Source of the DNA: Nitzschia sp. DOCU1
Lineage: Eukaryota; Bacillariophyta; Bacillariophyceae; Bacillariales; Bacillariaceae
Assembly (NCBI GenBank): GCA_951394045.1
Contig: OX595999.1
Location: 1,488,001-1,552,000, forward strand
Direction of reading: 5' to 3'
Length of the DNA: 64,000 bases
Shown here: piece by piece, positions 1 to 64,000 of the stretch
How positions within the stretch are numbered: the stretch's first letter is position 1
Layout: every line of letters begins with the position of its first letter
Translations under genes and position numbers: made by a program
Notes under the pieces: generated by a model
Seen by the model: only the letters and a program-made list of their open reading frames with translations
Database searches by the model: none
Told to the model about the DNA's origin: nothing

Positions 1-670
1 CAGAATAGGAATTGATCATGTGAGTTTTAAAGTTTCGCAAATATTCGGCTTCATCTCCTTGCAAATATCCGGCCATGCAGCATGGCGCAAACATCATTGT
101 GGTCGCGAGGAAAGCAAATGCTGGTACTTTCATTGTGGCTGTCGTTGTTTGTGGTTACTGTTTTCTTTCGTTCGTTCGTTCGTTTGTTCGTTCGTTCGCT
201 TTTTCAGAGGTAGAAATCCTTCGTTTCTATCGCTCATTGTTGTGCCTTCCTCCGACTCGGCGGCTGGGATTTGCCCAAACACAACCGTGGAGCTCAAACT
301 GGACACGGGGGAAGCATGGTTGGAGTCCAACCGCAAACTCATGCTGGAACCTTTGTGCTAACAACACATGGTTGGATCATGGTTGGATCGAAGATGGACA
401 CATCGTGTCGAGGTGCGACAAGTAGACTATCGTACCGACACGTGGTGGTTCTCGGATTGTTTTTGGCGGGAAGTTGAGGAAGGAAGGCGCGCAACCTCGT
501 GGTGTGGCGCGCCTCTGTCTACCGTTGTTGTTACGTCACATTTTTGACTCAACCGAGCAACGTCATTGACAATCGACCCGAAAAATGGAAAGCGGGAACA
601 AAGCCCCGTCGTGGAGGATGCTGCCAATGGTATTGGATGGACCAAGGACCGCTAATCCATAATCTTTCAA
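1..670. other. Intergenic sequence with TTCG microsatellite
   Basis: No convincing gene is visible. A TTCG/TTTG tetranucleotide run lies at about 168-205. The short open frames here have low-complexity or unconserved-looking translations. Confidence 0.5.
168..205. repeat. TTCG microsatellite
   Basis: TTCG units with occasional TTTG, immediately within the first intergenic region. Confidence 0.8.
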
Positions 671-1672
671 ATGACGACGACTACGTTCTACACTGAATGT
701 ACCGATGGTGCCACTGACACAAGGCGAAGAATGCATCGGACAAGTTACCAGCACAAATGCTGGATCGCACTGCTGTTTCTGCTGCTTCTTTGCGGCACCA
801 CCAATGTCGACGGCCTAATCATGATGGACCGCCGGGAACCAAACTATGTGGGACTTTCGCGTCGAGAATGGGCCGTGAATAGCGCTGCTAGTATGTCCAC
901 TGTCCTTCTTGCGCCACAACCCGTATATGCCGCTGGCTTGGCTGCCAAACTAGCGTCTAGAGACCCATCCGCCTTGTCGAATTCCGTGTTCAATGTCCCA
1001 CCGGCCGCCCAAGTTTATCCAGATTTCATGAGAGGTACCTGGGACGTTCAAATCAAGTTTGGAGGCTTTTTGTTTCCCTCGACAAAAATATCCAAAGAAC
1101 GTATTACGCAAAATGTTTTGATTCCTGGCTTTCAAAAATGCTCGATTGCAGCCATTTGTGATGTGGGCAAGGACTCGAGCTATGAAATGGTCATTAATCC
1201 CAGCACTGGCTTGGAAGATCGCGTCTCAACTCTAACAAGTCAGATTCGAGGCTTTTTGGGATATGATGCGGTTCGAGAAATACTTTACAATCCAAAATCC
1301 AATCCCAATCGAATTTCGATTGATTTTGTCGAGTATCAAACAAAAAATGCTGAACGCATTGAACTCTTTTGCAATGCTCGCGACTCGGAATTTGTGGAGG
1401 AAACGGGTGTCTTTGTGTGCAGCGAATGTATTCGGCAAGTTACCTTTGGGACGGGTTCCGATGTCGGTATTCCTCGACAAGTTGTTGGGAACTACGCTCA
1501 CTTTTCGACATGGCGGCCAGGAAGCAACAACAACGACTCACTGAGAGGAAACTTGTTGACGGCAGCCTATTTGGATCCTCAAGACGCCATGTTCTTTGAA
1601 GAGCCCAGCAAACCAGTGGCCGTCTACAGTCACATCCTAACAGCAGTGAAGAAGCCCAGCACGACTGTATAG
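671..1672 (+). CDS. DUF6816-like protein, probably thylakoid lumen
   Basis: The open frame gives 333 residues. The second Met (position 731, residue 21) is an equally good start and places a hydrophobic ER-type signal (WIALLFLLLLCG) at the N-terminus, as plastid import in diatoms requires. About 25 residues later comes SRREW followed by an apolar stretch ending VYAAG, which looks like a twin-arginine thylakoid-lumen leader. The body (FMRGTWDVQIKFGG, VPGFQKCS-like IPGFQKCSIA, ERIELFCNARDSE, VGNYAHFSTWRPG) resembles the DUF6816 family of plant and algal plastid proteins, whose function I do not know. No intron is needed. The family call is from memory of motif style; lumen targeting is an inference from the two-part leader. 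Confidence 0.7.
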   Translation: MTTTTFYTECTDGATDTRRRMHRTSYQHKCWIALLFLLLLCGTTNVDGLIMMDRREPNYVGLSRREWAVNSAASMSTVLLAPQPVYAAGLAAKLASRDPSALSNSVFNVPPAAQVYPDFMRGTWDVQIKFGGFLFPSTKISKERITQNVLIPGFQKCSIAAICDVGKDSSYEMVINPSTGLEDRVSTLTSQIRGFLGYDAVREILYNPKSNPNRISIDFVEYQTKNAERIELFCNARDSEFVEETGVFVCSECIRQVTFGTGSDVGIPRQVVGNYAHFSTWRPGSNNNDSLRGNLLTAAYLDPQDAMFFEEPSKPVAVYSHILTAVKKPSTTV

Positions 1673-2045
1673 CATGGTATATGATGCCGTCGCACGCCCC
1701 TTTTTTCCACTGCCTGTTCGCTTGCGATGAATGCTCTTCCTGAATGCCTAGTAGAAAGAAACGATATTATTGGCACGACGAAACATGGTGGGGTGAAGAT
1801 GCTCCGTCTTTTACAAAAATAGTTCTGGGGCTAGAAACTTAAAATGGCAAACTACCGCTTGCCTCCTTTTTGACGCCGTATCGAATGGACACATGAACAC
1901 GCATTTCTCGAGAGATCAAGGCTTCTCTACGGAAAACATGGCTGTTTTTCAATGTTCTAAAGGGTATCCCGCAGGAGACTAGAGACGGGATGGCAGCACC
2001 ACCGCACTGTCCTTTGGATGCAAACAGTTCCCTCGGCTCGCGGCC
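1673..2045. other. Intergenic, convergent 3' ends
   Basis: This lies between the 3' end of the DUF6816-like gene and the 3' end of the minus-strand TPR-like gene. Nothing recognisable was seen. Confidence 0.5.
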
Positions 2046-2897
2046 TTAGGCTGCCGGGGCATTGTACTGTGGAAGTGGAGCGTCTTCAAAGAGCCCACAC
2101 CAAAGATTGGATACAAAGGAATCCCAATGTTGAATGTTCGATGAATGGCCGTTCCTATGAAGGATCAGCATGGCGGATAACAATCCCTCGAAACAAGCCG
2201 TCGCGCTGCGTTCGTCCCCCAGTTGTTGATAGATTTGACCAATGTTGTTTAAAATAACCATGGACCTTGCCACAGGAGGCGATTGTGCGTTCGACATTAG
2301 CACCCAATATGCCTGTGTATACCAATGAATGGCGCAACGAAGATGCTGGGTAGACTCCTCCTGTGGCACTGAGAGCCCCAAGAGATGAAAACTTAATGCA
2401 AAATTGAAGAAAAGAACAAAGTCAATTCTTGCTTTGGTGAATCGACGAAGAGATCGTCTACTCTGATGGGATCGGTCTTCTCTGCTGCTTCCCATTCCAT
2501 GTCGAGCAGTAACGCTTGAATCTCCGCTGGGGCATTGTGAGCAGTACGAATGGTCACAGTCGTCACAATCCTGGTTTTCGTCGGACACGAAAACGGGAAG
2601 TTGGTAAACACTAACAGAGTCGAGCCCTCCATGAAAGGCAGTTGGATTGATTGCCACCAAATCGTCGCCGCCTGGAAGAATAGGGACAGAGGCGAGGTCC
2701 ACATCGGCCACGCAGCATACCTCTACGGAACAATCATCAAACACATAAGATGTCGACCTACTTTCCTGAAGTGCAGCAATCCTGCGGATAGCTGAGCTGA
2801 ACGATTTGACGGCTTCGTCGTAGCGTCCTGTTAAGATCATGGCCACAGCCTCATTGTTGAGAGAGACCAACGAAAGCTTGGATAAAGGAAAGCTCAT
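2046..2897 (-). CDS. Hypothetical protein with TPR-like ends
   Basis: This is an intact 283-residue frame. The N-terminus (SLNNEAVAMILTGRYDEAVK) and the C-terminal third (MVILNNIGQIYQQLGDERSA) have the spacing of tetratricopeptide helices. The middle (about residues 45-150) is acidic, Ser/Cys-rich and probably disordered. A conserved-looking core starts at KARIDFVLFFNFALSFHLLG. The neighbouring minus-strand locus at 4110-5023 has the same architecture (RLDFIIVYNLVLSYHL, MVVLSNLGQIHQRLND, HWESFWSN against HWDSFVSN), so the two are duplicated family members. TPR repeats bind other proteins; no specific partner or enzyme function can be named. Confidence 0.65.
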   Translation of the reverse strand: MSFPLSKLSLVSLNNEAVAMILTGRYDEAVKSFSSAIRRIAALQESRSTSYVFDDCSVEVCCVADVDLASVPILPGGDDLVAINPTAFHGGLDSVSVYQLPVFVSDENQDCDDCDHSYCSQCPSGDSSVTARHGMGSSREDRSHQSRRSLRRFTKARIDFVLFFNFALSFHLLGLSVPQEESTQHLRCAIHWYTQAYWVLMSNAQSPPVARSMVILNNIGQIYQQLGDERSATACFEGLLSAMLILHRNGHSSNIQHWDSFVSNLWCGLFEDAPLPQYNAPAA

Positions 2898-4109
2898 TGC
2901 GAATGCTGATTTATGGCAACAATTGTTATCCTTTTGAGCGCCACAAGCTACCTAATTAATGCGGCGTTGTGCTGCCTTTCGTCCTTTGTCAATGGCTGAT
3001 ACTGAAGCGAAGGTCGCCAGAGATGAATTGTTCGGTGACGAATAAACGTTTGGAGTAAAATTCACCCGGCAGGCTTCTTTTTTCTAATGACGTGCGTCCA
3101 TGTAGGCACAAAGGCGGAAAGCGCTACCGGGGTAGTTAACAAAATGCTCGTGCGCAGCTGGCATGCCTGGTCAAGGCGTCCCAACCATAATTATGAAATC
3201 TTCTAAAAATGATACTCTGACGTTTTGAATGTTCTTCCTTGAAACGAGGGAAGGTTAAAATCTATGGGCCTCATAATTGCCACGATATTGTGGGGCATGA
3301 AACGAATTGGTCTTTCCTTGTTCTTTAGATAGACGGAAAATTTTTAATTCACACATATGGGCAGAGTGCAGACGAATCGTCGATAGTCGCAGCTGTATCT
3401 CTTATTTATGAGCGTAACCGAAGAGCGAAGCACGAGCTAGCCACTGTAATTTTCGCAAAATGGGAATAAGATTGCCTCATATCCGTTGTGGATTATGTAA
3501 GATGCTAACACCTGCCCGTTCGCAATCATCTAAATAATTTATTATATTAGAGAATATTCTTAGGGAGGGGAGTCCCTAGTTAGGGGGATATTACCAGGGG
3601 TACGATCTTACAACAACCGCGGTCGGTAGATGCGTATGTATGAGGCTTACTGTGGTTTCCTAACAACATCTTCTTTCAAACAATCGGCACTAGCAAAAGC
3701 AGCGCAGCATCTAGTTTTACACCTGGACCGTTCGAAAGCGGCCGGAACAAAATTTTTACACTTTTGAAAGAGTTCTGTAGCACGGTGCTCCAAAGTCAGT
3801 TTCTAGTAGTGCTGCTACTACACCACTTAGTATGCACGAGGAGTTCTACTAGTAGCTTGTTCTTCTTCTTCTTCTTGGTGCTGCTGGTGGTGTCGTCGTT
3901 CTTCTTCTTCTTCTTCTTGTCAAGGAGAGAGGGTGGGGGGTGGACGGGAATACTAGTACCAATACTGCTGATCATCTAATATTACTAGTCATAGTTAGTA
4001 CTACCCCGGTAGTATCCTGGCTGCTTTTGATCATGATTATCCTCCAAATGCGTTAGTGAACAGATACTCCTCATCATGTGAATGCCGGTTTACTACTACT
4101 GTAGTACTA
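2898..4109. other. Intergenic sequence with CTT/TAGTA microsatellites
   Basis: No gene is supported. TTC trinucleotide runs lie at about 3859-3876 and 3899-3918, and the surrounding 3.8-4.1 kb is rich in CTACTA/TAGTAG words. A 71-codon plus-strand frame at 3764-3979 only translates these repeats. Confidence 0.5.
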
Positions 4110-5023
4110 CTACGCCGTGGCTGCTGGCAAGTTCTTCTTGGAAGAGGAAGAATGAGTAGGTCTTATCAGACCAGAGACATTTGACCAGAAAGATTCCCAG
4201 TGTTCTATCCATGATGAGGCGCCTTGTTGACGAATGACTAGCATCTTCGTGAGCAATCGTTGAAAGCAGGCTGAGGCACTCGCCTCATCGTTGAGTCTTT
4301 GGTGGATTTGACCCAAGTTGCTAAGAACCACCATCGCATGAGCAACAACAACTTCGCTCTCTTCCATGAGCATGCGGTAGGCCCTCTCATATAACGTTGC
4401 CGCGATGGAGAGCATTTCGAAAGGGGGCGTCCAACTGCTGCAAGATAAGGTGAACAGGTGATAGCTCAGGACGAGGTTGTATACTATGATGAAATCAAGT
4501 CTCGTCTTCGTGTAGCAGCAGGACTGCAACCTAGTAGGGGAGCGATAGCTGCGATGGTTTGAGGACCTGACACCTCCCACCCCCCTCTGGGATGTTGGTG
4601 TGCTGGCAAGGTTGGTTCTTCTTGGTTCTTCACTCCCTCCCAGGTTTTCGTCTACGACAACGATGGGTAGCATGAACACATTGATCGTAGTGTTATTTTT
4701 GTTGTCATCATCCTCCTCGAAGCAAGTGCTAGTATTTTGTCTTGAAGTAGTATACGAGGATTGAACCTGTGGCCATGGTGGGCTAGTTGTTTGACTGCGA
4801 AAGGATGGGACAGACAATATCTTGTGATCATTGTGCATGCAATACACTGTTCGATTGGAAATTCTTCGATGCTCTTCACGTTGTTCTTGGTAGAATCCCT
4901 CTTCAGTCATCGCCATGCAGCAGAGGGCAGCGGTGAACATTTGAGAAGCTTGTTCATGGCAGCATCCATGATCATTCCAACGCCTTCATTGTTGAGAGTT
5001 ATTATGGATAGCTTGGAAGACAT
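4110..5023 (-). pseudogene. Frameshifted paralogue of the TPR-like gene
   Basis: The C-terminal 276 codons (4110-4940) align with the intact paralogue at 2046-2897: TRLDFIIVYNLVLSYHL, AHAMVVLSNLGQIHQRLND, SASACFQRLLTKMLVIRQQG, WIEHWESFWSN. The expected N-terminus (MSSKLSIITLNNEGVGMIMD) is present immediately upstream, starting at 5023 or 5029, but in another frame. The switch falls at about 4948-4955, where one base appears to be missing relative to the paralogue: its YDEAVKSFSSAI matches AMN-x-ASQMFTAAL once the frame is changed. It could be a recent pseudogene, an assembly error, or a gene that uses the internal Met near 4940. Its strand and order match the intact copy, which suggests tandem duplication. 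Confidence 0.55.
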
Positions 5024-5029
5024 GTCCAT

Positions 5030-7223
5030 CGTCGAGTTGTTTTTGTAGCTTATTTTTGTACCAAAATTCCATTTTCCCGTATGTAGAAATAGCAATACCG
5101 CTGTGGGAGTTTGTGGAATTTTCATGGTGTTGACGTGGCGATTCCACCCGGGAGTGGACCAAAACTGTGGAATTTTTGGGTCAATTAATCCATTCAAAGT
5201 AGTCAACTCGTGCTCATGTCATACGGTATTTCACAAATTCCACTCTTGCACACGTGTGTTTGAGATGCAACAACAAACAATGACAACACCAATGCATCCG
5301 GCCCATGTGCCAATACGGACTGCAAACCTGGGTACTTGCACAGCAAACCACCAAATGCACCCATCAGCATGATTTGATTGTACGCCGTGCAAGTAAACAG
5401 GTTTTCGGTTTGCACTGAACGATTTGCTGGAAGGTGCCCCCACCCCAAACGAGTGCTTTGGGCTGAACAATTGCAGCAACAATCAACCTGCTGCCGCTGG
5501 AAGAAATGATGATGATGATGATGATGATTCATTTGACGAAGACAATGGTCCCACAAATGGAGTTGACCCCCCAAGATGGATCAAGAACAAATTGCCAAGA
5601 AGAAAGGGCATTCAGCTGAGTGCCTTGGCCGGTTTGACTGCGGTGGTGCCAATGATTGTTGTGACCCAAAGAAAAAACACAACAAGGAAGATCCAGACAA
5701 GAAGAAATGTGCAATATTTATTGGAGAATGCCAAGCCCTATCAAGGAAACGATGGCCTGAGCAGCCATAAATATTGCTGGCTGGTAATAATGTGGCTGTA
5801 ACAAGGAGTATATTGCTGTCCTTGTTGCTGCCATCCAATAAGAAAGACAACGAATGGTTGGCAGCTAGAAAGAAAAAGAAATTGTAGACTTTGCATACTA
5901 ATAGTAGAATCTATCGCACTACTAGGTACTAAAATTTAGAGTTAAAGCGGCGCTCTAGCAGCAGAGACTTGATGAATAGAGTTATTCTTTCATTGTTGGC
6001 TGCTCTCATGTCGCCCATTCAACTTTATCAGGAGCAAGAATGTACAACAAAGTACTTTAGTACTGTGTACAGAATAGAGTGAACAGTACTATACCTGCTG
6101 TCAGAAAATAGCTATGGTAGATAGCGAGAGAAAGGTATGAAGTTGGCCATCCAGTTGATCAACACTCCATTTTGCGCCGACTCCTTGGTTTTATTGGCAA
6201 TGTTGTTCGACTGGCTCGAACAACCAATGCGAACGCTTCCAACATAGACGATCGTTTGTTACACGGGATTGTGTGTGGAATTTTGTGTGGAGTATTTTGC
6301 GACTATTTTCACGATAGTTCCATTTCCAGAATTACAGAGAAATAAGGGGACGACATTCCAGTTATTATTAGTAGAGCGACAGGTCTTTTGGTCTTTGTTC
6401 GGGCGAAGGCATGAAGCGCAAAAGGCGTGTGCGAACCGCATTAACTCTATTTAAAGTCAAAGGAGTCATCCCCACTCCTCGGTCGGTGGTTGTATGCATA
6501 CCTGGGGTAGCTGAGGTTGCCTACGTCATCCGGACATGAGTTGAGGTCGATTGAATCAATGGGTTATGGATCCCTTGGTGGTCCAGTTGAGTCGGCTATC
6601 TTGAAATGAATCAATCTTGGATCGACTCTAGCTACCGGCGTATCTTGGATCCTTGACTATTGAAGGAAATCCTGCAGTAAACCACCATATTACCACTACT
6701 ATGATGAAACCGAAGATGAAGTTGAAGATACCATTACAAGAGTCGGTTTCAATACATTTGATACTCATGGCAAGATCAAGAGGTTGATCTTGCAATTCTA
6801 GCACATGATAATTCTAGTTCGTATCGAAATCTACGTATATTTAAGTATTATCTTTACAGTTGTTTTGAAACTGCTGCTATCGGCTGTGGCTACCGGTAGC
6901 TCCCCAGACAAGTACATGGTGCGGAGAAACCAGAGAAACCAAGACAACACAACGAAAGAAATAGAAACAGCACATATCCACCATACAGCACGAACAATCA
7001 GCATGAAGCCCCCCTACGAAAAAGAAAGGAACGTGCCCCCCCCCCCCCCCGTGGGATAGCTAGTATGTACTATGAGTAGAACATGAAGAATCCTCGCACT
7101 GCAGGACGGCGAGACCACGGGTCAAGAATCTCCTAGGTTTGGGTATGGCACGACAACGGTATAAAACTAGCTTTATCTTGGTTTGGCAAAGCCACCGCAG
7201 CTGTGACGAGAATCGTTGGTGGA
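5030..7223. other. Gene-poor intergenic region
   Basis: There is no convincing gene in about 2.2 kb. A GAT trinucleotide run at about 5507-5529 creates an Asp tract in a 125-codon plus-strand frame (5424-5801) and a His tract in a minus-strand frame; neither shows a family. The overlapping frame 5576-5770 encodes a small Cys/Lys-rich peptide of unknown reality. A run of 15 C lies at 7036-7050. A stop-bounded acidic stretch of about 45 codons ends near 6800 (translation includes DETEDEVEDTITRVGFNTFD) and could be the tail of a decayed gene. Confidence 0.45.
5507..5529. repeat. GAT trinucleotide microsatellite
   Basis: About seven perfect GAT units. It produces spurious Asp and His homopolymers in overlapping frames. 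Confidence 0.8.
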
Positions 7224-7231
7224 CCTTTGTT
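7224..7231 (+). repeat. Left target-site duplication of transposon array (8 bp)
   Basis: CCTTTGTT immediately precedes the first transposon copy. The same 8 bp recurs at 23768-23775 directly after the third copy. Eight-base duplications are typical of hAT, P, KDZ/Zisupton and related DDE transposases. Confidence 0.8.
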
Positions 7232-7258
7232 GGCCTATGTCCAGCTACGTAGGTAGCT
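7232..7258 (+). repeat. Left terminal inverted repeat, copy 1
   Basis: 27 bp beginning GGCCTATGTCC and ending ACGTAGGTAGCT. It is inversely repeated at 12713-12739 with six mismatches. The equivalents in the other copies are at 12746-12772 and 18260-18286. Confidence 0.8.
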
Positions 7259-7756
7259 AAATTTTTATAAAGAAAAAGAAAAGAAAAAGAAGGGGAGAAG
7301 TGCGAAGAATCTCGCTTCATCAATAAGCAAGAAAATCCTTTAGCAGCCCCCGCGATTTAGCGTTGCTTCAGGGCGAAAAGTTGGGGAAGCCATGCCGGCG
7401 TGCGCGCCGGCCATAGTCCAACTGGTCCAATATTTTTTGTCCGAATCAATCATCGGAAGGATGAGCTGTGACAATGGTGCAACACAAAAAAGCCATTCAC
7501 TTTGAAACTTTCATTTGCAATTACTCCTCCAGTACTGCTGCTGCACTTCCACCACTGTATACCTATGGACTACTTGAATTGTGCTATACAGTGGCTGCAG
7601 CTAGAATATTATGTGATTGCTAGTTATTATTAAATTACTACTTGAAAAAGCTTCATTACCGAGGTAAATGCAACAACAAGTTGGACAAAGTATTGTAATC
7701 CATGCATTCCTAACATCATCATACAATTTCCCCACCATGTCCTCTTTATCTAGTTC

Positions 7757-10700
7757 TTACCAATGTGGGAATTTAGGATCAACGGGAAGGTTGTGTGCCT
7801 CCCTAATCTTCCGCCAGTTGGAAATCATTGTGTAACACTGCAGCTTGTTTACAAACGTTGGGTCTCCAATATTGTAACCGTTTGGTACCTCCCAATGTTG
7901 ATATCTCTTGTCAGCAGGAACCTGGCAGTATTCAAGAGAGTTCTTTTCTGCCTTTCTTGCATGGTGCTTCCCTGATCGCTCCCAGCCGCATCTGTAACAT
8001 CTTTGGACCCGGCGTGGGGCTCTAGCTTTTGGAGTGCTTCCTTGCTTCATGTGAATTCGTGGTAAAACAATGTGGGACACTGCATGCTGCCGTGGCGGCA
8101 ATGTCGCACTGTGAAGCTCAGGCGGGGGCACAAAAAGGATGGGATGCAATGCTTGATCCTGGACGGTTACAGCCATGGGTTCTGGGAAGGGTGGTGGGCC
8201 ATTGGCAGGGCCTCTAAAAAGCTGCCCTGCAGCGGATTCTTTGAATTGCGATTGCAAAGTGGCAACGCCATGAGGGACGGTGGTTGCTTGTGTGATGCCA
8301 GTAGCTGGGCTGACGATAGAGATGATCTGATGGCGAGTTTGCACTCGATTTCTCTCTCTTTGGAATTCATCAAAGTATTCACGAATGATCTGGGTGCTTT
8401 TACCAAGTATTTGCTTTCGTTCTGTAGGAGGTTTTAGTCGCTCTTGTTCTGCCCTTGCATTATGGGCAGAACACAAAGCACCAAAGTCCACGGCAGTGTG
8501 TTGGCCCTCACGCCTCCCTGTGGTGTACTTTGGTAGAAGCTCATTGAATAGGGCTTTATCATCCGATGTCATCTTTGTCACAGATAGCGGCAGTTGAATT
8601 TTGTCGTCCTGGCTTCCCTGGTGGTCGCATAGTTTCGTATAGATCTGTTCTGTATTGTCCGTAGATAGTAACTGAATCGCAGCATCCACTGTACTACTAA
8701 TAGTGCTCGCACCAGATTCTTCAACCAGGTTCAAGGAACGCCTGACCCATGGGATGTAGCAAGTTTCCCCTGTGCTTTCAAAATCATTTGGATTTGGCAA
8801 GTCACCAAAATAGCTGTCGACACCATGCGCATCTGCAGACAATTGTAAATTGTGTATGGTTTCGTGCTGGTAGAACCCTGCATATCGTGAAGGTGTCATG
8901 CCCCGTTCCACTTCACGGTCATGGTTCCACCGATGAACGAAGACTGCGATTAGGCAAATTGCCAATAGAGGCGCACTGAAAGTTGCCCTAAGGATGTCAC
9001 GTAGCTGTCGGTGGAAACCTTCCAGCTGTGAGGTTCCTCGAACACAGTGCAGCGTCTTCTGCCCGCTACTACTGGTCGTATAGTAGTAATAGTCAACATC
9101 AGTCTCGTCTGACACGCAACCTTTTCGGATGTGCTTGAGGAAATTTTCCACTTCTTTCCACGTCTGCTTTGAAAAAAGTGGCTCGCCTGTCTTGGCATCC
9201 TTGATATTTGCCATGAATCGACACGCACCTGCCACCCGGTCCTCCAAAGTCTTAGGATCTGGAATGATTCGTTCTATGCCTTCAAGAATTTTGGAGCTGG
9301 GACAAGACATACGGCGCTCTGCTTCTACCCGTGCTTTCCTTGGGTCGTTGGACCAACGTTTGCCAACCTCCTGCTCAAGCCTTTTGCTAAGTAGTACTGT
9401 CTCTTCTTCAATTCTTTTGGGATCTGGAATCATGATGCTATCGCGTAACAGCCCCCCGCCCTCATCATAGAACCCATGCGACTTCTTCCATGTTTTCTTA
9501 ATCCGCTTCTGGTAGTGGAAACAGTCGCCTTTCACACCATTTCGCTCAAAAATTGTATAGTCACCAACTTCTACATGAAGTGGGGCACAGCCTTGGTGGC
9601 CATCTATCAATACAAAATCCACATCCTGATCATCATTGGCCCCTGACACATCCACTGGCCTATCTGGGTAGTTGTCAATTGTTGTGTCCTCTGGCAGTGC
9701 ACGTGCCAAAACTTCATCGTCAACCGGTGCGATTCCTGCAGCAGGAACATCACCATTGGCAACACTAGCAGGAACAATTTCGGCAGCAACGGCAGCAACA
9801 ACCTCATTGCATTCCCCTGTTGCCATTGGGTGGCGTCGTTGACATCGCTCAAGGTCCTCTTCATTCGACAAAGTCATGCAACTTCTTTTCCAAGCAACCT
9901 CTCGACCATTCTTAAAAGCACTTGCAATTGACTCATTTGACATCACCTGCACGTGGGGAGGCAAAGGGATCATGACGGATCCATCAATTACATGAAGAAT
10001 TTTTACCTCAATCCTGTCGTAGTGATGTCGTTTCTGTTCTTGCCCGATGATTTCTTCTAGATCAAATCTGACCCGAACAACTTTCCCAATCCCACAGATC
10101 TTGTTGCCATTACGAGGAAACAAGCGCACAATTGGGAGGTCCAGCAACTCTTCCCGGGTGGGTTTTTTGTGAACATTCACTAATGCTTGGAACAATTCAT
10201 GGAGCTGCAAACCTACCCACGCATCCAGTGCTGCGTAGTTGATGCACTCTTGCGACAGTACTGGTGAACTCCACACTGACCGAGCCAAGCTCTTATCAAG
10301 CCGTCGTCCTAAGAAATATAACACTAGGTCTTTCAAACTTTTCTTCTGTCGCGCTGGTAGTAGGCGGGCATTTTCTGCAACCGACCGACAATCAGAGAAC
10401 TTGTGGTCCCTTCCAATGAAGTCCTCTGGAAACTTTCGCTTAAGTCGTGTCACATCCGCCTTTACTCCCACACCAACAAGGCAGGCATTTTCGTGCGTGA
10501 GCAGTCTCCGTAATAAATCATTCGACCGACACCATGAGGTAACATCCACTGGATATTCCCCACTTGAATTCTTTATCATCTGCGGGAATGTTTGTCGAAT
10601 TGATACAACTACAATGAGCCTGATGCTTGGTTCAATTTCGGTATCAGAATCATTCCTTGTTTGGGGTCTGTGCATTGCTAACTGTAGTGTCTCAGGAAAT

Positions 10701-12376
10701 TGTTCGCTTCTATCTGCAGGGGTTAGGGAATCCCATTCAATGTCAAATCCCACGGGAACCTTGACTCCTTTGTCGAACTCAGCCAGAAACTTAAGTGCGA
10801 CTTCCTCGAAAGCTTGGTACGTTCTAACCCACACGGGATTTGTCGGAAGCATTGCTGGGGGCAACGATGACTCCTCTAGTAACCCATCAACATTGGGATC
10901 ATTCTTCCCAAGCGATGGGAATGCACGCAATAGTGCCCTATATTCCTGGCAGCAGCTATCAGTGTAGAATAGCCGCACTTCCTCAAATCCTCGCACTTGA
11001 TATCGGTGGCGAATACCCCTAAGAATGTGCTCAACCTCATCATTGTTGCCCGCTAGAACAAAGTTGGTAGAGACAACTTCATTGTACTCATTCATCACAG
11101 TGTAAATGGAGTCAAAGGCACGCACCACTGCATTGTCTTTGTCACGGTTAAAAACAAACTTTGTCACCTTGTAGGACTTGTCGCCTTTTAAAACCCTTCC
11201 ACCCTTCAGCTGAAGGCTGCGTTCGTAGTAGGGTAGGAGCTTTAGAACCCGCAAAATAAAATGATGTTCAAGATATTGGCGAGAAGGTAGATCAACTGCA
11301 ACATCAGACAGCTCTAGCTGCATAATATTGCGGTAGTCGTCAACAGACATTGGAGTAAGGGAACGTTTCACTGATGGATTGTTGAAGAATGAATCAGCTT
11401 TTTCTTGGGCCTGCCGGAAAAGATTATTCCGCAGGCTAAGGACAGTCCTTCGAACCGAGAGAAAGGAGGATTTTTGAGCAACGTCTTCAAAGACCCAGTC
11501 ACTGAAGCCACTCGTAATTGCTCGCTGTCGTGTCATGACAAGGCCTAGATGGCTTCGAAGAGTCTTTGGTAGATATTTCAATACCTCTGGATCGTAGCCT
11601 GTAAAATAATAACGATGATCGACAACATCATCCTCATTGCCTATTTTCTCCAATTCCTGCCTGCCCTTCCTGAGATTACAGTAGTAACGGCTCGCAAATA
11701 AGTAGCCACTTGACCCATCTGCATCATGAAATGGGCGAACAAAATTTGTAAAAAAGGAGTCACGACAAGTGCAGGGTGGAGATTGGAAGCCATGCCATTT
11801 ACATGGCATCTGACCAGTTGGTAGTTCCCTTGGATCCGTCTTGTCAGGGGCGAAGAATTTTATACGAGCAAATTTTGGGGCAAGGAAGTCGGCAGCAGTG
11901 GGGAAAGGAAAGCGCGAGCCTTCCCTCCAAGTATATTCGTTGTCTTCCCATGGGAAGTGCCTGAAGTCAGTAGTCCACTGTCGATGCTGGTTTGACTGTG
12001 GAACAGCATTGACCATGGACCGCCTGAGTTCATGCATGACTTTCCCAATTTTCAGTCGAAACAATGGTGGGACATTTGCCATATTTACTCCAGGCAATGG
12101 GTCCGAAACAGTAGGCTCTCTTGCTTCAGGCAGATTGTTATTCATTTGTGTCAAATTAGTATCGCCACTGGTAGTATCACTAGTCGTAGTTGACTGTGAA
12201 TTTGATTGTTTGTTCTGGTTGCAATGCGGCAGGAAGAAGCCATTGCGGCGATTTGTCAGCTCTTTTTCCCTAGCAAGACGTTCACGCTCAATCTCAGCAG
12301 CCGTTCGACGAGTATATTTCTCCCCACGCTTTCTACCACGACCCTGACAGTTCTCTTGTCGTCTTGGCTCCTCCAT
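7757..12376 (-). CDS. DDE transposase with inserted 3'-5' exonuclease, copy 1
   Basis: Intronless, 1,539 aa. Order of parts: a basic N-terminus (GRGRKRGEKYTRR, a possible nuclear signal); a Cys/His cluster starting at C192 (PCKWHG then CTC), probably zinc-binding and reminiscent of the DUF6729 region of fungal exonuclease-domain proteins; GDKSYKVTK (D399) and FYTDSCCQEY (D473), resembling the first two aspartates of an RNase H-fold transposase; a complete DEDDy exonuclease (FDIEWD D545/E547, GVKAD D641, YAALD Y714/D718) as in WRN/RNase D; GDCFHYQKRI (D951xxH954), the C/DxxH motif known between D2 and E in MULE, hAT and KDZ transposases; RGTSQLEGFH (E1119), candidate third catalytic acid; and a C-terminal CxxC...HH...C knuckle from C1460. 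It probably catalyses excision and insertion of its own element; the role of the exonuclease is unknown. Family placement is inference. Confidence 0.75.
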   Translation of the reverse strand: MEEPRRQENCQGRGRKRGEKYTRRTAAEIERERLAREKELTNRRNGFFLPHCNQNKQSNSQSTTTSDTTSGDTNLTQMNNNLPEAREPTVSDPLPGVNMANVPPLFRLKIGKVMHELRRSMVNAVPQSNQHRQWTTDFRHFPWEDNEYTWREGSRFPFPTAADFLAPKFARIKFFAPDKTDPRELPTGQMPCKWHGFQSPPCTCRDSFFTNFVRPFHDADGSSGYLFASRYYCNLRKGRQELEKIGNEDDVVDHRYYFTGYDPEVLKYLPKTLRSHLGLVMTRQRAITSGFSDWVFEDVAQKSSFLSVRRTVLSLRNNLFRQAQEKADSFFNNPSVKRSLTPMSVDDYRNIMQLELSDVAVDLPSRQYLEHHFILRVLKLLPYYERSLQLKGGRVLKGDKSYKVTKFVFNRDKDNAVVRAFDSIYTVMNEYNEVVSTNFVLAGNNDEVEHILRGIRHRYQVRGFEEVRLFYTDSCCQEYRALLRAFPSLGKNDPNVDGLLEESSLPPAMLPTNPVWVRTYQAFEEVALKFLAEFDKGVKVPVGFDIEWDSLTPADRSEQFPETLQLAMHRPQTRNDSDTEIEPSIRLIVVVSIRQTFPQMIKNSSGEYPVDVTSWCRSNDLLRRLLTHENACLVGVGVKADVTRLKRKFPEDFIGRDHKFSDCRSVAENARLLPARQKKSLKDLVLYFLGRRLDKSLARSVWSSPVLSQECINYAALDAWVGLQLHELFQALVNVHKKPTREELLDLPIVRLFPRNGNKICGIGKVVRVRFDLEEIIGQEQKRHHYDRIEVKILHVIDGSVMIPLPPHVQVMSNESIASAFKNGREVAWKRSCMTLSNEEDLERCQRRHPMATGECNEVVAAVAAEIVPASVANGDVPAAGIAPVDDEVLARALPEDTTIDNYPDRPVDVSGANDDQDVDFVLIDGHQGCAPLHVEVGDYTIFERNGVKGDCFHYQKRIKKTWKKSHGFYDEGGGLLRDSIMIPDPKRIEEETVLLSKRLEQEVGKRWSNDPRKARVEAERRMSCPSSKILEGIERIIPDPKTLEDRVAGACRFMANIKDAKTGEPLFSKQTWKEVENFLKHIRKGCVSDETDVDYYYYTTSSSGQKTLHCVRGTSQLEGFHRQLRDILRATFSAPLLAICLIAVFVHRWNHDREVERGMTPSRYAGFYQHETIHNLQLSADAHGVDSYFGDLPNPNDFESTGETCYIPWVRRSLNLVEESGASTISSTVDAAIQLLSTDNTEQIYTKLCDHQGSQDDKIQLPLSVTKMTSDDKALFNELLPKYTTGRREGQHTAVDFGALCSAHNARAEQERLKPPTERKQILGKSTQIIREYFDEFQRERNRVQTRHQIISIVSPATGITQATTVPHGVATLQSQFKESAAGQLFRGPANGPPPFPEPMAVTVQDQALHPILFVPPPELHSATLPPRQHAVSHIVLPRIHMKQGSTPKARAPRRVQRCYRCGWERSGKHHARKAEKNSLEYCQVPADKRYQHWEVPNGYNIGDPTFVNKLQCYTMISNWRKIREAHNLPVDPKFPHW

Positions 12377-12595
12377 TGCGACAGTAGGGATAGTGAATGT
12401 GACGTGACGACGTAATAATAATTGTCTTGTCCATCATGTCCATTGCGGATCTCGGTGTTTCATGTTTCGATAATTCATGCGGCTCGGCATTGGAGGGAGT
12501 GGCGGGCTCGCAAGATATCAAGAATACACAAAAAGAAGTTTCAAATTGGTAAATTGTATGTCAATTTTTATTCTTTTGTGTCCTAGTGTTAAACG

Positions 12596-12712
12596 AGCTA
12601 TCAAAGCGTCCTTAAACAAGCTATCAAAGTAGGACACGATGAGGACGCGAATTCGGTCAAAAACCATTGATTTTGGACAGAAGTGGGGCATTTCTGTCAT
12701 AAGCTATCAAAG
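12596..12712 (+). repeat. Subterminal AGCTATCAAAG repeats
   Basis: Three exact direct copies of AGCTATCAAAG lie at 12596-12606, 12619-12629 and 12702-12712, with the same pattern in copies 2 and 3. They lie between the transposase gene's start and the right inverted repeat, so they could serve transposase binding, the promoter, or both. I saw no equivalent cluster at the left end. Confidence 0.65.
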
Positions 12713-12739
12713 AGCTACCTACGTGGTTCGACACTCGCC
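12713..12739 (-). repeat. Right terminal inverted repeat, copy 1
   Basis: The reverse complement of this site matches the left end over 27 bp (21 identities). Equivalents are at 18227-18253 and 23741-23767. The inner half is perfectly conserved; the outer half differs, as expected if the inner half is the protein-binding part. Confidence 0.8.
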
Positions 12740-12745
12740 CCTTTG
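12740..12745 (+). other. 6-bp junction between copies 1 and 2
   Basis: CCTTTG separates the right end of copy 1 from the left end of copy 2. It equals the first six bases of the flanking 8-bp target duplication CCTTTGTT, lacking TT. The same junction lies at 18254-18259 between copies 2 and 3. Confidence 0.8.
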
Positions 12746-15700
12746 GGCCTATGTCCAGCTACGTAGGTAGCTAAATTTTTATAAAGAAAAAGAAAAGAAA
12801 AAGAAGGGGAGAAGTGCGAAGAATCTCGCTTCATCAATAAGCAAGAAAATCCTTTAGCAGCCCCCGCGATTTAGCGTTGCTTCAGGGCGAAAAGTTGGGG
12901 AAGCCATGCCGGCGTGCGCGCCGGCCATAGTCCAACTGGTCCAATATTTTTTGTCCGAATCAATCATCGGAAGGATGAGCTGTGACAATGGTGCAACACA
13001 AAAAAGCCATTCACTTTGAAACTTTCATTTGCAATTACTCCTCCAGTACTGCTGCTGCACTTCCACCACTGTATACCTATGGACTACTTGAATTGTGCTA
13101 TACAGTGGCTGCAGCTAGAATATTATGTGATTGCTAGTTATTATTAAATTACTACTTGAAAAAGCTTCATTACCGAGGTAAATGCAACAACAAGTTGGAC
13201 AAAGTATTGTAATCCATGCATTCCTAACATCATCATACAATTTCCCCACCATGTCCTCTTTATCTAGTTCTTACCAATGTGGGAATTTAGGATCAACGGG
13301 AAGGTTGTGTGCCTCCCTAATCTTCCGCCAGTTGGAAATCATTGTGTAACACTGCAGCTTGTTTACAAACGTTGGGTCTCCAATATTGTAACCGTTTGGT
13401 ACCTCCCAATGTTGATATCTCTTGTCAGCAGGAACCTGGCAGTATTCAAGAGAGTTCTTTTCTGCCTTTCTTGCATGGTGCTTCCCTGATCGCTCCCAGC
13501 CGCATCTGTAACATCTTTGGACCCGGCGTGGGGCTCTAGCTTTTGGAGTGCTTCCTTGCTTCATGTGAATTCGTGGTAAAACAATGTGGGACACTGCATG
13601 CTGCCGTGGCGGCAATGTCGCACTGTGAAGCTCAGGCGGGGGCACAAAAAGGATGGGATGCAATGCTTGATCCTGGACGGTTACAGCCATGGGTTCTGGG
13701 AAGGGTGGTGGGCCATTGGCAGGGCCTCTAAAAAGCTGCCCTGCAGCGGATTCTTTGAATTGCGATTGCAAAGTGGCAACGCCATGAGGGACGGTGGTTG
13801 CTTGTGTGATGCCAGTAGCTGGGCTGACGATAGAGATGATCTGATGGCGAGTTTGCACTCGATTTCTCTCTCTTTGGAATTCATCAAAGTATTCACGAAT
13901 GATCTGGGTGCTTTTACCAAGTATTTGCTTTCGTTCTGTAGGAGGTTTTAGTCGCTCTTGTTCTGCCCTTGCATTATGGGCAGAACACAAAGCACCAAAG
14001 TCCACGGCAGTGTGTTGGCCCTCACGCCTCCCTGTGGTGTACTTTGGTAGAAGCTCATTGAATAGGGCTTTATCATCCGATGTCATCTTTGTCACAGATA
14101 GCGGCAGTTGAATTTTGTCGTCCTGGCTTCCCTGGTGGTCGCATAGTTTCGTATAGATCTGTTCTGTATTGTCCGTAGATAGTAACTGAATCGCAGCATC
14201 CACTGTACTACTAATAGTGCTCGCACCAGATTCTTCAACCAGGTTCAAGGAACGCCTGACCCATGGGATGTAGCAAGTTTCCCCTGTGCTTTCAAAATCA
14301 TTTGGATTTGGCAAGTCACCAAAATAGCTGTCGACACCATGCGCATCTGCAGACAATTGTAAATTGTGTATGGTTTCGTGCTGGTAGAACCCTGCATATC
14401 GTGAAGGTGTCATGCCCCGTTCCACTTCACGGTCATGGTTCCACCGATGAACGAAGACTGCGATTAGGCAAATTGCCAATAGAGGCGCACTGAAAGTTGC
14501 CCTAAGGATGTCACGTAGCTGTCGGTGGAAACCTTCCAGCTGTGAGGTTCCTCGAACACAGTGCAGCGTCTTCTGCCCGCTACTACTGGTCGTATAGTAG
14601 TAATAGTCAACATCAGTCTCGTCTGACACGCAACCTTTTCGGATGTGCTTGAGGAAATTTTCCACTTCTTTCCACGTCTGCTTTGAAAAAAGTGGCTCGC
14701 CTGTCTTGGCATCCTTGATATTTGCCATGAATCGACACGCACCTGCCACCCGGTCCTCCAAAGTCTTAGGATCTGGAATGATTCGTTCTATGCCTTCAAG
14801 AATTTTGGAGCTGGGACAAGACATACGGCGCTCTGCTTCTACCCGTGCTTTCCTTGGGTCGTTGGACCAACGTTTGCCAACCTCCTGCTCAAGCCTTTTG
14901 CTAAGTAGTACTGTCTCTTCTTCAATTCTTTTGGGATCTGGAATCATGATGCTATCGCGTAACAGCCCCCCGCCCTCATCATAGAACCCATGCGACTTCT
15001 TCCATGTTTTCTTAATCCGCTTCTGGTAGTGGAAACAGTCGCCTTTCACACCATTTCGCTCAAAAATTGTATAGTCACCAACTTCTACATGAAGTGGGGC
15101 ACAGCCTTGGTGGCCATCTATCAATACAAAATCCACATCCTGATCATCATTGGCCCCTGACACATCCACTGGCCTATCTGGGTAGTTGTCAATTGTTGTG
15201 TCCTCTGGCAGTGCACGTGCCAAAACTTCATCGTCAACCGGTGCGATTCCTGCAGCAGGAACATCACCATTGGCAACACTAGCAGGAACAATTTCGGCAG
15301 CAACGGCAGCAACAACCTCATTGCATTCCCCTGTTGCCATTGGGTGGCGTCGTTGACATCGCTCAAGGTCCTCTTCATTCGACAAAGTCATGCAACTTCT
15401 TTTCCAAGCAACCTCTCGACCATTCTTAAAAGCACTTGCAATTGACTCATTTGACATCACCTGCACGTGGGGAGGCAAAGGGATCATGACGGATCCATCA
15501 ATTACATGAAGAATTTTTACCTCAATCCTGTCGTAGTGATGTCGTTTCTGTTCTTGCCCGATGATTTCTTCTAGATCAAATCTGACCCGAACAACTTTCC
15601 CAATCCCACAGATCTTGTTGCCATTACGAGGAAACAAGCGCACAATTGGGAGGTCCAGCAACTCTTCCCGGGTGGGTTTTTTGTGAACATTCACTAATGC

Positions 15701-18253
15701 TTGGAACAATTCATGGAGCTGCAAACCTACCCACGCATCCAGTGCTGCGTAGTTGATGCACTCTTGCGACAGTACTGGTGAACTCCACACTGACCGAGCC
15801 AAGCTCTTATCAAGCCGTCGTCCTAAGAAATATAACACTAGGTCTTTCAAACTTTTCTTCTGTCGCGCTGGTAGTAGGCGGGCATTTTCTGCAACCGACC
15901 GACAATCAGAGAACTTGTGGTCCCTTCCAATGAAGTCCTCTGGAAACTTTCGCTTAAGTCGTGTCACATCCGCCTTTACTCCCACACCAACAAGGCAGGC
16001 ATTTTCGTGCGTGAGCAGTCTCCGTAATAAATCATTCGACCGACACCATGAGGTAACATCCACTGGATATTCCCCACTTGAATTCTTTATCATCTGCGGG
16101 AATGTTTGTCGAATTGATACAACTACAATGAGCCTGATGCTTGGTTCAATTTCGGTATCAGAATCATTCCTTGTTTGGGGTCTGTGCATTGCTAACTGTA
16201 GTGTCTCAGGAAATTGTTCGCTTCTATCTGCAGGGGTTAGGGAATCCCATTCAATGTCAAATCCCACGGGAACCTTGACTCCTTTGTCGAACTCAGCCAG
16301 AAACTTAAGTGCGACTTCCTCGAAAGCTTGGTACGTTCTAACCCACACGGGATTTGTCGGAAGCATTGCTGGGGGCAACGATGACTCCTCTAGTAACCCA
16401 TCAACATTGGGATCATTCTTCCCAAGCGATGGGAATGCACGCAATAGTGCCCTATATTCCTGGCAGCAGCTATCAGTGTAGAATAGCCGCACTTCCTCAA
16501 ATCCTCGCACTTGATATCGGTGGCGAATACCCCTAAGAATGTGCTCAACCTCATCATTGTTGCCCGCTAGAACAAAGTTGGTAGAGACAACTTCATTGTA
16601 CTCATTCATCACAGTGTAAATGGAGTCAAAGGCACGCACCACTGCATTGTCTTTGTCACGGTTAAAAACAAACTTTGTCACCTTGTAGGACTTGTCGCCT
16701 TTTAAAACCCTTCCACCCTTCAGCTGAAGGCTGCGTTCGTAGTAGGGTAGGAGCTTTAGAACCCGCAAAATAAAATGATGTTCAAGATATTGGCGAGAAG
16801 GTAGATCAACTGCAACATCAGACAGCTCTAGCTGCATAATATTGCGGTAGTCGTCAACAGACATTGGAGTAAGGGAACGTTTCACTGATGGATTGTTGAA
16901 GAATGAATCAGCTTTTTCTTGGGCCTGCCGGAAAAGATTATTCCGCAGGCTAAGGACAGTCCTTCGAACCGAGAGAAAGGAGGATTTTTGAGCAACGTCT
17001 TCAAAGACCCAGTCACTGAAGCCACTCGTAATTGCTCGCTGTCGTGTCATGACAAGGCCTAGATGGCTTCGAAGAGTCTTTGGTAGATATTTCAATACCT
17101 CTGGATCGTAGCCTGTAAAATAATAACGATGATCGACAACATCATCCTCATTGCCTATTTTCTCCAATTCCTGCCTGCCCTTCCTGAGATTACAGTAGTA
17201 ACGGCTTGCAAATAAGTAGCCACTTGACCCATCTGCATCATGAAATGGGCGAACAAAATTTGTAAAAAAGGAGTCACGACAAGTGCAGGGTGGAGATTGG
17301 AAGCCATGCCATTTACATGGCATCTGACCAGTTGGTAGTTCCCTTGGATCCGTCTTGTCAGGGGCGAAGAATTTTATACGAGCAAATTTTGGGGCAAGGA
17401 AGTCGGCAGCAGTGGGGAAAGGAAAGCGCGAGCCTTCCCTCCAAGTATATTCGTTGTCTTCCCATGGGAAGTGCCTGAAGTCAGTAGTCCACTGTCGATG
17501 CTGGTTTGACTGTGGAACAGCATTGACCATGGACCGCCTGAGTTCATGCATGACTTTCCCAATTTTCAGTCGAAACAATGGTGGGACATTTGCCATATTT
17601 ACTCCAGGCAATGGGTCCGAAACAGTAGGCTCTCTTGCTTCAGGCAGATTGTTATTCATTTGTGTCAAATTAGTATCGCCACTGGTAGTATCACTAGTCG
17701 TAGTTGACTGTGAATTTGATTGTTTGTTCTGGTTGCAATGCGGCAGGAAGAAGCCATTGCGGCGATTTGTCAGCTCTTTTTCCCTAGCAAGACGTTCACG
17801 CTCAATCTCAGCAGCCGTTCGACGAGTATATTTCTCCCCACGCTTTCTACCACGACCCTGACAGTTCTCTTGTCGTCTTGGCTCCTCCATTGCGACAGTA
17901 GGGATAGTGAATGTGACGTGACGACGTAATAATAATTGTCTTGTCCATCATGTCCATTGCGGATCTCGGTGTTTCATGTTTCGATAATTCATGCGGCTCG
18001 GCATTGGAGGGAGTGGCGGGCTCGCAAGATATCAAGAATACACAAAAAGAAGTTTCAAATTGGTAAATTGTATGTCAATTTTTATTCTTTTGTGTCCTAG
18101 TGTTAAACGAGCTATCAAAGCGTCCTTAAACAAGCTATCAAAGTAGGACACGATGAGGACGCGAATTCGGTCAAAAACCATTGATTTTGGACAGAAGTGG
18201 GGCATTTCTGTCATAAGCTATCAAAGAGCTACCTACGTGGTTCGACACTCGCC
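12746..18253 (-). mobile_element. TIR DNA transposon, copy 2 of 3
   Basis: Exactly 5,514 bp downstream of copy 1 and the same length (5,508 bp). It appears identical except for one base I found: T at 17207 where copies 1 and 3 have C (11693 and 22721). This is a silent change in an Ala codon of the minus-strand gene (GCG to GCA). Inverted repeats are at 12746-12772 and 18227-18253. Confidence 0.85.
13271..17890 (-). CDS. DDE transposase with inserted 3'-5' exonuclease, copy 2
   Basis: The 1,539-aa product is identical to that of copy 1, including D399, D473, the exonuclease residues D545/E547/D641/Y714/D718, D951xxH954 and E1119. The single nucleotide difference noticed is synonymous. Being intact, it could supply transposase for all three copies. 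Confidence 0.75.
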   Translation of the reverse strand: MEEPRRQENCQGRGRKRGEKYTRRTAAEIERERLAREKELTNRRNGFFLPHCNQNKQSNSQSTTTSDTTSGDTNLTQMNNNLPEAREPTVSDPLPGVNMANVPPLFRLKIGKVMHELRRSMVNAVPQSNQHRQWTTDFRHFPWEDNEYTWREGSRFPFPTAADFLAPKFARIKFFAPDKTDPRELPTGQMPCKWHGFQSPPCTCRDSFFTNFVRPFHDADGSSGYLFASRYYCNLRKGRQELEKIGNEDDVVDHRYYFTGYDPEVLKYLPKTLRSHLGLVMTRQRAITSGFSDWVFEDVAQKSSFLSVRRTVLSLRNNLFRQAQEKADSFFNNPSVKRSLTPMSVDDYRNIMQLELSDVAVDLPSRQYLEHHFILRVLKLLPYYERSLQLKGGRVLKGDKSYKVTKFVFNRDKDNAVVRAFDSIYTVMNEYNEVVSTNFVLAGNNDEVEHILRGIRHRYQVRGFEEVRLFYTDSCCQEYRALLRAFPSLGKNDPNVDGLLEESSLPPAMLPTNPVWVRTYQAFEEVALKFLAEFDKGVKVPVGFDIEWDSLTPADRSEQFPETLQLAMHRPQTRNDSDTEIEPSIRLIVVVSIRQTFPQMIKNSSGEYPVDVTSWCRSNDLLRRLLTHENACLVGVGVKADVTRLKRKFPEDFIGRDHKFSDCRSVAENARLLPARQKKSLKDLVLYFLGRRLDKSLARSVWSSPVLSQECINYAALDAWVGLQLHELFQALVNVHKKPTREELLDLPIVRLFPRNGNKICGIGKVVRVRFDLEEIIGQEQKRHHYDRIEVKILHVIDGSVMIPLPPHVQVMSNESIASAFKNGREVAWKRSCMTLSNEEDLERCQRRHPMATGECNEVVAAVAAEIVPASVANGDVPAAGIAPVDDEVLARALPEDTTIDNYPDRPVDVSGANDDQDVDFVLIDGHQGCAPLHVEVGDYTIFERNGVKGDCFHYQKRIKKTWKKSHGFYDEGGGLLRDSIMIPDPKRIEEETVLLSKRLEQEVGKRWSNDPRKARVEAERRMSCPSSKILEGIERIIPDPKTLEDRVAGACRFMANIKDAKTGEPLFSKQTWKEVENFLKHIRKGCVSDETDVDYYYYTTSSSGQKTLHCVRGTSQLEGFHRQLRDILRATFSAPLLAICLIAVFVHRWNHDREVERGMTPSRYAGFYQHETIHNLQLSADAHGVDSYFGDLPNPNDFESTGETCYIPWVRRSLNLVEESGASTISSTVDAAIQLLSTDNTEQIYTKLCDHQGSQDDKIQLPLSVTKMTSDDKALFNELLPKYTTGRREGQHTAVDFGALCSAHNARAEQERLKPPTERKQILGKSTQIIREYFDEFQRERNRVQTRHQIISIVSPATGITQATTVPHGVATLQSQFKESAAGQLFRGPANGPPPFPEPMAVTVQDQALHPILFVPPPELHSATLPPRQHAVSHIVLPRIHMKQGSTPKARAPRRVQRCYRCGWERSGKHHARKAEKNSLEYCQVPADKRYQHWEVPNGYNIGDPTFVNKLQCYTMISNWRKIREAHNLPVDPKFPHW

Positions 18254-18259
18254 CCTTTG
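18254..18259 (+). other. 6-bp junction between copies 2 and 3
   Basis: CCTTTG again separates the right end of copy 2 (CGCC) from the left end of copy 3 (GGCC), exactly as at 12740-12745. Confidence 0.8.
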
Positions 18260-21200
18260 GGCCTATGTCCAGCTACGTAGGTAGCTAAATTTTTATAAAG
18301 AAAAAGAAAAGAAAAAGAAGGGGAGAAGTGCGAAGAATCTCGCTTCATCAATAAGCAAGAAAATCCTTTAGCAGCCCCCGCGATTTAGCGTTGCTTCAGG
18401 GCGAAAAGTTGGGGAAGCCATGCCGGCGTGCGCGCCGGCCATAGTCCAACTGGTCCAATATTTTTTGTCCGAATCAATCATCGGAAGGATGAGCTGTGAC
18501 AATGGTGCAACACAAAAAAGCCATTCACTTTGAAACTTTCATTTGCAATTACTCCTCCAGTACTGCTGCTGCACTTCCACCACTGTATACCTATGGACTA
18601 CTTGAATTGTGCTATACAGTGGCTGCAGCTAGAATATTATGTGATTGCTAGTTATTATTAAATTACTACTTGAAAAAGCTTCATTACCGAGGTAAATGCA
18701 ACAACAAGTTGGACAAAGTATTGTAATCCATGCATTCCTAACATCATCATACAATTTCCCCACCATGTCCTCTTTATCTAGTTCTTACCAATGTGGGAAT
18801 TTAGGATCAACGGGAAGGTTGTGTGCCTCCCTAATCTTCCGCCAGTTGGAAATCATTGTGTAACACTGCAGCTTGTTTACAAACGTTGGGTCTCCAATAT
18901 TGTAACCGTTTGGTACCTCCCAATGTTGATATCTCTTGTCAGCAGGAACCTGGCAGTATTCAAGAGAGTTCTTTTCTGCCTTTCTTGCATGGTGCTTCCC
19001 TGATCGCTCCCAGCCGCATCTGTAACATCTTTGGACCCGGCGTGGGGCTCTAGCTTTTGGAGTGCTTCCTTGCTTCATGTGAATTCGTGGTAAAACAATG
19101 TGGGACACTGCATGCTGCCGTGGCGGCAATGTCGCACTGTGAAGCTCAGGCGGGGGCACAAAAAGGATGGGATGCAATGCTTGATCCTGGACGGTTACAG
19201 CCATGGGTTCTGGGAAGGGTGGTGGGCCATTGGCAGGGCCTCTAAAAAGCTGCCCTGCAGCGGATTCTTTGAATTGCGATTGCAAAGTGGCAACGCCATG
19301 AGGGACGGTGGTTGCTTGTGTGATGCCAGTAGCTGGGCTGACGATAGAGATGATCTGATGGCGAGTTTGCACTCGATTTCTCTCTCTTTGGAATTCATCA
19401 AAGTATTCACGAATGATCTGGGTGCTTTTACCAAGTATTTGCTTTCGTTCTGTAGGAGGTTTTAGTCGCTCTTGTTCTGCCCTTGCATTATGGGCAGAAC
19501 ACAAAGCACCAAAGTCCACGGCAGTGTGTTGGCCCTCACGCCTCCCTGTGGTGTACTTTGGTAGAAGCTCATTGAATAGGGCTTTATCATCCGATGTCAT
19601 CTTTGTCACAGATAGCGGCAGTTGAATTTTGTCGTCCTGGCTTCCCTGGTGGTCGCATAGTTTCGTATAGATCTGTTCTGTATTGTCCGTAGATAGTAAC
19701 TGAATCGCAGCATCCACTGTACTACTAATAGTGCTCGCACCAGATTCTTCAACCAGGTTCAAGGAACGCCTGACCCATGGGATGTAGCAAGTTTCCCCTG
19801 TGCTTTCAAAATCATTTGGATTTGGCAAGTCACCAAAATAGCTGTCGACACCATGCGCATCTGCAGACAATTGTAAATTGTGTATGGTTTCGTGCTGGTA
19901 GAACCCTGCATATCGTGAAGGTGTCATGCCCCGTTCCACTTCACGGTCATGGTTCCACCGATGAACGAAGACTGCGATTAGGCAAATTGCCAATAGAGGC
20001 GCACTGAAAGTTGCCCTAAGGATGTCACGTAGCTGTCGGTGGAAACCTTCCAGCTGTGAGGTTCCTCGAACACAGTGCAGCGTCTTCTGCCCGCTACTAC
20101 TGGTCGTATAGTAGTAATAGTCAACATCAGTCTCGTCTGACACGCAACCTTTTCGGATGTGCTTGAGGAAATTTTCCACTTCTTTCCACGTCTGCTTTGA
20201 AAAAAGTGGCTCGCCTGTCTTGGCATCCTTGATATTTGCCATGAATCGACACGCACCTGCCACCCGGTCCTCCAAAGTCTTAGGATCTGGAATGATTCGT
20301 TCTATGCCTTCAAGAATTTTGGAGCTGGGACAAGACATACGGCGCTCTGCTTCTACCCGTGCTTTCCTTGGGTCGTTGGACCAACGTTTGCCAACCTCCT
20401 GCTCAAGCCTTTTGCTAAGTAGTACTGTCTCTTCTTCAATTCTTTTGGGATCTGGAATCATGATGCTATCGCGTAACAGCCCCCCGCCCTCATCATAGAA
20501 CCCATGCGACTTCTTCCATGTTTTCTTAATCCGCTTCTGGTAGTGGAAACAGTCGCCTTTCACACCATTTCGCTCAAAAATTGTATAGTCACCAACTTCT
20601 ACATGAAGTGGGGCACAGCCTTGGTGGCCATCTATCAATACAAAATCCACATCCTGATCATCATTGGCCCCTGACACATCCACTGGCCTATCTGGGTAGT
20701 TGTCAATTGTTGTGTCCTCTGGCAGTGCACGTGCCAAAACTTCATCGTCAACCGGTGCGATTCCTGCAGCAGGAACATCACCATTGGCAACACTAGCAGG
20801 AACAATTTCGGCAGCAACGGCAGCAACAACCTCATTGCATTCCCCTGTTGCCATTGGGTGGCGTCGTTGACATCGCTCAAGGTCCTCTTCATTCGACAAA
20901 GTCATGCAACTTCTTTTCCAAGCAACCTCTCGACCATTCTTAAAAGCACTTGCAATTGACTCATTTGACATCACCTGCACGTGGGGAGGCAAAGGGATCA
21001 TGACGGATCCATCAATTACATGAAGAATTTTTACCTCAATCCTGTCGTAGTGATGTCGTTTCTGTTCTTGCCCGATGATTTCTTCTAGATCAAATCTGAC
21101 CCGAACAACTTTCCCAATCCCACAGATCTTGTTGCCATTACGAGGAAACAAGCGCACAATTGGGAGGTCCAGCAACTCTTCCCGGGTGGGTTTTTTGTGA

Positions 21201-23767
21201 ACATTCACTAATGCTTGGAACAATTCATGGAGCTGCAAACCTACCCACGCATCCAGTGCTGCGTAGTTGATGCACTCTTGCGACAGTACTGGTGAACTCC
21301 ACACTGACCGAGCCAAGCTCTTATCAAGCCGTCGTCCTAAGAAATATAACACTAGGTCTTTCAAACTTTTCTTCTGTCGCGCTGGTAGTAGGCGGGCATT
21401 TTCTGCAACCGACCGACAATCAGAGAACTTGTGGTCCCTTCCAATGAAGTCCTCTGGAAACTTTCGCTTAAGTCGTGTCACATCCGCCTTTACTCCCACA
21501 CCAACAAGGCAGGCATTTTCGTGCGTGAGCAGTCTCCGTAATAAATCATTCGACCGACACCATGAGGTAACATCCACTGGATATTCCCCACTTGAATTCT
21601 TTATCATCTGCGGGAATGTTTGTCGAATTGATACAACTACAATGAGCCTGATGCTTGGTTCAATTTCGGTATCAGAATCATTCCTTGTTTGGGGTCTGTG
21701 CATTGCTAACTGTAGTGTCTCAGGAAATTGTTCGCTTCTATCTGCAGGGGTTAGGGAATCCCATTCAATGTCAAATCCCACGGGAACCTTGACTCCTTTG
21801 TCGAACTCAGCCAGAAACTTAAGTGCGACTTCCTCGAAAGCTTGGTACGTTCTAACCCACACGGGATTTGTCGGAAGCATTGCTGGGGGCAACGATGACT
21901 CCTCTAGTAACCCATCAACATTGGGATCATTCTTCCCAAGCGATGGGAATGCACGCAATAGTGCCCTATATTCCTGGCAGCAGCTATCAGTGTAGAATAG
22001 CCGCACTTCCTCAAATCCTCGCACTTGATATCGGTGGCGAATACCCCTAAGAATGTGCTCAACCTCATCATTGTTGCCCGCTAGAACAAAGTTGGTAGAG
22101 ACAACTTCATTGTACTCATTCATCACAGTGTAAATGGAGTCAAAGGCACGCACCACTGCATTGTCTTTGTCACGGTTAAAAACAAACTTTGTCACCTTGT
22201 AGGACTTGTCGCCTTTTAAAACCCTTCCACCCTTCAGCTGAAGGCTGCGTTCGTAGTAGGGTAGGAGCTTTAGAACCCGCAAAATAAAATGATGTTCAAG
22301 ATATTGGCGAGAAGGTAGATCAACTGCAACATCAGACAGCTCTAGCTGCATAATATTGCGGTAGTCGTCAACAGACATTGGAGTAAGGGAACGTTTCACT
22401 GATGGATTGTTGAAGAATGAATCAGCTTTTTCTTGGGCCTGCCGGAAAAGATTATTCCGCAGGCTAAGGACAGTCCTTCGAACCGAGAGAAAGGAGGATT
22501 TTTGAGCAACGTCTTCAAAGACCCAGTCACTGAAGCCACTCGTAATTGCTCGCTGTCGTGTCATGACAAGGCCTAGATGGCTTCGAAGAGTCTTTGGTAG
22601 ATATTTCAATACCTCTGGATCGTAGCCTGTAAAATAATAACGATGATCGACAACATCATCCTCATTGCCTATTTTCTCCAATTCCTGCCTGCCCTTCCTG
22701 AGATTACAGTAGTAACGGCTCGCAAATAAGTAGCCACTTGACCCATCTGCATCATGAAATGGGCGAACAAAATTTGTAAAAAAGGAGTCACGACAAGTGC
22801 AGGGTGGAGATTGGAAGCCATGCCATTTACATGGCATCTGACCAGTTGGTAGTTCCCTTGGATCCGTCTTGTCAGGGGCGAAGAATTTTATACGAGCAAA
22901 TTTTGGGGCAAGGAAGTCGGCAGCAGTGGGGAAAGGAAAGCGCGAGCCTTCCCTCCAAGTATATTCGTTGTCTTCCCATGGGAAGTGCCTGAAGTCAGTA
23001 GTCCACTGTCGATGCTGGTTTGACTGTGGAACAGCATTGACCATGGACCGCCTGAGTTCATGCATGACTTTCCCAATTTTCAGTCGAAACAATGGTGGGA
23101 CATTTGCCATATTTACTCCAGGCAATGGGTCCGAAACAGTAGGCTCTCTTGCTTCAGGCAGATTGTTATTCATTTGTGTCAAATTAGTATCGCCACTGGT
23201 AGTATCACTAGTCGTAGTTGACTGTGAATTTGATTGTTTGTTCTGGTTGCAATGCGGCAGGAAGAAGCCATTGCGGCGATTTGTCAGCTCTTTTTCCCTA
23301 GCAAGACGTTCACGCTCAATCTCAGCAGCCGTTCGACGAGTATATTTCTCCCCACGCTTTCTACCACGACCCTGACAGTTCTCTTGTCGTCTTGGCTCCT
23401 CCATTGCGACAGTAGGGATAGTGAATGTGACGTGACGACGTAATAATAATTGTCTTGTCCATCATGTCCATTGCGGATCTCGGTGTTTCATGTTTCGATA
23501 ATTCATGCGGCTCGGCATTGGAGGGAGTGGCGGGCTCGCAAGATATCAAGAATACACAAAAAGAAGTTTCAAATTGGTAAATTGTATGTCAATTTTTATT
23601 CTTTTGTGTCCTAGTGTTAAACGAGCTATCAAAGCGTCCTTAAACAAGCTATCAAAGTAGGACACGATGAGGACGCGAATTCGGTCAAAAACCATTGATT
23701 TTGGACAGAAGTGGGGCATTTCTGTCATAAGCTATCAAAGAGCTACCTACGTGGTTCGACACTCGCC
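18260..23767 (-). mobile_element. TIR DNA transposon, copy 3 of 3
   Basis: Third head-to-tail unit of 5,508 bp with the same inverted repeats (18260-18286 and 23741-23767), subterminal repeats and gene. Its right end is followed by the 8-bp target duplication at 23768-23775 and then unrelated sequence, which defines the end of the array. Confidence 0.85.
18785..23404 (-). CDS. DDE transposase with inserted 3'-5' exonuclease, copy 3
   Basis: The 1,539-aa product is identical to those of copies 1 and 2, with the same catalytic residues and zinc-binding clusters. The leader between the ATG and the right end of the unit (about 360 bp) must hold the promoter and is the same in all three copies, so each copy probably carries its own promoter. 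Confidence 0.75.
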   Translation of the reverse strand: MEEPRRQENCQGRGRKRGEKYTRRTAAEIERERLAREKELTNRRNGFFLPHCNQNKQSNSQSTTTSDTTSGDTNLTQMNNNLPEAREPTVSDPLPGVNMANVPPLFRLKIGKVMHELRRSMVNAVPQSNQHRQWTTDFRHFPWEDNEYTWREGSRFPFPTAADFLAPKFARIKFFAPDKTDPRELPTGQMPCKWHGFQSPPCTCRDSFFTNFVRPFHDADGSSGYLFASRYYCNLRKGRQELEKIGNEDDVVDHRYYFTGYDPEVLKYLPKTLRSHLGLVMTRQRAITSGFSDWVFEDVAQKSSFLSVRRTVLSLRNNLFRQAQEKADSFFNNPSVKRSLTPMSVDDYRNIMQLELSDVAVDLPSRQYLEHHFILRVLKLLPYYERSLQLKGGRVLKGDKSYKVTKFVFNRDKDNAVVRAFDSIYTVMNEYNEVVSTNFVLAGNNDEVEHILRGIRHRYQVRGFEEVRLFYTDSCCQEYRALLRAFPSLGKNDPNVDGLLEESSLPPAMLPTNPVWVRTYQAFEEVALKFLAEFDKGVKVPVGFDIEWDSLTPADRSEQFPETLQLAMHRPQTRNDSDTEIEPSIRLIVVVSIRQTFPQMIKNSSGEYPVDVTSWCRSNDLLRRLLTHENACLVGVGVKADVTRLKRKFPEDFIGRDHKFSDCRSVAENARLLPARQKKSLKDLVLYFLGRRLDKSLARSVWSSPVLSQECINYAALDAWVGLQLHELFQALVNVHKKPTREELLDLPIVRLFPRNGNKICGIGKVVRVRFDLEEIIGQEQKRHHYDRIEVKILHVIDGSVMIPLPPHVQVMSNESIASAFKNGREVAWKRSCMTLSNEEDLERCQRRHPMATGECNEVVAAVAAEIVPASVANGDVPAAGIAPVDDEVLARALPEDTTIDNYPDRPVDVSGANDDQDVDFVLIDGHQGCAPLHVEVGDYTIFERNGVKGDCFHYQKRIKKTWKKSHGFYDEGGGLLRDSIMIPDPKRIEEETVLLSKRLEQEVGKRWSNDPRKARVEAERRMSCPSSKILEGIERIIPDPKTLEDRVAGACRFMANIKDAKTGEPLFSKQTWKEVENFLKHIRKGCVSDETDVDYYYYTTSSSGQKTLHCVRGTSQLEGFHRQLRDILRATFSAPLLAICLIAVFVHRWNHDREVERGMTPSRYAGFYQHETIHNLQLSADAHGVDSYFGDLPNPNDFESTGETCYIPWVRRSLNLVEESGASTISSTVDAAIQLLSTDNTEQIYTKLCDHQGSQDDKIQLPLSVTKMTSDDKALFNELLPKYTTGRREGQHTAVDFGALCSAHNARAEQERLKPPTERKQILGKSTQIIREYFDEFQRERNRVQTRHQIISIVSPATGITQATTVPHGVATLQSQFKESAAGQLFRGPANGPPPFPEPMAVTVQDQALHPILFVPPPELHSATLPPRQHAVSHIVLPRIHMKQGSTPKARAPRRVQRCYRCGWERSGKHHARKAEKNSLEYCQVPADKRYQHWEVPNGYNIGDPTFVNKLQCYTMISNWRKIREAHNLPVDPKFPHW

Positions 23768-23775
23768 CCTTTGTT
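23768..23775 (+). repeat. Right target-site duplication of transposon array (8 bp)
   Basis: CCTTTGTT, identical to 7224-7231 on the other side of the 16.5-kb array. Confidence 0.8.
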
Positions 23776-24093
23776 ACCTTAGATCCCTCAGGGGGGCATC
23801 GATTCAACCCCGATTTCGTCTTCCCCCAAAATACTCAACCCATATGAAAAGCAACAACGCACCTTCTCGTATGTGGCTCATCCATTTCATGTCCTGCCAA
23901 GATGCTATCCACAGCAACTATGAAGACATCATCTCACTGAATGTTAGGAGAAGAGATTCAACAGATGCGTGTTTAGCAGTGTTAGTTTAGAGAGCCTCTC
24001 TCTTTACCCACAGCCGCCAGAAAAGGCACGGTCTGGCACGGCGCGCAAGGAATACAAGAAAGATCTGCTGAAGCTGTCTTTCAGTAAAATACA
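23776..24093. other. Intergenic region upstream of D2HGDH gene
   Basis: Unique sequence between the transposon array and the D-2-hydroxyglutarate dehydrogenase start; it presumably contains that gene's promoter. No recognisable element was seen. Confidence 0.4.
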
Positions 24094-25795
24094 ATGTGGG
24101 GTGGTCTAATGGTGGCAGCGAGAAAGGCCATGCCGAGCCTCTCTCCTGTTTGGTCTCGCATAGGCAACAATAGGCACCAATGGTTGTGGGGGCGGAGTCA
24201 GAATGGAAAGTCGCCTCGCAGTATTTCATCGTCGGCATCATGCGCAAGCAAAAGTGGTCGCCCTGTGTTGGTGTCGCCAACAGAAGCAGATGCCAGAGAA
24301 CTCTTCCAGAGAATGAATTCCCGACCCGACAGTATCATATCGCAAGATTCTAGCAGGCTTGCCAAGTACAATCAGGACTGGACGGTAAGTCTCTTTGTCG
24401 TGTTCGTCCTTGTTGCTATCATTAAGTTCTCGCTCATTTCCCTTTTGGCGCCCTGTGAAACAGAAACAGTACCGGGGAACTTCGTCTATAGTTGTTCGAC
24501 CAGAATCGACAGAAGAAGTTTCCAAGGTTCTGGAATATTGTAATGAGCGTCGCATAGGAGTAGTTCCTCAGGCGGGAAACACGGGGTTGGTGGGGGGCAG
24601 TGTAGGATTGTCAGCCCCACTATCATCTGGCGAGGAGATCATCTTGAGCGTCGAACGACTCAATACAATTCACGGCCTGGATCCCAATAGTGGTATTCTC
24701 AAAGCCCAATCGGGGTGTATTTTGCAGGAACTGCAACACTATGCCGCCCGGCAAGACCATTTAGCGCCGGTAGACTTGGGCTCCAAGGGCTCTTGCTTGA
24801 TTGGTGGGAATCTCAGCACCAATGCGGGAGGCTCCTACTATTATCGATATGGGAGTTTGCATGCCAACACCATGGGTCTACAAGTCGTCTTGCCGAATGG
24901 TAGAATTTTGAATTTGGGGTACGATCCTTGCCTTTTGAAGGACAATACGGGCTACGATCTCAAGCATTTATTCATAGGGGCCGAAGGGACGCTGGGAGTG
25001 ATTACGAATGTGGCATTATTGTGCCCCCGTCTACCACAATCCAAATGTGCTGCCTTGTTAGCATGTGCCAGCTATGAAGAAGTTTATCATACTCTTGACT
25101 TGGCCAAGTCGCATTTGGCAGAAGTCTTGGCTGCCTTTGAATTCATGGACCAGACCATTTTGGAGTTGGTGATGGAGACACATTACCACCCATTCCCTTT
25201 GTCCGAGATACCAAGCTATACTATTTTGGTTGAGACACACGGGTCAAACGAAGAGCACGACCATGGCAAGCTTCAAGACTTTGTCGAGACTGCCTATGTG
25301 GACGGGTTGATTCAAGACGGGGCGATTGCCCAGAGTTTGAGCCAAGTCGCCGAATTCTGGAAGATTCGAGAATCCTGCAATCCTAGTGTGGCTCAGCAAG
25401 GTTATGTCTACAAGTACGACGTTTCTCTGCCAGTCAAAGACTTTGAACACTTCATTCAAGACGTGGAGGCTGGCCTGGACAAAACGGAATTTTCCGACCA
25501 CGTTGTTTGTACCAACTGGGGTCATGTCATTGATGGCAACTTGCATTTGAATGTTGTCGTTCCAGGGTTGCGAGAATGCAACAACGACTTGTATCATTGT
25601 ATTGAAGAGCTGGTATTGGAAGGCGTGTTGTCAAGGGGTGGATCCATTTCGGCCGAGCATGGATTGGGCCAATACAAACGCAAACACATGACGAGAATCA
25701 AAGATGCTGCCACGCTCCAAACGATGCGGGAAATCAAGGCACTGTTTGATCCTCACGGAATTATGAATCCTGGAAAATATCTTCCCGACGAATAA
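24094..25795 (+). CDS. D2HGDH: D-2-hydroxyglutarate dehydrogenase, mitochondrial
   Basis: Two exons, 24094-24384 and 24464-25795, with a 79-bp GTAAGT...CAG intron, give about 540 aa. The splice joins YNQDWT to KQYRGTSSIVVRP in frame, reproducing the family's 'Y..DW....G.S..V..P' region. FAD-binding loop: PQAGNTGLVGGSVGL. The C-terminus SAEHGLGQYKRKH...FDPHGIMNPGKYLP is typical of the FAD-linked oxidase C-terminal (D2HGDH/D-LDH) fold. The basic, Ser/Arg-rich N-terminus (MVAARKAMPSL...) fits a mitochondrial presequence; Met at residue 6 is an alternative start. The enzyme oxidises D-2-hydroxyglutarate to 2-oxoglutarate. D-lactate dehydrogenase is the alternative, but the D-2-HG branch fits better. 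The gene is convergent with the next one (119 bp apart). Confidence 0.88.
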
Positions 25796-25913
25796 CGTTG
25801 ATCGAAGAAAGACTCAACTGTCTAGTAGGATTTTACGTAATAGATTTGATTCGGGCTGTATTTCAAAGTCAAAAAGTTCAATCTCAGTTTATTTCTTAAA
25901 AGAAGATGACATT

Positions 25914-26993
25914 CTACCCACGGTTCATCAAGTTCTCGACAGCCCCCTCCAATTCTTCTTGCGTCAATGGCCGACTTGGACTAATATGCAATACTCGTGC
26001 TTCCATTTTGGACAGGACAGGGCAAAAGTACACTCCCACCAAGACACCCGCCAGTTGCAGACGTTCTCCCTCAGGTCCAGGAATGGTCACATTGACAAAG
26101 CATTCGGCCGTGATGTGCGGGCGATCTCGTCCCAGATCCAAGACGAGGGAAATATCGTCGACGAAACTACCGGTACTGAATTGCGGACGCACCAAACCCT
26201 CCTCACAGGTCAACGTCGAAATTACGTCTCCAAAAATGCTTTGATTAGCAGCTCTCCACAAAATGTCATTACTATCAGGATGCCCCAAGGCATACTCGGC
26301 AATCTCTTGTGCAGTTGTGAGCTTTTGACCTTGATCCGTATAAAGAGTGTATTGCATGCGATGCAATTCCTTGGTGAGCGTGTATTCTTTCAATTCCGGA
26401 CGCTGCACATAATAGTCTACTAGATCTTGACAAGAAGTCAATTTGGAATCAATCAATTGATTGAGCTCCGTGATAAAGGCCGGGTTTGTAAATTTGGCCT
26501 GATAGGCTCGAATCTTTTGTAGGAGGCTTTGTTTTTTCGTCTCGGGATTCTCACTACTGCCACTTTGCTGGGGGGCCGGCGTTTCGGGTGCCGTCGGAGT
26601 AGCGTGGCTAGCAACACCGCCATACTCTTCTTCTTGCTCTCGTCGCCTGGCAGCAACTTTTAAACTCCACTCCCGACTAGCTTGTACAAAATCATGCAGA
26701 TCTTGCTTTAAAAGTCGACGTTGAACTCGAAAATCCGCTTTTAATTCTTGCAATTGATCTCCCAAATCCTCCTTGACTGCTCGGACGGTATGCTTGACGG
26801 CACGTCCCGTTCCTTTATAGGCCTTATGAATGCTTCCCCGGGTTTCTCGAACGCCTCGTTCCAAGTCTTGTTTTCGAAGCTGGTACTCAATCTCCAAATC
26901 CTTCCAGCTTTCTCGAACCAAATCACGCAACAAGGCGGCTGGACTGCTACTACTACTGCCTGCCTCGGATACGGGAACAGGCTCGTTTAACAT
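25914..26993 (-). CDS. Hypothetical coiled-coil protein
   Basis: Single-exon 359 aa. After a Ser-rich start, residues about 25-125 are charged and heptad-like (WKDLEIEYQLRKQDLERG, LKADFRVQRRLLKQDL), predicting a coiled coil. A Pro/Ala/Thr linker follows, then a C-terminal globular part (about 155-359; YAQKF-like YQAKFTNPAF, GHPDSNDILWRAANQS, VTIPGPEGERLQLAGVLVG). I do not recognise the family and see no transmembrane segment or signal peptide. It lies tail-to-tail with the D2HGDH gene. Confidence 0.65.
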   Translation of the reverse strand: MLNEPVPVSEAGSSSSSPAALLRDLVRESWKDLEIEYQLRKQDLERGVRETRGSIHKAYKGTGRAVKHTVRAVKEDLGDQLQELKADFRVQRRLLKQDLHDFVQASREWSLKVAARRREQEEEYGGVASHATPTAPETPAPQQSGSSENPETKKQSLLQKIRAYQAKFTNPAFITELNQLIDSKLTSCQDLVDYYVQRPELKEYTLTKELHRMQYTLYTDQGQKLTTAQEIAEYALGHPDSNDILWRAANQSIFGDVISTLTCEEGLVRPQFSTGSFVDDISLVLDLGRDRPHITAECFVNVTIPGPEGERLQLAGVLVGVYFCPVLSKMEARVLHISPSRPLTQEELEGAVENLMNRG

Positions 26994-27378
26994 GGTTATA
27001 ATGGTGGAGTGTTGTTTGCAGCTGTCTTTGTCTGATCCGTGCCCAAAATATGACCATCATGCCTCTCCATTTGAATCGTACTTCGTTCCTTCTTTCTCGG
27101 ATGGCAGAGAGCCTCGCGTGATGTGGGCTCGTGTTGGGAAGCTTCTGGAAAGCATCCGTAGGAATTGGTACTACTTCTACGCAAGGTCACATCCACGACT
27201 CGCCGCACCTTTTCGTTCACGACCTACCGGTAGGACCCCAACGGTTGGCGGGAAGTCTCGTTGCGACTACCACCCTTCATTTTTTCGCGTTGATAAAAGC
27301 CATGCCACTATCATACTACGGTCACTCCAAATCTCGTCTATCAATAATGTATTTATTATTATTCACCGACGACGACTA
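26994..27378. other. Intergenic, between two minus-strand genes
   Basis: It should contain the promoter of the coiled-coil gene and the 3' end of the diflavin reductase gene. Nothing specific was recognised. Confidence 0.4.
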
Positions 27379-29649
27379 TTAATCTGCCAAATCTTCTAAT
27401 AGGCGTCCGGTATCGATCAGATTCCGCATATACGTTTCAGCTCCCGCAAAGTCCATTTGGCCACGTTCTTGAATGAGTTCCAACAATTCCTTTTCAATGG
27501 CAGCTCCAAAGGTTCGAGCACCTCCACACAAGTACGTGACACCACCCGATTCCATATGCTCCCACACTCGTTTAGATTCGGAATGGACCAATTCATTGAC
27601 ATTTTGACAAGTCACACAACCATTCGAGTAGGCCACCTTGGCCAGAGTCAAGGCTCCCACTTCCAAGGCTTCCTTCAATAGTGGACGATAAACTTCATCT
27701 TCGGGACTACGAAAACCCAAATAGATCAATCCTGGGCCAAACTTTTGCTGCTGTTGTTTCGCCAACGCGACACGTTCTTGAACAAAGGCTCGAATGGGTG
27801 CCACGCCGCACCCCCCAGCAATGAGCAGTACGGGCGTTTGGGGATCCTTTGGTAACCGAAAGGTCGGATTCTCGGCAATACAAACCGGCAGATGCTGCTC
27901 TGAATCATCATTATTGTCCATGGGGGCCACCACGGTTGCCATGTAGTTGGTACAAACACCTTCTCGTAATTGACCTTGAGATGTCACGTATTTGACAGGT
28001 CGAAAGGTCAAATGCACTTCGTTAGGAGATGCCACACTGCTGGATGCAATGCTGTAATAGCGAGGTTTCATGGGTACCAGATTGTACAACAAATCTTCCA
28101 AGGAAATTTGTGGTTTGTTGCCAGTGGACAAGAGCAAGTCCAATACAGTACGACGAGGTCCTGCAATTTCTTGTTTGTAATTCACTTCCTTTCGATCCAA
28201 CAAGAATCGAGCAAATGATGGAGATGGAATCGCTCCCAAATCTACACAATGACTGAGTGTTTCATAAACAGTCAATCGTTTGGGATAGGGATACGAAGTC
28301 GTAGCAGTAGAATCCACCGTTCCTTCGATAATGGCATGGGGATCAACATCCAAGAGTTGCAAATAGGCGTCGACGATACACCCGGCATTGCGTGGATAGA
28401 CCAAACAATGATCCCCCGTCGTATACTGGGTAGTGGATGGTATCGCCAGGGCGACTTCTCGTAATCCCGCTTCTCCGGCATACGGCGACAAGGCACGACT
28501 TGTCGTCACACGAGCACGGACCGTATTGGGAGAATAAAAGGCATTGTGGGGTTGTAAATGAAACAGATCATGACAGGCATGTATATGAGTGCGTGGAGCG
28601 AGTTGCAGTGTGGCATGTTTGGACGAAACGAGGCGTCGTCGATCGGCAGGAGACTTGGCGACACCGGGCACACATGCCGTTGTTGGCAACTCCTTCTTGT
28701 TGTCAGGTTCGACAACTATCATTGTTTCAGTATCCACTTCGGCGGGGCTTTCCTCCTCTTGAATTTCAGTACTACTACTGATAAGTTTCATTACCGATTC
28801 CATCCACTTGTCAAAATCATCTTCCAAGCAATCTCCATCATCTCCTAGGCCCAATGGATGAACTCGTTTGGCACCCAATTCTGCAAGTCGTTGATCCAAG
28901 GCGATTCCAATGACATTGTAATGACTCGGATGAGCCTTGCTATTGCCCAATCCAAAGACTGTATATTCCAAATCTTTGAGGCCAGCAACATCCGGGTCGG
29001 TAGATTTGGAAGCTGTGAGCCACTCATAAAAGGCTCGACCATTATCGGGGGGTTCCCCGACGCCCGTCACACTGACCAAAAAAATGTGCAAGGCTTGGCC
29101 TGGAGTTAACAATTGACCAGGTGGTTGCTTGCGAGGGTATTCATGCCAGCCTTGGACTGTGACTTGTGGAATATCTTCTTCGGCGGACTGTTGATAGTAG
29201 TCCTCCAAGGCTTCTGCCAATTGTTGTGCAAAGAGTTGCGCTGTCCCGCCTTGCGATGCATAGAGAATACGAATGTCTTGATGACGATTCGAGAGTGGAA
29301 ACACCACTTCTTCTTCTTGTTGTTGTTGCTGGACTGCAGCTGCTGTTGACAAGAATCGTCGTCGGCCCACGGGCATTCTTTTCCATCCTTCTGGAGGAGT
29401 CGTCGACATTATGGTAGACATAGGAGCCGACGCGGCAAACGTACATGACGAATGCCTACTCGAAGGCATGCTCGCAGTCGTTGTAGTGGAGCCACTACGA
29501 ACAGTACCACCACTACTGTCGCTGTGATCGATCATCGTCATGAATCGTCCGTTCGCCAAGGCGGAACGAAGCATCGTCAACGATGACGACGACGATCGGG
29601 AAGTTCGAACTGCAAATGACGCCAACATGGTAGTGTTGAGTGATTTCAA
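27379..29649 (-). CDS. Diflavin reductase (CPR/sulfite reductase flavoprotein type)
   Basis: Single-exon 756 aa. The Ser/Arg-rich N-terminus (first about 105 residues, with RRRFLSTAAA) resembles a mitochondrial presequence. Flavodoxin domain from about 126 (IRILYASQGGTAQLFAQQLA) with VTGVGEPPDNGRAFYEWL and FGLGNSKAHPSHYN; FAD domain with PRYYSIASSS; NADP-binding domain with LLIAGGCGVAPIRAFVQER, GPGLIYLGFRSPEDEVY and YLCGGARTFG. The fold passes electrons from NADPH through FAD to FMN and on to an acceptor protein. The acceptor is not evident from the protein. The divergent neighbour is a hybrid-cluster protein, which needs an electron donor, so a partnership is plausible but unproven. P450 reductase or methionine synthase reductase-like roles are alternatives. 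Confidence 0.82.
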   Translation of the reverse strand: MKSLNTTMLASFAVRTSRSSSSSLTMLRSALANGRFMTMIDHSDSSGGTVRSGSTTTTASMPSSRHSSCTFAASAPMSTIMSTTPPEGWKRMPVGRRRFLSTAAAVQQQQQEEEVVFPLSNRHQDIRILYASQGGTAQLFAQQLAEALEDYYQQSAEEDIPQVTVQGWHEYPRKQPPGQLLTPGQALHIFLVSVTGVGEPPDNGRAFYEWLTASKSTDPDVAGLKDLEYTVFGLGNSKAHPSHYNVIGIALDQRLAELGAKRVHPLGLGDDGDCLEDDFDKWMESVMKLISSSTEIQEEESPAEVDTETMIVVEPDNKKELPTTACVPGVAKSPADRRRLVSSKHATLQLAPRTHIHACHDLFHLQPHNAFYSPNTVRARVTTSRALSPYAGEAGLREVALAIPSTTQYTTGDHCLVYPRNAGCIVDAYLQLLDVDPHAIIEGTVDSTATTSYPYPKRLTVYETLSHCVDLGAIPSPSFARFLLDRKEVNYKQEIAGPRRTVLDLLLSTGNKPQISLEDLLYNLVPMKPRYYSIASSSVASPNEVHLTFRPVKYVTSQGQLREGVCTNYMATVVAPMDNNDDSEQHLPVCIAENPTFRLPKDPQTPVLLIAGGCGVAPIRAFVQERVALAKQQQQKFGPGLIYLGFRSPEDEVYRPLLKEALEVGALTLAKVAYSNGCVTCQNVNELVHSESKRVWEHMESGGVTYLCGGARTFGAAIEKELLELIQERGQMDFAGAETYMRNLIDTGRLLEDLAD

Positions 29650-30560
29650 CGCAACCGACCTACTAGATAAGTAGAACGCACTCCAAAGGACTTTTTCCGT
29701 CGGATGTACGATATTGTGGGTCGGCGGGGCGGATGGAGGAGGGATGGATTCTCAGGGAGGGCCTCGAATGATGACCGACGATTCCTTCTTTGGTCTTGGT
29801 CGTTTTCTCCTCGTTGTGCGAAGGTGCCGATCGCTCTGCGATTGCGAACCCGAATCGAATCATCATCATCGGTGGGAGATGAAAAGGGGGCTATTGTCTG
29901 TGTTGGTTTGTTTTATTTATTGACCGCGCACCATTTTGTTCCCGGCACCAGAAAGTGCAGCAGGTTGCCTTGGATATTACCGAGTATGTTCCTTGTGCCA
30001 TAGAATCGTGCTGGTGGTTCTGTCATAATTATCTAAGTATGTATTGAAGCGAATCGGAACTGTCTTTTGGGGATATAATGACGACGGATCGGGTTGAGAG
30101 AGAGATAAAAGGTAGCGCTTGGCTTCCGAAAGGCCGAACGAGCAGAAGACGTCCAACGATGCATCATGACGACGGAATGCTGTTTGTTGGTAGCGCATCA
30201 TCTGTTTCCCGGCACCAGAAAGTGCAGCCGTCGGCCATATATATCGATTGTGCACTGTGAAAGTTCCGGCAGTTCTGCATTAAAAAAGTAATAAGTGTGT
30301 ACTGTACCGAATCCGAACAATTTCGGCTTCTCTGTAGAACGAACAATCCTACAACGTGATAATGCGAACCCCGAACCCCGAATCCCGAACCCCTACCGGT
30401 AGTAGAATTTGCCATTCCAAAAAAGATACGCTAGCGACGGGAAAATCAGAAAGAGTCATCCTGGCGGTGCAATCGCCGCCATCCAGTGGTCATTCCGTTC
30501 CGATTCTCAACAACACAATTTCCAGTTCATGATCATCCCCACCAGAGAGCAGCAGCCACC
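29650..30560. promoter_or_regulatory. Divergent promoter region with duplicated segment
   Basis: This 0.9-kb spacer serves both the minus-strand diflavin reductase and the plus-strand hybrid-cluster protein. A segment beginning about 29925 recurs 267 bp downstream: an exact CCCGGCACCAGAAAGTGCAG lies at 29941 and 30208. The similarity then continues more loosely for about 100 bp to GAATCGGAAC / GAATCCGAAC. A CGAACCC-like 7-bp tandem repeat lies at about 30366-30397. These are candidate shared control elements; no factor can be named. Confidence 0.5.
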
Positions 30561-32474
30561 ATGTTTCATCGACTTGCCGTCCGAGCTTTACCTCGTGCGG
30601 TTTTTGCTGCTAGCAGCAAAACAGCCTTGAGGACTACTGCTGCCCGGGTAGTCCAACGCACTGCCTTGCCTGCCCTGGCGGTCGCAAGGTTCTCGACTGT
30701 CGCCGCCCAAGAAATTACCAATCCTGACATGTTTTGTCGTCAATGTGAACAAACCAAAGATCATTATGCTTGTACTACGGTCGGTGTTTGTGGCAAATCT
30801 GCCGAAACGTCGGCTGTTCAAGATACCTTGATGCACTTGGTGAAAAGTGTCGCCGTATGGGCCGTGGCCGCTCGTGAGGCCGGAGCGTCGGCCGCCGACT
30901 TGAAAGATGCTAACGTGTGGACTCTTCAAGCGACCTTTTCCACTCTGACCAATGTCAACTTTTCCGAAGATCGTATTTGTGATTACATTCGTCAAGGTAC
31001 CGACTTGCAAAGTAAATTGCAATCTTTGGTCAAATTCAAAGGAGGCAAGGAACCGCAATTGGAAATTGCCAATCTTCATTTAAATGGCCTCAGCAATGAA
31101 GAACTGGAAGAGTTTGGACACTTTGTGGGTGTTCCTGCTCGAGCCAAACTCATGGGGCAAGAAGATTGCTTTTCCTTGAATGAAATTGCCACCTATGGCA
31201 TTAAAGGCGCGTGTGCCTATGCCGCTCATTGTTATCAATTAGGCAAAATGGATGACAACATCATGGCAGGCCTCCACCAAGTCTTGGCCAAACTAGCTTC
31301 GAATGAACCCGATCTGGAAGGCTTGCTAGCCAATGCCCTCAAAGTAGGCGAATTGAACGCGGGCATCTTGGCCATGCTGGACGATGCTCATGCGTCGAGC
31401 TTTGGAGTACCCGGCCCCACTCAAGTCAAAATGAGTGCCACAGAAGGCAAATGCATTCTCATGTCAGGACACGACTTGAAAGATCTCGAGGCCTTGTTGA
31501 AACAAACAGAGGGTACTGGCGTGAACGTCTATACGCATGGTGAAATGTTGCCCGCTCATGCCTATCCCGAACTCAAAAAGTACAAGCACTTGGTGGGCAA
31601 TTATGGTACCGCCTGGCAAAATCAAAAGTTTGAATTTGCCGGATTTCCAGGTCCTGTCATTGTCACTACCAACTGTATTGTGGCACCTCGACGTATCTAC
31701 AAAGATCGAATCTATACCATGAATGAAGTAGGATTTGATGGCGTCAAACATATCGGTCCCGACCGAGACTTTTCTCAAGTCATTCAACAAGCCTTGGAAT
31801 GCAAGGGGTTTCCTCGTACTGTCGATCCGCCGGATTATCATACGGTCGGATTCAATCATCGCGCCGTATTGCCATTGGCGGGACAAGTCATTGAAGCCGT
31901 CCAGAGTGGAGCTCTGTCGAGAATTGTATTGATTGGAGGATGTGATGGATCTCAATGGGATCGAAAGTGAGTCTTGTGTCTATTGTATCGTTGCTATTGC
32001 TCTCAGACACCACCCAAGTCTCACAACTTTCTTTCTTTCTTTAGTTACTTTACCGACTTGGCCGAAGAATTGCCTACGGATACTCTTCTCTTGACGTTGG
32101 GTTGTGCCAAGAATCGATTCATTCATTCCGAAAAACTATTGGGTCAAACCTTGGCCAATGGCATGCCACGCATTTTAGACATGGGTCAATGCAATGATTC
32201 CTACTCAGCCGTGGTAGTGGCTACCGAACTCGCCAAGGCCTTGAATTGTGGTGTCAATGATTTGCCATTGAGTTTGGCACTCTCGCATTTGGAACAAAAG
32301 GCTGCCGCCGTCTTGTTGACCTTGTTGCACATGGGCGTCAAGAATATTCGATTGGGTCCTTCCTTGCCGGCCTATGTGACGCCAGGTGTACTCGATGTTT
32401 TGGTCAAGAATTACAATATCATGCCTACGGGTAATGTGGAAGAAGATGTCAAGAATATCATGGCGGGAAAATAA
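30561..32474 (+). CDS. HCP: Hybrid-cluster protein (hydroxylamine reductase family)
   Basis: Exons 30561-31966 and 32045-32474 with a 78-bp GTGAGT...TAG intron give 611 aa. The splice restores GCDGSQWDRN-YFTDLAEELP, a family signature. The start has an excellent context (GCCACCATGT) and leads into an Arg/Ala-rich mitochondrial-type presequence (MFHRLAVRALPRAVF). The first cluster motif is C59, C62, C71, C77 (MFCRQCEQT...CTTVGVC). Hybrid-cluster ligand regions are visible: TTNCIVAP, GGCDG, LGCAKNRF, QCNDSYSA and LEQKAAAVLLTLL. The family reduces hydroxylamine and nitric oxide and is linked to nitrosative stress and anaerobiosis; the physiological role in algae is open. It is divergent from the diflavin reductase gene, a candidate electron donor. 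Confidence 0.93.
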
Positions 32475-32589
32475 GTCATTGGGAAATAGGACGAGAGGAA
32501 CAACGGAGCGAGAACAATAGACCATCTATAAACTAAGACTACGAGCTTGCATGTGGCACGTCATTCTAGCTAGCTTGAGCTAAGGTGCG

Positions 32590-33948
32590 CTAGATTACTC
32601 TTGTACTGTCGGTCGTTGCTTCGTCTTGTATGGGGGGACCCATTGTAAGAAGGGGAGCGTTCTTGCCCACTTCTTGACAGTACAATGTGTCACCAGCAGC
32701 AGCAGAATCGGGTTCTACGGATAAGGATGGCCCTTTCCAATACAAGACTTTGTTGCGTCCAGCAAAGGGCAAAAAATCCACTTCCACATTAGGTGTCTTT
32801 TCCAATAGATATCGACAAAGAGCATGTACGGTCCGAACGGGATCCCCTCCTCGAAGCGTCCGATGAGGAAAGACCTTGGTCATGACACAACACGGCAATA
32901 CCGCAAAGGGCTTGCCTAACCTGAGCGCTAAATCCACGAGAGCTTCGGTAGCTTCATCAGGATGCAAACCCACTACAATGGAACAATTCCGTATCCTTTC
33001 TGCCGTTGTTGTTGTCGTCGTCAAAAGGGCATTACCATCTCCCACCAATGGTTCTGCCACAATATCAATACCTAGTCGTGGTTCCCCAAAGATTGGTTTG
33101 GGATCCAAAATGGTACATTTGGTAATGCCCAGCTTGTGCAACGCCAAACTCAATTTGCCATTGCCACCCGCGACATCCAATACACCCGATCCTTCATTCA
33201 AGCGATCCATACCAAAGGTTTGGACTAACCACTTGGCAAAATGTAGGTGGCGCGTCAATCGATCTTTTAATTCCGATTGCTGGATGGTTAACAAATCTTC
33301 TTGATCGGCCGAAAATAGTAAAGAAGATGATGACGGCGGCGACGATACTGCGTCGACAGTAGAAGAAGCTGCAGTGCTGTTGCTGTTGTTGGGATCCACA
33401 ATTGTCACAAACTCCCCAGGCAAATCGAGACATTTGATTCCTCGTTTGTTATGTGTCAAGTAGTCCTTGGCGTTGCCAAGTGGCAATTTCACCACTACTT
33501 GCAGGCCAAAGAGTTCGTGCCGTAACCATCCTGTCGTAAAAGGTTTGCCTTTGGAGCGTCGTTCCTCGGCAATCGAAGAAGGAACCATGGCATGAAACAA
33601 CTCATGGACATTTTGGCGTACCATGACAAAACATCGTTCTCCTTTTTTCAACAATAGTTCTTGTTGATTGACCATGACGCGTTCTTGAATGTCACCTTCC
33701 AAAACGGCATAACGGGGATCAAAAAATTTGGATTTGTCCACGTCCATGTAGACATGGTACCAACCATCATTATCATCACTAGAGGAGACACATGCTTGGT
33801 TGGTCGTCGCTTGGGTGGTAGCCGTCGTATTTGAGTCGTCATGGACATTGTCGTTGTTGGTGGCTGCCCTTTGAATGGTGTCAGCACAAGGGGATGGTTT
33901 CGTAGCAGTATTAGTAGCTCCTGTCGTTGGGGGCGTCGTCGTCACCAT
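32590..33948 (-). CDS. SAM-dependent methyltransferase-like protein
   Basis: Single-exon 452 aa. The first about 60 residues are Thr/Asn-rich and probably disordered. An N-terminal domain (about 62-200, GWYHVYMDVDKSKFFDPRYA, GWLRHELFGLQVVVKLPLG) is not recognised. The C-terminal part shows a class I methyltransferase motif I (GVLDVAGGNGKLSLALHKLG), a following acidic strand (CTILDPKP), VVGLHPDEATEALVDLAL and PFAVLPCCVMTKVFPHR. The PCC segment recurs in eukaryotic METTL-type proteins. The substrate is unknown. Confidence 0.6.
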   Translation of the reverse strand: MVTTTPPTTGATNTATKPSPCADTIQRAATNNDNVHDDSNTTATTQATTNQACVSSSDDNDGWYHVYMDVDKSKFFDPRYAVLEGDIQERVMVNQQELLLKKGERCFVMVRQNVHELFHAMVPSSIAEERRSKGKPFTTGWLRHELFGLQVVVKLPLGNAKDYLTHNKRGIKCLDLPGEFVTIVDPNNSNSTAASSTVDAVSSPPSSSSLLFSADQEDLLTIQQSELKDRLTRHLHFAKWLVQTFGMDRLNEGSGVLDVAGGNGKLSLALHKLGITKCTILDPKPIFGEPRLGIDIVAEPLVGDGNALLTTTTTTAERIRNCSIVVGLHPDEATEALVDLALRLGKPFAVLPCCVMTKVFPHRTLRGGDPVRTVHALCRYLLEKTPNVEVDFLPFAGRNKVLYWKGPSLSVEPDSAAAGDTLYCQEVGKNAPLLTMGPPIQDEATTDSTRVI

Positions 33949-34298
33949 GGCAGTGCTTCATACTTTCTTAGACTACTGTAGGTTCCATCCCACTTTCCAG
34001 TAGGGTCGCAAGCTATGAAATCCGGCTAGCCAGCAGCCATGCCGTCAATCAAGATTCCTTCCCGCGAACGTCATGGTCATCGCGACGCGGAAAATGAATG
34101 GTGGTAGCAAGACTTCCCGCCAACCGTTGTAGTCCAACGAATCAATGGTGGCAAGTCCGCCGACCGTCGTTCTCGCACCATGCCTCGCCAAGCGGACGAC
34201 TCCATGGACTTAGTTTAGATTCAAAGGACTTCAAGAAATTTGCGAGTGACTGCGAGAATTCTTCTCCGCATTTCGATCCGTTCCGACCAATTGTATGG
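33949..34298. other. Intergenic, with dispersed 45-bp motif
   Basis: Lies between the methyltransferase-like start and the retrotransposon. A segment at 33980-34024 (AGGTTCCATCCCACTTTCCA onward to GAAATCCG) is closely repeated at 42918-42963. Confidence 0.45.
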
Positions 34299-34304
34299 TC
34301 TCTC
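34299..34304 (+). repeat. Retrotransposon target-site duplication, left
   Basis: TCTCTC directly precedes the left LTR and also directly follows the right LTR at 40960-40965. Because the word is repetitive, the true length could be 4-6 bp (5 is usual for copia). Confidence 0.65.
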
Positions 34305-34619
34305 TGTTAAAATAACCGGTTCGTAAACAGGTTATGGGCTTGCTTTTAGAACATTTGGTTCTTAGTATTATGAGCTCGTTTGAGCATCTACTTTCTAATC
34401 TTGCGATCTTTTGATCGTGCCTTTTCTGATCTTGCGGAAGCTAGTCTGAGTCTTGACGGAAGTCTTTACGATCTTTGTCGCTTCCGCAAGACTAGCTCTC
34501 CTCCGGATCCTAGTCGTTCTGCGAGTAGTACTGAGTCGTGAGACCCAGTCGATTCGAGTCACTAGTCGACTCGTCCGAATGGCCTTCAAACCATTCATTC
34601 GAATCGCCGTAATCGAACA
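34305..34619 (-). repeat. 3' LTR
   Basis: 315 bp, TGTTAAAATAACC...AATCGAACA on the plus strand. It contains an 11-bp inverted repeat CTTGCGGAAGC / GCTTCCGCAAG at 34431-34441 and 34480-34490 that could form a hairpin in the transcript. Confidence 0.93.
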
Positions 34620-34654
34620 CTCCCTCTTTTGATTGCCATGAGTCGAGTCGCCTT

Positions 34655-37600
34655 CTACCAACCCATTATCATTTTTCGGAACTTCGCTACTGCATCCTCG
34701 TTTAGCGGCTTCGTCAATAGGTCTGCTGGTTGCTCCAAGGTATCAATCTTGTGGATTGAGATCTCACCATTGTCGACGTATGATCTAAAGTGGTGTAGTC
34801 TGCAATTGAGGTGCTTTGTTCTTGGTCGGAACTTTGCTACCTTCGCAATCTCCAATGCTCCAGTATTGTCCTCGAATACTCTGCAATGCACCCTTGCTGC
34901 CGTCGCGTCGATTGGTATGCCTTCGCTTAGCATTTCCTTAAATAGGCTGATGATTGGAATCGCGTCTCGTAGCGCGTAGGAAATGCCCGTGTATTCGCTT
35001 TCCGTGCTCGATAGTGCCACTTCTGTTTGAAGTTGCGATTTCCAGAGGATTGGGCATCCAGCATACATGATTAGGTATCCGTGCCTGGATCGCGCCGTGT
35101 CTCTATCATCCGTTTCGTCTTGGTCCCAATTGCCTGCAAAATCTGCGTCGACAAATACTTCCAATCCTCGTTCTGCCGTAGGTTTCAGAATCATGCCTTT
35201 ATCCCTTGTTCCCTTCAGATAACGTGCAACCCAGCGTATCGCTTCTCCATGCTCTTTCTTAGGGCAGGTGGAGAATCTCGCGCATTGATGTGTTATGTAC
35301 GCAATGTCTGGTCGAGAACCCTTTTCGAGATAATTCAACTTACCGATGACCGATCGATAATTGAACGAGTTGTCGAAGTCCTCCGATTTGGAATGTCTTG
35401 ACAATAATTTTGATGATGCAGCTGGTGTTGATCGCGCACCCGTGTTCTCCGGCATCTTGAGGTCCTGAATGATTTGATCGATTAAATGAGGTTGAGTCAA
35501 GTGAATCGATCCATCTGGTTTCCTGTCGATGTTGACGCCCAGAAAGTCTTGGATGTCGCCTTCGATCGTGATGTTGAGTTTGGCGCGCTTGATGTCCTCT
35601 ATCGCCTTGTTCACCTCGTCGAGGTCGGGACCAGCGAGGATCGAGTCGTCGGTGTAAAGTACGTACATCACGTTGCCGCGATAGAACACGCACTCGTCGA
35701 CCTCGGATCGTTTGAATCCCACCTTGTTGATGAGAATGTCCGAGAGGTACTTATACCAGACTCGACTTGATTGCTTTTGGCCATAGACGTTCCTATGCAG
35801 TCGCAATACATAGTCCTTGGTGTTCCCTTCTCGTATACTGAATCCACGTGGTATTTCCATGTAGATCTCCCTCTCGACGGGCGCTTGGGGAAACGCCAGT
35901 ACGTAGTCGATCTGCCGCGTGTGCCAATTGTGGAGCGCAGAAAGTATCAATAAGGTCCTAATGGAATTCCAGCTCGCGACAGGGGCATATGTCTGGTCAT
36001 AATGCTGTCCGTACTTCATCCGTGAACCATCGATGTTGAGTCGTGCCTTGTACTTCTTGATTTGTCTCGTCCGAATGTCACGCTTGCGCTTCATTTGCCA
36101 CACGGCAGGAAGTACTGGTACTCCCTCTCGAACCTCCGATCGATGGACGACCGTGAAGTTTCCATTCTGTAGTTGATCGTCCCATTCCTTCTGCATCGCC
36201 TTCTTGAACTGCGCCGCATCCGGTTCCTTCATCGCCTGGGGGTGGTACATGGTATCCGGATCCGCCGTCGCCTTGAAAACTTGGAGTGGGTCTAGTTCCG
36301 GCGATCCTGCGTAGTTAGGAAACATCGCCTGTAGAACAAATATTTCGCCTTCTATATCCCCTGCAGTGGCTTTGGATAGTTCTGCCATCATCGCTTCGAT
36401 GATCCGCGTCGGAGTAGTCTGCTGGGTCCCGTCAGCTCGGGATTCGTCTGCTGGTTGTCCGTTGTCCGACATTGCGTTCGGTTCGTTGTCCGTCGTCGTT
36501 CGTTCCTGCTGACGGCCAGACTGATCTGGTCTTGTAGAGTCTTCTTGTGTCGCCAAGTGACTATCATTGGCATGTACTCGAGTATTCCCTGTCTCTTCGT
36601 TCGTGGCAGGGACTTCAGCTTCACTAGCTGGATCCGACGTCTTACGCCTCTTAGCTGGTCTCGAAGTAGTCGAGTCTCCCTTAGCTAGGGCTCCCTCTGG
36701 CTCTTGTAGTACCTCGTTCCTCCTGAATATAGACTCTGATGAAGGGCGCTTCTTCTTTGCTGATGACGCCGTCTTCTTCGTTGCAAGGAAACCGGCCTTC
36801 TGTTGCCAGGTGGTGTGGAACTCGTCTTCCCTCACTGTTCGAAAGCTTGGGTCGAATGCCACGTGGAACTGCGGCGATACTAGTCCTGTCATTCGATCCA
36901 GTACCAACGCCACATTCCTTCCATGGTATGGTGACCTACCGAGGTATATACCTACCTTCGATCGGTACTCCCACTTATGGTGTATTCCTCTTCCTGTCTG
37001 GAGAGAGTTCTCCAACACATAAACCGGACATCCGAACGGCATCCAGTGCTTAGTGTTGGTCTGGACGGATGACCCGGAGAATAATTGCAGTGGGGATAGC
37101 CCGTCCTTTCGCTTTAAGTTGGGCGTCTCATTTATGGCTTCGCAGGACATTCGTAGCGCGTAGGGCCATAAGTTCACCGTTGCCTGCGTTCTCCATCGTC
37201 TGTCCATATGTATGAGCTGCGACCTCGTTAGGTCTTGCAGCGACCGTATGCGTCTTTCCGCCAGTCCGTTCGAATGGTGCGCGTTGACTCCCGCAAAGGT
37301 GAGCGTCTGCCGATTCGCTCGGCATTCGTCTACCCATTTATTGGCTCGGAAGATTCCGTTGTCCGCGTGGTATGCCAACACCTTAACTCCAAATTGGCTT
37401 GCATATGCTTCGAACGCCTTCTTACCGGCTATCGTCTCATCCGCGTCGGCCGTCTTTTGTAAGTAAACGTACGACAGTCCTGAGTATTGGTCGACGTAAA
37501 CCGTTGCATAACGGTATCGCTTCGTCGTCAGCTTTCCAGTCATTTGTGCAATGAGTCGACTGATATGACCTGTCCTGGTGCAGTCGCGTTGTTCGTAGAA

Positions 37601-37684
37601 GTCCAATTGCGTCGTCGCTTCGAGCGCCACTGTCGCCTTGTAGCTTTGGCGAATAGGCAGGCACTGCATGCAGGTACTTGACAT
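34655..37684 (-). CDS. Copia Pol, C-terminal part (integrase core, RT, RNase H)
   Basis: 1,009 codons in the frame -1 to the preceding ORF; the first about 42 codons are an overlap artefact, and coding starts near LIAQMTGKLTTKRY. The integrase shows D108 (AYHADNGIF) and E143 (NGLAERRIR). Reverse transcriptase has YDQTYAPVASW and the catalytic YTDD at 677-680. RNase H has VFVDADFAGNWD, STESEYTGIS, EDNTGALEIA and TKHLNCRLHHFR. The frame change within the integrase is either a small deletion or a -1 frameshift site. Confidence 0.85.
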   Translation of the reverse strand: MSSTCMQCLPIRQSYKATVALEATTQLDFYEQRDCTRTGHISRLIAQMTGKLTTKRYRYATVYVDQYSGLSYVYLQKTADADETIAGKKAFEAYASQFGVKVLAYHADNGIFRANKWVDECRANRQTLTFAGVNAHHSNGLAERRIRSLQDLTRSQLIHMDRRWRTQATVNLWPYALRMSCEAINETPNLKRKDGLSPLQLFSGSSVQTNTKHWMPFGCPVYVLENSLQTGRGIHHKWEYRSKVGIYLGRSPYHGRNVALVLDRMTGLVSPQFHVAFDPSFRTVREDEFHTTWQQKAGFLATKKTASSAKKKRPSSESIFRRNEVLQEPEGALAKGDSTTSRPAKRRKTSDPASEAEVPATNEETGNTRVHANDSHLATQEDSTRPDQSGRQQERTTTDNEPNAMSDNGQPADESRADGTQQTTPTRIIEAMMAELSKATAGDIEGEIFVLQAMFPNYAGSPELDPLQVFKATADPDTMYHPQAMKEPDAAQFKKAMQKEWDDQLQNGNFTVVHRSEVREGVPVLPAVWQMKRKRDIRTRQIKKYKARLNIDGSRMKYGQHYDQTYAPVASWNSIRTLLILSALHNWHTRQIDYVLAFPQAPVEREIYMEIPRGFSIREGNTKDYVLRLHRNVYGQKQSSRVWYKYLSDILINKVGFKRSEVDECVFYRGNVMYVLYTDDSILAGPDLDEVNKAIEDIKRAKLNITIEGDIQDFLGVNIDRKPDGSIHLTQPHLIDQIIQDLKMPENTGARSTPAASSKLLSRHSKSEDFDNSFNYRSVIGKLNYLEKGSRPDIAYITHQCARFSTCPKKEHGEAIRWVARYLKGTRDKGMILKPTAERGLEVFVDADFAGNWDQDETDDRDTARSRHGYLIMYAGCPILWKSQLQTEVALSSTESEYTGISYALRDAIPIISLFKEMLSEGIPIDATAARVHCRVFEDNTGALEIAKVAKFRPRTKHLNCRLHHFRSYVDNGEISIHKIDTLEQPADLLTKPLNEDAVAKFRKMIMGW

Positions 37685-39009
37685 TCAGCTAGTCGTCTTG
37701 GGATGATGTTTTGCCTAGCCATATTCTGAAGTTTCGCGAAGCTGACGTGGCCAAAACGGTGGTGGTATCGTAGTAACTCAGAGGCCGCTGTTGTAGGCTG
37801 CCGATCCTCCTCCTCCTGGATTACCACTGGTGGTTTGGTATCAGATCGCGTAGGTCCATTCAAATTGAAATTCGTCGTAGTTGGAGCTTCGGCATCGTCC
37901 TGTGCCTCCTCCTGAGCGCGTCGCCGTCCGATTGGTAGTCCAGTTAGTCGTGACCAAAAGGTCGGTTTGCATTTGACCGTCGTCCGGTCGGGGGATTCGG
38001 TGACGTCGATGTTGTCGTCTTCGTCGTCGCTGACGACTTGCGTGTCGCATGCGCGGATTGGTGACTCAATCGATTCGTTGTAGTCGATCCTGCACTCCTG
38101 GCAGAATAGCGCGAACTTGTTGAAACCTGGTGCCAAGTAGAAGGTGGCACAGTTATCTCGCTCGCTGATTATGACGTCGAGTTGGTTTGCGCCATTGTTC
38201 CAGAAGAGAGTAGATTTGGTCGCCGTAGTAGTCTCGCCTGTACCCGCTGCATGCTTGATCTTGGAACCCAGTTGCGTTCGCGCCCAGTGCTGAGGGCTGA
38301 GTAGTCGAACGTGTCCTTTGGGGACATAGTAGGAATTCGGAATCCGGAATTTGTGAATTTGTCCGTCGTTGTCGTACCAGTGCCAGACTATGGTTCCTTG
38401 GTACACCTCGTAGGTATTCTGTCCTCCGAATCCTTTGATCACACGGTTGACCTTTCGAAGTGGTCCATCGAAGTCGTTTATGTCATGCGATATGCACGCA
38501 CTGCACCGGTTGTCGATTCCTATCGACCTTGATTCGGCATCGGTATCGAAATGCGCCACGTTCACTCGAATCCTTTCTCCCTCTGAATTCGTCTTCGTAT
38601 CAGAGAGAACTTGTTTGACATGTAGTCGTCTTGATCCATGCCATGGAGGTGGTCGGCACCACCATCGCGTCTTGTATTCAGTAGTTGGTTGCCCTTCCCT
38701 TAGTAAGGTGGCTACCTTGATCGCATGCTGATGCCACCTCCTCCTAGCACATCTTGCCTTGTACTCATTCCATGTCGTTTCCCATGGAGTCCATCGCTGG
38801 CTCCACTGGGTGAGCATAGCTATGAGTAGTACTTGCATCGCCCGTAGGCGATTCCACCTTCTTGCCTTTGGTACATAGGTACGTGCATACCCATGCCTCG
38901 GGCTTGTCGTCGCGTCTTGCATCGTCGGGGTTAGGCCCAACATGATAACTAATAAGGTCACGAGTATACACAGAATAATCCGTGTTAAATACCTTACGTG
39001 TACCTTCAT
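37540..39009 (-). CDS. Copia Pol, N-terminal part (protease, integrase zinc domain)
   Basis: 489 aa from the first Met; the frame is the same as gag and open from the gag stop (12 codons RRRVGLPDAWNY between). The N-terminus has a hydrophobic stretch, then a retroviral-type aspartic protease region (IGIDNRCSACIS, KVNRVIKGFGG). A GAG-pre-integrase/HHCC domain follows (LRYHHRFGHVSFAKLQ...CQVPACSACLFAK). The frame closes at VISVDSLHK, just after the probable first catalytic Asp of the integrase. The rest of the integrase continues in the next frame. Confidence 0.8.
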   Translation of the reverse strand: MKVHVRYLTRIILCILVTLLVIMLGLTPTMQDATTSPRHGYARTYVPKARRWNRLRAMQVLLIAMLTQWSQRWTPWETTWNEYKARCARRRWHQHAIKVATLLREGQPTTEYKTRWWCRPPPWHGSRRLHVKQVLSDTKTNSEGERIRVNVAHFDTDAESRSIGIDNRCSACISHDINDFDGPLRKVNRVIKGFGGQNTYEVYQGTIVWHWYDNDGQIHKFRIPNSYYVPKGHVRLLSPQHWARTQLGSKIKHAAGTGETTTATKSTLFWNNGANQLDVIISERDNCATFYLAPGFNKFALFCQECRIDYNESIESPIRACDTQVVSDDEDDNIDVTESPDRTTVKCKPTFWSRLTGLPIGRRRAQEEAQDDAEAPTTTNFNLNGPTRSDTKPPVVIQEEEDRQPTTAASELLRYHHRFGHVSFAKLQNMARQNIIPRRLAECQVPACSACLFAKATRRQWRSKRRRNWTSTNNATAPGQVISVDSLHK

Positions 39010-39045
39010 GTAGTTCCATGCATCAGGGAGCCCAACCCGTCGCCG

Positions 39046-40605
39046 TCAGACATCAGCTGACTCGGACATTTCATCGTCGTCGTAGTCGTAGTCGCTCGTA
39101 TCGTAACCATCGTCCTTGTAGCCACCTTGCAACTTGGCTCTCGCCTCGTTGATGGTGATCGCTTTCGGATTGATCTTGGTCTTCTTAGTCGGTTTGTCGC
39201 CGTTGGCGTCGTCACCCTTGGAGGATCTCTTCTTGTCTTTAGCCGTGCCTTTGCATTCGGAGGGCTTGTGGCAGCGCCAGCGACCGTCGCATTTGCCTCC
39301 AGTAGCTACGCCGCACCAGTACCAATCCTTTCCATTGTGCTGCTTGGCTTTCTTGAGTTCGTCCTTCTTGGGTTCTTCGTTGTCGGCGAGCCACTTAGGG
39401 TGCTTGTCGGTCTTCAAGGAGTACTTCCCGTTCTTCTTAAGTGCGGGCTTCGGGGATTCATTTGCCTTCTGCTTTTTGTTCCCACCTTCGCGGTTCTTCT
39501 TAAGCATCTTGCTCAATTTGGCCTGCATAGCCATGATTTGTTCAACCTCAGGGTTCTGGGCCTCCCAGATTTCCTTATCTTTTCGTATCTTGTACCTCGT
39601 GGCTGCGAGGTCCATTAAGAGTTCGGGAGTCATCGGCTTCCCTTCTTCCCAGTCGCTTTGTTTGTCGCCAATATAGCGAACGAACTCCCTGTCCGAGCAT
39701 GCCGAATAGCCCTTAAATAAGTGCGATAAGAGATCGCTGGACGTCTCGCCACGTGCGTTCAGTCCCTCGACCATCGTCTGGACATAAGCGTTGAACTTGA
39801 GGATGTCGTTTCCGACCTGAGTGATGTAATCGTCGAGGTTCGAAAGCTTGGTTCGAATCATGCCGGTGGTGGCGTTTGAGTCTAAATAGGACTCTCGGAT
39901 GAGAATCTTGAGGAACACAATTCCCGATGGGAGAAGGGCGCAGTCTTCAGTCCTCTGAAACATATAGAGGTCTTGGTATTGATTGACCTTCGCCTTCGCA
40001 CTTGTGCTCAGTGACTTACTGATGCACTCATAGAGCATCCGGTCGTCCTGTGCCTTGCGCGTCTTCGTGGTCACAAAGAGTTCAGCTACGTCCCTGACTC
40101 GATCCAATGTGATCTGACCATAGTCCTTGAGGATGTTGAGAGGGCTCTGGTTCAACCCAGGTCGCATCCATAGTATCCCGTCGTTGCGATCCCAACCGAA
40201 CTCGTTCGCTCGTTCACCCAGCAACTTCATAAACTGCTGGAAGCCTTCGGGGGTTCCATCGTAGAGCTCTTCATGGAGCTTCTTCGTTGCGTCCCTGTAG
40301 TGATGGTAGTCTTCCTTCTTGATGTAGTCGAGTAGCCTCGCCGGTTGGTAGGTTCCCGGCGTGAGGCTGAACCCTGCCCACGAATCCATAACTTCTTCAT
40401 CGAGGGGGTTTTCGACCTCCGACTCCTCAGATTGCTTTGTCTCCTCCGACTCATTCGGCTCCTCCGACTCCTTGGATTCTTCGACTCCACCGCGTCGCAC
40501 CGCTGGCGGCGGTGGCGGAGGGTCAACTGGAGCGGGAGCTCCTTGAGCTTGAGCTGCGGTTCGATTACGCCTTTGAGCCTGGCGGTTGCTTGAGCGACTG
40601 GCCAT
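39046..40605 (-). CDS. Copia Gag polyprotein
   Basis: 519 aa. A basic start (MASRSSNRQAQRRNR) is followed by an acidic Glu/Ser-rich stretch, a helical capsid-like body (residues about 75-360) and a Lys-rich C-terminus with a Cys/His cluster (WYWCGVATGGKCDGRWRCHKPSEC), an atypical nucleocapsid zinc knuckle. It ends at UGA followed by CGG. The same frame stays open past the stop into pol, suggesting stop-codon readthrough. Confidence 0.85.
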   Translation of the reverse strand: MASRSSNRQAQRRNRTAAQAQGAPAPVDPPPPPPAVRRGGVEESKESEEPNESEETKQSEESEVENPLDEEVMDSWAGFSLTPGTYQPARLLDYIKKEDYHHYRDATKKLHEELYDGTPEGFQQFMKLLGERANEFGWDRNDGILWMRPGLNQSPLNILKDYGQITLDRVRDVAELFVTTKTRKAQDDRMLYECISKSLSTSAKAKVNQYQDLYMFQRTEDCALLPSGIVFLKILIRESYLDSNATTGMIRTKLSNLDDYITQVGNDILKFNAYVQTMVEGLNARGETSSDLLSHLFKGYSACSDREFVRYIGDKQSDWEEGKPMTPELLMDLAATRYKIRKDKEIWEAQNPEVEQIMAMQAKLSKMLKKNREGGNKKQKANESPKPALKKNGKYSLKTDKHPKWLADNEEPKKDELKKAKQHNGKDWYWCGVATGGKCDGRWRCHKPSECKGTAKDKKRSSKGDDANGDKPTKKTKINPKAITINEARAKLQGGYKDDGYDTSDYDYDDDEMSESADV

Positions 40606-40630
40606 GGTGGATGTTGATTTAGTTGCGTTA

Positions 40631-40644
40631 GCGCAGAGGAAGCG
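40631..40644 (-). promoter_or_regulatory. Primer-binding site, likely internal tRNA-iMet fragment
   Basis: The 14 plus-strand bases GCGCAGAGGAAGCG touch the 5' LTR with no gap. Eukaryotic initiator tRNA-Met carries GCGCAG-N-GGAAGCG in its D-arm, so the minus-strand site would pair with the 5' part of that tRNA rather than its 3' CCA end. No standard TGG...-type site is present. Confidence 0.6.
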
Positions 40645-40959
40645 TGTTAAAATAACCGGTTCGTAAACAGGTTATGGGCTTGCTTTTAGAACATTTGGTT
40701 CTTAGTATTATGAGCTCGTTTGAGCATCTACTTTCTAATCTTGCGATCTTTTGATCGTGCCTTTTCTGATCTTGCGGAAGCTAGTCTGAGTCTTGACGGA
40801 AGTCTTTACGATCTTTGTCGCTTCCGCAAGACTAGCTCTCCTCCGGATCCTAGTCGTTCTGCGAGTAGTACTGAGTCGTGAGACCCAGTCGATTCGAGTC
40901 ACTAGTCGACTCGTCCGAATGGCCTTCAAACCATTCATTCGAATCGCCGTAATCGAACA
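40645..40959 (-). repeat. 5' LTR
   Basis: Identical to 34305-34619 by eye. On the minus strand it lies upstream of gag, so it holds the element's promoter. Confidence 0.93.
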
Positions 40960-40965
40960 TCTCTC
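40960..40965 (+). repeat. Retrotransposon target-site duplication, right
   Basis: TCTCTC, matching 34299-34304. Confidence 0.65.
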
Positions 40966-41303
40966 CCTGGGCGGGGAGAGCAACACTGGTTCTTTATCCC
41001 CTTTTTTGCGTTGTTACAAGCTATGAAATGTTAGCCATTCCATTTCTTCTTGAATCAAGATAATATGCCCTGTCTTATGTGTGAATGACGAAGCGTCGTT
41101 TAGTGTGATGAAGAGTAGACTGCGAAAGACGAAGAGATTGTATGCAGTGTCTGGGTCCCACGTACGTGAAGGTTCCCTATTCTGGGACTGCTTCAACGGT
41201 TCTCGCTTCGATCCAGAAAAGACCACTTTCTCATAAAACGTAGCAACCAAGCAAACATTATCCAACTCATAACCTCTCGTTTCCAAACGAAAATTCTGAC
41301 AAC
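40966..41303. other. Intergenic, upstream of kinase-like gene
   Basis: Host DNA between the retrotransposon and the plus-strand kinase-like gene, presumably its promoter. It contains ACAAGCTATGAAATG (about 41017), part of the dispersed motif seen at 34010 and 42950. Confidence 0.4.
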
Positions 41304-42767
41304 ATGGAGGCCATGCAACAACATAAAGAAGAAAAGATGAAGGTCGTTCTCGAACACGTCGCCGCCAAGTGCTGCACCGCCGATGCCGAACATCAGGCTC
41401 TGAAAGATCTGGCTGCCGCAATTGCGACTGGAGACGGGCTTCAAGCTCGGATTCTGACTGGCGGCCTCGCTAACTTTACGTATTGTATCTTCACCGAAAA
41501 GCAGGACGCCAAACTCTTTGCCAAGCTCTCATTTCCCTATGCTCAGCTCTTTCCTGACAAGGCCTGTCCCTTGCTTCGGACGCAAAGCGAATACGAAATG
41601 ATGACAATCTTTCAACAACTCGCACCAGGATGTGTCGCCATTCCTTACTGTCTCCTGGATATCAAGACTGATACGGAAGAAATGAAGTTGCTAGTGACCG
41701 AGTGGTCGAGCACGAACGAACAGTTTGGTAATCAATTTATTGATGGAGCCGTTGATCCTCGTACTGCAGCCAGTGTGGCCAAGGCTGCCGCGGCCTTGCA
41801 CCTCAGCACCACAGTGAGCAAGGACTTTAACCAGGACATTCGTCCCTTCGCGTCTAGCTTGGATGGCGTTATCAAGGCTCTTCTCGATGGATGGGCTAGT
41901 ACTGCAAGCCCTCCCCCTGACCGCGTGGCAGCCATTGTGCAAGAGTACGGCAAGGAAAAGATCGATGCTGCCTTTGCTACCTCTCAAGCTCGTGTCAAAG
42001 CACAAGATTGTCTCATCCACGCGGATTTTCACAGTTTTAACATTTTGGTGGGTGCCAAGCCCAGTCCTGAAACGCTAGAGCGTTTTCCAGCCGAGGGAAA
42101 TGTGGTAGTCTGCGACTGGGAATTCGCCCATTATGGTCCCGCAGGCCGTGACTTGGGGCCCTTTCAAGCTTTTCCTTATTCTTGTGTCATCGCTCATACT
42201 GCCAATGGCAATGCTATGGGGTCCCAAGACATTTTGAGCTTTTTGGATTCCTTGTGGAAGGAATACGATGGTATTCTCACAGCCGCAGGCAAATCGGAAG
42301 CGGATCTGCATCATGCGTACAAGGATTCGCTAGTCTTTTGTGGACTCTACCTGATTATTTATTGTGGTTTGGGCGCTCACATGAACTATTTGCCTCTTGA
42401 TGAAGCCAAGAACGAAGAAATCGACAAGACCAAGGAGTCGATCGGCGTTCTTGGCATTAAAACATTGGTGATGGGTACGAGTCAGGATGAGAGTACTAGT
42501 GGTCTCTCTTTGGCAGACCTCCGTGCTGCTGTCAAGGCAGCAGTAGAGGAAGAGATGTCTCTTGTTGCGCAATTGGTCGGAAAACGCCCGAGTCGACGCA
42601 ATCGACGATCCTCGGTGTTGCGTTCCAGCGGCGTTGTAGTCAGTGACGCTCACATGCACTTGGGGGGCTTGGACCGTAGCTCTTTTGTGGAACTTAATCG
42701 CCGTTCTTCGGTGATGGTTGAGTTGGCAGCACTGTCTTTGGATGAACTGGATGATGGCGATGAGTAA
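41304..42767 (+). CDS. APH/choline-kinase fold phosphotransferase, MTR-kinase-like
   Basis: Single-exon 487 aa. The kinase-like fold is clear: GGLANFTYCIF (nucleotide loop), KLFAKLSFPYAQLF (Lys strand), the catalytic loop LIHADFHSFNILVG (D241) and metal-binding DWEF (D271) in VVCDWEFAHYGPAGRDLG. The EFAHYGPAGRDLG pattern resembles 5-methylthioribose kinase (EFAFYGPMGFD), pointing to small-molecule phosphorylation, possibly in methionine salvage, but choline/ethanolamine or other substrates cannot be excluded. The C-terminal about 90 residues are Ser/Arg-rich (SRRNRRSSVLRSSG) and lie outside the fold. The ATG at 41304 (AACATGGAGG) is the most upstream; a second Met lies 12 codons later. Confidence 0.72.
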   Translation: MEAMQQHKEEKMKVVLEHVAAKCCTADAEHQALKDLAAAIATGDGLQARILTGGLANFTYCIFTEKQDAKLFAKLSFPYAQLFPDKACPLLRTQSEYEMMTIFQQLAPGCVAIPYCLLDIKTDTEEMKLLVTEWSSTNEQFGNQFIDGAVDPRTAASVAKAAAALHLSTTVSKDFNQDIRPFASSLDGVIKALLDGWASTASPPPDRVAAIVQEYGKEKIDAAFATSQARVKAQDCLIHADFHSFNILVGAKPSPETLERFPAEGNVVVCDWEFAHYGPAGRDLGPFQAFPYSCVIAHTANGNAMGSQDILSFLDSLWKEYDGILTAAGKSEADLHHAYKDSLVFCGLYLIIYCGLGAHMNYLPLDEAKNEEIDKTKESIGVLGIKTLVMGTSQDESTSGLSLADLRAAVKAAVEEEMSLVAQLVGKRPSRRNRRSSVLRSSGVVVSDAHMHLGGLDRSSFVELNRRSSVMVELAALSLDELDDGDE

Positions 42768-43159
42768 AAGTAACGTCTAACTATTTCTCGTTACGTCTAA
42801 CTACTTTAATAGATTGCGTCAAATCAATACACCAAATAATTGGAATATTGCGTTATACATTCAAGTCGAAATGGCTCCATTTCCACAACATTTCACTACT
42901 AGTCGTTTCTTCCAAGCAGGTTCCATCCCAGTTTCCAGTAGGGCCACAAGCTATGAAATCCGAGATTGATGGGAACACAACGGTGGCCAAGCACCGGTGT
43001 ATGTAGTATACATAGATACCTCCAAGCAATAAATGTACATGCACGTATCGCTTTCATGCGAGGTGATGATGTTGTTGTCATCATTCTATTTTTATCGTTC
43101 ACATTCACTTTATGCAACAATTCAATATGCAACAGCACTCCACTTCATCAATGACTGCA
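42768..43159. other. Intergenic, two dispersed motifs side by side
   Basis: Convergent 3' ends. The segment 42875-42917 (CCATTTCCACAACATTTCAC...TTCTTCCAAG) resembles 47876-47915. The adjacent 42918-42963 resembles 33980-34024. Confidence 0.5.
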
Positions 43160-45869
43160 CTATGCTTTCTCATAACGGAAAGGAGGAGAGGCTCCTGTTC
43201 CAGAGTATGTTGCTTTTGGTATGGCACTTGGTGTACCTCCTATGTCCAGGAACACCGAAACAGTCCAGGAATCGGCATCGTCATACTGGTTATAGGGGTC
43301 GACCCAAAAAAAGTAGATTCCGGCTGGAGCAGTACCATCGATCGGAAACTGAACATTCTCAACATTCCGGGACGCCTCGCTGGGAATGATGTCCACGTCC
43401 AGGAATCCACCTGAAACGGGATCAGTGTCCGTTGCAAAGAACAAATGGAATCCGTTGGGAGTCTGTACGTGGAGATCAAGGTCATCTGAGGTGTGAAAAA
43501 AGCAATCATGTCAGGGAAATATAGAAAGAACATGCCAAGCTAATCGACGTTAGCATCATCTGCTGACTTACCTTGGCCGTACCAACGGAGTGTGAATCGG
43601 GGATTACCGGGAAGGACGCATGTCCTTGACTGGCATATTGTGCCTGGACTGTCTGTACTACAATCACCGTCGTCGCAGCACTTCTCATTGTTCTTGTCAC
43701 ACGCTTTTGTCATACAGTAACGGTCTTGACAGCTGAAAGAAACCAGGTCACCACAGTCAGAATCTTGGCAGCATTCTGCCGTGTCCAAACTACATGCGAT
43801 ACAAGTATGACCATCTGTACCTCCGCACACAAGGGTTTGTGACGAGCAGTCTTCGTTGGAGCAACAGTACCCAGGTGGAACATTGGGTAAACAAATTTTG
43901 GAACATTTTCCTGCGAGGCACTTCTCTTCTGTTGCGCAGTCGCTATCTTTGCAGCACCGATCCAGAGACGCTTCACACGGACCGCATGTACCGCTCATGC
44001 CATCTGCCGAGGGTGTGCACTCTGAGTCCTTGTCGCAACACGTATCGATGCAAGATCTGACTTCAGGATCGTCCAAAAAGCAGAGTTTTAGAAGTTCAAA
44101 ACTTCGATCCAATTCAGCCAGTGGCTCCTCCTTTGGTTCTTTGGCCAGGAAGTGTTTCCAAACGAAGAAGGGATCCCTAGCAACAAAGGAACCATCAACT
44201 TCTGCTTTGTGGCATTCACTACAACCAATCTGCTTTGGAAGAGACTCGGACGATTTCTCCAACGGAGGAAGAGTATTGATCAAGTCAACCTTTCCCTTTA
44301 GTTCGATGCCTGAGTACAGTCCAACAGAAGTCTCCGCAAATCCTGGGAACAATCATAAGCACACAAGTAGAGGATTAGAGTTCGATCAAAAGCACCACAA
44401 TATGTTCCAAATCACTTGTTTCACCGTACCAAGCCCGTCAATCTTGACTTGAGGTTTCAGTCCTGCAAAAAAATCAATTTCCAGTTCAGCTGTGATCACA
44501 TCTCCTAAAGGTGTGATGTCAAGACCCGACTGTGTGAAAGGTTCATCCCTTTCTAACTCGAAAGATGTTTGTAGACCTTCAGGAGGCCTGCCCTGGACTC
44601 CAAGTACGACTGATTTTGCTCCAGATGAAAAGGAGGTTTTGGCTTCGATGGCCAACTTGGAGTTAAGCGTGGCTTCCCCCTTCAACAATACAGGGGCTAT
44701 CACACCAAGTCCAATCGCTGGTTTAAGCTTGATTGTTTCAGGCAGAACCTTCATCAACACTGTTGACACCGCACCAGGGAGTCTAAACCCGAAAACTGGA
44801 AATCCAAGAAAATCATACTCCTTGTTGAATGAAAAGAGTTCAGTAGCATCTGTCATCTCAAACAGAGTGCTCACTTCTAATTCCATTTCATATGAAAATC
44901 GATACATGAAGTCAATGTAAGGGTCATAATTCCACCAAGACTCGCCAGTAATACGCCAAAAGTCTTTGACTGTGTCTATACTGGCGGTGGTAGTGATCTT
45001 GCTGCTGAACGTAACCTTCAAATCATCCTCACCAATCGTAAGTGACTTCTCATGCTCAACAACTTCTAGGCGGCGGATGACAGGGCCGTTCACGTATGAT
45101 ATATTTTTCTCTTGGAACAACATGTTGAAGTGTCCGGCAAACCCAAATACAGCTACAGATTGACGGTCCTGGGCTAGCTCACTTCGATCAATAATCAGGA
45201 ATCCACTCGTCGGAAGAGTATCCGAAGTGGGCGTATCTCCCAATGTGCAGTTGATTTGAAACAAAGCCCCATCAACAACAAGCAACGACTCCTTTGGAAA
45301 CATCAAAGGCAGAGCTTCTGCTTGAATCCGATGATTGAATCGAACCGTGATTTTGCCAGGATCGCATACAATATTTTCAATGTCGCTGTACGCGTTAGCC
45401 AACGACACGTAACCAGCCTGGAGGTATGTAACGTTGTATTCGACCAAATGCCTTCCCTGCACCTCCGTGCCTTCCGATCGAATAGTTTCGCGAATAACTG
45501 CATCGCGAATGAATTGATTCTCGAAGTCGCCCTTCGAAGTATTCTTCAACTTCGTCCCTTTGCCCTTCGAAGTATTCTTCAACTTTGTTTGTTTGCCCTT
45601 CGAAGTATTCTTCAACTTCACATTTTTCTTCATCCTCCTCGTTGGGCTACCTCGCACCCCTTTAGGACGAAGATTCCTCGCCGAATCATCAACATCATGG
45701 GGACCTGCAAACACGACGATCGGTTCGATGAGCGCAAAATAAGAACTTCAAAGCAATGTAGCTCTTGTCACCTCTTCGCCAGTCCCTTACCGTGTCGAAG
45801 AAACGCGGACGTAGTCAATTCAAGAAGCATCGCGAAGGCGAAGAGATAAGTGATTATAAGGAACTTCAT
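43160..45869 (-). CDS. Secreted Cys-rich multidomain protein, four exons
   Basis: My exon model: 45869-45791, 45704-44430, 44342-43572, 43485-43160, with GT-AG introns of 86, 87 and 86 bp and phase preserved at each, giving 816 aa. Exon 1 encodes a clean signal peptide (MKFLIITYLFAFAMLLELTT then SAFLRHG). Next come three LKNTSKGK-type Lys/Ser repeats (45530-45630), then an unrecognised large domain. Then a Cys-rich segment with several CCxDxDC modules (CCKDSDC, CCSNEDC, CCQDSDC, CCDDGDC). The C-terminal domain (DDLDLHVQTPNGFHLF, GGFLDVD, APAGIYFFWVDPYNQ) resembles DUF2135/YfaP-like beta domains. The protein is probably secreted or cell-wall associated; no enzyme activity is evident. The exon junctions are inferred from sequence, not from transcripts. 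Confidence 0.75.
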
Positions 45870-45899
45870 AGTGGCTGCCAGCTATTGTTTTTTGTAAGG

Positions 45900-45917
45900 A
45901 TCTCTACTAGTAGAGAT
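45900..45917. promoter_or_regulatory. 18-bp perfect palindrome upstream of secreted-protein gene
   Basis: ATCTCTACTAGTAGAGAT is its own reverse complement and lies 31 bp upstream of the secreted-protein ATG. It could bind a dimeric factor or be chance. Confidence 0.35.
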
Positions 45918-45927
45918 TAATCCTCAA

Positions 45928-46385
45928 CGCTTCGCTCGGTCGCGTAATGTCAAGCATAAGCTATGGTTCACGCTCTTCGCATTTGGATCTACTTCTGGGT
46001 TCGTTTCAACAACCGACCCGCGTTCGTTTGGAGTGGAAACGAAGCACCAACGACTTTGCCCGCATTCCTGGCTGTTCATCTCTATCCTTTTGATCTGGAG
46101 CGTCTCGTTTGGGTAATGTCAAGCATGCGCTCTATGGTTCACGCTCTTCGCATTTGGATCTACTTCTGGGTTCGTTTCAACAACCGACCCGCGTTCGTTT
46201 GGAGTGGAAACGAAGCACCAACGACTTTGCCCGCATTCCTGGTTGTTCACCTCTATCCTTTTGATCTGGAGCGTCTCGTTTGGGTAATGTCAAGCATATG
46301 CTATGGTTCACGCTCTTCGCATTTGGATCTACTTCTGGGTTCGTTTCAACAACCGACCCGCGTTCGTTTGGAGTGGAAACGAAGC
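45928..46385 (+). repeat. About 170-bp tandem repeat, 2.5 copies
   Basis: Units start at CTATGGTTCACGCTCTTCGC at 45961, 46132 and 46301 (periods 171 and 169 bp). The copies are nearly identical; the third stops near 46385. A partial preceding unit (GTAATGTCAAGCAT) begins about 45928. The first two units keep one open frame (MVHALRIWIYFWVRFNNRPA repeated), but I see no independent evidence that it is translated. Confidence 0.8.
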
Positions 46386-47430
46386 TGGCTGATGTGCATC
46401 TCTATTTTCTTTCTGTACTTCAAGTAAGACCCGTAGAATCCTACTAACCTGGTACTTGACTTCAAATAATGAGCCTGCCCTCCCCAAATTTTCGTTTCCC
46501 GCCCAAATTATCGGAGACTTTTGCTAGCTACCGACGATGACACTCTACCCTCAATAGAAGCTGTCGTTCAAGGAAATTTGCCGACCCTATGTATCGTACT
46601 CCATCTGGAAGTAGCAAAAAATGGAAGTACCACAACCAAGCACAATTCATGACGACACCTGGAACAATGAAGCTCTTCAGCGTCGCTCAAACCATTTCAT
46701 ATTCGTTCTATCCTGTTCCATTATTCCTGAATATCTTGTTGTTGCACGTCCAGGTGGTACTAGTAAGGAAGATGGATGCGGGGGCTGTTCAGGTGTGGTC
46801 CGAAAAACAACAACAAGATGCCAAAAGGTGCACCCCAAAATGGCTTACGAACGGCCTAACATTTTCTCTATCATGAGGTTCGCTCATGATGTCATCCGAT
46901 CAATGCAAGATGAGATGATCTCGAAGTATCTCAAGGACAATGACTAATGTCGTGCAGCTGAGTCGTTATGGGAAGACTTAGCTGATTTTCTGGCCATCTA
47001 TCTGTTCATGGAGGAACATGGGAACAACGACAATATAACGACAAAGGGACGATTGTTCAAACAAGTTATTGATCAGGTCAACTCCACGAAGAACTTCACC
47101 CAGCCCAATCATAATTTGGGGCTCTCTTCAAATACCTTGACTGGGACTCTCCCAGAGGGATAGAGCACTTGGACCAGAGTGGGGATTGTGTCTCTATTCG
47201 ACAACCATAAGAATGGTACACTTCCGGATCGAATGGCTTTGATTAGTAGATTGACTTGCGGACTTTTGGGGCTGCGGCGCGCCGCACCCGTATGGACAAG
47301 GAGGCTCCGAAAAAATAACCGTATTTAACCTACCGCCCATTACGGACGACTCGTTCCATACAGTACTATGAGGCCCAATAAAACATCCTGCGAACCAGTA
47401 TTCGAACATACTCGTAAATTGGATAGGTGA
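46386..47430 (+). pseudogene. Relic of a leucine-rich-repeat protein gene
   Basis: Around 47120-47250, frame-broken plus-strand translation gives LSSNTLTGTLPEG, then after a stop/frameshift VGIVSLFDNHKNGTLPDRMA, i.e. two LRR units of the 'N.LTG.LP..' type. Upstream, LADFLAIYLFMEEHGNN (about 46980) may belong to the same decayed gene. Only the LRR part is convincing. The rest of the interval shows no other gene. A 14-bp GC palindrome lies at 47273-47286. Confidence 0.35.
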
Positions 47431-47530
47431 GTTGCCTCTTTTGCTCGTTTTCCAAGGTCACAACAACCTCTTCTACGATAACGTCAATAGCCATCACTAC
47501 GTCGTTAGCTTTAGAAGTTCTTTCGAGAAG

Positions 47531-47725
47531 ATGAAGGTTACTGTTGTTGCTCGTAATTTACTTTTTTTGATCGTCGTGCTGGCTGTACTTTACATGAGTC
47601 TGAAAGCTGCACTCTTCCAAGTCACCGCCGTGGTGGGGGCCTCGGCCAGTAACCAAAGTGGAATGCCGCCACTTGTGACCGCAAGGACGACCATGCGACG
47701 AGCCAGCAAAACCCTTGATGAGTAG
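47531..47725 (+). CDS. Possible small secreted or membrane protein
   Basis: A 64-codon frame starting MKVTVVARNLLFLIVVLAVL: a basic start followed by a strong hydrophobic segment, which looks like a signal peptide or anchor, then a polar tail ending RRASKTLDE. I know of no family, and it may be a chance frame. It is convergent with the pyruvate dehydrogenase gene. Confidence 0.3.
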   Translation: MKVTVVARNLLFLIVVLAVLYMSLKAALFQVTAVVGASASNQSGMPPLVTARTTMRRASKTLDE

Positions 47726-47922
47726 GAGTTGACTTGGCAAACAGATGTTCCCTCTCGCGGGGGTTCGGTGGCCTACTACCGGTTCAGTTTGGACGATGAA
47801 ACGTGAACGACCGTGTCTTGATAATAGAGGCCAACCACCAAGTATACTAGATGAAGTCAAATCAAGACAAATAATCTCCATTTCCACAACATTACACTAG
47901 TCTTTTTCTTCCAAGACGATAC

Positions 47923-49135
47923 TTACGCCGCAAGGCTACGGTACGTCGTTCGTTCCACTGCCGCCAAGACATCTTCCAATTGTGGCAACGACGCTCGCTC
48001 TAATTCTTGTGCATAGGGCATGGGAATATCCGCCCCACACACTCGTTCCATGGGTGCATCCAAGTAGTTAAACGCGTCGGTTTCCATAATCATGGCGGCA
48101 ATTTCGGCTCCAATTCCGGATTGTGGCCATCCTTGTTCGAGCGTGACACATCGTCCCGTCTTTTTGATGGAATTCAAAATCGTATCTCGATCCAATGGAC
48201 GAATACTCAACAAATTAATGACTTCGACACTTGTACCCTTGGTGGCAAGCACTTCGGCAGCTTCCAAGGCCAAGCCCACTTCTTTGGAAAAGGTAATAAT
48301 GGTTACATCGGTACCAGCTCGTTCGATTTTGGCCTTGCCAAACTCAATAACATAATCCTTGGATTGTTCAGCATCTGTCATGGGAAAACTAACTCCATAC
48401 AATAGTTCATGTTCCAATACAATGACAGGATTCGGATCTCGAATGGCAGCCTTGATTAATCCCTTGGCATCCGCACTGGAATAAGGTGCAACGACTTTGA
48501 GTCCGGGAACACTTCCATACCATGCGGCAAAACATTGCGAGTGTTGAGCCGCCGTCCCTGCCGAATAGCCATTGGGTCCACGAAAGACAATGGGACATGC
48601 CAAATCACCTCCACTCATATAAAATTGTTTGGCCGCAGAGTTAATGACTTGATCAATCGCTTGCAAGGCAAAGTTCCACGTCATGAATTCGACAATTGGC
48701 TTTAGGTCGTGAAAGGCACTTCCAATGGCCATGCCAGTAAAGCCCATTTCCGTAATGGGGGTATCAATGACACGTTTTTCACCATATTTTTGATACAAAC
48801 CCTTGGTGACCTTGTAGGCCCCTTGATATTGAGCGACTTCTTCGCCCATGATATACACGGCTTCATCACGTTCCATTTCTTCATCAATGCCTTGACAAAT
48901 GGCTTCACGCACTGTCACATCCTTGGTAGCGAATGTACGGAATGACTGATATTGCAACTAAAACAAAACACGAGATGGAAATAGTGAGATGGACGTTCGC
49001 GACGAACAAATCAGGAGAGAGGGGCAAACCGAGGCACAACAAGCGACCCGATAGAGGAAGCGAGAATCATCGATTTCTTACCCGACTACTGGCACGGCTC
49101 CCGAGGGAGGCAGCACTACGCATAGACGACAACAT
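47923..49135 (-). CDS. PDHB: Pyruvate dehydrogenase E1 beta subunit, mitochondrial
   Basis: Exon 1 is 49135-49082 ([18 protein letters not shown]), exon 2 is 48957-47923, separated by a 124-bp GTAAGA...TAG intron, total 362 aa. The N-terminus (through [14 protein letters not shown]) is a mitochondrial-type presequence. E1-beta hallmarks: [86 protein letters not shown] and [14 protein letters not shown]. With E1 alpha it forms the thiamine-diphosphate enzyme that decarboxylates pyruvate in the PDH complex. Length and motifs are complete. The second-exon boundary matters because the frame otherwise lacks an ATG upstream of YQSFRTFA. Confidence 0.93.
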
Positions 49136-52100
49136 GATAGCTGGATGTATATAGGCGCAAAAGGCAAAAGTGTAACACAACTGTTGTAGCCTTGAATGCT
49201 ATGCAAGATGCCATGGTGGTAGGCGGCTGCTGCTGCCGCATGCGTTCCTTCGCTATCGTCGTCGGCACTCAAAGATACGGGCAGATCCAAAGGAGGCGAA
49301 GGTGGCTATCCAATGCGACACGAATTCGCCAATCATATTGAGTCCATGTAGTCTATAACGTCTGCTCACCCATCCGGCAAAGGGATACTTCCCGCCACAT
49401 CAGCATTGATTGGCCCTTCGCCTCTTTGGCGGCAAACCAGATCGATTTCGCCTCATTTTGCCGACGATTCACAATGTCCGACGGATTCAATTCGACCATG
49501 ATGAGCAAACAGGCGGATTGTCCTGACGACGACTATTCGTTAGTGGGAGGAGACTGCAGCTACTAGAAAGAGGAGTGGTTCTACGAACAATGAGTTCTAT
49601 TTGGTTGCCAGGACGGCGCCGTAGGGCTACAACGAGTTTCCTCAAGAACTCGCAGCAAGATCCATCGTCAAGTTGCCCGGCTGTGTGAACCGATGGGTCG
49701 TTTTGTCGTCATGATAAACCCTGCTTACAACAATCTACCTTCAGACACTCTGGGATATATACTGGCGACGATACTGTTGAAACGATCATTGTCTCGTCCG
49801 TCGTCGACTGAATTTGTCACGTCAAGAATCCATCGAGATTACTCCATGATTTTGGTTGTTCGAGGCGGAAATCGCAGACAACCCAAAGACGGAATGATGC
49901 TGGCATTTCATGAAATAATACATGTGTCACATGGAGGAACCTAGATTTCCGACTACCTACTAGAGTTTCTCCTGGGTTGGACTACTTTGAGAAATGCTGT
50001 TTCTGGCCCATTATGCTGCTGATGCGGGGACCGCCGACAATCCACCAGGAGTTACTACTGTCAAGTTGAGACAGGACAGATTATTGCTGGTAGTCGGACG
50101 ACGCGGTAAACAACGATGGCGGCGGGAGGCCCATTGGTCCTGCCGTCGTGGAGCGTGGTCCTGCTACAGCCAACCCGCCGTTCTTTTTTGACACTACATC
50201 CCCCACAAGCCCTCTATTATTATCGGCTGCCACACTTCTGATTCTCGTTCACAAACTTCATGCCTTCTCTTTTGTCGGTCTCGATTCATTGACTTTGCTA
50301 GAGTATCTAGCGCTCGCTGCTTGATGGTGGAAGGAGGAACATGGCTACAAGCAACGATCGCACGCATTCTGACTGCTGGCTCTACGACAGCTATTGCCCG
50401 GTAGTAGAGCCAAGGTACAAGCTACCTACTCCGATAGAAAAATAGCATGTTCTAGCGCTTTGCGTCAGCAGCTCAAAAGGAACGATAGGTTTGATTGGAC
50501 GGCAGCGCGAAGATTCCATGCTGGAATTTCCAAAAAGACTAGCACTACGACGGGGTAGAGACTGTCTGTAGAGTCGAGCTAGCTATTACTTGAGAGAAGA
50601 GACAATGAGAAAATTCCTGCATTCTCTTTACTTGACACTGAACAGGATTGGTGGTTGTGAGACGAAAGATTCTTTTGAATGGCCAGAAAAAGGATCCGCC
50701 ACTCGTGGTGTCAAGGGTTTGTGAAGTCCGTGTTCGTTTCTTGCTACTTTTGCATAGAGTATGGAATGGTCGCCGAAAACTTTGCCCAAACCTCAACCAG
50801 GGGCCGAATTCGTGGGACATTTTTCACGGCCCAAAGAAGGCGGCGAACACGCACGGGCGAAACCGTATGCATTCATCCATGTGCCGCGCGCGTAAAGAAC
50901 GAGTCATTCCCGAAGTCTGTTTCATTCGTCCCGCCATTCCAGATGCCCGCAGCGCAGAATGCGCCGTGCACGGACGGTGAGAAGCTCTTTACGATTCTGC
51001 ATGGCGCAAGAACTAGGATCGACTCGGAGAGTGACTTTTAACTACTCTCTGCAGCTAACATCGCCATGATGTAAATCAAAATGCCAAAACGATTCTTTTT
51101 TAACGCTAGAAATTTGTAGTGACTGTAGTTGTAGCCGGAAATTCCGCTGCGAAAAGACGTTTGGCAAGACGTGCCCCCCACCAGGACATGGCATCCACGA
51201 AATGATGCGAGTCAATCAACGCGAAAGGTGACAGATCGTACAATTGGCCCCATTTACATCGCACAGTTTGCGTAGCTTCGTTTGTCCATTGTACTTGGTA
51301 TTCCGTCGTTCTTTTTTAATTGGTTGATTCCTCCCGATGGTAGGTCGTTGAACGTCGGATGGTGCCCACGCCGCCGCTGACAAGGAAGTCTCGGAGCGTC
51401 AACATGCCGTTGACATGGTCCAGAAGACCTTTTGTTTCACGTAGATTTTGAGTTATTAACAGTCGAAATTGACAATAGAGCTTGTCGGCAGCTCTTGATT
51501 TACACCACAATGACCACACAGAGGACAATGAGCACCAGCCAAAATGGAGGCATTACCATTCCGTGGGCACGCATCCATGCCAATTTCAGTTTGATACGGC
51601 TCGTGAGACTGTGGCTGGGACGTGTCATGATGAAAGATTAGAAGACTTTGAATTGTGTCAAGTGGAAGAGGATTCGATGAACGAGTGCGATTGTTTTTTA
51701 ATACAGGCCGATGAGAATAATGTGAGCAGATCTGATTCAGCAGAACAGTTCATGTGGTGGTTCCGAACTGTGTTTTCTAGGCGATGTCATCGAGATTCAA
51801 CGCATGACTCAAAGGTGGTGATCCTACGTATTCCTGCGGAATCCGCGCCTGCCTTCCCTTCCAGCTCTAATTACCATGTCGTATCTTTTGTCGTCGAAAT
51901 TTCTTGTTATCGACAAAAGAGGTCAGCGAGGTATCGGTTTTTGCGAAATTGCGTACAACTTTGGCGGCGCCGTGCCAAAAATGGAAATAGGAACCTCACG
52001 CTTGGGACGTACCGAAAGTTGCCGTGGATCATTCTTTAGATATATGCCCCCAACGTTACCATAGGCACGCACCGCCCACCGTGACGCCACCGGTGTTGAT

Positions 52101-52764
52101 AGATTGTGGCTGCGCCAAGAAGCCATTACGAACCGGTAGAGCTCCTCGATTGGATCTACTACATATCCTATGAGGACTACTTGTTTCGTGCTGCTAGCTA
52201 CTATGAGTTCTTGATCTCCTGCTCCGGGTAGTCGTAGTAGGAGTACTTCCAAGATACTAGGATGTCGACGCGATGTACAAGAAAGAAGCAAGGGTCGAAT
52301 GAGGAGCGACTGAGGGAGCGACTGAGACGCCGTACTCTACTATACGCAATAATACCGCCCACCATGTTGCGTCGCTCACATTCGGAATCTTAGAAAGAAG
52401 GTACTACTAAGCACCTTCAATTGCTGCTCTCTAGGAGTAGTACTGGATTTTACTTGTTGGCGTCGGCGCTTACTGCTCGGGTGAGCAAAAGGCATGCATC
52501 CCGAATAAGCTAGAAAGAATCATTGCTGGAACTACGGGTAGCTGGTAGCCAAGACCTCCGCAGAGATGGGATGGCTGTTGTGGAGAAGTTGCTACCGGCA
52601 GTTCTCTCGCATTGCAGTCTCATTGGTCTGTCCAGCGTAGGTCGACTCGCGCGTCGCGCAGCGTTCGCATACGTCTTCTCGGAGGGAGATATCCTTTCAT
52701 CATCGATGTCATGTGCCACCTCGACGATGAAGCGTCGTCCCTTACATGAGGGTCAGTAGATATC
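49136..52764. other. 3.6-kb region without convincing genes
   Basis: Several frames of 60-185 codons overlap on both strands (for example 50679-51041 and 51482-52039), but none has a recognisable motif, a low-redundancy family pattern or consistent splice partners. No LTR, inverted repeat or RNA gene was recognised. It separates the divergent PDHB and thiolase genes and must include their promoters. Confidence 0.45.
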
Positions 52765-54241
52765 ATGCTTCACTACAACTGGCTGGTCTTATTTTCCAGT
52801 TTGTGCTGGTTGTTGGTTGCAAGAGCCCAGTTTGCCTCTCCCGCTGTTAGTGGTAGCCCACAACTGATCCTTTTGTCGGCTTTATCTGCTCCCGGAACCA
52901 CTGCATCCATCATGTCACCTTCACTCCCTTCGGACGTTGTGATTGTTTCCGCGCTTCGGACTCCTCTTTGCCGCAGTCGCAAAGGCGCACTTGCCCAGGT
53001 TCCTCCTTCGACTCTGGTGGAAACTGTCTTTCGGGCCACTCTAGAGCGAACCCGGGTGGCTGGTAGTGACGTCGAAGATATCTGCATGGGAAATTGTCTC
53101 ATGCCCCCGTCCGGGTTTGCCGCCGTTCGCATGGCACACATTGTGGCGGGGATTCCCGAGACTGCCGGTCTACAAATGATCAACCGACAATGCAGTTCGG
53201 GGCTTCAGGCAGTTGCCAATATTGCTAATGCCATTCGAGCGGGGGAGATTACGATCGGTATCGGAGGAGGCGTCGAAAGCATGTCGCTGTATCCAATGTG
53301 AGTCCTGCTTCCTAGTGTTACGATGATCTTGTGTGGCTTAATCATGGTGTTGCACCCACCATGCGAGCTCTTTCCTTGCGTTCGGATGTTGTATCTTTAG
53401 CGTTTGCTAATCTTATATTTCCTATTTTTTCTCATTTCTATTGCTACTTTCTCTTTTCAGGAACGCCATCAAGGCTCCGGATGTCAATTGGGATGTCATG
53501 CAGGGCAACCCAACGGCCATGGATTGTTTAACGCCCATGGGTGTAACGAGTGAAAATGTGGTGCAAGCATATCACCTCAAGCGTGAAGACTTGGATCAAT
53601 TTGCAGTCGAATCCCATCAAAAGGCTGCCCGTGCCCAGGCCGCTGGCAAGTTTTCGGCCGAAATTGTTCCAGTCGGATCGGTTGCGACGGATGATGGAGT
53701 GCGTCCCTCAACCACCTTGGAGGTTTTGTCCAAACTCAAGCCTGCCTTTCGAGAAGATGGAGTCACGACGGCGGGAAACTCCTCTCAAACTACCGATGGA
53801 GCCGCCGCCGTTTTGCTCATGACTCGTGCCGAAGCCCAACGTAGGGGATTGCCTATTTTGGGTGTCTGGAGAGGCTATGCCGTCAAGGGTGTGCCTCCCC
53901 GCATCATGGGAATTGGTCCAGCTGTTGCTATTCCTGCCGTTTTGGAGCAATGTCAGTTGCGTCTAGACGATATTGATGTCTTTGAATTGAATGAAGCGTT
54001 TGCGTCGCAAGCCACATGGTGTCGCGATGAATTGGGGATTCCGCCGCACAAGGTGAATCCAAACGGAGGCGCGATTGCCTTGGGACATCCTCTGGGATGT
54101 ACTGGAGCACGTCAGATTGCGACTCTTCTATCGGAAATGCATCGAGAACGCCTTCGATTTGGCGTCGTATCCATGTGCATCGGGACAGGCATGGGAGCGG
54201 CTGCTGTAATCGAAGTCGAGCAGCATCGCTCTCGATTGTAG
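52765..54241 (+). CDS. 3-ketoacyl-CoA thiolase, ACAA1 type
   Basis: Exons 52765-53297 and 53461-54241 with a 163-bp GTGAGT...CAG intron give 437 aa. The thiolase residues are present: nucleophile C143 in NRQCSSGLQAV, NEAFASQA, and the C-terminal GHPLGCTGARQ (His/Cys). The sequence (VSALRTPLCRSRKG, GVESMSLYPMNAIK) fits the peroxisomal 3-ketoacyl-CoA thiolase type, the last step of beta-oxidation. It ends SRL, a peroxisomal PTS1 variant. From the first Met it also carries a signal peptide followed by ARA-QFASPAV, resembling the diatom plastid ASAF-AP motif. Starting at the internal Met at 52912 (MSPSLPSDVV) would remove that leader. Location is therefore ambiguous. Confidence 0.9.
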
Positions 54242-54362
54242 GCAAGAAACGCCACTCGAGCCATCTCTGCTAGGATTCTACTTCTACTCTGACAGTACTC
54301 GTAGTAGAACTCGCGAATGATTGATTACCTGTATTTGCCTACACATATCGGTGTCTGACGTC

Positions 54363-55263
54363 CTACGAAGCATGTTTCTGTCCATGGAGATGTTCATTGT
54401 TGGTACGGAGTTCGTCCCGAATCTCACGCAGCAGCAAAGTCATTTCCTCATGGCCTGTAGCATGGTTGGCAGCCGTGCCGGCTCCGCGACTTTGCTGCTG
54501 TTGACGCTTCATGGCCCATACTAGTTTCTTGAATCCGTGAGGATTCTTGAGGCCGGCTAGTTTGAGCTCCTTGCGGCCATCAGTTCCCGAGCTAGCGGTG
54601 TCAACGTTGACAATGCTCAAGACATTGGGAACGCACAAGCAAGTGTTTCCAGCTGGCTCGGTAACGTCACAGTCGGTAATCTTGTCAAATGGGACTTGGG
54701 GGACAGCAAAGGAGATATGAGTGCAACACGACAAGAATCAGCCCCAACTCCAGCGCATTCCGTCACGTACCAGTCTTGCTACTCTTGCCCTGATCAGTAC
54801 AAGGTAGCCCCCAGCAGCTGGGTCGCCTATCACGGATAAAGCGGATACCATCTCGAGTAATTGCCACGTGTTGAGAACGGGTACTCCATCGGACATTTTG
54901 GCGCAAATAACATGGTGCCAGGCCAATCAACTGGGCCAAAAAGAGAGGTGTGTAAAGAATCGTGGCCCCAATGGCCGTCCAGCCAACGCTTGTGTAAAAG
55001 GTCTCCATGGCATCATAATCAAAATCGAAAACTGCAATGATATCCTCTTCTTCATCAAAGAAAGTATCGGCCCATGTTAGCTGATTGACTTCAGATAGGT
55101 TGATATATTCAGGATCGACGGTCTTGGCGGGGCGATCCGCCCAGAGATGGGCGAGATCAACTGCGGTAGCTTCAGTCATCTCAACGACCATGTCAGCATG
55201 TTCTTGTTGTGATGTATCTACAGACGAATACTTGGCCGTAGAAAAGATAGCTTCGTCCTTCAT
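54363..55263 (-). CDS. Membrane protein with PH-like domain
   Basis: Exons 55263-54771 and 54694-54363 with a 76-bp GTACGT...AAG intron give 274 aa. The N-terminal half is acidic. A hydrophobic hairpin follows (WTAIGATILYTPLFLAQLIG), then a segment typical of bacterial-type PH domains (RSQHVAITRDGIRFIRD ... VPFDKITDCDVTEP ... ELKLAGLKNPHGFKKLVW). The splice joins CTDQGKSSKT to VPFDKITDCD, completing the domain. The C-terminus is Gln/His-rich and helical. It is probably membrane-anchored with a lipid- or protein-binding cytosolic domain; no specific role can be given. Confidence 0.65.
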
Positions 55264-55806
55264 TGTTGTTACTTTGTTCTGATGGGTTTTGAGAGCAAAA
55301 GGAAAAAATGATCTCTAGGCTTGCGTTATCGCATGTAGAGGGGATATCACGCTCTAGTAGAGGAGCTCAAGTCGTGCTTGTTAGAGAGTAGCTCATGCAA
55401 GTCGTGCTTTGCTTTCACAGACGTTCCATCGAGGTTGTCGGGGATCGTGGAAGCAGCATACCGAAATTTCTCAGACAAACGAATAATGCGGGGGTCGGAC
55501 AGACCTGTCCTATTCATTTGGCGAGACTTGGATCCAAGATTCTCGGACAAAGAAGCGCTTCGTAGCTAAATTAATAGAAGGCTCTTTGAGGATTCCTTCG
55601 ACTTTATTAACGCTGGTAATAAATCAAAGAACACACGGAATTCTTTCTTCGATGGAAACATGTGTTCGCGTCAGATACGCCGACGCTGCTCATCCTTTTC
55701 TCAGACGTTGCCCGACGAAGATGACCGCCGGGGGAAGCAGGCCGAAAATGAAGTTCGATATCTTCGTGTACATAACCTGTCAAGTATCGGGAGTAATTCA
55801 TCTACC
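55264..55806. other. Divergent intergenic region
   Basis: Lies between the PH-like gene and the small two-exon gene. It contains the repeated word GCTCA(A/T)G..AAGTCGTGCTT (about 55367 and 55391). The short frames here are not convincing. Confidence 0.4.
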
Positions 55807-56180
55807 ATGGGCGCTTCGAAGGGTAAGAGAAGAGGAGGGAAACATGGGGTTGAAACAGTTGAAATCTTACCAGCTATCTCACCCTGAATCCTTTGTTATT
55901 GTCTGCTCCGCCGTGTCTCTTTTTGCGATCCTTTTCTCGTTTCTCCATAGAACCGACTGAACAATATTGCTCCTCTCTTCTCGATAAGGACAATGTTGAG
56001 ATCCCGGAGGCTTGCAAAAAGTATGCAAGCATTAAGGCAAAACTCGACGCTAAAGCAGCAGATCCATTTGCTGGCATGACGCCCGGGGCGAAGGCCGCAG
56101 TCAAATCAGCACAAATCAAACGCCGGATGAGTACTCGCCACGGACAAGGGGCGCAGGGCCAAAAGAGCTCCTGGTTTTAG
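55807..56180 (+). CDS. Small conserved-looking protein, possibly myristoylated
   Basis: My model: a 16-base first exon (55807-55822, MGASK) and exon 2 at 55951-56180, with a 128-bp GTAAGA...TAG intron, giving 81 aa. The junction creates MGASKEPTEQYCSSLLDK. The body is charged (ACKKYASIKAKLDAKAADPF, GMTPGAKAAVKSAQIKRRMS) and ends SSWF. The MGxxxS/K-type start could accept N-myristate. No family is recognised. Exon 2 alone is also an open frame, so the reading frame is fairly safe even if the first exon is wrong. Confidence 0.5.
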
Positions 56181-57011
56181 GCAATCTACAACAAAATGTG
56201 AACAACGGTGATATTGTGGGATGGTGGGAATACGTCGTCACGCTGGTCGTTCCTAATTGGGAGATTTGCGTCGGAAGATCTTTTCCACCTGCTATACGAC
56301 ACTGGCATCATATCGTCGATGCTTTCCCGCTTTCATGTCGTTTGGCTCACGAGAAATAATTTTCTATAGACTACGTGTTATTTCCAATTACTCTGATTAG
56401 CTAAAGCTGTCCATATCCTTGCGATGTCTCGCTTAGAAACATGATGCTTGGCGTGACATAATTGCATGCTGGGTCATCATTCTCTGATGGTCGTTACCCC
56501 AACGTGACAACCCATTCTGAATCTGAAACATTTTGAGTCCTCCATACCTCAAACGGACTAAGGGGGGATCCCTGCTGTTTTCTAGTTCCTGTTGCTTGTA
56601 GATCCTTCGCCAAGGTCAAAGTTCTGCTCTCCATGGTCTCCTTGCTTTTTCGATTGTCCCATTGGCACCGACAGAATCCGCAGGGATGTTCTTTGCGCGG
56701 AAAAACATCATGGAAGTGTTGCATTTGATTTGACACGGACTGACGACACGATTTATCGGTGGCGAAGGGATATGGGCTTTCTCTTGGATTTGTATCTGTT
56801 GTTGAAGATTTCGAAGGCTCAGAATATCGTTCCAAAGATCGCAAAGACCGCCCTATCCGACGTTGGAAAACTGACCTTTCCGACTAAAACACGTACCAGT
56901 ACGTGTTCAAATTGCGAAAGATTCGCCGACTCCTCTCGGCCATGACGTCTTTGTTCGGTCGTCACCATTGTCTCTTCGACAATGAAGAAGTCACAAATTA
57001 GCTATCAAACA
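56181..57011. other. Intergenic, upstream of 6PGL gene
   Basis: No gene is supported. The overlapping frames at 56494-56945 on both strands lack family motifs. The promoter of the 6-phosphogluconolactonase gene should be here. Confidence 0.4.
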
Positions 57012-57905
57012 ATGAAAGTCTTCATCTCAATATTGTTTTCCCTTGCAGCCGTTAGTGAAGGTTTTGCACCTAGTTACTCGGCCCCTCGTGCTGGAACGAG
57101 AAGGCAAACGTCTTTGAACTTGGCTCCCGCCTCGGCCGTCATCGTTTTGCCCACCGAAGAGGATGTCACCAAGGCTGTCCACCGTATTCTGGAGGAAGCC
57201 GCTACCAAGGCCATCGCCGAAAAGGGAAACTTTGCGCTGGCCATTCCAGGTGGATCGGTTCTAAAGGTTCTCAGCAGTCTGGAACCGCAAGGCGACTGGG
57301 TGTCCAAGACGACTTTGGCCTATGTGAACCATAAGTGCGTACCCAACGACGATTTGAGTAGTGCTATTCATGCCAAGGCTAGAAGTATGTTCCTTGACCG
57401 CTGGGGCTTGAAAAATGTTATTACTTTGGATGGGACCGATGATGCCTATGCCGAAGCTGCCGCCTATCAAGCCAAACTCGAAGCCATTCCAGCAGAAGTT
57501 TTGCCGCGAGACTCGGACGGATTCCCAGTCTTTGATTTGTGTTTGATTGGTGTGGGGGACGATGGTCACATTGGGTCCTTATATCCGAATCGAAATGAAA
57601 TAAACGAGTCTACAAAATGGGCGATTGGGGTGGAAATGAAGAAACCACCAAGCATCACTCTGACTTTGCCTGTGATGCAACGAGCGAAACAGTCCGTAGT
57701 CTCGGCGGCAGGAAAGTCGGATAAGTATCCCAAGGGAAAGTCGTCTGCGATGCGATTGGCCGTGGACGACGAAGAGATTACGCCTTCCCAATTTCCTGCA
57801 TGTGCTCTACGCGAGACGACTCAGTGGATCTTTGACGAACCCAATGCGAGTGAAATGCCCGCTCGACCACGAACCACTCTGGAACAAATCCTAGCCGCAA
57901 TCTAA
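57012..57905 (+). CDS. PGLS: 6-phosphogluconolactonase, plastid-targeted
   Basis: The frame opens at 56982, but Met at 57012 starts a good signal peptide (MKVFISILFSLAAVSEG) followed by FAPSYSAPRAG, matching the diatom plastid 'ASAF-AP' cleavage motif; this gives 297 aa. Family motifs: FALAIPGGSVLKVLSSL, HAKARSMFLDRWGL, VFDLCLIGVGDDGHIGSLYP and a C-terminal segment ending WIFDE. The enzyme hydrolyses 6-phosphogluconolactone in the oxidative pentose phosphate pathway, supplying NADPH. The usual 'DER.VP' motif appears as VNHKCVPNDD, a substitution worth noting but possibly normal for this algal branch. Confidence 0.87.
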   Translation: MKVFISILFSLAAVSEGFAPSYSAPRAGTRRQTSLNLAPASAVIVLPTEEDVTKAVHRILEEAATKAIAEKGNFALAIPGGSVLKVLSSLEPQGDWVSKTTLAYVNHKCVPNDDLSSAIHAKARSMFLDRWGLKNVITLDGTDDAYAEAAAYQAKLEAIPAEVLPRDSDGFPVFDLCLIGVGDDGHIGSLYPNRNEINESTKWAIGVEMKKPPSITLTLPVMQRAKQSVVSAAGKSDKYPKGKSSAMRLAVDDEEITPSQFPACALRETTQWIFDEPNASEMPARPRTTLEQILAAI

Positions 57906-58027
57906 GTCTGTCGTGTTATTCGCTATATTTAAATATTTTGCATGGAAATGGTAGTACGAGCTCCTCTTTGAAAGCGATTCCGTATAGTATAGATAAAATC
58001 CCGCGACAATTGCCAGTGTGGTGCTTC

Positions 58028-59896
58028 CTACCTCCTACCCAAGACGACAAATCCCATGACGATAGCCAGCGCGGCACCTCCTACCGCCGAGACGGTCGTT
58101 AAATCCACTCCAACTAAGGCCGCCAACACCGCAACGATGGAGCCCAACCCGGGCGCAAGCAGATACTTAACTGTGGCCTGAAGAATTTTGGTCTGCTTTT
58201 GTATATTCTTCTCCAACTTGAGATATGGCATTGCTGACAGAGGACCCGTGATGACAAACTTTTGAAAGCCGGCAACCCCGAGAAAATTGTGAATGCGACC
58301 GATGCCACTTTCTACATTGGCCAAGGATTCCCCCGGATATGCACCCCAAGCGCCTTCGGGCGCCACATAACAGAAACCTGCCCAGCAGTTGACTCCAATC
58401 CCACCATATTTCAGGTCGGCAATCATTTGTTGATAGGCCTCCTTCGACTGTACTTGGGATGGTGCAGTGACAGTGCCGCTCAAGGTTCCAAAGAGGAAGT
58501 CATTGCAAAAGGTAGAGGCAGTCTGGCAAAACGTTTCGACAGTGTCAACGTTTCGTAGACGTGCAACGGTATACACTGGGCAGAAAGGCTCGTTCTTGAA
58601 CGCGTACTCTTTGGAAGCGGCTTCTCGACCTGACTCATTTGTCAGATCAACAGCCAGATCAATGGCTAAATAGGGGAGCAACGTAGCTTCTTTCGATAGA
58701 AGCGCCTTGGACAGCTTTCGCTCTTTGATGCTTTGAACAGGGTCGTCTCCGAGCAATTTCGCCTGGGGGTATTCCTCGCGGAATCTTTGCCATCTTTCTG
58801 CCGACCCCGGATAGTAAGCGACAGGTAAAAGATTCTCCACCAAACTCGTTTCGAGATATCTGAGGAATTCGTCCTTTTGCTCCCAAGAATCCGAGACAAC
58901 GATAGCTTTTGGTGCATTGCAATTACAAGATGCGTTCATATGGATCGCTGCCGCGAGAAAGCTAGCTTGACTTTTGAGTTCGGCCGATTTGTACGTGGCG
59001 GGTACCACAATCCAAGGGGAAACTGCACCAAGCTCAGAGGTCATTTCCGCCTTGATTTGTTTGTTATTCTTCGCTTTGTTCGCTTGTTGTTCCTTTGGAT
59101 CCCCACCCCAAACGATCGCATCATGGGTGGCCTTGCCTCCCGTCAAGTGCACGGCCGTGACGAGGGGGTGTTTCGCCAACGCGGCAGCTCGTTCGTTGGT
59201 CGTGTGGCATTCCAGTTCCATATAACCTCGCTTGATCAAAGGATCAAATAGTTTGCGCATCAGGGGTTCCGTATAGGAACGAAGAGCATGCAACTTGACG
59301 TAAACAACGCAGTTGCGAGTAAATAGTCCATACATGGAATCAACCGCGGCTATAACTGCATGGTTACCAGCCCCCAAAAGCAACATGAGGCCCGGATATT
59401 TCTCAGCATCTTTATCGTCTTGATACTCAAAGATCTTGACATCGTTCTCGGATGGAACAACTTTCGGATCAAGCCAAACTTCGCCGGTACAGACGGCCAA
59501 AGGCCCCAGCGGTTTGGTCAAGTTCATCTTGGTCGCGAGGGTTTCCACACAAACTTGCCCATTAATCGCGGTTCGAATCTTGTAGGATGTCGCTTCGGGT
59601 AGATCACCGTTGACTCGCAATTCGTAGAGTTTCTGCCTGGCGAAGAGTTCGTTCTTGAAAAACACAATCATGCCTAGGCATTGATTGATGGCTTCCATTT
59701 TCCCTTCGTCGGTATCTTCCGGCACCCCCATCACGGCAAGGGCGTCTTTTCCGGCTCGTTGATACCATTCGTCAAAGTCTATGGCTTCAAAGCATTGGAC
59801 CATTTCATTGAGAATAGCCAGCTTGCTCTCGAGCGGCAACGAGGCCCACTCGTCACGTTTTGAAGAAACTCGTTCCAACGCTTCAAATGAGTTCAT
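58028..59896 (-). CDS. Tail-anchored aldehyde dehydrogenase family protein 1
   Basis: The open frame reaches 60154 (708 codons), but homology to the adjacent paralogue starts at MNSFEALERVSSKRDEW (59896), giving 622 aa against 634 in the neighbour; the 86-residue upstream extension, which has a hydrophobic stretch, may be untranslated or an alternative leader. ALDH-like features: AVHLTGGKATHDAIVWGG, ELGAVSPWIVVP, HMNASCNCNAPKAIVV (likely catalytic Cys) and NEPFCPVYTVARL. The C-terminus is a hydrophobic tail (VSAVGGAALAIVMGFVVLG-RR), suggesting a tail-anchored membrane protein as in fatty aldehyde dehydrogenase. The substrate is unknown. The two paralogues are in the same orientation. Confidence 0.75.
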   Translation of the reverse strand: MNSFEALERVSSKRDEWASLPLESKLAILNEMVQCFEAIDFDEWYQRAGKDALAVMGVPEDTDEGKMEAINQCLGMIVFFKNELFARQKLYELRVNGDLPEATSYKIRTAINGQVCVETLATKMNLTKPLGPLAVCTGEVWLDPKVVPSENDVKIFEYQDDKDAEKYPGLMLLLGAGNHAVIAAVDSMYGLFTRNCVVYVKLHALRSYTEPLMRKLFDPLIKRGYMELECHTTNERAAALAKHPLVTAVHLTGGKATHDAIVWGGDPKEQQANKAKNNKQIKAEMTSELGAVSPWIVVPATYKSAELKSQASFLAAAIHMNASCNCNAPKAIVVSDSWEQKDEFLRYLETSLVENLLPVAYYPGSAERWQRFREEYPQAKLLGDDPVQSIKERKLSKALLSKEATLLPYLAIDLAVDLTNESGREAASKEYAFKNEPFCPVYTVARLRNVDTVETFCQTASTFCNDFLFGTLSGTVTAPSQVQSKEAYQQMIADLKYGGIGVNCWAGFCYVAPEGAWGAYPGESLANVESGIGRIHNFLGVAGFQKFVITGPLSAMPYLKLEKNIQKQTKILQATVKYLLAPGLGSIVAVLAALVGVDLTTVSAVGGAALAIVMGFVVLGRR

Positions 59897-60280
59897 TGTT
59901 TCGACAAGTCTGCTTTTGTGGTTCTTCCAGAATGATTGTGGTGACCCCGACGTTCGGTTCTGTGAAAATCCTTGCCGTCTGTAAAGAGGAGTTGTAAATG
60001 AGCAGGCAGCAGACATGCAAAAAGCCTGTGCAGGGAACGGCTTCCGATCTTCTAACGAGAAATAGCGGATAATCCTACTAATAAATAAAAAGGCGGACAC
60101 AGTTAGGACAAAGGTCATCCTAAAAAAGATACGCAGAAAATCTTCCCGGTCCAATCGCGTACTTCAAACAGAGATAGCATAGAGAACTGTCTAAGCTCCC
60201 ATACCTATCGATCAACTACAGGAGTAGTTCTTATCACCTGCGAAAACACTCCCTTCCCTCGTTCCAATAACTCTAGGATA

Positions 60281-62185
60281 TCACCTGTGGTCTTCTTCGT
60301 AGTAATTCGCGCTGGTGTAGAGATAACCAGCCGTCAAAGCCACAGCGGCACCGCCTACTACGGACGCCGCGACAGCTAGATCAATCCCCATTAGTGCCGC
60401 CACGAGTTCCAAAACAGGACCGATTCCTGGTGCAACCATGAGTTTGTTGACAGCCCCCCAAATTTTAGTTTGTTTCTTGATATTGGATTCCAATTTTGGA
60501 TGAGTGAGAGATACAATGGAGTCCTCCAAGACAAACTTTTCAAAGTGCGCCAACCCCAACAAATTGTTAATGCGACCAATGCCCGATTCCACATTCGACA
60601 AGGATTCTCCTGGAAAGGCACCCCAGCCCCCTTCAGGACAAAAAATGCACATGCCACCCCATTGGTTGACTCCAATAGATCCATACTTGAGATCCGCAAT
60701 CAATTGTTGATAGGCATCGGAGGTCTGCAATGCAGGCTTGACCGTGACGGTACCACTCAAGGAACCAAAGACGTAGTCGTTGCAAAATGTAGCTGCTGTT
60801 TCGCAAAAGTCTTCCAAAGTATCCGTGTGTTCGAGTTGGGCAACGGTATATACGGGACAAAAGGGTTCATTGTTGCAAGCATATTCGGCCTTGGCTGCTG
60901 CTCGGCCCTTTTTGGTAGTCAAGTCAATGGACAAATCAATGACCAAATAGGGTAGTAATGTAGCTTCTTTGGACATGAGTGGCCTGGATAGTTTTCGCTC
61001 CTCTACCCCCATGCCCATTGTGGAGTCAAGTACCCTGGCCTTGGGATAGTGTTCTCGAAAGGCCTGCCATCGTTGTGCGCAACCAGGATAGTACGGTACA
61101 GGTAAAATAGCCCTTGTCAGACTGGTTTCGAGAATTTCCAAGAATTGCTCTTTTTGACTCCAACCCTCTGATACGACAATCATTTTGGGTGCATTACAAT
61201 TGCACGAAGCATTGCAATGGATCCACGCCGCCATCATACGAGCTTGATCCTTCAATTCCGCATTCGTGTACTCTGCTGGAACGACAATCCATGGTGAGAC
61301 GGCCCCTAGTTCCGATGTCATTTCGGCCTTTAACATGGGAGTGTTGCGTTGTTTATTTCGTTTTTGTTCTTGGGGATCTGCTCCCCATACAACGACATCA
61401 TGCGTTGGCTTGCCTCCCGTCAAGTGAACAGCGGTTACCAAGGGATGATGAACCAAAGCGGCAGCTCGTTCATTTGTCGAATGGCATTCCAGGTCCATAT
61501 ATCCACGACGAATCAATGGTTCAAACAAGTCTCGCATGAACCCTTCCATATAGGAACGAATAGCATGCAATTTTAGATAAACGACACAATTGCGCGAAAA
61601 CAGTCCATACAAGCAATCCACCACGGCAAGTCCCGCTTGGTTGCCCGCGCCCAAGACGACCATGAGACCCGATTCGTTCTCCAAATATTGAAAGGCCTGA
61701 ACATCTTGCTCGCTCTGGACGGCCTTGGCATCTAACCATATTTCTCCCTTGCGCCCCGCCGGCATGGGATTCGTTTTGGATACCCAAAACGTCGGAAAGA
61801 TTTCGACACACACTTGCCCATTAATGGCGGTACGTGTTTTCAAGTGGGGAAATTTATGTTTCACTCGCATCTCGTAAAGTTCTTGCAAGGCCCATAAATT
61901 TTGTCGCACAAAAATCAGCAATGACAAACACAAGCCTTGGGCTTCCATTTTCCCTTCATCGGTATCGGCAGGTATCCCCATCATGGGCAAACCGCCCCCC
62001 AAGGCTACTGGTTGATGAATAAATAGATCATAATGAGAACCGAACAATTGTAATCGTTGTGTCATATCCTTGAGAAGGTCCAACTTGTCTTCTAAGGAAA
62101 GTTTGGCCCATTCGTCTCGTTTGGAAGAAACGTGTTCGAGGGATGTAAAATAATTAGAATCGTCGGGGGAGGACGAGGGCGCCAT
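60281..62185 (-). CDS. Tail-anchored aldehyde dehydrogenase family protein 2
   Basis: Single-exon 634 aa, tandem paralogue of the preceding gene (about 385 bp from its probable start). Shared blocks: EHVSSKRDEWAKLSLEDKL, TDEGKMEAQGLCL, TRTAINGQVCVE, AVHLTGGKPTHDVVVWG, LGAVSPWIVVP, CNASCNCNAPKMIVVSEGW (C328 and C330 flank the probable nucleophile position) and GSIGVNQWGGMCIFCPEGGWG. It ends with a hydrophobic tail (VVGGAAVALTAGYLYTSANY), so it is probably membrane-anchored, facing the cytosol. It likely acts on aldehydes, perhaps lipid-derived; a reductive or acylating reaction cannot be excluded. Confidence 0.78.
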   Translation of the reverse strand: MAPSSSPDDSNYFTSLEHVSSKRDEWAKLSLEDKLDLLKDMTQRLQLFGSHYDLFIHQPVALGGGLPMMGIPADTDEGKMEAQGLCLSLLIFVRQNLWALQELYEMRVKHKFPHLKTRTAINGQVCVEIFPTFWVSKTNPMPAGRKGEIWLDAKAVQSEQDVQAFQYLENESGLMVVLGAGNQAGLAVVDCLYGLFSRNCVVYLKLHAIRSYMEGFMRDLFEPLIRRGYMDLECHSTNERAAALVHHPLVTAVHLTGGKPTHDVVVWGADPQEQKRNKQRNTPMLKAEMTSELGAVSPWIVVPAEYTNAELKDQARMMAAWIHCNASCNCNAPKMIVVSEGWSQKEQFLEILETSLTRAILPVPYYPGCAQRWQAFREHYPKARVLDSTMGMGVEERKLSRPLMSKEATLLPYLVIDLSIDLTTKKGRAAAKAEYACNNEPFCPVYTVAQLEHTDTLEDFCETAATFCNDYVFGSLSGTVTVKPALQTSDAYQQLIADLKYGSIGVNQWGGMCIFCPEGGWGAFPGESLSNVESGIGRINNLLGLAHFEKFVLEDSIVSLTHPKLESNIKKQTKIWGAVNKLMVAPGIGPVLELVAALMGIDLAVAASVVGGAAVALTAGYLYTSANYYEEDHR

Positions 62186-62815
62186 GATGATGATGGGGAC
62201 TACTACTGTTGTTGTTTACTTGCCCACACCGTTCCAGAGAGTGAATAAAGATGATGAAGAAGGAATGAATCCTGCTATGCAGAATGAGACGAGGATCCGA
62301 TCACATCCGCCCTTCCCTTCATATGTTCTTTTGTCGATGATGCGATTTTTGAAAAACTACCAACGGATTGTGATGCCGGCGCGCAACATAAGCCCCCGTA
62401 ATGTCATCTTTGATGTCGTGGCATTACGAGATTCGGAAGTTGAAATAAGCCGACGTGTGCGTCCACCTGCCGTGTCGCACGCTTCGCTCTATGATACTCC
62501 CAGCGCAATTACGATATCATACACGCGGACTGCGTCAGCCAGCCACATTTCTTTGGTGGGAGAGCATTTCTTTGCTCTGTAGATTTTAACAGCAAATTCT
62601 TGCCAGAAATCCTTCGGCTGGCGCCCACCATCCGCCCTGGTCGTTCGCAATAGCGAGGTCTTGTGTGCTTTCTTCCTCTGTTTTGCTCGTGGATGTGAAG
62701 AATGGGAGACCAAAGACGACGGAGGCCCTGAGGCTTTGCCATACTTCTATTGACACAGCAATAGAAACAGCACCTTTGATCGTTTCCTCTCTGTCTCATC
62801 ATTGTTCGTAGTAAA
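62186..62815. other. Divergent intergenic region
   Basis: Lies between the ALDH-family gene and the desaturase gene, whose promoters must both be here. A 132-codon plus-strand frame (62184-62582) has no recognisable motif and overlaps the ALDH start, so I do not annotate it. Confidence 0.4.
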
Positions 62816-63925
62816 ATGATGAAAGATAGCGTGACAATGGCACGTCCCTGGTATGCCAAGGGCGGCATGGAACTGGCCCAGATCGGCATGGCATTGAACG
62901 TGTTTCTGCCAGTGGTATTCATGGCATCGTATTTGGAGGAACGAGTTCGTAATCAGTTTTTAGGTTTGCTATTGTTTTCGTATACTGCTTCTTTGGCGAC
63001 TGGTCGAGAAACTGTCTATTGTATTCTGATTGTTCCAACCTTCATGTCGTCCCTGGTCTTATCGGGATACTTGGCGGGAGGCGAGACTGGCAATGTCGAA
63101 TCCTCCTTTGTCTTGATGGCAACCGCTCTATTTCTTTCGCTGGCCTTGTCGATTGTCAAAGTCAATGTTTGCATGTCCGTGTGTTATCATCGCTTTGCGG
63201 CTCATGCGGCCTTTAAGTGTGGTCCCCTGACACAAATCGGCATGGCCTTGTTGGGCTGCCTGAGCAATCAGGGTGGCCCCATTTGGTGGGCCTCTCAACA
63301 TTTGGGTCATCACAAACATTGTGATGTTCCCGGTGATCCACATTCACCCATTATTTCGGGAACGGAAAAGGCATTTTCGTTTTTTGAAACCAACTTGCAA
63401 GTATGGGAAGAGTTTGCTCCCAAGCATTTGGATTCATTCTTGCTACGAGTGATTGATACCTTTTCGACAGTACCTGTTTCATTGGAACTTTTGTGTGCCT
63501 ACTATTGGATGGGACGACCAGGACTCTTTGTCGCTTATACGAGTGGATGGATTTGTCAATCGGTCACACTTTGGTTCAATGTGGCAAATCACCCACCACC
63601 CTCCGAGAGCATTGCCTCTACTGCCAATGACAAGGCCAAATTTTTGGCCAAATGCAATGCCGCCGACAATGTTACCATGAATCCCTGGAGAGATCCTTGC
63701 ATGAAAAATGGTGGAGTCTATTTACCCTTCTTCTTTTTGAACTTTTTAATGGTGACCTTTGGATGCTTTGTAGATGAACGTGCCCACGAACATCATCATG
63801 AACATCCTCGACTGGCTAAACGATCGACCTATGATTTGGCCTATTGGGGCTTTGTGTATCCATTGGAACAAATGGGTCTCGTGTGGAATGTCGTAGTACC
63901 AGAAGGGACCAAAAAAGTAAACTAG
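62816..63925 (+). CDS. Fatty-acid (acyl-CoA delta-9 type) desaturase
   Basis: Single-exon 369 aa. The three histidine boxes of membrane desaturases are present: HRFAAH (H125-H130), HLGHH (H162, H165, H166) and a C-terminal H-E-HHHEH cluster from H324. NVANHPPPSE supplies the extra His found in stearoyl-CoA desaturases. Hydrophobic blocks flank them (IGMALNVFLPVVFMASYL, FVLMATALFLSLALSIV, YLPFFFLNFLMVTFG), consistent with four membrane spans in the ER. A di-iron centre inserts a double bond into an acyl chain; regiospecificity cannot be read from sequence alone. There is no fused cytochrome b5 domain. The first ATG is 62816; Met at residue 8 is an alternative. Confidence 0.87.
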   Translation: MMKDSVTMARPWYAKGGMELAQIGMALNVFLPVVFMASYLEERVRNQFLGLLLFSYTASLATGRETVYCILIVPTFMSSLVLSGYLAGGETGNVESSFVLMATALFLSLALSIVKVNVCMSVCYHRFAAHAAFKCGPLTQIGMALLGCLSNQGGPIWWASQHLGHHKHCDVPGDPHSPIISGTEKAFSFFETNLQVWEEFAPKHLDSFLLRVIDTFSTVPVSLELLCAYYWMGRPGLFVAYTSGWICQSVTLWFNVANHPPPSESIASTANDKAKFLAKCNAADNVTMNPWRDPCMKNGGVYLPFFFLNFLMVTFGCFVDERAHEHHHEHPRLAKRSTYDLAYWGFVYPLEQMGLVWNVVVPEGTKKVN

Positions 63926-64000
63926 AAAACAACGGCTGTTACTCGTATAGTGTGTATGGCCGTCGCGGAAGCAGCTTTGCGGTACGAAAGGTCGCCGTGC

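Follow-up and report, generated by a model that had tools for sequence, protein, structure and literature searches.

A tandem triplet in Nitzschia sp. DOCU1 that probably represents a new family of exonuclease-bearing Dada transposons

In a 64,000-nucleotide stretch of the genome of Nitzschia sp. DOCU1 (contig OX595999.1; the whole stretch is called the window below) a long protein is encoded three times which combines the motifs of a DDE transposase with those of a 3′–5′ exonuclease. This raises the question whether such a protein belongs to a mobile element and, if so, whether this element represents a new kind of transposon or a member of a known one. Our answer, to which we give a probability of about 0.84, is that the locus is an autonomous and probably recently active cut-and-paste transposon of the exonuclease-bearing branch of Dada, present in three head-to-tail copies, where the assignment to Dada is made by the published description of these elements.

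Layout and boundaries of the three copies

The locus is composed of three units in tandem, each exactly 5,514 bp long, which span the positions 7232–23773 and carry one open reading frame of 1,539 amino acids per unit on the minus strand. The original prediction had stated that a single intronless protein is present identically in all three copies, and this is what we find: the open reading frames 7757–12376, 13271–17890, and 18785–23404 encode identical proteins, and at the DNA level the middle copy departs from the other two by a single synonymous base at position 17207 (residue 228, Ala/Ala). The 5,514-bp periodicity begins exactly at position 7232, and this base is also the first base of the element end. 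Copy 1 (7232–12739, 5,508 bp), copy 2 (12746–18253), and copy 3 (18260–23767), all on the minus strand, are separated by two 6-bp spacers with the sequence CCTTTG at positions 12740–12745 and 18254–18259.

The left inverted repeat GGCCTATGTCCAGCTACGTAGGTAGCT (7232–7258, plus strand) has its counterpart in copy 1 at 12713–12739 on the minus strand. The left end at 7232 and the right end at 23767, the latter read as its reverse complement, match at 21 of the 27 positions, the best control among 36,284 positions at the same spacing reaching 16 of 27. The repeat begins at the very ends (GGC...GCC), is perfect at its positions 16–27 (ACGTAGGTAGCT), and is imperfect elsewhere. Directly outside, an 8-bp target-site duplication CCTTTGTT is found at 7224–7231 and again at 23768–23775, and among 47,448 positions tested this is the sole pair of equal 8-mers at the spacing of the array. 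A terminal inverted repeat together with a flanking duplication is what characterizes cut-and-paste DNA transposons, and both are present here, although the original prediction had named no element ends. In addition, three direct repeats GCTATCAAAG (at 12597, 12620, and 12703, within 12597–12712, plus strand) are located near the right end only, just inside of it, and this triplicate is present at the right end of every unit. We infer that these direct repeats are possible sub-terminal binding sites of the transposase.

The boundaries also bear on the question whether the three units could be a tandemly duplicated host gene family, that is, a domesticated transposase which is now immobile. Ordinary tandem duplication can yield head-to-tail copies, and each of the relatives described below is found on one or two contigs. 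However, the unit boundaries coincide with the inverted repeat and the flanking duplication, and the DDE acids are intact in those homologues which have letters at these positions. We therefore consider a host gene family very improbable, and the element would be a mobile one. A different concern is that the assembly turned a single insertion into a triplet, the element itself being real, as at most one base in 5,514 separates any two units. Against this, the middle copy has a base change of its own, and the internal spacers measure 6 bp as opposed to the 8 bp of the outer duplication; such an assembly artefact is in our opinion unlikely.

The window holds 26 open reading frames of at least 200 amino acids, of which 11 were scanned with Pfam. 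Outside of the array, a Copia-type LTR retrotransposon is found at 34305–40944 with a 300-bp stretch at 34305 that recurs unchanged at 40645 and with two minus-strand open reading frames which contain RVT_2 (34655–37684) and gag_pre-integrs (37540–39009). In a 171-bp tandem repeat (45961–46471) two of the copies are almost the same (98%) while a third reaches 61%, and at 27379–31970 an open reading frame for a flavodoxin/FAD/NAD reductase (minus strand) adjoins one for a Prismane protein (hybrid-cluster protein, plus strand).

Domains of the encoded protein

All residues that had been predicted as catalytic from the sequence (D399, D473, D545, E547, D641, Y714, D718, D951, H954, and E1119) are found at the predicted positions and in the predicted contexts. 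The first half of the DDE RNase H fold with D399 and D473 (about residues 395–485; 10922–11194, minus strand, as all following domains of copy 1) is modelled as strand–strand–strand–helix–strand, and it is followed by the DEDDy 3′–5′ exonuclease domain (about residues 504–735; 10172–10867) and by the second half of the RNase H fold with D951xxH954 and E1119 (about residues 946–1133; 8978–9541), which is delimited by motifs and model. In the predicted structure, which was computed with 16 sequences and reaches a pTM of only 0.46, D399 lies inside strand 31–37 and D473 just past strand 105–108, whereas D951 follows strand 584–586 and E1119 is within helix 752–766. An earlier model computed with 7 sequences (mean pLDDT 54.9, pTM 0.37) was poor outside the exonuclease and was set aside.

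By motif as well as by model order the protein has a DDE triad with a DxxH between the second D and the E, and D399, D473, and E1119 would form one active site. The exonuclease is located between the second D and the DxxH both in sequence and in the model, and it has the D-x-E, the further D, the YxxxD, the predicted fold, and the PF01612 match which define a DEDDy exonuclease. PF01612 (DNA_pol_A_exo1; 3.8e-15, residues 618–731) is the only Pfam match of the window protein up to E 10, and among the 50 matches listed per fold search exonucleases lead and these matches cover the exonuclease part. Thus, the claim that a complete DEDDy exonuclease is placed between the second D and the DxxH holds by motifs, a 16-row alignment (see below), model order, and Pfam, and, as far as can be judged from the sequence, a second enzyme, one that trims strands, appears to be built into the middle of the cutting enzyme. 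The location inside a transposase distinguishes this exonuclease from the exonuclease domain of WRN, which is found outside any transposase.

A link to KDZ-like transposases had also been drawn. Pfam includes a KDZ model, and the scan of the window protein up to E 10 gave no match to MULE, hAT, Kolobok, KDZ, or DUF6729 (PF20499), the absence of a match being no exclusion; the link to KDZ is therefore unsupported by Pfam. Two further regions of the protein contain several cysteines. A C-terminal CCHC zinc knuckle (residues 1460–1484; 7925–7999) with the residues C1460, C1463, H1471 or H1472, and C1484 follows a pattern that also occurs in the relatives P0001–P0004, and an N-terminal region (residues 191–234; 11675–11806) with Cys192, 202, 204, and 233 is perhaps a variant zinc finger.

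Relatives and membership in Dada

Three protein searches yielded 15 relatives (P0001–P0003, P0004–P0006, and P0008–P0016), of which P0001 and P0002 give full-length matches to the window protein at 49 and 45%. The searches behind P0001–P0006 scored only the ∼7,990 candidates with the largest number of shared words and may therefore have missed relatives, and the one that gave P0004–P0006 was limited to lengths of 0.55–1.75 of 841 amino acids. In viral contigs no relatives were found with the queries A1, window protein, and A5, and none were found in bacterial and archaeal genome contigs with query A1. The protein P0007 from Diacronema lutheri, which joins an aminoacyl-tRNA editing domain to a DNA_pol_A_exo1 exonuclease, was left out of A4 to A6 as its other Pfam domain is unrelated.

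The window protein and the 15 homologues make up the 16-row alignment, in which several partial proteins cause gaps. Among the rows with a letter at the respective position the catalytic residues are invariant: D399 in 11 of 11, D473 as well as D545 and E547 in 14 of 14, D641 in 16 of 16, and Y714 and D718 as well as D951, H954, and E1119 in 15 of 15 rows. We labelled the window protein and P0001–P0005 as algal-type and P0006 and P0008–P0016 as fungal-type; the genera of P0006, P0008, P0009, P0011, and P0013 we take to be basidiomycetes. Among the proteins that combine DUF6729 with DNA_pol_A_exo1, those with an organism name are from Sporobolomyces, Phenoliferia, Rhodosporidiobolus, and Mycena. 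When the profiles of the 6 algal-type and the 10 fungal-type sequences were compared by pieces, the first RNase H part scored 97.9% when set against the entire fungal-type proteins (96.7 and 93.6% with other cuts), the exonuclease 99.8%, and the second RNase H part 99.9%, with 7% for the middle linker and 85% for the C-terminal part; the N-terminal residues 150–392 gave a weak profile match to the fungal-type set (46–67% probability). Among the fungal-type members 6 of 10 match DUF6729 and 10 of 10 the exonuclease profile. These comparisons confirm the suspected kinship with the fungal proteins that combine DUF6729 with an exonuclease. The fungal proteins share with the window protein the order D, D, exonuclease, DxxH, E and are 20–24% identical to its residues 365–1225, but they lack, by the pattern used, the C-terminal CCHC which the window protein has. 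As the profile matches link the algal-type and fungal-type pieces, this order looks like one shared ancestral design when judged at the level of sequence. A tree of the exonuclease was not used, as it placed P0003 among the fungal-type rows, contained two very long branches, and had only 1 of 13 inner branches starred.

The original prediction regarded the element as part of a poorly described new superfamily. This is not supported; an identical insert at that very position had already been published in 2013 for Dada (PMC3706591). In that paper Dada is defined by a DDE transposase with DxxH, by a CCCC finger at the N-terminus and a CCHC finger at the C-terminus, and by duplications of 6–7 bp, and insertion into small RNA genes is described where the ends are clear, which applies to many families but not to all. 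Exonuclease-bearing elements from Laccaria bicolor and Ectocarpus siliculosus, listed in its table as Dada-1_LB, Dada-2_LB, and Dada-1_ES, are assigned to Dada there, and their insert is located at this same point. The window element agrees with their description in the DDE and DxxH motifs, the position of the DEDDy exonuclease, and the C-terminal CCHC; it differs in its defined ends, the imperfect 27-bp inverted repeat, the 8-bp outer duplication, and the tandem triplet. The ends of these three published elements may be undefined, as their names carry no target. According to the same text every Dada therein except those of Perkinsus has introns, whereas the open reading frame in the window has none. 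In addition, the spacing of the N-terminal cysteines differs from the published CCCC, and the duplications of 8 bp at the outer flanks and 6 bp between the copies compare with the reported 6–7 bp.

The Dada-U6, Dada-U1, and tRNA families have, as described, a DDE with DxxH and a long protein in common with the window element, but they insert into snRNA, tRNA, or 5S genes, and Dada-U6 and Dada-U1 are reported to have short sub-terminal inverted repeats in place of terminal ones (PMC3706591, PMC8869645), while the window element has an imperfect repeat at its ends. The fish Dada study PMC8869645 (2022) provides target rules, and the main text as available does not use the word exonuclease; likewise the accessible part of the Ectocarpus survey PMC12477816, in which a single Dada family of 15 copies is listed, leaves the exonuclease unmentioned. 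KolobokD (PMC9587614) is also a DDE transposon of the C/DxxH class that encodes a DEDD-type 3′–5′ exonuclease, but according to the available text this exonuclease is DEDDh and TREX/ERI1-like and the duplications of Kolobok are the 4-bp TTAA.

The insertion site was not recognised as a small RNA gene by ARAGORN, run on the window and the joined empty site, or by Rfam, run on the window and the flanks. At default settings ARAGORN found no tRNA genes in the window or the joined site, and no Rfam family was found at the gathering threshold in the whole window or up to E 10 in the left flank; two sub-threshold matches in the right flank were taken as chance. With ARAGORN at 80% a weak 73-base tRNA-like fold with seven acceptor pairs (one G–T) appeared in the joined site and was absent at 85–95%. 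We do not claim an insertion into a tRNA gene, as a tRNA-like hit across the junction is also obtained at the 80% level for 76 of 2000 random joins (18 of 2000 at 85%). No piece of 7–9 bases of the left end, in the manner of Dada-U6, was found within 60 bases of the target. The sequence to the left of the array (7160–7231) is without a long open reading frame and contains TATAAAA about 60–70 bases away from the array.

These results could also be read as a separate, still unnamed superfamily which resembles Dada, namely an algal and fungal C/DxxH lineage with an exonuclease insert, inverted repeats, and 8-bp duplications that does not target small RNA genes. The inverted repeat with the 8-bp flanking duplication, a site which neither ARAGORN nor Rfam recognises as an RNA gene, and the absence of both introns and the published N-terminal CCCC spacing speak in favor of it. 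On the contrary, the accessible text of PMC3706591 has exonuclease-bearing elements with the identical insert point within Dada, the window protein has the C-terminal CCHC, and the fungal-type proteins P0010, P0013, and P0016 show an N-terminal CxxC...CxxC. We hold a separate superfamily to be quite unlikely, and the element is best read as a new, well-preserved family of the exonuclease-bearing Dada branch and not as a new kind of transposon.

Origin of the triplet and role of the exonuclease

In such a Dada element the DDE site would cut and join the element ends, and the built-in exonuclease would trim the 3′ ends which excision or integration sets free, the role proposed in PMC3706591. Most likely the three copies arose at this very site, as the spacer CCTTTG equals the first six bases of the duplication of the site itself. 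The first insertion would have made the 8-bp duplication, and later copies would have entered its right duplication with a 6-bp stagger. Alternatively, one insertion would have been amplified locally with the loss of two bases. Insertion of all copies with a constant 8-bp duplication was rejected, as 6-bp spacers could not be produced this way. The pattern of the array is also described in PMC3706591 for Dada-U1, where tandem copies are 6 bp apart though the duplication at the flanks appears to be 8 bp long. It is tempting to extend this to the exonuclease-bearing algal and fungal elements in general, which might form a lineage separate from those Dada that target RNA genes, with inverted repeats, with duplications varying between 6 and 8 bp by exonuclease trimming, and with repeated insertion into their own duplications leading to tandem arrays; we put this forward as a tentative and rather unlikely generalization.

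The exonuclease-bearing Dada take up one short paragraph in the accessible part of PMC3706591, and our literature search found no later work on them, which is no proof of absence, and no mention of the term DUF6729. The locus leaves the picture of the transposon classes unchanged. However, the DUF6729 proteins of Pfam are now tied to a transposon family, and with an intact copy that has a single open reading frame and whose ends and flanking duplication are defined, it would become possible to test by a transposition assay what the inserted exonuclease does.
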